From Zoogloea sp. (lineage in GTDB: Bacteria > Pseudomonadota > Gammaproteobacteria > Burkholderiales > Rhodocyclaceae), in the NCBI RefSeq assembly GCF_017302315.1, contig NZ_JAFLDT010000046.1, positions 1 to 33,384 on the forward strand: DNA of 33,384 nucleotides, written 5' to 3'. How positions within the stretch are numbered: position 1 is the first letter of the stretch; each line of letters begins with the position of its first letter. This document shows positions 1 through 33,384 of this stretch, one piece after another. Under the pieces are notes generated by a model, which saw only the letters and a list, made by a program, of their open reading frames with translations, was not told the origin of the DNA and made no database searches. The translations under genes were made by a program, and so were the position numbers.

Positions 1-2
1 CT

Positions 3-53
3 GTGTTCATGCTGGCCTATCCTCACGATGTTGTGCAGAATCACCCCTCATGA
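3..53 (+). CDS. C-terminal tail of a preceding cassette ORF (partial)
   Basis: One frame runs open from the left edge to a TGA at 51-53 and encodes 16 residues (ending VVQNHPS). It would be the end of a gene in the cassette whose attC is at 121-184. The fragment is too short to identify and could be chance. Another frame also stays open past this point. Confidence 0.25.
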   Translation: MFMLAYPHDVVQNHPS

Positions 54-120
54 GCGAGGGCGTGAGATCACACAGTAGATCGTGCGGTGGCGGAGAGGGG
101 ATTCTCCGCGGAGCGGCTTC

Positions 121-184
121 GTCCAACAACCGGTTCCAGCGGACGGTCCGCTACGCGGCCCGCCGCTGAACCGGAACGTTGGGC
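121..184 (+). other. attC recombination site 1
   Basis: The site starts with GTCCAAC (121-127), fitting the inverse core RYYYAAC, and ends with GTTGGGC (178-184), fitting the core GTTRRRY. The inner arms CCGGTTCCAGCGG and CCGCTGAACCGG pair except for one unpaired base on one side. This is the extrahelical-base asymmetry that defines a folded attC bottom strand. The central part (GGTCCGCTACGCGGCCCGC) is the variable loop region. Total length of 64 bp is normal. Exchange would occur between G178 and TT. Confidence 0.85.
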
Positions 185-187
185 ATC

Positions 188-520
188 ATGATCTTCGTTG
201 CTGAAACTGAGGAGCGCTCGCTCTACAAATTTCCGACTGAAGCGGAAGCCATAGCTCACTGCGAAGGCTTAGATGTTGAGGCTGCTATCTGGCTCTTCTG
301 GGACGACTCAGGAAGTCCGCTGGAACCTCTATTCTCTGTGCCAAACATGCGCGGTCTACTCACCGTCGCCAACGGCGTCTACACCCTTGTACCGGCTGCG
401 GCGGAACATCATGGTTCGTTGGCTGAGGTTCTGTATGAGATTCTTCACTTCGAGGCTCAAGCACCATTCAATTCCGAGGCTGGTGTTCGGAGCCATATTT
501 CCAGAGGACAGGCTGCATAG
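188..520 (+). CDS. Integron cassette protein, unknown function (110 aa)
   Basis: I do not recognise this protein. The ATG at 188 lies nine bases after the attC1 exchange point (TTGGGCATC then ATG), the usual position for a cassette ORF. A TTG at 179 in frame would start inside the attC core and is less likely. The product is acidic and soluble-looking, with no signal peptide or membrane segment. It begins with MIFVAETEERSLYKF and has an aromatic, acidic motif near residue 37 (WLFWDD). There is no clear Shine-Dalgarno sequence in the nine-base leader. It ends 33 bases before the next attC. Its lower-GC codon use differs from the genes after 2541. A small immunity-like or stress protein is conceivable but not shown. 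Confidence 0.6.
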   Translation: MIFVAETEERSLYKFPTEAEAIAHCEGLDVEAAIWLFWDDSGSPLEPLFSVPNMRGLLTVANGVYTLVPAAAEHHGSLAEVLYEILHFEAQAPFNSEAGVRSHISRGQAA

Positions 521-553
521 CATGCGTAACTCCTCTTCGTCGTCACATATGCT

Positions 554-625
554 GCCCAACATCACAATCCATCGGGCCTTCGGCAAGCTGCGCTTGCCTA
601 CGTCCGGTGATTTTCAACTTTGGGC
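554..625 (+). other. attC-like site 2, with altered core
   Basis: The left core is GCCCAAC (554-560). The right core reads TTTGGGC (619-625) where GTTGGGC is expected, so the G at the exchange point is a T. Inner arms are AATCCATCGG on the left and CCGGTGATT on the right. They pair with an offset base, as in a real attC. The middle holds a GCAAGCTGCGCTTGC hairpin. Spacing to the next ORF (ATG at 629) copies that of site 1. The altered G may impair recombination at this junction. Confidence 0.65.
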
Positions 626-628
626 ATC

Positions 629-838
629 ATGAAGAAGCTCTCTTACTGGCCCTCACTTCTCGCCTTCGCAAGCGTCTCAGCCTTTGTTGGCGCTGCGCTG
701 GACTACTTTGCGGGGTTGAGCTTCTGGTTCGGAGTTGCCATTGGAGCGGGAGCGCTATTTCTCAACGGAATCGTCGCCACCATAGAAGATGAAAGTCCAG
801 GCGGTTTCAACAACCCTAAGCGGACGCAAGACAAATGA
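629..838 (+). CDS. Small two-TM membrane protein of cassette 2 (69 aa)
   Basis: Unrecognised small protein. The ATG at 629 follows the junction as TTGGGCATC-ATG, exactly as in the first cassette, with no obvious ribosome-binding site. Two hydrophobic stretches, about residues 7-24 and 28-48, are separated by a short turn. The tail is polar and charged (IEDESPGGFNNPKRTQDK). It is probably an inner-membrane hairpin protein. It shares its cassette with the ORF at 870-1214, 31 bases downstream, so the two are probably co-transcribed. A TTG at 620 would overlap the attC and is disfavoured. Confidence 0.55.
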   Translation: MKKLSYWPSLLAFASVSAFVGAALDYFAGLSFWFGVAIGAGALFLNGIVATIEDESPGGFNNPKRTQDK

Positions 839-869
839 GGCTGCACAACACAGGGAGAGGTCCATCAAC

Positions 870-1214
870 GTGACCAAGGCAACAATCGCCATCGCGGCTC
901 TCGTGCTCACTCTTGTCGTGTCAAACCTTTGGTGGGCCTATCGAATGTTCGATTCCGGCATAACCCAAACCTACGCTCGTGCTTCTCAAGAGGCTACCTC
1001 TGAGGCGCTATCGCAAACACTCGCCATTCTGCCCATTGTTGTCAAAGCAGGTGTCACACGAAACGAAATCGTCTCTGCTGCTCGCATCCCAAACGATCAT
1101 ACCGAACCGTACGAAAAGGAAGGATATGTCTGGGTGGGCCAACTGGGCTTGAAGTTCAATCCGGGAGGTCAGTTCGAGAAGGCAATAGCAGGGCCGGAGG
1201 GGCCCGCACAATGA
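870..1214 (+). CDS. Membrane-anchored cassette protein, unknown function (114 aa)
   Basis: The GTG at 870 is preferred because a purine-rich GGGAGAGG (853-860) precedes it, and because the product then begins with one hydrophobic segment (residues 4-23, TIAIAALVLTLVVSNLWW). The open frame also extends upstream to an ATG at 789 inside the previous gene. The rest is probably extracytoplasmic: an Ala/Ser/Thr-rich helix (about 30-60), then a polar region ending in a tyrosine/glycine stretch (YVWVGQLGLKFNPGG). It has the look of small anchored proteins known from other cassettes, but I cannot name a function. The TGA at 1212-1214 directly precedes attC3. Confidence 0.6.
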   Translation: MTKATIAIAALVLTLVVSNLWWAYRMFDSGITQTYARASQEATSEALSQTLAILPIVVKAGVTRNEIVSAARIPNDHTEPYEKEGYVWVGQLGLKFNPGGQFEKAIAGPEGPAQ

Positions 1215-1215
1215 C

Positions 1216-1285
1216 GCCCAACTCTTCGATTGAGAGGACGTGCCCCGGCGAGCCGGGGCACGTCCTCTCATCTAAAACGTTGAGG
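1216..1285 (+). other. attC-like site 3 with long perfect hairpin
   Basis: The left core is GCCCAAC (1216-1222) and the right core is GTTGAGG (1279-1285), one base off GTTRRRY at the last position. The inner arms CGATTGAGAGG and CCTCTCATCTA pair with one extra base. The centre is an 18-bp perfect inverted repeat beginning GAGAGGACGTGCC, with a 2-base loop. The strength of the hairpin means it could also act as a transcription terminator for the cassette genes, although no T-run follows. Confidence 0.7.
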
Positions 1286-1365
1286 CTGTAGAAAAGCCCT
1301 TCTCCCAACGACCGCCGAATGCCTTCGGTACAATTGGACATCCCACCTCCGGAATTCCCCGACGC

Positions 1366-1598
1366 CCCGCTTCAAGACCCCCGATTACGGTTTGAAGATG
1401 ATTTCGGTGGATTTCCAGCGCCAGGTTCTGCCCGTCTCCTTCGAGTTCGCCCTGTGCCATCTGGTCGATAAGGAACTCGATCTCTCCGCCCTGCGTTCGC
1501 GCTTTCGCAACGATTCGGGGGGTGCCCCCGCCTTCGATCCAGCCGTGCTCCTCAATAGAGCCATTCGGGACAGACCACAGTATTACCACGCCAATTGA
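1366..1598 (+). pseudogene. IS1182-family transposase N-terminal remnant
   Basis: The frame through 1392 reads RFKTPDYGLKMISVDFQRQ and continues with VLPVSFEFALCHLVD, ELDLSALRSRFRND and PAFDPAVLL. These match the conserved N-terminus of IS1182-type DDE transposases (a Y..KMI.V.F.RQ.LP..FE..L.HLVD..LDLS pattern followed by AYDPA.LLK). Similarity ends near 1556, where LLK should continue but the frame runs about 14 unrelated codons to a stop. The catalytic DDE domain is absent and the expected start codon is missing. Only about 70 of roughly 450 residues remain. The remnant lies about 80 bp after the third attC. The family call is from motif memory. Confidence 0.7.
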
Positions 1599-1692
1599 AA
1601 CGCGCAGCACGTTTCACTGGCCGTAAGCACTTCAGCAACCGCTGAAACTATGCCACTGACTGAAACCCTTCCTGCAAGCAAGCTCGGCAGGC

Positions 1693-1719
1693 CGCCCTTG
1701 TCGCCCTTGTCGCCCTTGT
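1693..1719. repeat. Three tandem copies of a 9-bp unit
   Basis: CGCCCTTGT is repeated exactly three times without interruption (1693-1701, 1702-1710, 1711-1719). It lies in non-coding DNA between the transposase remnant and the toxin-antitoxin remnant. It may vary between strains by slippage. No function is apparent. Confidence 0.8.
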
Positions 1720-1729
1720 TTTTGACACG

Positions 1730-1756
1730 CTCGGATTTCATCTGCGGAAATCCGAG
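1730..1756. repeat. Perfect 10-bp inverted repeat (hairpin)
   Basis: CTCGGATTTC (1730-1739) and GAAATCCGAG (1747-1756) are exact reverse complements around a 7-base loop. No T-tract follows on either strand, so a classical terminator is unlikely. It may be the end of a lost mobile element or a structured leftover of the accessory region. From 1599 to about 1820 I see no gene. Confidence 0.6.
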
Positions 1757-1820
1757 GGCACGACATTGAAAGCCCCCGTCCCCACAATCTCCACGCAGAC
1801 CTACACAAAAGGCCACTCAA

Positions 1821-1851
1821 GTATCGATTGATACCACGTACGCAAATACGT
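1821..1851 (+). promoter_or_regulatory. Putative operator/promoter of the antitoxin gene
   Basis: Two short inverted repeats lie 30-60 bases before the antitoxin start: GTATC-GATT-GATAC (1821-1834) and ACGTA-CGCAAA-TACGT (1836-1851), the latter with two GTAC cores. YefM-type antitoxins repress their own promoters through paired palindromes with a TAC core, so this is the expected place and kind of site. A GGAGAG ribosome-binding site follows at 1870-1875. Confidence 0.45.
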
Positions 1852-1880
1852 ACCACACCGACTCTCACTGGAGAGCAACC

Positions 1881-2177
1881 ATGACCACCCTCACCGCAAG
1901 CGAAGCACGGGCCAACTTGTATCGCCTCATCGACCAGGCTGCGGAGTCCCATCAGCCGATCCACATCGCGGGCAAGCGCACAAGCGCGGTCCTGGTGTCA
2001 GCAGAGGATTGGCAGTCCATCCAGGAAACGCTGTACCTCTTGTCGGTTCCCGGCATGCGCGAGTCCATCAAGGAAGGCATGGCTGAACCCCTTGGTGGCA
2101 GCGGGATTGAAGTCAAAGGCCCAGGATCTGTTCGCCGTTCTGTCAGACGATCCATTTCAGAACCCTCCGCCTTGTGA
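1881..2177 (+). pseudogene. YefM/Phd-family antitoxin with displaced C-terminus
   Basis: Residues 1-73 are a typical YefM/Phd antitoxin. They show the MTTLTASEARANLYRLIDQA start, the DNA-binding N-terminal fold, and the segment IHIAGKRTSAVLVSAEDW, followed by a YLLSVPGMRESIKEGMAEPL helix. After MAEPL the normal short acidic tail and stop are missing. The frame instead runs through toxin-coding DNA in the wrong register (KGPGSVRRSVRRSISEPSAL) to a stop at 2177. The break coincides with loss of the toxin start, pointing to one deletion of several tens of bases joining the two genes. The DNA-binding half could still fold. The altered tail is the part that normally neutralises toxin. Confidence 0.75.
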
Positions 2178-2304
2178 GAGGCTCGTTGGTGATCTCGTGG
2201 GTGTACGCTCCCGGCGGATCAATTTTCATCACGGGCTGGTCTACGAAGTATTTGTCGAAGAGCGCGTTGTTCGCGTGCTCGGGATGTGGTCGTACTACAT
2301 ATAA
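2092..2304 (+). pseudogene. YoeB/Txe-family toxin, N-terminally truncated
   Basis: This frame gives VAAGLKSKAQDLFAVL, then DPFQNPPPCERLVGD, SRRINFHHGLVYEVF and ERVVRVLGMWSYYI. It is the recognisable core and C-terminus of a YoeB/Txe mRNA interferase (normally about 85-90 residues). The first 15-20 residues are missing because the frame enters directly from antitoxin DNA. The conserved catalytic His near the C-terminus (usually WSHY or YHY) is Tyr here. An ATG at 2092 would give a 70-residue product without a proper ribosome-binding site. With both start and catalytic residue lost, the toxin is almost certainly inactive. Confidence 0.75.
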
Positions 2305-2323
2305 AGGTGGCGCAAGAGGGACC

Positions 2324-2352
2324 GTTGGGGCGACTGAAGTCGCCCCTACAGG
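2324..2352. repeat. REP-like palindrome, copy 1
   Basis: GGGGCGACT-GA-AGTCGCCCC (2327-2346) is a perfect 9-bp-arm hairpin followed by TACAGG. The same unit occurs twice more at 9641-9664 and 9707-9730. Some flanking bases are also shared with the third copy (GTCAGACGAC about 20 bases after the hairpin). The remaining non-coding stretch to 2540 shows nothing else. Confidence 0.8.
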
Positions 2353-2540
2353 TGATGCGGCGCGATCTGTCAGACGACGGGGCTAACTTGGGTTTTCTGG
2401 TTCAACACGGCAGTCAATCGGGCAGGTCTGACCTACGTCCTGCTATTTCGCGATCAGGCCTGTGGGCGACCTGTGCCACGGCCAGCCAGGGCAACTTCAA
2501 CCCTTGTCTATGCACTGATCCTGAACCCTAAAACCAAGCC

Positions 2541-3422
2541 TCACCCCTCGTCCTTCATCGCCAGCGCCCTCTCATACAGCGCATTCTTCGACGCCCCCGT
2601 AATCGCCGCCGCCAGCTTGGCGGCCTGCTTCACCGGTAGCTCGGCCAGCAGCAGGCCGAGTACCCGCTCCGCCTCGGGCGAAAGGCCTTCAGCCACCGGC
2701 GCGGCCGACACCAGCAGCACGAACTCCCCCCGCGCCCGGTTGGCGTCGGCGGCGAGCCAGGCGGGGCCTTCGGTGATGGGCATGCGCACGATCTGCTCGA
2801 ACATCTTGGTCAGCTCGCGGGCCACGACCAGTTCCCGCGCCGGCTCGAAGACGGCCGCCAGATCGTCGAGGGTTTCGGCGATGCGGTGGGGTGCCTCGTA
2901 GAACACCAGGGTGCCGGGCACGCTGCGCAGGCTTTCCAGGCTGGCGCGGCGGGCGGCGCTCTTGGTGGGCAGGAAACCATGGAAGTGGAAATGCCCGTCG
3001 GCCAACCCGGAGGCTGACAGGGCGGTGATCACCGCGCTGGCGCCGGGCACCGGCACCACCGGGAAGCCGGCGTCCTGGACCCGGGCCACGGCGCGGGCGC
3101 CGGGGTCGGACACGGCCGGGGTGCCGGCATCGGTGATCAGGGCCACCTGCTTGCCCTCCTCCAGCATGCGGATCACCAGCCCGGCGGCGGCCTGTTCATT
3201 GTGTTCGTGCAGGGCCACCAGGCGCGTCTTGATGCCGAAGGCATCAAGAAGGCGTTGGCTGTGGCGGGTGTCCTCGCAGGCCACCGCGTCCACCGCCCGC
3301 AGCACGGCCAGGGCGCGCAGGCTCATGTCCTGCAGGTTTCCCAGGGGCGTGGCCACCACATACAATGACGATGTCTTGGAGAGTGGGGAAGCCGAAGATG
3401 CGTCGGACGGTGCAGAAAGCAT
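2541..3422 (-). CDS. rsmI: 16S rRNA (cytidine1402-2'-O)-methyltransferase RsmI
   Basis: RsmI uses S-adenosylmethionine to 2'-O-methylate C1402 in the decoding centre of 16S rRNA. The protein has the tetrapyrrole-methylase fold with family motifs YVVATPLGNLQD (21-32), CEDTRHS (49-55) and DAGTPAVSDPG (98-108). PGASA and FYEAPHR follow. The length of 293 residues is standard. The ATG at 3422 gives a short N-terminal lead before the first strand. The frame is open further upstream to 3533, but that extension is low-complexity and overlaps yraN. The gene is divergent from yraN with 5' ends overlapping about 25 bp. A similar rsmI/yraN-diaA-dolP neighbourhood exists in enterobacteria, where lpoA lies between. 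lpoA is absent here. Confidence 0.95.
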   Translation of the reverse strand: MLSAPSDASSASPLSKTSSLYVVATPLGNLQDMSLRALAVLRAVDAVACEDTRHSQRLLDAFGIKTRLVALHEHNEQAAAGLVIRMLEEGKQVALITDAGTPAVSDPGARAVARVQDAGFPVVPVPGASAVITALSASGLADGHFHFHGFLPTKSAARRASLESLRSVPGTLVFYEAPHRIAETLDDLAAVFEPARELVVARELTKMFEQIVRMPITEGPAWLAADANRARGEFVLLVSAAPVAEGLSPEAERVLGLLLAELPVKQAAKLAAAITGASKNALYERALAMKDEG

Positions 3423-3847
3423 GGCAGGCGTGGTGCGGAAAGGCGGGGGAGCCCGATTGTGGGGGCGGGGGCACGCCGACGCAAGCCGAACACCTGCGGC
3501 GTGGGGCGTCGGCGGAAGCCCTGGCCGCAGCACACCTGGAAAGCCGGGGCCTGGTGATCCTGGCCCGCAACCTGCGCTGCCGAGGTGGTGAAGTGGACCT
3601 GATCGCCAACGAACGCGGGTGCATCGTCTTCATCGAAGTGCGCCTGCGCAGCAATGGCCGCTTTGGCGGCGCTGCGGCCAGCATCACCCCCGCCAAGCAG
3701 CGGCGTGTGATCCTGGCCGCCCGCACCTGGCTGGCGGGTGCCGGCCGCGCCCACGCCAATGCGCCCTGCCGCTTCGATGCCATTCTGCTCGACGACCTGG
3801 ACCCGGCCCGCATCGACTGGCTGCGGGGTGCCTTCGATGCGGAGTAG
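3398..3847 (+). CDS. yraN: YraN family protein (UPF0102)
   Basis: YraN proteins have an endonuclease-like fold and no settled function. The core motifs are visible: a helix with GASAEALAAAHLESRG, then LARNLRCRGGEVDLIANE with the GE.DLI acidic pair typical of the nuclease-like fold, then IVFIEVRLR. The usual family sequence is FVEVK.R; here the Lys after EV is Arg (EVR). The ATG at 3398 follows a weak purine stretch (GGGGAAG) and gives 149 residues, with a longer than usual N-terminus of about 40 residues. An in-frame ATG at 3365 is the alternative. The last codons overlap the start of the HIRAN gene at 3837, so the two are translationally linked. Confidence 0.9.
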   Translation: MRRTVQKAWQAWCGKAGEPDCGGGGTPTQAEHLRRGASAEALAAAHLESRGLVILARNLRCRGGEVDLIANERGCIVFIEVRLRSNGRFGGAAASITPAKQRRVILAARTWLAGAGRAHANAPCRFDAILLDDLDPARIDWLRGAFDAE

Positions 3848-4202
3848 GCTGGCTGCCATCGCCCTCCTCTTCTGCCTGCCCGCCGGCGCCCAGCAGGTCC
3901 GCATTCTGGTGCAAAGTTCTCCGCTGGCCGGCTTCCAGTACTACGGCGGCAAGATCCTGTGGGACGAGATGCGCGAGGGCGACCGCCTGGCCCTGATCCG
4001 CGAGCCCGACAATCCCCACGACGCCAAGGCCGTGCGCGTCGAGTGGCGCGGCACCAAGCTCGGCTACCTGCCCCGCGCCGAAAACCGGGATGTGGCCGAG
4101 GCCATGGACCAGGGCGCGCCGGTGAGCGGCCGCATCGGCCGCCTGGTGGCACACCCCAACCCCTGGAAACGCCTGCGGGTGGACGTGCTGGTGGGTTTGT
4201 AA
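3837..4202 (+). CDS. Secreted HIRAN-domain protein
   Basis: The 121-residue product starts with a clear signal peptide (MRSRLAAIALLFCLPAGAQQ, likely cleaved after AGA at 18). One HIRAN domain follows (about 22-118), with the family's SPLAGFQYY start, the REPDNPHDAKAV motif (55-66) and LGYLPR (75-80). HIRAN domains are best known for binding DNA ends in helicases such as HLTF. Exported single-domain versions have no known role. The start overlaps the yraN stop by 11 bases, and diaA follows after a 72-base gap, so it belongs to the yraN-diaA-dolP group. Function in the envelope is unknown, and DNA binding is not implied by location. Confidence 0.85.
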   Translation: MRSRLAAIALLFCLPAGAQQVRILVQSSPLAGFQYYGGKILWDEMREGDRLALIREPDNPHDAKAVRVEWRGTKLGYLPRAENRDVAEAMDQGAPVSGRIGRLVAHPNPWKRLRVDVLVGL

Positions 4203-5494
<1,292 letters not shown>

Positions 5495-5515
5495 CCCTTT
5501 CCCGGAGATTCCACC

Positions 5516-5944
5516 ATGAACCGTCGTGACGCCCTCTTCGCCACCGGCGCCCTGCTTGCCGCCGGCGCCGCCTCCGCCGCGGCCGACCACAGCCACCATC
5601 ACGCGGGCCCCCACCCCTGGCAGGCGGTGCTCGACACCGCCGGCATCTGCGTCGAAAAAGGTGAGGTGTGCCTGACCCACTGCATCATGCTGATGGGGGA
5701 AGGCGACAAGACCATGGCGGCCTGTGCCACCAGCGTGCGCGAGATGCTGGCTTCGTGCCGCGCCCTCATCACCCTGGCCGGCGCCGAATCAAAGTTCGCC
5801 CCCAAGCTGGCCGCCCTGTGCGTGGATGTATGCAAGGCCTGTGAGGCCGAGTGCAAGAAGCACGCCGACAAGCACAAGGCCTGCAAGGAATGCATGGAGA
5901 GCTGCACCGAGTGCGCCAAGGCCTGCAAGGCCAAGGTGGCCTGA
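5516..5944 (+). CDS. Exported four-helix-bundle copper-storage protein (Csp1-like)
   Basis: The mature protein carries 14 cysteines in CxxxC and CxxC spacings (45, 52, 56, 70, 81, 102, 106, 109, 113, 123, 126, 130, 133, 137). This is the pattern of Csp copper-storage proteins (DUF326), which line the core of a four-helix bundle and hold many Cu(I) ions. The N-terminus MNRRDALFATGALLAAGAASA has twin arginines before a hydrophobic stretch, so Tat export of the folded protein is likely, as for Csp1. A histidine cluster (HSHHH, 25-29) follows the cleavage region. A ribosome-binding site GGAGA precedes the ATG. It lies 21 bases after dolP and converges on the DUF296 gene. Confidence 0.9.
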   Translation: MNRRDALFATGALLAAGAASAAADHSHHHAGPHPWQAVLDTAGICVEKGEVCLTHCIMLMGEGDKTMAACATSVREMLASCRALITLAGAESKFAPKLAALCVDVCKACEAECKKHADKHKACKECMESCTECAKACKAKVA

Positions 5945-5964
5945 ATACCCGCTGAAGGCCTTCG

Positions 5965-6390
5965 TCAGCCGCCCGGCTGGCGGGGGCGCACGCTCAGCTC
6001 CGCGTAGCCGGTGCCCAGATCCGGCTCGCGCATGAAGCTCCAGTCAGGCAGCAGCCCCAGCAGGATTTCCGCCGTGGTGCGGATGGTGCATCCGTAGGCC
6101 AGATGCCCCCCCAGCACCTCACCCGTGGCCGTGGCCAGGGCGGCGTGCAGGTGGGATCCGTTGGCGGCAATGCTCCCCGACAGGCTCAGCAGCTCGATCT
6201 TTCCCGTCAGCATGTCCGCATCGTCGGCGCCGGCCCGGCGCAGATGGGCCTTGTCGAGGCTGCCGATGCCGGCCACCACGAAGGCTGCCGAAAAGCCCTC
6301 GGCAAAGACAAGGCACTCCAGCGCGCGGCGGAGATCCTGCCCCGGGGTCAGACGCAAGGGCCGCATTTCCATTCCAGAATTCCCGTTCAC
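5965..6390 (-). CDS. PPC/DUF296-domain protein
   Basis: This 141-residue protein is almost entirely one PPC (DUF296) domain: RLTPGQDLRRALECL, a central AAFVVAGIGSL strand, GKIELLSLSGSI, and a histidine-bearing HLHAALATATGEVLGGHL segment, ending with AELSVRPRQ. PPC domains form trimers. In plants they are fused to AT-hooks, while bacterial single-domain forms have no settled function. The GTG at 6390 is chosen because GGAGGGG stands 8 bases upstream. In-frame ATGs at 6372 and 6366 lack such a site. It starts 33 bases after the kinase gene on the same strand, so it is probably the last gene of that operon. Confidence 0.85.
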   Translation of the reverse strand: MNGNSGMEMRPLRLTPGQDLRRALECLVFAEGFSAAFVVAGIGSLDKAHLRRAGADDADMLTGKIELLSLSGSIAANGSHLHAALATATGEVLGGHLAYGCTIRTTAEILLGLLPDWSFMREPDLGTGYAELSVRPRQPGG

Positions 6391-6423
6391 GTAATGCCCC
6401 TCCGCTGAAGGTGCTCGCCGGGC

Positions 6424-8424
6424 TCACAGCCCGGCGTCATTCAGAAAACGCTGCCGTTCGGCATCCTTGTCCAGGTGGCTGGCCAGCGCCCGGCACAGGG
6501 TATCGAGGCTGTTGGCGGTACGCGACTCGCGCCGCACCAGCACCTTTGCCATGGGGCCCATGTGCCGGGCGAAGAGCTTTTCGATACGCTCCAGGTCGGC
6601 GCTGGCGATGACGCTCGCAGCCGCTGCCGACGTAGCACTGGTGCTCGGGTTCGCAACGCTGCGTAAAGAGGACGAGGCGCCGGACAGACCGGAACCGGCA
6701 AGGGCGCTGGACAGGAATGCCGAGCGGGGGGCCGGATCGGGGATCAGATCGGCAAGGCTCTGCAAGAGCTCTCGCAGGCTGCCGGCACGGGGCACCGTGC
6801 GGCGCACGAGGATGCGGGCCATGGGGCCGATATGCTGGGCCAGGATTCGCTCGGCGCTGTCGATGGCCGCCGGCGTGATGTCGGCCCCGCTGGCCGGGCG
6901 ACTGAGGGAGGGCTCCCCCGCCGCACCGCAGGCCGCCAGGTGCTCGCCGTTCCACAAATAGAGATCATGATCCCGCGCGAGGGGATCACGGCGCAGGCCC
7001 AGGTGGCGAAAGCACTCGCCGGCATTGCGCTTGAGGTGCTGGATGACTTCGTAGTAGGCCCGCGCCACCAGCACCTGGCCGGGCTCCGAGAAGCGCATCA
7101 CCCGGAAGGCAGTGGTGATGCCATCGCCAAGAATGCGGGAACGGCCGTTGGGGTCGGGCGCCACCCGCACCGGCCCCAGGTTGATCCCCATATGCACCCC
7201 AAGCCCTTCACTGGCCGCCGTATCGCCCAGCTGCACCGCGGTGCGCAGGGCATCCTCGGGGTCGCCCACGTAGCACACGGCGCACCCCTCCTTCGTATTG
7301 ACGGCCAGACGGCTGGTGGGCGGCACGGGTGCGATGGCCTGACTGAGCATGCGCACCAGCCGCGTGCGCCTTTCGGACTGGATGGCCGGATCATCGGCGG
7401 GCGACACCACATCCGCAAACAGCACCGCGCCGATGAAAGTCCTGGCCTCGGAGGCCGACAGGCCCATGGGCAGCGGTGCCTCGACGGGCGGATCGACCGG
7501 CCCCTCGCCGCCGGTGGGGGGTGCCAGGCAGGCCCGTCGGAAGTCCGCCACCTGACGGGGGCGCTTGTCTTCATCCGGGTTGAGGGCCCAGTCGATGGCG
7601 TTGAGCAGGCCGAGGCCGAAGGCATCCACATTGCCGATGCCCGCCGCCGGGGGCATGTTGTCTTCGCGCAGGCGGGCAAAGGCTTCCACCGGCAGCTTGC
7701 CGGTGACCATCCAGTACATGACCCCTGCCAAGGCGTACAGATCCGTCCAGGGCCCCTGCTTGCCGTGGCGGTGGTACTGCTCCGCCGGGGCAAACCCGGG
7801 CGTGACCACCGCCGTGAGGGCCTGTTCCTGGCCGTCCTCGTTCTCGAGACGGCGCGCGGAGCCGAAATCCAGCAGCACCGGAGTGCCGTCGGCGCGCATG
7901 TAAATGTTGCCCGGCTTGATGTCCCGGTGCAGGAAACCGGCCCGGTGGATGGCCTCGAGCCCGTCCAACAGGGGCCGCACGATGTTGAGCAGGGTCGGGC
8001 GATCCAGGGGCAGGCGCCCGATCAACCATTGGTGCAGGGGCTCCCCGGTCTCGTACTCCATCACCATGTAGGCGGTTTCGTTGGCCTGGAAGTAGCGCAG
8101 CACACGGACGATGCCGGGGTGATGAAAGCTGGCCAGGGCGCGACTTTCCAGCAGGAAGCGCTTGAGGCCCCATTCGAACCCCTTGGTGGCCTTGGCCGAA
8201 CGGGCACGCACGGAGCAATCCGCTTCCCGCAGGGCGAGATCCTTGGGGACGTATTCCTTGATCGCCACCCGGCAATCCAGGTGGGTGTCGTGGGCCAGAT
8301 AAGTGATGCCGAAGCCCCCGCCACCGAGCACACTCTCAATGCGGTACTCGTTGAGGACATAGCCCCGCTGCAGGGCGAGGTGATCGTCCTGGCCGTCACG
8401 CGAAACGCAGGTGGTGTCGCTCAT
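6424..8424 (-). CDS. Ser/Thr protein kinase fused to a degenerate nucleotidyl-cyclase domain
   Basis: The 666-residue soluble protein has three parts. Residues 27-300 are a Hanks-type kinase with Gly-rich loop (34-39), VAIK Lys56, HRD (167-169) and DFG (187-189), so catalysis should be intact. Residues about 328-495 resemble a class III adenylate/guanylate cyclase. VLFADVV keeps the first Asp, but the second metal position reads EGC instead of GD, and the GD.VN.A.R motif reads GDGITTAFR, so cyclase activity is unlikely. Two related C-terminal segments (521-565 and 611-655) each contain a HIGPMARILVRR or HMGPMAKVLVRR core. The gene follows the haem sensor by 13 bases and precedes the DUF296 gene. 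It probably phosphorylates targets in response to that sensor. Confidence 0.9.
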   Translation of the reverse strand: MSDTTCVSRDGQDDHLALQRGYVLNEYRIESVLGGGGFGITYLAHDTHLDCRVAIKEYVPKDLALREADCSVRARSAKATKGFEWGLKRFLLESRALASFHHPGIVRVLRYFQANETAYMVMEYETGEPLHQWLIGRLPLDRPTLLNIVRPLLDGLEAIHRAGFLHRDIKPGNIYMRADGTPVLLDFGSARRLENEDGQEQALTAVVTPGFAPAEQYHRHGKQGPWTDLYALAGVMYWMVTGKLPVEAFARLREDNMPPAAGIGNVDAFGLGLLNAIDWALNPDEDKRPRQVADFRRACLAPPTGGEGPVDPPVEAPLPMGLSASEARTFIGAVLFADVVSPADDPAIQSERRTRLVRMLSQAIAPVPPTSRLAVNTKEGCAVCYVGDPEDALRTAVQLGDTAASEGLGVHMGINLGPVRVAPDPNGRSRILGDGITTAFRVMRFSEPGQVLVARAYYEVIQHLKRNAGECFRHLGLRRDPLARDHDLYLWNGEHLAACGAAGEPSLSRPASGADITPAAIDSAERILAQHIGPMARILVRRTVPRAGSLRELLQSLADLIPDPAPRSAFLSSALAGSGLSGASSSLRSVANPSTSATSAAAASVIASADLERIEKLFARHMGPMAKVLVRRESRTANSLDTLCRALASHLDKDAERQRFLNDAGL

Positions 8425-8437
8425 CAGGCCGCGCGGC

Positions 8438-9310
8438 TCAGGAATCGATCATCTGCATGGCCTTTTCGAGACTGCGGCGCATGCGGTTGAAGGAACTGGC
8501 GAGAACCGCCACTTCGTCGCGACCGTTCTCGGGAAACTCGGGCTGGTCGAAGTCGCCGGTGCTGATTTTGTCCGCCGCCGCCGACATGCGCGACACCGGC
8601 TGGATGATCAGCCACGACAGCATCAGGTTGAGGACCACGAAGACCGCCGCGAAGACCGCCGCCAGGGAGGCCATGAAGGTACGGAAGGTCTGGCCCGCGT
8701 TCTCGAGGGGAACCGACATGGGCACCGACACCACCTGGGCCCCCACCACCTCGTTGAGCTTCCAGCCGAAGCCGTTGGCCGTGCCATAGACCTTGATCAT
8801 GCTTGCCGGCGCCACATCCGGCGTGCTGTGGCAGGGCAGGCAGGAGGCGGTCTCGATGCGGATGGGGTGGGCGATGTAGAGGGTCGGACCGGTGGGGGTG
8901 TCCCGCTGGCCGGTGATCTCCCGGCTGTCGGGGCGGTTGCGGAAGCTGTTGATCAGATCGGCCTCCCAGTCAGCGGCCCGGTCGCGGGGGTTGGTTGGGT
9001 TGAGGGTGGCTTCCTTGTAGTCGTAGTTGGGGTACTTCTTGCGTAGCTGGGCGAGGGTTTCAGTGGCCGCGTAGGCCGGCACCGTCTGGGGCAGGAACTG
9101 CTTTTCCATCAGGGGGTTGAGGTGGGGGCGGACCTGGGCCACGGTATAACCCCGCACGGCCATGGCCGCCTCCATCACCAGCCGGGCCTCACCCAGCACC
9201 TGCTCGCGGGCATGACGGTGGAGCAGTTCGTGGGAAATGTAACCGGCCACACCAAAGCCGGCGAGAAAGACCGCCAGCAAGACCAGATTGAATTTGAGTC
9301 GCAAGCCCAT
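8438..9310 (-). CDS. Membrane c-type-haem sensor protein with HAMP domain (Tll0287-like)
   Basis: The 290-residue protein has a first membrane helix (8-28), a periplasmic domain (29-211) with one c-haem motif CLPCH (157-161), a second helix (212-236) and a C-terminal HAMP domain (237-289, beginning IIQPVSRMSAAADKIS). The periplasmic part resembles the DUF3365/Tll0287 domain, which senses redox state or gas through haem. The protein ends after HAMP with no kinase or methyl-accepting domain, so output must go through a partner. The kinase gene 13 bases downstream is the obvious one. The ATG at 9310 puts the membrane helix at the N-terminus. The upstream ATG at 9346 is less likely. Confidence 0.88.
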   Translation of the reverse strand: MGLRLKFNLVLLAVFLAGFGVAGYISHELLHRHAREQVLGEARLVMEAAMAVRGYTVAQVRPHLNPLMEKQFLPQTVPAYAATETLAQLRKKYPNYDYKEATLNPTNPRDRAADWEADLINSFRNRPDSREITGQRDTPTGPTLYIAHPIRIETASCLPCHSTPDVAPASMIKVYGTANGFGWKLNEVVGAQVVSVPMSVPLENAGQTFRTFMASLAAVFAAVFVVLNLMLSWLIIQPVSRMSAAADKISTGDFDQPEFPENGRDEVAVLASSFNRMRRSLEKAMQMIDS

Positions 9311-9401
9311 GGCTGAAATCCCCGGATTCGGCCTGAGCGGCCCCAAACACGAGGAGACATTTTGTCACATCACGGGAAGATCAAGGGACTCTCTCAGAGG
9401 G

Positions 9402-9506
9402 TGTGAAGAAATCGTTGCGAACGGTTCGAGTTTGCCCCGAGAAGCGCAGCCGTACAAGGGTACGGTGAGCATGCAGGGGCGAAATCGGGCCGCGCAGTGG
9501 ATTTAT
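9402..9506. repeat. ~105-bp dispersed intergenic repeat, copy 1
   Basis: This segment runs from GTGTGAAGAAATCG to GCGCAGTGGATTTAT. It matches 19785-19890 at most positions, including the exact blocks CCCGAGAAGCGCAGCCGT and ATCGGGCCGCGCAGT. Its centre forms an imperfect hairpin (GCCGTAC-AAGG-GTACGG within GCCCC...GGGGC arms). There is no ORF, so it is a small structured element or MITE-like sequence. Confidence 0.8.
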
Positions 9507-9640
9507 CCTATTTTCCTCTGTTGTCCTCCCTGAACCAGACGCAAACCCATTGCTGACGCGGGTTTTCCCTCCACTGGCCGTATCACCCGAGGGGTGAAGC
9601 TGAAGGGGTTAATGGGAGGCTCAGACGGCGGCTGGAGGGA

Positions 9641-9730
9641 CTGTAGGGGCGACTTCAGTCGCCCGCGGACTTCGATCAAGGGCATGTTGGTGATCGACGT
9701 GCGGATGGGCGACTGAAGTCGCCCCTACAG
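9641..9730. repeat. Paired REP palindromes in inverted orientation (BIME-like)
   Basis: CTGTAGGGGCGACTTCAGTC plus GCCC (9641-9664) and its exact reverse complement (9707-9730) face each other across 42 bases. Each half is itself a GGGCGACT/AGTCGCCC hairpin. A third copy lies at 2324-2352. This is the layout of REP pairs mobilised by RAYT transposases. No RAYT gene is in the window. Confidence 0.85.
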
Positions 9731-9801
9731 GAGAGACCGTATCGACCGTCAGACGACACGTCAAACGGAGGAAATTAGGTCTATTCAACCCTCGCACACC
9801 A

Positions 9802-10371
9802 TCAACGAATTTTCAGGGTGCCCAGCCAGCGGCTGGCGGGATCGATGTCGGTGGTATCGGCGGCGCCATAGGGAGGCCGCGTGTCCACTTCGGGCGGCGC
9901 GCCGATCTGGTTCAGATCCACGGCCTGGGCGGTGCCGACAATGCCATCGGCCGTGACGCGCATGCGGTAATACACCCCGTTCCAGAGACGCGCCCCGAAC
10001 TCGGCCGGCGACTTGTACAGGAAGAGCAGCGAGTGCTCGAGCCAGCCCAGGTCATCCCGGGTCACCGTGGCCGGATTGCGGTGCGGGTAAGGCACATGGC
10101 ACAGCACTTCGGGCCCCTCAAGGCACTTGAACTCCCGCATGGACAGGAAGAAATCCTTGAAGCGGTCGTGATCCAGATGCAGCACGAAGGCGGTGCGCGC
10201 CCCCTGCGGATGAAAGCTGACGGTGCCGATGGGCACCGTCGTGCCGTCGCGGCCTTCCAGCGTAATGGCCCGGGTACCGCTCAGATCCCAGGGGTGTGCC
10301 GCAGCGGGCAGCGCCATGAGGATGGCAGAGACGATCAGCGGGCCGGTCTTGCGCAGGAACAGGGCAGGCAT
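9802..10371 (-). CDS. Secreted hypothetical protein (189 aa)
   Basis: Unrecognised protein. The ATG at 10371 gives a good signal peptide (MPALFLRKTGPLIVSAILMA, cleavage likely after PAAA-H around residue 25). The mature part begins HPWDLSGTRAITLEG and reads as beta-rich. It contains HLDHDRFKDFF, two cysteines (FKCLEGPEVLCHVPYPHRNP) that could form a disulfide, and an end of WLGTLKIR. The frame is open to 10440, but the extension would overlap the MocR gene's stop region. The gene is probably monocistronic, 65 bases after the MocR gene on the same strand. Function is unknown. Confidence 0.75.
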   Translation of the reverse strand: MPALFLRKTGPLIVSAILMALPAAAHPWDLSGTRAITLEGRDGTTVPIGTVSFHPQGARTAFVLHLDHDRFKDFFLSMREFKCLEGPEVLCHVPYPHRNPATVTRDDLGWLEHSLLFLYKSPAEFGARLWNGVYYRMRVTADGIVGTAQAVDLNQIGAPPEVDTRPPYGAADTTDIDPASRWLGTLKIR

Positions 10372-10436
10372 GGCAGCAGCTCCGGTAGCGACATGCAAGG
10401 ATGGATCATCTGTGCCGGTCTTCGTTCCCCGCAACC

Positions 10437-11894
10437 TCACACGGTGGCGACGATTTCACCAAGTCGGGTCAGCGCCGCCTCGATCCGCGGGGAATAGGGG
10501 TAGCCGCAGCTTATCCGCAGGAAGCGATCGAAGCGCTCGGAATTGGAGAAGAGCAAGCCCGGCGCAACCCGGATGCCTTCGTGCAAGGCCGCCTCGAACA
10601 CCCGCCGGGATGAGCACCCTTCAGGCATCTCCACCCACAGCAGCATGCCGCCGGAGGGCATGCTGAGGCGGGTGCCCGCCGGAAAGCGGGCGGCAATCGT
10701 CTCGGCCGTGCGTTCGCGCTGCGCCTTGAGCTGACGACGCAGGCGCACCAGATGCCGGTCGAAGGCGTGACCGGCCATGAACTCGCCGATGGCCATCTGG
10801 GCCAAGGCATCGTTGGGTCGGCTCTGGGCGTGCTTGAGCATGCGGATGCGGTCCTGCCAGCGGCCCCCGGTGACCCAGCCGATCCGCATGCCCGGGGCCA
10901 GGGTCTTGTGGAAGGAGCCGCAGTGGATCACGTTGCCGCGACGATCCCAGGCCTTGCAGACACGGAGAGGCGGGTCGTCGTCGCTCAGGGCACCGTAGAT
11001 GTCGTCCTCGATCAGTGCCACGCCATGGGTCTCGCACAAGGCCACCAAGCGGGCCTTCTCCTCGTCGGGCATGACGCAACCGAGGGGGTTCTGAAAATTC
11101 GGCACCACCACGACCCCCGCGATCCGGCCGTGGGACTGGAAGGCCAGCTCCAGGGCCTCCACCGACAGGCCGCGGCTGGGGCTGGTGGGAATCTCCAGGG
11201 CGCGCAGGCCGAGGCTCTCGATGACCTGGAGAAGGCCGAAATAGGTCGGTGACTCAACTGCAATCATGTCACCGGGCCGGCTCACCGCACGCAATGCGAG
11301 GTTGATGGCCTCGGTGCATCCGTGGGTCACCAGGATCTCATCGGCGGTCAGGCTCATCCCGGCCACCAGGGCGCGCCGCGCCAGCGCGGCCCGGAAGCCC
11401 GGATCGCCCAGGGGCGGCACCGGGGTCACCAGCACCTCCGGGTGCCGGCGCAGGGCGCGCAGGGCGGCATTCTTCAGGGCCTCCTGGGGATAGGCCTCGG
11501 GGGCACCGAAGGCCAGGGCCAGGTTGGTGCGCACCGGGTAGCGTTCGCACTTGGTGACAAAGTCGGAAACCCGGTCGTGGATGCCGGCAAAGGCCGCCGG
11601 ATCGGGCACCAGGGCTGCGGCCCGGGGGTCGGGCTCGCTGACCGGCTGCAGATGGGCGCGTCGTGGGCGTTGCACGAAGTAGCCGGAACGCGCCCGCGCC
11701 TCCAGCAGCCCCTCATCCTCCAGGGTTCGACAGGCCTGCAGCACCGTGGACAGGCTGACCCCATGCTGGCGGACCAGGCTGCGCAGGGAGGGCATGCGCT
11801 GGCCGGGGGGCAGCACGCCGGACTGGATGGCCCGCCGGTAATGGGCGGCCATGCGGGCGTAGAGCAAGGTGTCGGTGGTGGTCTCGATGTCCAT
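10437..11894 (-). CDS. MocR/PdxR-type transcriptional regulator (GntR HTH + aminotransferase fold)
   Basis: The 485-residue protein joins an N-terminal GntR winged helix (about 8-76, with MPSLRSLVRQHGVSLSTVLQ as the HTH) to a class I aminotransferase fold (about 115-480). The PLP-binding Lys330 is in GSFHKTLAPGMRIGW. NFQNPLG (266-272) and EDDIYG (296-301) are further cofactor-site motifs. MocR proteins use PLP or its adduct as ligand and often control a divergent gene. Here that gene is the DUF2917 gene at 12067. The ATG at 11894 fits the family start. The long upstream open frame is a shadow on DUF2917. The specific ligand and regulon cannot be told. Confidence 0.92.
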   Translation of the reverse strand: MDIETTTDTLLYARMAAHYRRAIQSGVLPPGQRMPSLRSLVRQHGVSLSTVLQACRTLEDEGLLEARARSGYFVQRPRRAHLQPVSEPDPRAAALVPDPAAFAGIHDRVSDFVTKCERYPVRTNLALAFGAPEAYPQEALKNAALRALRRHPEVLVTPVPPLGDPGFRAALARRALVAGMSLTADEILVTHGCTEAINLALRAVSRPGDMIAVESPTYFGLLQVIESLGLRALEIPTSPSRGLSVEALELAFQSHGRIAGVVVVPNFQNPLGCVMPDEEKARLVALCETHGVALIEDDIYGALSDDDPPLRVCKAWDRRGNVIHCGSFHKTLAPGMRIGWVTGGRWQDRIRMLKHAQSRPNDALAQMAIGEFMAGHAFDRHLVRLRRQLKAQRERTAETIAARFPAGTRLSMPSGGMLLWVEMPEGCSSRRVFEAALHEGIRVAPGLLFSNSERFDRFLRISCGYPYSPRIEAALTRLGEIVATV

Positions 11895-12066
11895 GGCGCG
11901 ATGATCCCCGAAGGCGTGCGGAAGCCACAGATACAGATGGGGGCAAAGCGCACAATAACAGGACGCGGAATTCCGTGTTGAACCGATACAGAAAGGCCGG
12001 ACCTGTGCCTGCCGGTCCATGGGGGGAATTCGTAAGCTGCAGCCATTCCCACTACCGGAGCCCGCC
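11895..12066. promoter_or_regulatory. Divergent promoter region between MocR and DUF2917 genes
   Basis: The 172-base gap contains a perfect palindrome CGGAATTCCG (11966-11975), a related GGGGAATTCG (12023-12032) and an inverted pair GGACC/GGTCC (11999-12018). These are candidate MocR sites, but none can be assigned by sequence alone. GGAG at 12057-12060 serves the DUF2917 start. Confidence 0.35.
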
Positions 12067-12471
12067 ATGGACCCGATTCTCCCCAAGCCCGATGAAACCC
12101 TATACCTCGCGGCGCAGCAGCAGCACCTGCGTCCGGTCAGGGCCGGCACCCTTGTTCTGGTGGAAGAAGGCCTTGTGCTGCTGGAGGAGCCGCCCCGCTG
12201 GCTGGGGGAGCGGATGCAGCGCGCGCGCCTGCAGATTGAGGCGGGCTGCTGCCATGTGCTTGAGGAGGATGGCTGGATCGGCCTGACGTCCCCGCGGGGC
12301 GCCAGACTGCGGGTGGCGGCCGGACGGCCTGCCGATGAAGACCTGGGAGATCTGCTGGTGGCCCGGCTGCGTTGCCTGCGCACCCTGGAAAACCGCTTGC
12401 TGGCCGCGCTGGCGGCGGCCCTGCGGCTACGCGTGGAGGAGCGGGAAAACCCGGGGAGACCGGCGCCCTAA
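12067..12471 (+). CDS. DUF2917 family protein
   Basis: The 134-residue protein resembles DUF2917, a small family found mostly in betaproteobacteria. The central part (about 25-80) reads as cupin-like beta strands, with VRAGTLVLVEEGLVLLEE and IEAGCCHVLEEDGWIGLT, a pattern common in DUF2917. The C-terminal third is helical and Arg/Leu-rich. There is no signal peptide or membrane segment. It is divergent from the MocR gene, which suggests but does not prove control by it. GGAG lies 6 bases before the ATG. Its end overlaps by 4 bases the end of the convergent small gene at 12468. Confidence 0.7.
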   Translation: MDPILPKPDETLYLAAQQQHLRPVRAGTLVLVEEGLVLLEEPPRWLGERMQRARLQIEAGCCHVLEEDGWIGLTSPRGARLRVAAGRPADEDLGDLLVARLRCLRTLENRLLAALAAALRLRVEERENPGRPAP

Positions 12472-12716
12472 CGGACGGCGGCTGGCCGCTTCATGAGGTA
12501 GGCCGCCTCGATATCCCACTCGGCCAGGATCTCCGCCGCCTCGCAGGCCTGCTTCGGGTCGTCGAAACCTTCCCGCGAAGGCACCCGGACGAAGCTGCGG
12601 AGAGAACGGCCGTTCTTGCCGAATAGGTCGTACCAGCCGTCCCACTTCCCGTCGTTGTCGCGGCGGGGGACTGCATAAGGCTGAAAGGAAAAATCACCGT
12701 GTGTCTGCAAAGTCAT
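12468..12716 (-). CDS. Small conserved-looking hypothetical protein (82 aa)
   Basis: The ATG at 12716 is preferred because GGGAG stands about 8 bases upstream. The frame is open to 12848, but the extension is composition-poor. The product begins MTLQTHGDFSFQPYAVPRRD, then has GKWDGWYDLFGKNGR, reading as a small beta-sheet domain. It ends with a helix rich in Ala/Glu (ACEAAEILAEWDIEAAYLMK). I do not recognise the family. No membrane segment or cysteine cluster beyond one Cys is present. The gene stands alone, with 167 bases to the next gene upstream on its strand. Confidence 0.6.
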   Translation of the reverse strand: MTLQTHGDFSFQPYAVPRRDNDGKWDGWYDLFGKNGRSLRSFVRVPSREGFDDPKQACEAAEILAEWDIEAAYLMKRPAAVR

Positions 12717-12883
12717 CCTGATGCTCCCATCGATCCACGGACATGCGGACGGTTCGTCGCGCAGGGAATCGTGACTGAATTCTAGAGTCCGCAAAAAAGA
12801 GCAAGGTAAAACATCATGGCAGACTGGCATCAGGACGCAATCATTCACAATGTCACTGCCGTACCGGCGGAATGTCCGGGCCG

Positions 12884-13324
12884 TCAGGCTGCCGACATGC
12901 GCCGCCGCAGCCAGTTCAGTGCGGTGCCCACCAGCGGCAGGCGGGAGAACAGCTCCTCACCGCTATCCCAGTAGTCCCGGTGAGCCATGACCCGACCGTC
13001 GGCGGCAAAACGCAGGTGGGTGGCACCGCGGATGCATTGCAGCTCGGCCTCCTTCCAGCCCCGGAAGCGGAACTGGAACTCCCAGGCCAGCCAGGCTTCG
13101 TCGCCCTCCGCCATGCGGTGGGTCACCCGGAAGCAGGGTGCCTGCACCTGCTCGTACATATGCCGGAACACCTTCTCGATGGCCGGCACGCCACACACTT
13201 CATTGAAGGGATCCTTGAAGCGGGCATCGGCGGCATACACCTCGGCGATGCGGGCCAGGCTGGCGGGAGACAGGGTTTCGTAGAACTCGACCACCCGCGC
13301 CACGGCTTGATGCGTGTCGTTCAC
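12884..13324 (-). CDS. NTF2-like / SnoaL-like protein, last gene of the lipid operon
   Basis: The 146-residue protein has the NTF2-like cone fold: a first helix VVEFYETLSPASLARIAEVYA, DARFKDPFNEVCG and CFRVTHRMAEGDEAWLAWEFQFRF. It ends with an aromatic strand, FAADGRVMAHRDYWDSGEE. In this fold the pocket can be catalytic (isomerase or cyclase) or only bind ligand, and no catalytic dyad can be assigned here. The start is GTG, sharing GTGA with the stop of the SDR gene. Proteins of this type occur at the end of cfa/COG2907 clusters elsewhere, so a role in modified fatty-acid metabolism is likely by context only. Confidence 0.8.
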   Translation of the reverse strand: MNDTHQAVARVVEFYETLSPASLARIAEVYAADARFKDPFNEVCGVPAIEKVFRHMYEQVQAPCFRVTHRMAEGDEAWLAWEFQFRFRGWKEAELQCIRGATHLRFAADGRVMAHRDYWDSGEELFSRLPLVGTALNWLRRRMSAA

Positions 13325-14112
13325 AGGCCGGTGCTCCGGGCGATCAGGCGGAAGTAGAGCCGGTCGGGCAGGATGCCGAGCAGCTTCAGGGCGCCGGTGA
13401 AGCGGCGGGGAAAATGGATCTCGAAGGCGCCACTGGCAAAGCCCCTGACGATGCGCGCCGCCGCATCCGCAGCGGTGATCAGCGCCGGCATCTCGAAATC
13501 GTTCTGGGCAGTGAGGGGCGTGGCGACAAAACCGGGATTGATCAGGAACACCGACACGCCCTTGGGGGCCAGGTCGAGGTACAGGGTTTCGGCAAAGTTG
13601 ATCAGCGCCGCCTTGCTCGGCCCGTAGGCCAGGGCCTTGGGCAAACCCCGGTAGCCGGCCACACTGCCGACGATGGCCAGCGCCCCGTGCCCCTGGAGAA
13701 GCAGTTGCGGCAAGGCCGCGGCCACACCGTCCATCACCCCGAGGAGGTTGGTGTGCACCGTATGGCGGGCGTTCTCGGCGGTCAGCTCCCAGGCCCGCAG
13801 GGGCAGATAGGTGCCTGCGTTGAGGATGACCAGATCCACACCGCCCCAGGCGTCCAGCAACTGCAGCATGGCCGGGGTGAAGGCCCCCGCATCGGTCACA
13901 TCCAGGGGCAGCACCAAGGCATCGCGCAGCCCGCCGGCCACCTGCTGCAGGCCTTTGGCACTGCGCGCCGACAGGGCCAGCCGCGCGCCGCGGGCGTCCA
14001 GCTCAGCAGCCAGCGCAGCGCCGATGCCCGAGGAGGCACCGACGATCCACACCCGCCGGCCCTGCCAGTCGGTGATCGGCGTGTTCAGCGGGTCAAACCA
14101 GCCCATCCCCAT
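13321..14112 (-). CDS. Short-chain dehydrogenase/reductase
   Basis: Classical SDR of 263 residues. The NAD(P)-binding motif is GASSGIG (25-31), with NAG at 98-100. Catalytic Ser150 is in IVGSVAGY and Tyr163/Lys167 in YGPSK, so the enzyme should be active. An Arg at position 43 after the second strand favours NADPH, though this is weak. The C-terminus is hydrophobic with basic residues (FTGALKLLGILPDRLYFRLI), which may associate with membrane. The gene lies between the DUF3833 and NTF2-like genes with overlapping ends. The substrate is unknown; a lipid intermediate is the contextual guess. Confidence 0.9.
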   Translation of the reverse strand: MGMGWFDPLNTPITDWQGRRVWIVGASSGIGAALAAELDARGARLALSARSAKGLQQVAGGLRDALVLPLDVTDAGAFTPAMLQLLDAWGGVDLVILNAGTYLPLRAWELTAENARHTVHTNLLGVMDGVAAALPQLLLQGHGALAIVGSVAGYRGLPKALAYGPSKAALINFAETLYLDLAPKGVSVFLINPGFVATPLTAQNDFEMPALITAADAAARIVRGFASGAFEIHFPRRFTGALKLLGILPDRLYFRLIARSTGL

Positions 14113-14114
14113 GT

Positions 14115-14642
14115 CTAGTCGCGCTTGCGGAAACTCAGGGTCACTTCGCCCAGGTGGAAGCCGAACTTGCTCATCACCGAACGGTTGAGCATCACCCGGT
14201 CATCCATCAGGAACATCCAGTCGTCGAAGTCCACGTTGTAAACCTTGCCATCCACCGGCAAGGCCATCACATACTTCCAGCGTAGTGCATTGCCGCGGGC
14301 TTCGCCGCTTGCCTCACCGACCACGTCATCGGCCTTGCCGGAGTAGCGGTGGGCGTCCAGCCGGGTGAGGGTCCACACCCGGCGCTGGGTGCTGCCGTCC
14401 GAGTAGGTGAAACGCTCGTCCAGGGTGCCGGTGTTGCCCGTCCAGCGGGCATCGATGACCACGTGGAATCGCTTTACCACCTTGCCGGAACGATCCTGGA
14501 AGATACCGTCGGCGTCGAGGGTGCCGTTGAAATAGCGGGTCAGGTCAAGCTCGGGCTTCTCGGTGGCGTAGTCGGCCACCTCCACCGACGCACAGCCGCC
14601 AAGCCCCACGAAGCCCGCCATCAGGATAGCCAGTTTGCTCAT
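14115..14642 (-). CDS. DUF3833 family lipoprotein
   Basis: The 175-residue product begins MSKLAILMAGFVGLGGCASV, a signal peptide with lipobox LGGC (Cys17). The mature part is a lipocalin-like beta barrel of the DUF3833 family: LDLTRYFNGTLDADGIFQDRSGK, FHVVIDARW, LDERFTYSDG, YSGKADDVVGEASG and MFLMDDRVMLNRS. The lipid anchor places it in the outer or inner membrane facing the periplasm. It may bind a fatty acid or hydrophobic ligand. The ATG overlaps the stop of the MFS gene. DUF3833, SDR and COG2907 genes recur together in singlet-oxygen-type clusters. Confidence 0.85.
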   Translation of the reverse strand: MSKLAILMAGFVGLGGCASVEVADYATEKPELDLTRYFNGTLDADGIFQDRSGKVVKRFHVVIDARWTGNTGTLDERFTYSDGSTQRRVWTLTRLDAHRYSGKADDVVGEASGEARGNALRWKYVMALPVDGKVYNVDFDDWMFLMDDRVMLNRSVMSKFGFHLGEVTLSFRKRD

Positions 14643-15898
14643 TGCAATTCCCCTTCCATGATCCGGCGCCACCGCCACAGGGCGGCAGCCGCCATCAGTT
14701 TGAGTACCAGGGGCACCACCGCATACACGGCCGACAGGGCCGCCATGGCGTCCGCATCCCGTGCCCCCGGCGCGTAGCCGAGAAAGCCCAGCAGCGGCAG
14801 GGCCAGCCCGGCCGCGAGGGCAAGATTGGCCTTGGTGACGAAGGCCCACCAGCCGAAACAGGCGCCAGCGCGCGCCTCCTCGCGGCGCGCCAGCTGATCG
14901 GCGAGCAGGGCCGGCGGCAGGGCCAGATCGGCGCCCAGGGCCAAGCCCGACAAAGCACACAGGGCACCGAAGGCCAGGATGTCGCCGGGGCCGATGAATG
15001 CGGCCCAGGCAAACACCGCCACGGCCAGCCCCATGCCGGCCAGCCAGGCCCGTGCCTTGCCCACCCGCCGGGCCAGACGCACCCACACGGGCAGGCCCGC
15101 GGCGCCAGCCAGAAAGTAGAGGGCCAGGAACAAGCCCGACAGGTCCTCCCGCCGGACCACATCGGCCACGAAGAACAGCACTGTGGACGCCGGCACCGCC
15201 GCCGCGATGCCATTGAGGGCGAAGACCCCCAGCAAGGCGGCAAAGGGCCGGTCGGCGAGGACGCCGCGCAGGGCCGCCCACGGGTTCTCATGCCGCGCCA
15301 CGGGGCGTCGGCCGGCGGGCATGCCCGGCAGGCTGACCAGGGCCACCAGCCCCAGGATCGTCACGAAGACCAGCCCCGTCCGCGCCAGCCCGGCCTCCAT
15401 GGTGGCGGCCAGCACGCCCGGCAGGGCAGCCGCCAGCAACACGCCAACAAGTCCGAAGCCCTCCCGCGAGGCCACCAGGCGGGTGCGCATGTCGCTGCTC
15501 TCGCCCAGCTCGGCGCCCCAGGCCCCGTGGTTGATGGTGGCCACCGAGTAGCCGAAGGTCACCACCACCAGCAAGCTCGCCAGCCACAGACCGCCCGCCC
15601 CGGGGGGCGGCGCCAGCAGGCCGCCCACCCCCAGGGCCAGCAGGGGCAGGGCCAGGGCGATGAGCCGTCGGCGACTCAGGAAGCGGTCGGAGGCCCAGCC
15701 GATCAGGGGGTCGCTCACCGCGTCGACGATGCGGGTCAGGAGCAGGATGGCCCCCACCAGGGCGAGGCTCAGCCCGGCCTGGTCAGCGTACAGTTTGGGC
15801 ACATGCACGTAGATGGGCAGTGCGGCAAAGGCAAGGGGCAGGCCGAGCAGACCATATCGCAGGCCAAAAAAGGCTACATGTCGCTCGCCGGCCGGCAT
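14639..15898 (-). CDS. MFS transporter, GPH/MelB-like
   Basis: The 419-residue integral membrane protein has about 12 hydrophobic helices. The loop between helices 2 and 3 has DAVSDPLIGWASDR, typical of the glycoside-pentoside-hexuronide (MelB-like) branch, whose Asp residues couple cation movement. Despite the family name, members in lipid operons have no known substrate. The ATG at 15898 shares one base with the stop of the previous gene (TGATG). A GTG one codon earlier is possible. By context it may move a lipid-related or hydrophobic compound, but that is a guess. Confidence 0.88.
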   Translation of the reverse strand: MPAGERHVAFFGLRYGLLGLPLAFAALPIYVHVPKLYADQAGLSLALVGAILLLTRIVDAVSDPLIGWASDRFLSRRRLIALALPLLALGVGGLLAPPPGAGGLWLASLLVVVTFGYSVATINHGAWGAELGESSDMRTRLVASREGFGLVGVLLAAALPGVLAATMEAGLARTGLVFVTILGLVALVSLPGMPAGRRPVARHENPWAALRGVLADRPFAALLGVFALNGIAAAVPASTVLFFVADVVRREDLSGLFLALYFLAGAAGLPVWVRLARRVGKARAWLAGMGLAVAVFAWAAFIGPGDILAFGALCALSGLALGADLALPPALLADQLARREEARAGACFGWWAFVTKANLALAAGLALPLLGFLGYAPGARDADAMAALSAVYAVVPLVLKLMAAAALWRWRRIMEGELQ

Positions 15899-16425
15899 CA
15901 CGAGGCCTGCCCGAGCAAGCGGCTGCGCAGGGCGGGAACCCGGGTGCGGCTGTCCAGCCAGATGGCGAAGAAGGCGCGGGCAAAGGCCGGATCGGCCACC
16001 TCGCCCGCCAGCCGGCCCTGGTGGTAGAAGGCCGCGCCACGGCCCGGCAGATGCACCCCGACGAGGGTCTCACCCGCCGCCACATCCGGAAATACCCGCT
16101 CCAGCTCCGCCTTCCAGCGGCCGAGGCGGGCATCGTCGCCGCCGCCGAGGCGCCGCATCTCATCAAGACTGGTGCTCACCAGGGTCTCCCGCGAGAACCC
16201 CCGGGTATAGGTCAGCACGAGGGCGAATGGGGCGTCCTCCCGATAGCCTTGGGCGCCGACCCACAGGGCCGCTTCATAGAGGCGCAAGCCCAGGAAGCGA
16301 GCCTCGCCGCTGCCGAGGGTGCGCCAGCCCGGTGCCAGGGCCTTCACCGGCTCGGGCAGGCTCGCCGCCACCGGCGCCGCCAGGGCCAGGGCGACGGCCA
16401 CCAGGACCTTAGCCAGACCGCGCAT
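15898..16425 (-). CDS. Exported chalcone-isomerase-like protein
   Basis: The 175-residue protein has a signal peptide (MRGLAKVLVAVALALAAPVA, cleaved near AAS). One domain related to bacterial chalcone-isomerase-like proteins follows: GSGEARFLGLRLYEAALWV, ALVLTYTRGFSRETLV, and a C-terminal FARAFFAIWLDSRTR. In plants this fold includes both chalcone isomerase and fatty-acid-binding relatives, and the bacterial exported forms probably bind fatty acids. No flavonoid chemistry is implied. It overlaps the cfa gene end by 17 bases and the MFS start by one. Confidence 0.85.
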   Translation of the reverse strand: MRGLAKVLVAVALALAAPVAASLPEPVKALAPGWRTLGSGEARFLGLRLYEAALWVGAQGYREDAPFALVLTYTRGFSRETLVSTSLDEMRRLGGGDDARLGRWKAELERVFPDVAAGETLVGVHLPGRGAAFYHQGRLAGEVADPAFARAFFAIWLDSRTRVPALRSRLLGQAS

Positions 16426-17638
16426 GGCTTAGCTGGAACTGATGCACATCCACGGTGCCCGCCCGGAAACCGGCTTCGCAGTAGGCCAGGTAGAAACGCC
16501 ACAGGCGCACGAAACGCTCGTCGTAGCCGAGCGCACGCACCTCCGGCAAGGCGGCCTCGAAGCCTTCGCGCCAGCGCACCAGGGTCTCGGCGTAGTCCTG
16601 TCCAAAGGCCAGATCCCCTCGCACGACGAGCCCGGCCTTGCGGACGTGCCGGCCGAACACCGCCGGGCTGGGCAGCATGCCGCCCGGAAAGACGTAGCGC
16701 TGAATGAAATCCGTACCCTTGCGATATCCGGCAAACAGGGCATCGGCAATGGTGATGGTCTGCACCACGGCGCGGCCACCGGGCTTGAGACGATCGCGGA
16801 TCTGGGCGAAATAACCCGGCCAGAAGCGCTCACCGACCGCCTCCATCATTTCGATGGAGACGATGTGATCGTAGCTACCGCGGACATCCCGGTAATCGCA
16901 CAGCTCAAAATCGGCACCGTCGGCCCAGCCCCCCTGCTCCGCCCGGGCCCGGGCCCAGCCCAGCTGCTCCCGCGACAGGGTCAGGCCAAGCACCCGGCAG
17001 CCGTACTCCTTGACCGCGATCTCTGCAAAGCCGCCCCAACCACAACCGATTTCCAGGATTAGCTGGCCGGGCCGCACATCCAGCTGCTCAAGCACATTGT
17101 GGTACTTGCGGCGCTGGGCACGCTCCAGCGACTCTCCCGGCGCCAGGCTCAGGGCACTGGAATAGCTCATCCCCGGGTCCAGCCACAGGCGGTAGAAATC
17201 GTTGCCCAGGTCGTAGTGGGCCTGGATGTTGCGAAGGGAACCTGCCCGGGTGTTGGCCCGCAGCAGGTGGGTCAGGCGATGGCCGATCAGGCGCCAGGCC
17301 TTGCCGTGGATGGCGCGCTGCAAGGTCTCCCGGTTGCGGGCCAGCAGCGTCAGCAGGGCCGGCAGGTCGGCGGTCTGCCAGTCGCCGGCCATCCAGGCCT
17401 CGGCAAACCCGATATCTCCCTTGGCCAGAATCTCGTCAAAGACCGCTTCGTCGGCCACACTCATGTGGGCCACGCAGGGGCCGCGCCCGACCCGCCGGGT
17501 CAGGCCGGTGCCGATCTGCACATCGATGGCGCCGCCGCCGATGCTGTCAAGAAGCCCCAGCACGAGGCGGGTGCCGCGGCGCAGGTGCGCAGCCTGGTCG
17601 GCAACGGCGCCGACAAAGGGGTGTTCCAGCCGGTTCAT
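16409..17638 (-). CDS. cfa: Cyclopropane-fatty-acid-synthase-family methyltransferase
   Basis: The 409-residue enzyme has an N-terminal lipid-interacting domain (1-135) and a SAM-dependent methyltransferase domain. Family landmarks are the NIQAHYDLGNDFYRLWLD stretch (137-154), LEIGCGWGG (195-203, SAM binding) and IEMMEAVGE. YRKGTDFIQRYVFPGGMLPS follows. It transfers a methyl group to the double bond of unsaturated phospholipid acyl chains. The product may be cyclopropane or a methylated precursor of furan fatty acids, as described for a Cfa relative in Rhodobacter. Sequence alone does not decide. The ATG at 17638 overlaps the DUF1365 stop. The frame extends to 17716, but that part is a shadow. 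Confidence 0.92.
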   Translation of the reverse strand: MNRLEHPFVGAVADQAAHLRRGTRLVLGLLDSIGGGAIDVQIGTGLTRRVGRGPCVAHMSVADEAVFDEILAKGDIGFAEAWMAGDWQTADLPALLTLLARNRETLQRAIHGKAWRLIGHRLTHLLRANTRAGSLRNIQAHYDLGNDFYRLWLDPGMSYSSALSLAPGESLERAQRRKYHNVLEQLDVRPGQLILEIGCGWGGFAEIAVKEYGCRVLGLTLSREQLGWARARAEQGGWADGADFELCDYRDVRGSYDHIVSIEMMEAVGERFWPGYFAQIRDRLKPGGRAVVQTITIADALFAGYRKGTDFIQRYVFPGGMLPSPAVFGRHVRKAGLVVRGDLAFGQDYAETLVRWREGFEAALPEVRALGYDERFVRLWRFYLAYCEAGFRAGTVDVHQFQLSHARSG

Positions 17639-18408
17639 GACGAAAGCTCCTCGGTGGGCGGATGGGGTTTGCAGAAGAAGGGAACGCGACGGAGGGCGAG
17701 CCGCAAGGCTTGCCAATGGATACGGGCCACCACGCCGAAGCTCATCAGCGGCAGTCGCCCCAGCCAGCCAAGCAGGACGCGGCCGGTGAGGGGCTGCTCC
17801 CGGCCCGATAGGCGGGTGGCGAGCTGGCAGTGGCCGCCTTCCCAGTAGTCAATGGCGGTGCTCACCACCCCACCCTGGCGGGAGAAGCGGAAGCGGTACT
17901 CACCCCGCACCGGAAAGAAGGGCGACACATGAAAGACCTTGCAGGCCTTCAGCTCGTCACCGGCCGTAATGGGGCGGTGGTCCGGGTGGGCCACCAGATA
18001 GTTGTGATGCTCGCCGAAGGTGTTGCTGACTTCGGCCAGCACGGCGCGCAGGCCGCCCTGTCGGTCGTGGCAGAACCAGAAGCTCACCGGGTTGAACAGG
18101 AAGCCGAACATGCGCGGCATGGTCTGCAGCACCACCTCGCCGTCGGCTTCGACCAGCCCCTGGCGGTCCAGCAGGTCGCGGATCCAGGGCAGCAGGGGTG
18201 AGCCGTTGCGGGCCCCGTGGTCGCGGCTGCGCAGGGAGAACACGCCCGGGCGATCCACACCCAGCAGCGGCACACGCAGGCCCTCCAGGCGGCTGAGGGG
18301 AATGCGCAGGGTGGCCAGGGGATAGGTGAAGCGGTTGTGCACCGGGCGGGTGCGCTCGTGCATCACCGCGCCCATGCACACCTTCGGCGCGAAAGCCTCG
18401 GCCGCCAT
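17635..18408 (-). CDS. DUF1365 family protein
   Basis: The 257-residue protein matches DUF1365, almost always found beside COG2907 and Cfa genes. Motifs are HERTRPVHNRFTYPLATLRIPL, FGFLFNPVSFWFCHD, SNTFGEHHNYLV and KVFHVSPFFPV. His and aromatic residues recur (FNPVSFWFCH, EHHNY), which could hold a metal or haem, but this is speculative. There is no signal peptide. A hydrophobic C-terminal part may touch the membrane. The gene overlaps both neighbours (COG2907 stop and cfa start) by four bases, so the three are translated as a unit. Confidence 0.9.
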   Translation of the reverse strand: MAAEAFAPKVCMGAVMHERTRPVHNRFTYPLATLRIPLSRLEGLRVPLLGVDRPGVFSLRSRDHGARNGSPLLPWIRDLLDRQGLVEADGEVVLQTMPRMFGFLFNPVSFWFCHDRQGGLRAVLAEVSNTFGEHHNYLVAHPDHRPITAGDELKACKVFHVSPFFPVRGEYRFRFSRQGGVVSTAIDYWEGGHCQLATRLSGREQPLTGRVLLGWLGRLPLMSFGVVARIHWQALRLALRRVPFFCKPHPPTEELSS

Positions 18409-19748
18409 CAGGCCACCACCTCGCTGAACTGACCGCTCCCCTGCCAGGGTGCCGCCACCCCCAGGGCCGCCGCCACGGCGAGGGCCGACTTGAGCCCGTC
18501 CTCATGGAAGCCGTAGCCTGTCCAGGCACCGGCAAACCAGCTATGGCCTTGCCCCTGCAGGGCCGGCAGGCGGGCCTGGGCGTCAATGGCGCCCTGGTCA
18601 AAGACCGGGTGAGCATACCCATAGCGCCCGAGCACGGTATCGGCCTCTGGCTCGACGAGGGGATTGAGGGACAACACCACCGGGGTGGACACGGGCAGCG
18701 GCTGCAGCCGGTTGAGAAGGTAGGACACGGACACCGGCCGCTCACCGGGGGCCCCCTCGCCGGACAGGTAGTTCCAGGCGGACCACACACCGCGTCGGCG
18801 GGGTAGCAGGCGCGTGTCGGTGTGCAGCCAGGCATCGTTGTGCTGGTACTTGACGGCCCCCAGCACTGCGCGCTCGAGCTCGCTGGCGTCGGCGCCGAGC
18901 AGGGCCAGGGTCTGGTCGGAGTGGCAGGCAAACACCACCTCGTCGAAACGCTCGACATCGCGGCGGGTACGCACGGCCACGCCGAAGCCCGCCTCACGAC
19001 GCACCTCCAGGACGGGGGTGGCGACCCGCACTTCGCCGATACCGCTTGCCAGCTTGTCCACGTAGCTGCGCGCACCGTTTCTCACGGTGTACCAACGCGG
19101 GCGGTCGAAGACCTGCAGCAGGCCGTGGTTGTGGCAGAAACGCACAAAGGTGGCCAGCGGATAGGCCAGCATGCTGCGGGTCGGGCAGCTCCAGATGGCG
19201 GCAGCCATGGGGATCAGGTACCAGTCGCGGAAAGCGTGGCCATAGCCATTAATCAACAGGTAGTCACCGAGGGCCATGTCGGGGGTCGTGCCTTCCCGGG
19301 CCATGCGGGTGGTTTCCCGATTGAAGCGCCCAATGTCCTGGAGCATCTGCCAGAACGCCGGCCGCAGGAGATTGCGGCGCTGGGCAAAGAGGCTGGCCAG
19401 ATCGCTGCCCGCCCACTCAAGGTCGTTCGACGCAAGGCTCACGCCGAAGGACATCTCGCTTTCCACGGTATCGACGCCGAGGAGGGCAAAAAGGGCACAC
19501 AAGTTGGGGTAGGTGCGTCGGTTGAAGACCAGGAAACCGGTATCCACCGGAAAGCACTGCCCATCCACCTCGATGTCCACCGTGTGGGTGTGCCCCCCCA
19601 GGTAATCTCCTCCTTCGTACAGCACCACCTCGTGTTCGCGGCTGAGCAGCCAGGCACTCGCCAGGCCGGCGATGCCGGCGCCGATCACGGCAATGCGCCT
19701 ACCCTCCCGGGGACGGGGAGCGAACTTGTCTAGCGGACCACGATCCAT
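18408..19748 (-). CDS. FAD-dependent amine-oxidase-type oxidoreductase (COG2907)
   Basis: The 446-residue flavoprotein has the dinucleotide-binding motif VIGAGIAGLASAWLL (21-35) followed by VVLYEGGDYLGGHTHT, typical of the COG2907 group of amine-oxidase/desaturase-like flavoproteins. A C-terminal FAD motif WFAGAWTGYGFHEDGLKSAL closes the fold. Relatives in Rhodobacter belong to the singlet-oxygen regulon and to furan fatty-acid formation, where a flavoprotein desaturates a methylated acyl chain. That role fits here but is inferred. The ATG at 19748 has AGGAG about 7 bases upstream. It is the first gene of the eight-gene operon ending at 12884. The usual ECF sigma/ChrR genes are not adjacent. 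Confidence 0.92.
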   Translation of the reverse strand: MDRGPLDKFAPRPREGRRIAVIGAGIAGLASAWLLSREHEVVLYEGGDYLGGHTHTVDIEVDGQCFPVDTGFLVFNRRTYPNLCALFALLGVDTVESEMSFGVSLASNDLEWAGSDLASLFAQRRNLLRPAFWQMLQDIGRFNRETTRMAREGTTPDMALGDYLLINGYGHAFRDWYLIPMAAAIWSCPTRSMLAYPLATFVRFCHNHGLLQVFDRPRWYTVRNGARSYVDKLASGIGEVRVATPVLEVRREAGFGVAVRTRRDVERFDEVVFACHSDQTLALLGADASELERAVLGAVKYQHNDAWLHTDTRLLPRRRGVWSAWNYLSGEGAPGERPVSVSYLLNRLQPLPVSTPVVLSLNPLVEPEADTVLGRYGYAHPVFDQGAIDAQARLPALQGQGHSWFAGAWTGYGFHEDGLKSALAVAAALGVAAPWQGSGQFSEVVA

Positions 19749-19784
19749 TGGCTACTCCTAACTATGACTCTGGCGCTCAGCGCA

Positions 19785-19890
19785 TGTGAAAAAACGTAGC
19801 AAGCAGTTCGAGTTCGTCCCGAGAAGCGCAGCCGTGCCGGGCGTACGGCGCGCATCGCAGGGGCGAGATCGGGCCGCGCAGTAGCGCTAT
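19785..19890. repeat. ~105-bp dispersed intergenic repeat, copy 2
   Basis: Matches 9402-9506 in the same orientation, sharing GTTCGAGTT, CCCGAGAAGCGCAGCCGT, GCAGGGGCGA and ATCGGGCCGCGCAGTAG. The central hairpin arms differ in sequence (GCCGT...ACGGC) yet still pair, so structure rather than sequence is kept. It lies between the folE2 stop and the COG2907 promoter. Confidence 0.8.
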
Positions 19891-19900
19891 TCACACGCGC

Positions 19901-20701
19901 TCAATCGTTGCGGCCTTCCATGAGGGCGTAGGCCGAGTGGTTGTGGATCGACTCGAAGTTCTCCGATTCCACCGTCCAGGCCGCAATGCGCGGCTCGGCG
20001 CGCAGGCGCAGGGCCACGTCGCGCACCAGGTCTTCGACGAACTTGGGGTTGTCGTAGGCACGTTCGGTCACCCACTTTTCGTCCGGGCGCTTGAGCAGGC
20101 CGAAGATCTCGCAGGAGGCCTCCTCCTCGGCGATGCGTACCAGTTCCTCCAGGCTCATGTCCTCCCGCAGCAGCACGCTCAGGGTCAGGTGGGAGCGCTG
20201 GTTGTGGGCGCCGTAGTCGGAGATCTTCTTGGAGCAGGGGCACAGGCTGGTCACCGGCACCACCACCTTGATGCTCAACGCCGCATCGCGACCGAAGGCC
20301 TTCTCGACCGTCACGGTAGCGTCCAGATCCAGCAGACTTTCAACCCCGCTGACCGGTGCACGTTTGCGCATGAAGAAGGGGAAGCACACCTCCATCCGGC
20401 CGGCCGTCGCCCCCAGGTGGATCAGGGTTTCGCAGATCATGCCGCGCAGGCCCTCCAGATCCAGGGCCGCGCGATCAGCCTCGAGCACCTCGACGAAGCG
20501 CGACATGTGGGTGCCCTTGACCTCGGGCGGCAGGAACACGGTCATCTCCAGCGTGGCGACGGTGTGCTGGACCTGCCCATCCCGATCCAGAAAGCGCAGG
20601 GGATAACGCAGGCCACGCACGCCGACTCGCTGGATGGCGAGCTGGCGCAAGTCCTCACTGGCCTGTACATCGGGAAGGTGCAGCTTTTCAGGGGCATTCA
20701 C
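19901..20701 (-). CDS. folE2: GTP cyclohydrolase FolE2 (type IB)
   Basis: FolE2 converts GTP to 7,8-dihydroneopterin triphosphate, the first step to folate and other pterins. It does not need zinc, unlike FolE. The 266-residue protein has the COG1469 marks: [11 protein letters not shown] (63-73), [20 protein letters not shown] (151-170, with metal-binding Cys and His166), YDNPKFVED (216-224) and [10 protein letters not shown] (250-259). In many bacteria folE2 is Zur-controlled. Here it lies about 7 kb from the Zur operon, behind gpx, in an operon starting at 21526. GGAG precedes the ATG by about 9 bases. No Zur-like box is seen upstream. Confidence 0.95.
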
Positions 20702-20740
20702 GGGGCAGTCTCCTGTCGGGGGCCGGGGGAAGGATGGCTA

Positions 20741-21304
20741 TCAAGGCCGCTCGGCGAGGGCCTTTTCAATGGCATTCACGAGGGTGCGGCTGTCCGGTGA
20801 GGTGGTGCTGGGGAAGCTCGACACCTTCTGGCCGCTGCGATCAATCAGGTATTTATGGAAATTCCACTTCGGCCGCTCTCCGGTGAGGGACGCGAGCTGG
20901 CGATAAAGGGGATTGGCGGTCGCCCCGACCACGTCGGTCTTCGCAAACATCGGGAACTTGACGCCGTAGGTCAGGCGGCAGAAGTCGGCGATCTCCTTGT
21001 TGCTGCCGGGCTCCTGACTGCCGAAGTCGTTGGACGGGAAGCCCACCACCACGAGGCCCTGCTCCCGATATTTGGCATGCATCTTTTCCAGCCCGTCGTA
21101 CTGGCCCGTGAAACCGCAGTAGCTCGCGGTATTGACCACCAGCACGACCTTCCCCCGGTACTGGCACAGGGATTGGGGCACATCGTCCTGAAGCCGTGGA
21201 AAGCGATGATCGAGGAGGGGCGGGCACGCGTCCTGGGCAGCCCAGGAGGCGGCGGAGGCCAATAGCAGGGCGCCGATGAGTAGGGGGCGGGCAAGGCTGA
21301 CCAT
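20741..21304 (-). CDS. Periplasmic glutathione-peroxidase-family protein
   Basis: The 187-residue protein has a signal peptide (1-22, ending ASWA) and the thioredoxin-like peroxidase fold. Peroxidatic Cys63 is in VNTASYCGFTGQY (58-70), Gly/Asn-rich GFPSNDFGSQEPGS (88-101) follows, and WNFHKYL (147-153) gives the active-site Trp and Asn. Cys109 is a candidate resolving cysteine, which would make it thioredoxin-dependent. It likely removes lipid or hydrogen peroxides in the periplasm. The gene lies 12 bases after the small gene at 21317 and 39 before folE2, in one operon. Confidence 0.92.
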   Translation of the reverse strand: MVSLARPLLIGALLLASAASWAAQDACPPLLDHRFPRLQDDVPQSLCQYRGKVVLVVNTASYCGFTGQYDGLEKMHAKYREQGLVVVGFPSNDFGSQEPGSNKEIADFCRLTYGVKFPMFAKTDVVGATANPLYRQLASLTGERPKWNFHKYLIDRSGQKVSSFPSTTSPDSRTLVNAIEKALAERP

Positions 21305-21316
21305 GGTCTTCCCCGC

Positions 21317-21526
21317 TCAGAGACCGGCGTTCTGGTGCAGGAAGATCTTCACATCAAGATCGTCGTCCTGGACAGGGAAGGCGCTGGATTCCGACGCGGC
21401 CTGAGCAAGCGGACTCTCGAAGACGTGTGGCTGAGCGGCCATGTGCTGAACACCGAAGGCCACCGCCCCCATGAACAGCATGGTGGTGATCAGGCCGGAG
21501 GGTGTCTCGACGCGGGATGTGTTCAT
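21317..21526 (-). CDS. Small membrane or secreted peptide (69 aa), first gene of gpx-folE2 operon
   Basis: The ATG at 21526 has AGGA about 9 bases upstream, inside the palindromic site at 21532-21544. A TTG at 21544 is possible but would lie in the operator. The product has one hydrophobic segment (about 8-26, GLITTMLFMGAVAFGVQHM), then a polar acidic tail (FPVQDDDLDVKIFLHQNAGL). It may be a one-pass membrane or exported peptide. I do not recognise it. Its place at the head of a peroxidase/FolE2 operon and divergent from a CarH-like regulator suggests a light or oxidative-stress role. Confidence 0.6.
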   Translation of the reverse strand: MNTSRVETPSGLITTMLFMGAVAFGVQHMAAQPHVFESPLAQAASESSAFPVQDDDLDVKIFLHQNAGL

Positions 21527-21531
21527 GATGT

Positions 21532-21544
21532 TTGTCCTAGACAA
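21532..21544. promoter_or_regulatory. Palindromic site TTGTC-CTA-GACAA (putative operator 1)
   Basis: Five-base arms around CTA, placed just before the small gene at 21526 so that its AGGA ribosome-binding site falls inside the site. It shares the TTGTCC/GGACAA core with the second site at 21592. It is probably bound by the MerR-type regulator encoded at 21611. Confidence 0.6.
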
Positions 21545-21591
21545 TTGATAGACACATCCCTACACTAGAACCAAATATTCGCAATGTCAAC

Positions 21592-21610
21592 ATTTTGTCC
21601 AGGACAAAAT
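21592..21610. promoter_or_regulatory. Perfect palindrome ATTTTGTCC-A-GGACAAAAT (putative operator 2)
   Basis: Nine-base arms around one central A, ending immediately before the regulator's ATG at 21611. Its AGGA serves as ribosome-binding site, so binding here would block both transcription and access to the start. Between sites 1 and 2 lies the AT-rich divergent promoter region. Confidence 0.7.
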
Positions 21611-22546
21611 ATGAACACACCTCTCCAAGCAACCGGTCTGCCCATCGCCGCAGTGGAGCGCGACACCGGCCTGGCCAAGGACACCCTGCGCGTCTGGGAA
21701 CGTCGCTACGGTTTCCCGCAGCCCGCGCGGGACGCCAATGGGGAGCGGACCTATCCGCTGGAGCAGGTGGACAAGCTGCGCCTGATCCGGCGCCTGATTG
21801 ATCAGGGTCTGCGCCCGGCGAAGATCATCGGCCTCGATGTGCAGGCCCTGGTGGGCATGCTCGACGAAATCGGCAAGCCCCGTGACGGCGGCGATCCGGA
21901 GCGCTGCGCGCAGTTCGCGGCCATCCTCAAGTTCGTGCGCCTGCACCTCCATGAGGATCTGCGGCGCACCCTGCAGCAACTACTGATGAAACTCGGCTTG
22001 CAGCGCTTTGTCAGCGAGGTGGTGGCGCCCCTCAACCGCGTGGTGGGTGACGCCTGGCTGCGCGGAGAGCTGGAGGTACCCGAAGAGCATCTCTACACGG
22101 AGCAGATCCAGAACATCCTGCGGGCCGCAATCAGTGCCCACGCCGCCCTGCGCAGCGGCCGGCCGGTGGTGATGTTGACCACCTTCCCCGAGGAACAGCA
22201 TGCGCTCGGCTTGTTGATGGTGGAGGCAACCCTCACGCCGGAAGGCGCCTGCTGCGTCTCTCTGGGCACCCAGACCCCCCTTGAGGACATCCGCAACGCG
22301 GCCGCCAGCGGGCGCTTCGACATCGTGGCCGTCTCCTTCAGCTCGGCCTACCCGGCCCGCCAGGCCATTGATGGCCTGCGCACCCTGCGCAGCGGGCTGC
22401 CGGAGCAGGTCAGTCTATGGGCGGGCGGCGCGGCCCTGCAGGGGGCCGCCAGGAAACTCCCGGGCATCACGGTTTTCGAGTCCATTGATGATCTACCCGG
22501 CGCCCTCGATGCTTGGCGCAGGCTTTACTGCGCCGCTCAGGCGTAA
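21611..22546 (+). CDS. MerR-family regulator with B12-binding (CarH/LitR-like) domain
   Basis: The 311-residue protein has a MerR helix-turn-helix (about 8-75, LRVWERRYGFPQPARDANGE), a four-helix B12-cap domain and a Rossmann-like cobalamin domain. The CarH photoreceptor signature W-x9-EH is present as W149 and E159-H160. HxxG, with the lower-face cobalt ligand, is H197-A-L-G200. CarH binds DNA as a tetramer with adenosylcobalamin in the dark and falls apart in light. By analogy this protein should be a light-dependent repressor. The ATG at 21611 has AGGA at 21601. An ATG at 21584 in frame lies before the operator. Divergent from the gpx-folE2 operon; its stop overlaps the gluQ stop by 10 bases. 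Confidence 0.9.
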   Translation: MNTPLQATGLPIAAVERDTGLAKDTLRVWERRYGFPQPARDANGERTYPLEQVDKLRLIRRLIDQGLRPAKIIGLDVQALVGMLDEIGKPRDGGDPERCAQFAAILKFVRLHLHEDLRRTLQQLLMKLGLQRFVSEVVAPLNRVVGDAWLRGELEVPEEHLYTEQIQNILRAAISAHAALRSGRPVVMLTTFPEEQHALGLLMVEATLTPEGACCVSLGTQTPLEDIRNAAASGRFDIVAVSFSSAYPARQAIDGLRTLRSGLPEQVSLWAGGAALQGAARKLPGITVFESIDDLPGALDAWRRLYCAAQA

Positions 22547-23466
22547 GCGGGGCATGGCGCCGCGCGGCAGGACGGAACCCGTGCCAGCGACCAATTCCGC
22601 AAGGCCCATTGCCAGACATCGCTGAGGTCGCCATCCGCCAACCCGGGCGGGGGCGCCTGCCCGAGGAAGCGAAGGGCATCCACGAGCACCCGGGCGGGCG
22701 GCACCCCTTCCACGCTGCGGGCCAGCGTCTGCTTGGAGAGCTTCTCCCCCGCCCCGTTGGTGGCCACAGGGAGGTGTGCGTAGGACGGCGTGGGCAAGGC
22801 CAGCAGGCGCTGGAGCACGATCTGGCGCACCGTCGAGTCGAGCAGATCCGCCCCCCGGACCACCTCTGTCACCCCAGCCTCGGCATCGTCCACCACCACT
22901 GCCAGCTGGTAGGCGAAAAGGCCGTCGGCGCGCAGTAACACGAAGTCCCCCACATCGGCGGATACATCCTCTTCGATCCGGCCCTGAATGCCGTCCGGAA
23001 AGGCGATCCGGCCCGGCGGCACCCGCAGACGCCAGGCACGGGCCTCGCGGCCGGCCGGCAGCCCCGCTCGGCAGGTACCCGGGTAGCGGCGCGTGCCATC
23101 CCGGGCCAGGCCGGAATCAGCCATCTCCTTGCGGGTACACGCGCACCCGAAGAGCTGCCCATCCGCTTTCAGGCGGCCGAAAGCCTCCCGGTAAGCGGCT
23201 GTGCGCCGACTCTGCCAGACCACCTCGCCATCCCAGACAAAGCCAAAGGCTTCAAGGGTCCGCAAGATACCGTCCGCCGCACCGGGAACGCTGCGCGGCG
23301 TGTCCACATCCTCGATACGCAAGAGCCAGCGACCTTGCCGGCTCCGTGCCGACAAGCAGCTGCCAAGAGCCGCCACCATCGAGCCGAAATGCAGGGGCCC
23401 ACTTGGCGATGGGGCAAATCGCCCGACGGGTGGAACCGTCGGCGCATCCGCCGCGTCATTCCTCAT
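22537..23466 (-). CDS. gluQ: Glutamyl-Q tRNA(Asp) synthetase
   Basis: GluQ-RS activates glutamate and attaches it to queuosine in the anticodon of tRNA(Asp). The 309-residue protein is a truncated class I synthetase without anticodon-binding domain. The HIGH-like motif is PSPSGPLHFGS (19-29), the KMSKS-like motif is GEKLSKQ, and a zinc site is formed by C108, C110, Y128 and C132. RWLLRIEDVDTPR is the family glutamate-site segment. The ATG at 23466 has GGAAAAGG before it. A TTG at 23484 is less likely. Convergent with the MerR gene. Confidence 0.95.
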   Translation of the reverse strand: MRNDAADAPTVPPVGRFAPSPSGPLHFGSMVAALGSCLSARSRQGRWLLRIEDVDTPRSVPGAADGILRTLEAFGFVWDGEVVWQSRRTAAYREAFGRLKADGQLFGCACTRKEMADSGLARDGTRRYPGTCRAGLPAGREARAWRLRVPPGRIAFPDGIQGRIEEDVSADVGDFVLLRADGLFAYQLAVVVDDAEAGVTEVVRGADLLDSTVRQIVLQRLLALPTPSYAHLPVATNGAGEKLSKQTLARSVEGVPPARVLVDALRFLGQAPPPGLADGDLSDVWQWALRNWSLARVPSCRAAPCPAYA

Positions 23467-23855
23467 GCCTTTTCCATTTAACAAAAATATACAAATTCCA
23501 ATGAATCAATCACTTACCAAAACCGACCGCAAAATCTATGACTTTCGGCATATTCCGCTTCCGGCAATGCCCCCGGATAATCAAGTCACGAATCGGCTTT
23601 TCCCCAGTAACCCACATTGTCGCAGTGATTCGGTACGCCCCAGAAGGTACTGACCACGCCGGCGACACCGGCACGCTTTGGCGCAACCGGGCCGTTCTAT
23701 GTGTTTGCAGTCGCCAATAGGCGCCGCACGTGCCCGAGGCGAATTCAACATATCGGGAGAAGTCTTGTGGATATGTGGCATTCCAGACTGTCCGAAGCAA
23801 TCAACCGCGGTTTTAAGGTGCAACGAGCTCCCGCTCCCCTCCCAACACCATTCCA
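23467..23855. other. Lower-GC intergenic stretch without convincing gene
   Basis: The 389 bases between gluQ and the GGDEF gene are visibly lower in GC than the flanks. They contain only short frames on both strands that match nothing I recognise. The AT-rich part at 23475-23515 should hold the gluQ promoter. A decayed gene or insertion scar is possible, but no family could be identified. Confidence 0.6.
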
Positions 23856-25757
23856 ATGAAATCCGGCAGTCTTCCCCTCTTCAGCCAGGGCAACCGTCCC
23901 GCCACCGATCTGGGCGGGACGTCCTCAGCGCCGTCATTTGCACGGCGGATCCACATCCTGGGGCAGCTCGCCGGCATCGTCACACTGATCGGGCTCTGGC
24001 CCCAGGTTGACGCACCCTGGCTGCTCCTGGTGTGGTGGGTGGGTACCAGCGCGGCGCAATTCCTCCTCGCCGGCCTGGCCGGCCGGACACAACTGACACG
24101 CCCCGGCACCCCCATCCACGACCCCCTGCTGCGCCATTACCTCTTTTCGGCAGTCTCCGTGATCGGCGGCGGGGCCTGGGGCTGCCTCACCCTGATCGGC
24201 CCCTACGAAGCGGGCGCCCAGGCCCAGGCCTTCCTGTTCATGGCCCTTGGGGGCGTCACCCTTGCCGGCGCCGGCGTCCTGTTCGGGAGCCGCAGTGCCT
24301 GCGCAGTGTTCGTGACAGCCGTGCAGCTCCCCCTGTTCATCCAGACGGTGGTCAACCCGCCTGCCACCCTGCCCCACGCCAGCGTCTTCGTCGGGGTGTT
24401 CGTGCTTTTCGCCCTGAGCCTGAATGACCTCCTGGCGCTCCTGCATCGGGGTGCCGTTTTCGTCGAGACGACAGCCAGCCAGCGATCCGATGTCCAACGG
24501 CTCCTGCTCGACAATACCGATGAAGCCCTCGTCCTGGCCCACGGGCACTATATCCAGCACTGGAACCGGCGTTTCTCCGATCTGATGCAGGTGACCGACA
24601 CCCAGCTTCCAATCCGACGTCTGGACGCCTGTCTCGCCAATCGCACGGAATGGCGTCGGCACGCCCGCTCCGCCATCGACGCTCTGGGCCGGGGAGAACC
24701 CTATCGCAGCGTGACGCGCCTGCGCCGGGCCGATGGCAGCGAGTTCTGGGCCGAACTCTCCGGCCGGCGGGTCGAAGGCAGCAACACTCCAACGCGGATC
24801 GTCTGGGCGGCGAGCGACATATCCGATCGGATCGAGGCCGAAACCCGCGCCACCCTGGCCCATGAGCAACTGTTCGCCCTTCTCGGCCAGAGCGCCGACT
24901 GGTACTGGCAGACCGACAACCAGCACCGTCTGATGCAGATCACCCTCCAGTCGGGTTCCAACATGGACGGACTGGAGCGGCACATCGGCCGCAAGTGGTG
25001 GCAGTTCCCCGTCGGCGGACAAGGCCCCCGTCCGGCACATGGGGCGCTGCGGCGCACCTTCGAGCAGCGGGAGGCCTTCCGCGATCTGGAGGTGGAAGCA
25101 CCCGATGGCAGCCATGCACCACGCCGCCTGCAGCTCAGCGGCACCCCGCGATTCGACGAACATGGCAGCTTCCTCGGCTACCACGGCATCGCCAGCGACG
25201 TGACGGAACGTATCCGCGCCCAGGAACACATCCGCTTCCTGGCCTACCACGATCCGCTCACCGGCCTGCCCAATCGCCGCCTGCTGATGGACCGACTGGA
25301 ACAATCCATCGCCCGGGCCCAGCGTTACCAGGCGCGCATTGGCGTCATTCTGGTGGACGTGGACGATTTCAAGCGCATCAACGATCTGGCCGGCCATGGC
25401 ACCGGAGACCGGATTCTCGTGGAAGTAGCCGACCGCCTGCGCCATGGTGTGCGCGCCTGCGATACGGTGGCACGACTCGAGGGCGACGCCTTCGCGATCC
25501 TGCTGCCGGAGCTGGAGAGTGCGGGCGCCGCCGAACCCGTGGCCGCCAAGATCCTGTCCCTCCTGCATCAGCCCCTGGCCCAGCCTTCACCGCGCAGCGC
25601 CCTGGGCGCCAGCCTCGGCATCGCCACTTTTCCCGACGATGCCGAGAATGGCGATGGGCTGCTGCGCATTGCCGACGCCCGCATGCTGCGGGCCAAGCGG
25701 CGCGGCGGGCAACGCATCGAACTCGCCAGCCCCGCCCTGGCCCGGGATCACGCGTAG
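23856..25757 (+). CDS. Membrane PAS-PAS-GGDEF protein with degenerate active site
   Basis: The 633-residue protein has an N-terminal membrane region with about six hydrophobic helices (36-200), two PAS domains (about 211-325 and 337-452, the second ending in the linker GIASDVTERIRAQEHI), and a GGDEF domain (about 458-620). The domain starts canonically (FLAYHDPLTGLPNRRLLMDRL), but the signature GGDEF reads EGDAF (542-546), losing the first Gly and the metal-binding Glu. The inhibitory I-site RxxD is intact (R533-A-C-D536). Catalysis is unlikely, and a c-di-GMP-binding effector is the better reading. No EAL domain follows. It converges on the spermidine-synthase-like gene with a 10-base overlap. 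Confidence 0.9.
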   Translation: MKSGSLPLFSQGNRPATDLGGTSSAPSFARRIHILGQLAGIVTLIGLWPQVDAPWLLLVWWVGTSAAQFLLAGLAGRTQLTRPGTPIHDPLLRHYLFSAVSVIGGGAWGCLTLIGPYEAGAQAQAFLFMALGGVTLAGAGVLFGSRSACAVFVTAVQLPLFIQTVVNPPATLPHASVFVGVFVLFALSLNDLLALLHRGAVFVETTASQRSDVQRLLLDNTDEALVLAHGHYIQHWNRRFSDLMQVTDTQLPIRRLDACLANRTEWRRHARSAIDALGRGEPYRSVTRLRRADGSEFWAELSGRRVEGSNTPTRIVWAASDISDRIEAETRATLAHEQLFALLGQSADWYWQTDNQHRLMQITLQSGSNMDGLERHIGRKWWQFPVGGQGPRPAHGALRRTFEQREAFRDLEVEAPDGSHAPRRLQLSGTPRFDEHGSFLGYHGIASDVTERIRAQEHIRFLAYHDPLTGLPNRRLLMDRLEQSIARAQRYQARIGVILVDVDDFKRINDLAGHGTGDRILVEVADRLRHGVRACDTVARLEGDAFAILLPELESAGAAEPVAAKILSLLHQPLAQPSPRSALGASLGIATFPDDAENGDGLLRIADARMLRAKRRGGQRIELASPALARDHA

Positions 25758-26695
25758 CGCAGGCGTCGGCTGCGCTCGAGACGCTCGGCAAACTTCGGAA
25801 AATCCAGCCCGGTGCGCTGCCGCAGTGCCTTGGCCTGGTTGCCGATCTCGCGCCAGCGCGGGGCAAAACCGGGGGCGCGGATGGCCAGAACGATGTCGTT
25901 GCCGTCCGCCAGGGACATCGTCAGCACCCGATCATCGAAAACCTCGGCGATCATCGCCAGATGGGCCGCCCGGTCAAGCCGCTCGCCAGCCAGATTGGCC
26001 ACCATCACACCCCGCCCGGCAAGGGCATCATGCACCGTCTGGTAGAAGTATCTGGAGTTCACCGAACCGGAGATGCCATGGCGATCAAAGGCATCCATCA
26101 CGATCACGTCCGGCCGCTCGCTCCACCCCCCGCTCTCGATCACCGCGTCGGCCCCGTCACCCTCCCGCACCTGCAGGCGTTCATCGTCGGGTGGGAGCTC
26201 GAACTGGTCACGAAAGGCAATCACCCGGGGGTCGATCTCCACCACCGTGATGCGCGCCGACCCCACATTCCGATAGCAGAACTTGGCCAGCGAGCCGCCC
26301 CCCAGCCCCAGCATGAGGATGTGGCGCGGCTTGGGCAGGAAGAGCAGGAAGCTCATCATCGCCTGGGTGTAGTCCAGTTCCAGGGCGAAGGGATCCTTCA
26401 GGCTCATGGTGCTCTGGATCAGGGACAAGGAGAAATGCAGGCTGCGAGTGGTGCCGTCGTCAATGATGAAGGGCTTGTCATAGGCCCCGGAGACCACTTG
26501 GCCGAGCACCGCGCGGGTGTCGCAATCGGCAGGCTCAAGGAGCCGGATCGTATCCCCATCGGAAAAGAAGGGGCTGGGCAGAACGAGGACGTTGGGAGTC
26601 TCGGCGGCAGGCACGGCAGGCTTCGAGCAGAGGACGGAGGCGCATTGTAAGCCGCCGAGACGACCCGTCACGGCATATCGCGACAGGTAGGGCAC
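25748..26695 (-). CDS. Spermidine-synthase-like (SpeE-fold) protein
   Basis: The protein, up to 315 residues, has the Rossmann fold of aminopropyltransferases: HILMLGLGGGSLAKF (125-139), VVEIDPRVI (151-159, acidic Glu/Asp pair) and VIVMDAFD (197-204). The usual GGGDGG reads GLGGGS, so the Asp that helps bind decarboxylated SAM is missing. Substrate may differ, and it could be a methyltransferase-like relative of unknown function. The start is uncertain: the GTG at 26695 lies inside the zur reading frame, with no in-frame ATG until far inside the domain. The overlap suggests co-expression with zur, which may be incidental. Confidence 0.75.
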   Translation of the reverse strand: MPYLSRYAVTGRLGGLQCASVLCSKPAVPAAETPNVLVLPSPFFSDGDTIRLLEPADCDTRAVLGQVVSGAYDKPFIIDDGTTRSLHFSLSLIQSTMSLKDPFALELDYTQAMMSFLLFLPKPRHILMLGLGGGSLAKFCYRNVGSARITVVEIDPRVIAFRDQFELPPDDERLQVREGDGADAVIESGGWSERPDVIVMDAFDRHGISGSVNSRYFYQTVHDALAGRGVMVANLAGERLDRAAHLAMIAEVFDDRVLTMSLADGNDIVLAIRAPGFAPRWREIGNQAKALRQRTGLDFPKFAERLERSRRLRYA

Positions 26696-27141
26696 ACCGC
26701 ACCGATCTCCACCTCCGGACTCTCGAGCCGATGCCCCGCCGCCGCCAGACTGGCCGCAAGGGCCTTCATCACGGCATCATCCTGGAGTTCGGTGACCCCA
26801 TTGCAACGGGGGCAGACGAGGAAAAGCCCCGGCATCTGCGCTTGGTGGCAGTGCTGACTGCACGCCACAAAGAGGTTCATCCGCCCGACCTTGTGGGCCA
26901 GCCCCTGCTCAATCAGAAAGTCCAGTGCCCGATAGACCGTCGGAGGCGAGGCGCCCGGCTTGTCTGCCTTGATCCGCTCCAGCAGATCGTAGGCCTTCAA
27001 CCCGCGGGGGTGCCGCAACAGTAGCGCCAGTACCAGACGCCGGATGGGGGTCAGACTGGCGCCACGGCTGCGACAGCTCACCTCGGCCCGATCAAGGAAA
27101 CCGGTTTCGACAGCGTCTGGGGAAGGGGCGGCACTATTCAT
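26668..27141 (-). CDS. zur: Zinc uptake regulator Zur (Fur family)
   Basis: Zur represses zinc-saving genes when zinc is plentiful. The 157-residue protein has a winged helix (about 17-92, recognition helix SPPTVYRALDFLIEQG) and a metal-binding dimerisation domain, with paired structural-zinc cysteines C110/C113 (CPRC) and C150/C153 (CPTC). ACSQHCHQ (93-100) gives candidate regulatory ligands. The ATG at 27141 is chosen; a GTG four codons earlier (27153) is possible. Neither has a strong ribosome-binding site. The gene is divergent from hisI and shares a perfect palindrome (27165-27184), so it should repress itself and the operon. Confidence 0.9.
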   Translation of the reverse strand: MNSAAPSPDAVETGFLDRAEVSCRSRGASLTPIRRLVLALLLRHPRGLKAYDLLERIKADKPGASPPTVYRALDFLIEQGLAHKVGRMNLFVACSQHCHQAQMPGLFLVCPRCNGVTELQDDAVMKALAASLAAAGHRLESPEVEIGAVCPTCRDMP

Positions 27142-27164
27142 GGGGCAATTCACACAGGGGGCGA

Positions 27165-27184
27165 TGCAATGTTATAACATTGCA
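27165..27184. promoter_or_regulatory. Zur box, perfect 20-bp palindrome
   Basis: TGCAATGTTATAACATTGCA is an exact palindrome and fits the ATGTTATAACAT core of proteobacterial Zur boxes. It is centred between zur (start 27141) and hisI (start 27208). Its TATAAC sequences may double as -10 elements. Binding would shut both promoters. Confidence 0.92.
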
Positions 27185-27207
27185 ACCCCGCAGATTGTCA
27201 GTACGCC

Positions 27208-27648
27208 ATGTTAACCCGACTTGAGTCCGCCCCTCCCGGCAGTCAGCTCCCCCTTGATGCCGTGCTCGACAGCCTTCCCTGGACCCCGGACGGCCTGATC
27301 GCCGCCATTGCCCAGCAACACGACACGGGTGAGGTGCTGATGCTGGCCTGGATGAACCGGGCCGCCCTCGTGGAAACCCTGAGCACCGGCCAGGCCTGCT
27401 ACTGGTCCCGTTCCCGGCACAGCCTGTGGCGCAAGGGCGAGACCTCGGGCTGCAGGCAACGTGTCGTCGATGTCCGCTTCGACTGCGACGGCGACGCCGT
27501 GCTGCTGCAGGTGGACCAACTGGGCGGCGCCTGCCACACCGGGCGGCGTAGCTGCTTCTACAACGGCGTGCGCGGTGACCGGGTCGAAGTCCTCGACGCC
27601 CCACTCCCGGCCCTATCCACCCCGATTTCCCACAAGGAGACCCCATGA
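27208..27648 (+). CDS. hisI: Phosphoribosyl-AMP cyclohydrolase, second-copy type (HisI)
   Basis: HisI opens the purine ring of phosphoribosyl-AMP in histidine synthesis and needs zinc. The 146-residue single-domain protein keeps all three zinc cysteines (C93 in DCDGD, C109 in ACHTG, C116 in SCF) and the Asp ligands of magnesium (D92, D94, D96). It is therefore not a zinc-free substitute. It stands outside any his operon and directly behind the Zur box, which marks it as a likely paralogue made under zinc starvation. Its stop overlaps the next gene's ATG (27645) by four bases. Confidence 0.92.
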
Positions 27649-28874
27649 CCCCGTCCTCCCGGGCCAGACTGCCCGTCACCGTCCTGTCCGGCTTCCTCGG
27701 TGCCGGCAAGACCACCCTCCTCAACCACGTCCTGCACAACCGGCAAGGCCTCAAGGTGGCAGTCATCGTCAATGACATGTCGGAGGTCAACATCGATGCC
27801 CGCCTGGTGGCCGAGGGCGGCGCCGAGCTGTCCCGGTCCGAGGAGAAGCTGGTGGAGATGAGCAATGGCTGCATCTGCTGCACCCTGCGCGAAGACCTGC
27901 TGGTGGAGATCCGCCACCTGGCAGCGGAGGGTCGTTTCGACTATCTGCTCATCGAATCCACCGGCATCTCTGAGCCGCTGCCAGTGGCGGAAACCTTCAC
28001 CTTCCGGGACGAGAACGGCGTCAGCCTGTCCGACATCGCCCGTCTTGACACCCTGGTCACCGTCGTCGACGCCTTCAACTTCCTGCGCGACTATGGCTCC
28101 ACCGACTACCTGGCCGACCGGGGTGAGAGCCTGGGCGAAGAAGATCAGCGCACCGTCGTGAACCTGCTGGTGGATCAGGTGGAGTTCTGCGACGTCATCG
28201 TCCTCAACAAGACCGACCTGCTGGACGCAGCCGAGCTGGAGCGCCTGGAAGGCCTGCTGAAGAACCTCAATCCCCGCGCCGAGATCGTCCGCGCCCGCTT
28301 CGGCCAAGTGCCCCTGGAACGCATCCTCGACACCGGGCGCTTCGACTTCGCCGCCGCGGCCGAAGCGCCGGGCTGGCTGGCCGAACTGCGCGGCGAGCAT
28401 GTGCCGGAAACCGAGGAGTACGGCATCACCAGCTTTGTGTACCGGGCCCGGCGCCCCTTCCACCCCCAACGTTTCCACGAATGGATCAACCAGGAGTGGC
28501 CCGGGGTGGTCCGCTCCAAGGGCTACTTCTGGCTGGCCAGCCGCCCCACCATGGTGGGCAGCTGGTCCCAGGCCGGGGCGGTGGTCCGCCACGAGCTGGC
28601 CGGCCTGTGGTGGGCCGCCGTACCGCGGGAGCGCTGGCCCCAGGACGAAGAAGGCCTGGCCGCCATCCGGGCCCGCTGGGACGACGCCGTGGGCGACGCC
28701 CAGCAGGAGCTGGTCCTGATCGGCATCGACATGGACGAGGCCGCCCTCCGCGCCCGCCTGGACGCCTGCCTGCTGAACGACGCCGAGTACGCCAGCCGCC
28801 CTGCTGAGTGGACGCGGCTACCCGACCCCTTCCCCCGCTGGGCCTTCGCCAGCCAGGAGCAAACCCATGGATGA
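27645..28874 (+). CDS. zigA: COG0523 GTPase, ZigA-like zinc metallochaperone
   Basis: G3E-family GTPase of 409 residues. Walker A is GFLGAGKTT (16-24), the metal-binding CxCC is CICC (76-79), Walker B is LLIESTG, and the base-recognition motif is NKTD (188-191). The C-terminal CobW_C domain spans about 285-395. Sequences such as [16 protein letters not shown] and [19 protein letters not shown] match the Zur-controlled ZigA/YeiR type, which is thought to pass zinc to client enzymes during shortage. Coupled to hisI upstream (ATGA) and overlapping the second COG0523 gene by 8 bases. HisI and ThrS, encoded alongside, are possible clients. Confidence 0.92.
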
Positions 28875-29937
28875 ACACGAGGCGCACGACCCCAGGATTC
28901 CCATCACCCTGCTCACCGGCTTTCTTGGTGCAGGCAAAACAACCCTGTTGAACCATCTCCTGCGCCAGCCGGAGATGGCCCGGGCCGCCGTGTTGATCAA
29001 CGAATTCGGCGCCGTCGGCATCGACCACCATCTGGTCGAGCGCGTCGACGGAAACGTCCTGATCCTGGACTCGGGCTGCCTGTGCTGCACCGTCAAAAGC
29101 GAGCTGACCCGCAGTCTGGCCGATCTGTTCCTGCGCGCCCTGCGCAAGGAGGTTCCGGTATTCGACCGGGTCGTCATCGAAACCACCGGCCTCGCCGATC
29201 CCGTGCCGGTGATCCAGGCACTGATGAACGATTTCTTCGTCGCCGAACGCTTCCGTTTCGATGGGGTCATCACGGCGGTGGACGCGGTCTTCGGCCGCGA
29301 CCAGATCCAGCGTCATCGGGAAGCCCTGCGCCAGGTCGTCATGGCCGACCGCCTGCTGATCACCAAGTGCGACCTGGCAGGCGGTGTCGAGCTCGCGTCG
29401 CTGGAGCAGGATCTCGCCGCCCTCAACTCCGGGGCAAGCCGGATTCACGTCTCCGGCGGAGAGGTGGCCGCCTCGGCCATCATCGATTGCGGCCTCTATG
29501 ACCCGGGCGGCAAGGTGCCCGACGTGGTCCGCTGGCTTGCGCCGCCCGCCGCGACAGGCATCCGCTACACACCGCGGACAGCGCCCGCCTTGAACGCCCC
29601 CCACGACGGCAGCGTCCAGAGCTTCACCCTGGTCTTCGACCGGCCTCTGCCCTGGGTGCGCTTCATCGACAGCCTGAGCCGACTTCTCGACACCTGTGGC
29701 GACCAGGTCCTGCGGGTGAAGGGGCTGCTGAAGGTCACGGGCGATACGCGCCCCTGGGTGGTCCAGGGTGTTCACGACATGGCCTACCCGCCCATCCAAT
29801 TGCCCGCATGGCCTGCCATGCCGCCCTTTGACGACGGCCGCAGCCGGCTTGTCTTCATCGTCCAGGACCTGCCCCGGGCGCAGATCGAGGCGGGCTTCTC
29901 GGGCTTGCTCGACGCCCCCCAGCCCCTCGCGGGCTGA
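28867..29937 (+). CDS. Second COG0523 GTPase (CobW/P47K family)
   Basis: A 356-residue relative of the previous gene but from another subgroup. Walker A is GFLGAGKTT (18-26), the metal motif is CLCC (71-74) in [15 protein letters not shown], and the base-recognition motif is TKCD (166-169) instead of NKxD. The C-terminal CobW_C domain has [16 protein letters not shown] and [11 protein letters not shown]. The two proteins share little outside the motifs, so this is not a recent duplication. It is probably a second zinc chaperone with a different client. A 109-base gap, containing pyrimidine-rich repeats (TTCACCCCC), separates it from thrS. Confidence 0.9.
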
Positions 29938-30046
29938 TCCACCGCCACCCGCTCGAGGAAGCTCGGCAAGCACCGGCCGCTCATCGTCGTCGCGCTGCCC
30001 CGCCCTTCACCCCCTTCACCCCCTTCTCCTACCAGGCTCACGCACC

Positions 30047-31999
30047 ATGCTCTGCATCACCCTGCCTGATGGCAGCAAGCGCACGTTTGCGCACCCGCTC
30101 ACCGTGGCCGACGTCGCCGCCGCCATCGGCCCCGGCCTCGCCCGGGCCACCCTCGCCGGCTGTGTCGATGACCGCCCCGTCGATACCAGCTTCCGCATCG
30201 ACAGGGACGCCCGGCTCAGTCTGATCACCCAGGACAGCCCCGAAGGCCTGGCGATCCTGCGTCACTCCTGCGCCCACCTGCTGGCCATGGCCGTGAAGCA
30301 ACTGTTCCCGGGCGCCCAGGTCACCATCGGCCCGGTCATCGAAGAGGGCTTCTTCTACGACTTCGCCTTCGAGCGCCCCTTCACCCCCGACGATCTGTCA
30401 CTGATCGAGGCCCGCATGCACGAACTGGCCGCCGCCGACCTGCCCGTCACCCGGCGCGAACTTCCCCGTGACGAGGCCATTGCCCACTTCGAACAGCAGG
30501 GCGAGCACTACAAGGCGGAGCTGATCCACGCCATCCCGGAAGGCGAGTCCCTGTCGCTCTATCGCCAGGGCGACTTCGAGGACCTGTGCCGGGGCCCCCA
30601 CGTGCCTTCCACCGGCCGACTCAAAGCCTTCAAGCTGACCAAGGTGGCGGGCGCGTACTGGCGCGGCGACGCCACGAAGGCCATGCTGCAACGCATCTAC
30701 GGCACCTGCTGGCCCGATACCAAAGCCCTCGCCGCCTACCTCACCCGCCTTGAGGAAGCCGGCAAGCGTGACCACCGCAAGCTCGGCGCCCAGCTCGACC
30801 TCTTTCATTTCGACGACAGCGCGCCGGGATCGGTGTTCTGGCACGCCCGGGGCTGGACCCTCTTCCAGCAGTTGATCGCCTACATGCGGGCACGCCAGGA
30901 CGAGGCGGACTACATCGAAGTCAACACCCCGGACGTGATGGACCGGGGGCTGTGGGAGACCTCCGGCCACTGGTTCAACTATCGCGACGCGATGTTTACC
31001 ACCACCACCGAGGACGAGCGGGTGTTTGCCCTCAAGCCCATGAACTGCCCCGGCGCCGTCTCGCTGTTTGCCCAGGGCATCAAGAGCTACCGCGACCTGC
31101 CCCTGCGTATGGCCGAGTTCGGCAAGGTGCACCGCTACGAGCCCTCCGGCGCCCTGCACGGCCTGTTGCGGGTGCGCCACTTCACCCAGGACGACGCCCA
31201 CATCTTCTGCACCCCCGCCCAGATGCAGGACGAGTGCGCCCGCAGCATCGCCCTGGTGTTCGCCATCTACCGGGATTTCGGTTTCGATGAGGTGGCCGTC
31301 AAGCTGTCCACCCGCCCGGCCCGGCGCATTGGCGACGACGCCACCTGGGACGCCCTGGAGGCTGCCCTGTCGGGCGCCCTTGAACGGATGGGCATCGCCT
31401 ACCGGGTCAACCCCGGCGAAGGCGCCTTCTACGGCCCCAAGCTGGAGTTCGTGCTGCGTGACGCCATCGGCCGCGACTGGCAGTGCGGCACCCTGCAGGT
31501 GGACCTGAACCTGCCCGAGCGCTTCGACATCCACTACATCGATGAAAAAGACCAGCGCCAGCGCCCGGTCATGCTGCACCGGGCTCTGTTCGGCTCCCTG
31601 GAACGCTTCACCGGCATCCTGATCGAGCACTACAGCGGCCTCTTCCCCCTGTGGCTGGCCCCACGCCAGGCCGTGGTCCTCAACATCAGCGAGGCGCAGG
31701 GCGACTACGCGCAGCACCTCGCCAGGGCGCTGAAGCAGGCGGGCATCCGCGCCGCTGCCGATCTACGCAACGAGAAGATCGGCTACAAGATCCGCGAGCA
31801 CACCCTGCAGAAGGTGCCCTACCTGATTATCGTCGGCGAGCGGGAACAGCACGCCGGCTGCGCCACCCTGCGCGCCCACGACGGTGCCGATCTGGGCCGC
31901 CTCGAACTCGCCGCCATCATCGAACGCCTCTCCCGGGAAGCCCGGCCGCCCTCGCACCGGGAGGCCCCGGAAGCCCTCCACCCCTGCCCCCTGCCATGA
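30047..31999 (+). CDS. thrS: Threonyl-tRNA synthetase, second-copy type
   Basis: Full-length 650-residue ThrRS. It has TGS domain (1-62), editing domain with H73/H77 and C181/H185, class II catalytic core (about 245-530) and anticodon-binding domain (about 538-640). The active-site zinc ligands C334 (MNCPG), H385 (DDAH) and H511 (MLHR) are all present at E. coli positions, so zinc is still needed. The usual thrS neighbours (infC, rpmI, rplT) are absent. With the Zur box upstream, this indicates an extra copy induced in zinc shortage. The ATG at 30047 fits the family N-terminus. An upstream open frame to 29768 is not used. The stop overlaps the next start (ATGA). Confidence 0.93.
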
Positions 32000-32556
32000 T
32001 CCGCAAGAACCCCCGCGGCGACCTGCCGCAGATCCACGAAACCGCCTATGTGGACCAGACCGCCATCCTGTGCGGAAAGGTCATCGTCGACGAGAACGTC
32101 TTCATCGGCCCCTACGCGGTGATCCGTGCCGACGAGGTGGACGAGACCGGCGATATGCAGCCGATCCATATCGGCGCCCACTCCAACATCCAGGACGGGG
32201 TGGTGATCCACTCCAAGTCCGGCGCCGCCGTGACCATCGGACAGCACAGCTCCATCGCCCATCGCTCCATCGTGCATGGTCCGTGCACGGTCGGCGACCG
32301 GGTCTTCATCGGCTTCAACAGCGTGCTGTTCAACTGCCGGGTCGGCGACGGCTGCGTGGTGCGCCACAACGCGGTGGTGGACGGCGCCGACCTGCCCGCC
32401 GGCTTCTACGTGCCCTCCACCGAACGCATCGGCCCCCACACCGATCTGGCCGCCATGCCCCGGGTCACCGCCCAGGCCACCGAGTTCTCGGAAGACGTCG
32501 TGCGCACCAACCACTCCCTGGTCCAGGGGTACAAGAAGCTGCAGAACGAGTTCTGA
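31996..32556 (+). CDS. Gamma-class carbonic anhydrase-like protein
   Basis: The 186-residue protein is a left-handed beta-helix with hexapeptide repeats (IGPYAV, IGAHSN, IGQHSS). The three metal histidines of gamma-carbonic anhydrases are present at H72 (VVIHS), H89 (SIAH) and H94 (IVHG). Gamma-class enzymes can work with iron or cobalt in place of zinc, which would explain a place in a Zur operon. CO2 hydration is the likely activity, but transferase-like relatives share the fold. It overlaps thrS by four bases and is followed after two bases by the dihydroorotase gene. Confidence 0.9.
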
Positions 32557-32558
32557 CC

Positions 32559-33384
32559 ATGCCCCGACACATCCTCATCCGCAACGCCCGGCTGGTGAAC
32601 GAAGGCCGGATCACCGACGCTGACCTGCTCGTCGCCGGCGGCCGCATCGCGCACATCGCCGGAGCCATCGACCGCAGCGCAGATGTCGAGATCGACGCCG
32701 CCGGAGCCTGGCTGCTGCCCGGCATGATCGACGACCAGGTGCACTTCCGCGAGCCCGGACTCACCCACAAAGGCTGCATCGCCAGCGAGTCGGCCGCGGC
32801 CGTCGCGGGGGGCATCACCAGCTTCATGGACATGCCCAACACCCGCCCGCCAACCCTCGACATGGCCGCCGTGGACGCCAAGCGCGCCCTCGCCGCCGCC
32901 GGCAGCCGTGCCAACTACGCCTTCCACCTGGGCGCCTCCACCCACAACCTGGACGCGGTCGCCAGCGCCGACCCCCGCCGCATCGCCGGCATCAAGGTAT
33001 TCATGGGCGCCTCCACCGGCGACATGCTGGTGGACGACCCGGTCGTGCTCGAACGCCTGTTCGCCTGTGCGCCCACCCTCCTCCTCGCCCACTGCGAAGA
33101 CACCCCCACCATTCTCGCCAACGAAGCCCTGTGGCACGCCCGCCATGGCGCCGCCGTCCCCTTCGACGCCCACCCGCAGATCCGCAGCGCAGAAGCCTGC
33201 TACCGCTCCTCGTCACTGGCCGTGGCGCTCGCCCGCCGCCACGGCACCCGGCTGCACGTGCTGCACCTGTCCACCACGCGGGAGCTCGAACTCTTCGACG
33301 AGGGCCCGCTGGCAGGCAAACGGATCACCGCCGAAGCCTGCATCCACCACCTTCTCTTCGACGACACCGACTACCCGGCCCTGG
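32559..33384 (+). CDS. pyrC: Dihydroorotase-like amidohydrolase (3' end outside window)
   Basis: The first 275 residues of a type I dihydroorotase-like protein are present, of about 440 expected. The metal motif usually reading DxHVHFR is DDQVHFREPG (58-67), so the first zinc His is Gln60. The other ligands are kept: H62, carbamylated Lys146 (IKVFMG), H178 (LLAHCED) and H236 (VLHLST). MPNTRP (92-97) gives the substrate-binding Asn/Arg. The ATG at 32559 follows the carbonic-anhydrase stop by two bases. In Zur operons this is a known kind of second pyrC. Whether it works with one metal or another metal is open. Confidence 0.88.
   Translation, partial: MPRHILIRNARLVNEGRITDADLLVAGGRIAHIAGAIDRSADVEIDAAGAWLLPGMIDDQVHFREPGLTHKGCIASESAAAVAGGITSFMDMPNTRPPTLDMAAVDAKRALAAAGSRANYAFHLGASTHNLDAVASADPRRIAGIKVFMGASTGDMLVDDPVVLERLFACAPTLLLAHCEDTPTILANEALWHARHGAAVPFDAHPQIRSAEACYRSSSLAVALARRHGTRLHVLHLSTTRELELFDEGPLAGKRITAEACIHHLLFDDTDYPAL

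Follow-up and report, generated by a model that had tools for sequence, protein, structure and literature searches.

Paired palindromic sites around the divergent promoter of a predicted B12-type LitR/CarH regulator in Zoogloea

Results

The litR locus and its neighbourhood

The window, meaning the whole stretch of DNA analysed here, is a 33.4-kb contig of a 4.5-Mb Zoogloea genome and encodes a LitR/CarH-like regulator (LitR) opposite a row of minus-strand genes, in the order small peptide, gpx, folE2, FAD oxidoreductase, DUF1365, CMAS, Chalcone_3, MFS, DUF3833 and SDR. The features of the locus are as follows.

21611..22546, plus strand: LitR/CarH-like regulator, 311 aa, with Pfam, PDB and fold matches
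21530..21546, no strand: predicted operator site A, core TTGTCCTAGACAA (21532-21544), with the putative litR -35 box in the right half
21593..21609, no strand: predicted operator site B, TTTTGTCCAGGACAAAA, containing the litR start-site AGGA
21538..21566, plus strand: putative litR promoter, -35 TAGACA (21538-21543), 17 bp, -10 TACACT (21561-21566); consensus match only
21562..21590, minus strand: putative divergent promoter, -35 TTGACA (21590-21585), 17 bp, -10 TAGTGT (21567-21562)
21585..21601, minus strand: two TnnACA repeats at 11-bp spacing, TGGACA from 21601 and TTGACA from 21590
21317..21526, minus strand: small peptide, 69 aa, with a hydrophobic stretch close to the N-terminus and DDDLDVKIFLHQNAGL as its end
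20741..21304, minus strand: glutathione-peroxidase-like gpx (GSHPx)
19901..20701, minus strand: GTP cyclohydrolase FolE2 (GCHY-1; NF010200 over cut-off)
18408..19748, minus strand: FAD-dependent amine-oxidase-like protein, candidate operon member, 152 bp past folE2
17635-18408, minus strand: DUF1365 (Pfam)
16409-17716, minus strand: CMAS cyclopropane-synthase-like protein (Pfam)
15898-16425, minus strand: Chalcone_3 (family profile)
14639-15901, minus strand: MFS_2 (family profile)
14115-14657, minus strand: DUF3833 (family profile)
13321-14112, minus strand: SDR (family profile)

The 69-aa peptide, which precedes gpx, has no match in Pfam or NCBIfam; its Zoogloea relatives, of 66-75 aa, share a comparable end (DDxDVxxFxHQN). 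Frames resembling gpx, FolE2 or the FAD oxidoreductase, named by resemblance to the proteins of the window rather than by family search, lie divergent from LitR at many other loci in several families, while at some LitR loci the divergent frame is different or unconvincing. No RNA family reaches its gathering threshold in the window. Further along, at 26668-32556, genes for a Zur-like regulator, PRA-CH (HisI-like), ZigA, a second COG0523-type GTPase, a ThrRS-type protein and hexapeptide proteins form a likely zinc-starvation cluster around a 20-bp palindrome, TGCAATGTTATAACATTGCA (27165-27184).

A CarH-like regulator with leucine in place of His132

The open reading frame of the regulator spans 21584-22546 on the plus strand, and ATG 21611 is its likelier start, with AGGA at 21601-21604 and a 6-nt gap. 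The original prediction had described this protein as CarH-like and as keeping two cobalamin signatures, W-x9-EH and HxxG, and both descriptions hold: numbered from 21611, the signatures are W149 with E159-H160 and H197-x-x-G200, which align with W131, E141-H142 and H177 of Thermus thermophilus CarH (TtCarH), and the predicted fold is that of CarH. Indeed, PDB entry 5c8d (Thermus CarH) matches at E 4e-27 in an alignment covering most of the regulator, and for an AlphaFold model (mean pLDDT 87.6) built on 18 aligned rows the best PDB fold matches are CarH 5c8e and 5c8d (E 3.7e-17), the CarH cobalamin domain aligning with the model at a TM score of 0.83 by target length. Profiles, alignment and model place MerR DNA-binding, four-helix and Rossmann B12 domains in the protein; MerR_1 and B12-binding_2 exceed their Pfam cut-offs, B12-binding scores 28.8 bits against a cut-off of 32.1, and the NCBIfam CarH equivalog NF052513 gives 126.9 bits, short of its cut-off of 400. 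Three of the four motifs of the SignatureFinder set (GxxW, EH, GxxH, GxxxP) are present, the exception being GxxH, whose Gly is Glu so that the motif reads EEQH. The position of TtCarH His132 is occupied by Leu in the alignment with 5c8d. A CobA/BtuR adenosyltransferase is encoded in the genome.

Relatives were collected from 117 LitR loci (96 of the 103 rows from the order and another 21 from Zoogloea), of which three were dropped from the protein alignment. Of the 114 aligned proteins, 110 have equivalents of all four residues W131, E141, H142 and H177, 51 have the Gly of GxxH and none has His132. Since His132 is absent from all 114, the release chemistry of TtCarH cannot simply be transferred to this family. 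The role of His132 as the upper light-state ligand is not universal among B12 photoreceptors. CtMerR has Arg at position 132, yet it loses its adenosyl group in the light (PMC11796333), and in another study (PMC10442372) H132A TtCarH was mostly tetrameric after light, an earlier report of disassembly also being mentioned there.

Paired palindromes conserved across Zoogloea

The core of site A has one mismatch to TTGTCCNGGACAA, while that of site B, TTGTCCAGGACAA (21595-21607), is a perfect palindrome without mismatch to it; the two lie 63 bp apart, and no other match with 0-1 mismatch to TTGTCCNGGACAA occurs in the whole window. Of the matching TTGTCC/GGACAA palindromes pointed out at this promoter, both are there and only B is perfect. 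The start-site AGGA reported in each reads in the sense direction of its gene, 6 nt ahead of ATG 21611 (plus strand) and 8 nt ahead of ATG 21526 (minus strand). Further sites had been sought in the genome: with 0-1 mismatch the 13-bp core occurs 13 times per strand, versus 12 for the reversed control, and of its two perfect places the second lies inside a 640-aa frame, so the 13-bp core alone is not significant genome-wide and we dropped this count as evidence. Additional sites did emerge across the genus, and the significance of the sites comes from their conservation and position. Between folE2 and the FAD oxidoreductase gene (19749-19900) there is no further operator at up to 3 mismatches. 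The two photolyase genes of the same genome were rejected as targets, as no 15-mer at up to 4 mismatches lies in their loci (L050 and L051, about 3.4 kb each).

The closest regulator matches in the searched genome contigs come from nine Zoogloea records (72-97% identity), and all nine loci keep both sites, site A being perfect in seven and carrying the variant of the window in two. Across the window and these nine, 13 of 14 columns are invariant at 21531-21544 and 14 of 14 at 21594-21607, versus 20 of 49 in between. A genus scan with TTTGTCCNNGACAA gave matches in 22 of 23 Zoogloea genomes, 85 over both strands versus 2 for the reversed pattern. LitR is present in 21 of the 23; of the two genomes that lack it, G307 has no site and G313 one asymmetric site inside long frames.

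Sites in the genus also lie at other genes. In ten genomes (L056, L058, L060, L066, L075, L090, L095, L097, L099, L103) an FAD oxidoreductase gene, identified from its sequence, has a site at its start, with Pfam Amino_oxidase run on L097 only. An SDR gene lies opposite in five of them (L058, L060, L066, L075, L095; Pfam on L058) and a DNA-photolyase-family gene (Pfam) lies across the site in L090; at an eleventh locus, L059, the SDR side was seen. DUF3429 genes follow a site at L086, L089 and L102 (Pfam on the first and last of these), lipocalin genes do so at L065 and L077 (Pfam on the former), and a CBS-domain gene at L005, from the genome of the window, and at L061 (Pfam on L005). At L005 (1500-1514, contig C85) TTTGTCCAAGACAAA immediately precedes this last gene, and L061 has a perfect palindrome at the same place. 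Exact sites deep in frames of 428-786 aa (L055, L064, L068, L088, L092, L093) were taken as chance; this call is tempered by the fact that several sites accepted as operators overlap long frames as well, the DNA being GC-rich.

Motif and regulator across the order

The order sampled is Burkholderiales as delimited by GTDB; NCBI puts Zoogloea in Rhodocyclales. Of 300 genomes sampled from the order, 97 have a LitR match with E of 1e-40 or lower and 42 have exact TTTGTCCWNGACAAA, the reversed control giving 12 matches in all. With the genome of the window omitted, exact TTTGTCCWNGACAAA occurs in 32 of 96 LitR-bearing genomes versus 9 of 203 others (Fisher p 8e-11, a value that ignores kinship), and 26 of the 54 distinct sites fall between 24 bp inside and 119 bp before the LitR match. 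Thus, the motif goes with the regulator across the order. Residue 25, in a helix that we take to be the MerR recognition helix, varies with the sites as well: 76 of 88 proteins with T or V at this position have sites, compared with 2 of 26 with L or A (Fisher p 1e-13, but with three independent changes in total, one of them well supported). Exact operator-like sites were also seen near iscR-like genes of three genomes (L134, L136, L138, around position 1501), and one exact order-level site near another gpx-like gene, all named by look.

Pair geometry and 11-bp repeats

In the window, sites A and B flank the predicted divergent promoter, whose -10 boxes overlap; the putative litR -35 box lies inside site A, and site B is 11 bp from the divergent -35. 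For the putative divergent promoter, GTCAA and TAnnnTA are kept in most pairs; a consensus scan gave TGGACA-N16-AATATT instead of TTGACA/TAGTGT. Sites upstream of LitR were called when they differed from TTTGTCCNGGACAAA at no more than 3 positions and lay 10-215 bp ahead of the codon matching residue 20 of P0001. Two were found at 53 of the 117 loci, one at 28 and none at 36, and 20 rounds of mononucleotide shuffles left on average 0.0 loci with a pair and 0.9 with at least one site. The 53 spacings are 52 bp (1), 62 bp (1), 63 bp (32), 64 bp (6), 74 bp (11) and 134 bp (2); 39 pairs are therefore spaced by 62-64 bp and 11 by 74 bp, about 6 or 7 helical turns.

Leaving aside the two pairs at 134 bp, 22 Zoogloea and 29 other loci carry a pair. 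TAnnnTA, the overlapping -10 boxes, lies at a constant offset from A in 42 of these 51, and GTCAA, the reversed divergent -35, has a distance to B of 8 bp in 32 pairs, of 19 bp in 11 and of 7 or 9 bp in four, while four pairs lack it. As the 11 pairs with 19 bp are the 74-bp class, in which the divergent -35 keeps its position relative to A, the extra 11 bp lie between the divergent -35 and B. A FastTree phylogeny, with 43 of 111 inner branches unresolved, places this class in two separate groups (L117-120, and L121-125 with L179 and L196). In 15 of the 29 pairs from outside Zoogloea, GTCA takes the place of GACA in the inner arm of site A, so that this site is often an imperfect palindrome.

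Known CarH operators are tandem 11-bp repeats, nnnnTnnACAn, and in Thermus one repeat holds the -35 box (PMC9304148, PMC8156234). On the minus strand, site B contains a TnnACA and a second one follows 11 bp further in, at the divergent -35, which gives the candidate operator the look of a CarH-type repeat joined to a palindrome. Among the 50 pairs at 62-64 or 74 bp, TGTnnA recurs 11 bp inside B in 27 and 22 bp inside in 11; three TnnACA repeats stand in a row at 6 of 11 loci of the 74-bp class, and the window has two. For site A, no partner is conserved at steps of 11 bp among the pairs. The predicted operator looks composite, made of palindromes together with direct repeats of 11 bp, a -35 box among them. 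A TAGACA, TAGACA repeat at 11 bp in the spacer of the window recurs at that place in only 4 of 51 pairs and was taken as chance. L121-L125, L179 and L196 have TTGTC-type units at 11-bp steps with the palindrome at the end, three in a row in six of the seven and at none of the other 74-bp loci.

Discussion

The regulator is probably a class-I-like LitR/CarH dark repressor, released by light, of its own gene and of peptide-gpx-folE2, which partly supports the original prediction. The basis for this reading lies in the sequence, in the predicted fold, the AdoCbl contact residues, the candidate operators with their promoter-like boxes and helical phasing, and the linkage of motif and regulator. 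Weighing against it are the missing His132 and the changed GxxH, the low NCBIfam CarH score, the 36 of 117 loci without a site, the often imperfect site A outside Zoogloea, the few independent changes behind the residue-25 covariation and the finding of no motif near the two photolyase genes. We infer that the protein binds both cobalamin and DNA. In the dark, the AdoCbl-bound form would oligomerise and, from a single face of the helix, hold A and B on either side of the divergent promoter, perhaps bridging them, and the litR and peptide-gpx-folE2 transcripts would both be blocked. Light would break the Co-C bond and make the oligomer let go of the DNA, whereupon photoprotective genes and the regulator itself would be produced. 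The light response of Zoogloea LitR is in this sense a prediction.

The Zoogloea system resembles T. thermophilus CarH, a class I LitR, in the full-length fold, W-x9-EH, lower His and GxxxP of the regulator and, less clearly, in a candidate operator where TnnACA recurs at 11 bp, once as a -35 box. It departs from it in the missing His132 and changed GxxH, in the added palindromes paired around a divergent promoter and in its neighbours, which are gpx, folE2 and others instead of carotenoid genes. CtMerR, a cobalamin photoreceptor of Chloracidobacterium, likewise has a CarH-like domain without His at 132 (PMC11796333), but is distant in sequence (PDB 8jbs, E 1.7e-5) and has Arg where Leu stands here. 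For Pseudomonas class II LitR, PMC9758184 names phrB, SDR, FAD oxidoreductase, UfaM and folE as light-induced genes and describes a protein unable to bind B12, said to retain no more of the B12 domain than its helix bundle, with a LOV partner and TGTACA-N12-TGTACA sites, one operator covering the -35 and a second lying between the start site and the start codon. The SDR, FAD oxidoreductase, UfaM and folE set of class II (PplR1, PmlR2) resembles the set in the window, and the operator layout is the one seen here for litR. In contrast to class II, the Rossmann part is present in our model and matched to CarH, and the conserved sites are TTGTCCNGGACAA-like. A weak search for TGTACA-type sites, on the plus strand only with some loci reversed, had none among its matches in 29 upstream regions (L021-L049). 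Among the papers listed in searches of an open-access library, none deals with a TTGTCCNGGACAA-like operator or with the regulon of a B12-type LitR in Betaproteobacteria.

It is conceivable, though unlikely, that the same regulator and operators serve a signal other than light sensed via AdoCbl, with a LOV-type partner or as a plain cobalamin or redox sensor. The missing His132, the altered GxxH and the similar gene set that class II LitR governs with its LOV partner (PMC9758184) would fit such a scheme; the AdoCbl-contacting W, E and H and the lower His, kept in nearly all relatives, argue against it, as does the Rossmann part retained in the model, given that class II is described in the same paper as keeping the helix bundle only. 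That the palindromes belong to another regulator accompanying litR appears most improbable: exact sites in nine genomes without a LitR match and the three near iscR-like genes point that way, but sites at the litR promoter in several families, the co-occurrence and the covariation with residue 25 speak against it. We also regard it as quite improbable that folE2 is part of the nearby zinc-starvation (Zur) cluster instead of a light regulon. The palindrome at 27165-27184 and the genes that surround it at 26.7-32.6 kb (Zur-like, ZigA, PRA-CH, ThrRS-type and hexapeptide) speak for this; however, no box of that type lies at gpx-folE2, near 21.5 kb, at up to 3 mismatches, and folE2-like or gpx-like frames are divergent from LitR in several families.

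A more serious contender concerns the phasing itself, which may reflect the divergent promoter, with B set by its -35, and not the bridging of A and B by one oligomer. We lean against this explanation while granting it considerable weight: B is in step with the divergent -35, at 8 or 19 bp, and forms 11-bp repeats with it. The pairing of A with B is left unexplained by such a constraint, which is otherwise equally compatible with the data.

Light-released repression by a CarH-like LitR remains our preferred reading, and a B12-type LitR with a composite, phased and paired candidate operator is a variation on the known CarH/LitR theme. A bolder proposal, which we advance tentatively and hold to be somewhat short of even, is that these proteins form a widespread subfamily of B12 photoreceptors without the His132 switch, in which A-B spacing changes in one-turn steps of 11 bp and a single oligomer on the composite operator may clamp the divergent promoter, silencing both sides. 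What the analysis offers for B12-type LitRs beyond carotenoid control is a predicted operator and a predicted regulon, and with the 63/74-bp series cooperative or bridged binding can readily be put to the test. With AdoCbl contacts intact in 110 of 114 members and His132 in 0 of 114, this natural family makes the need of a His switch for light release testable.
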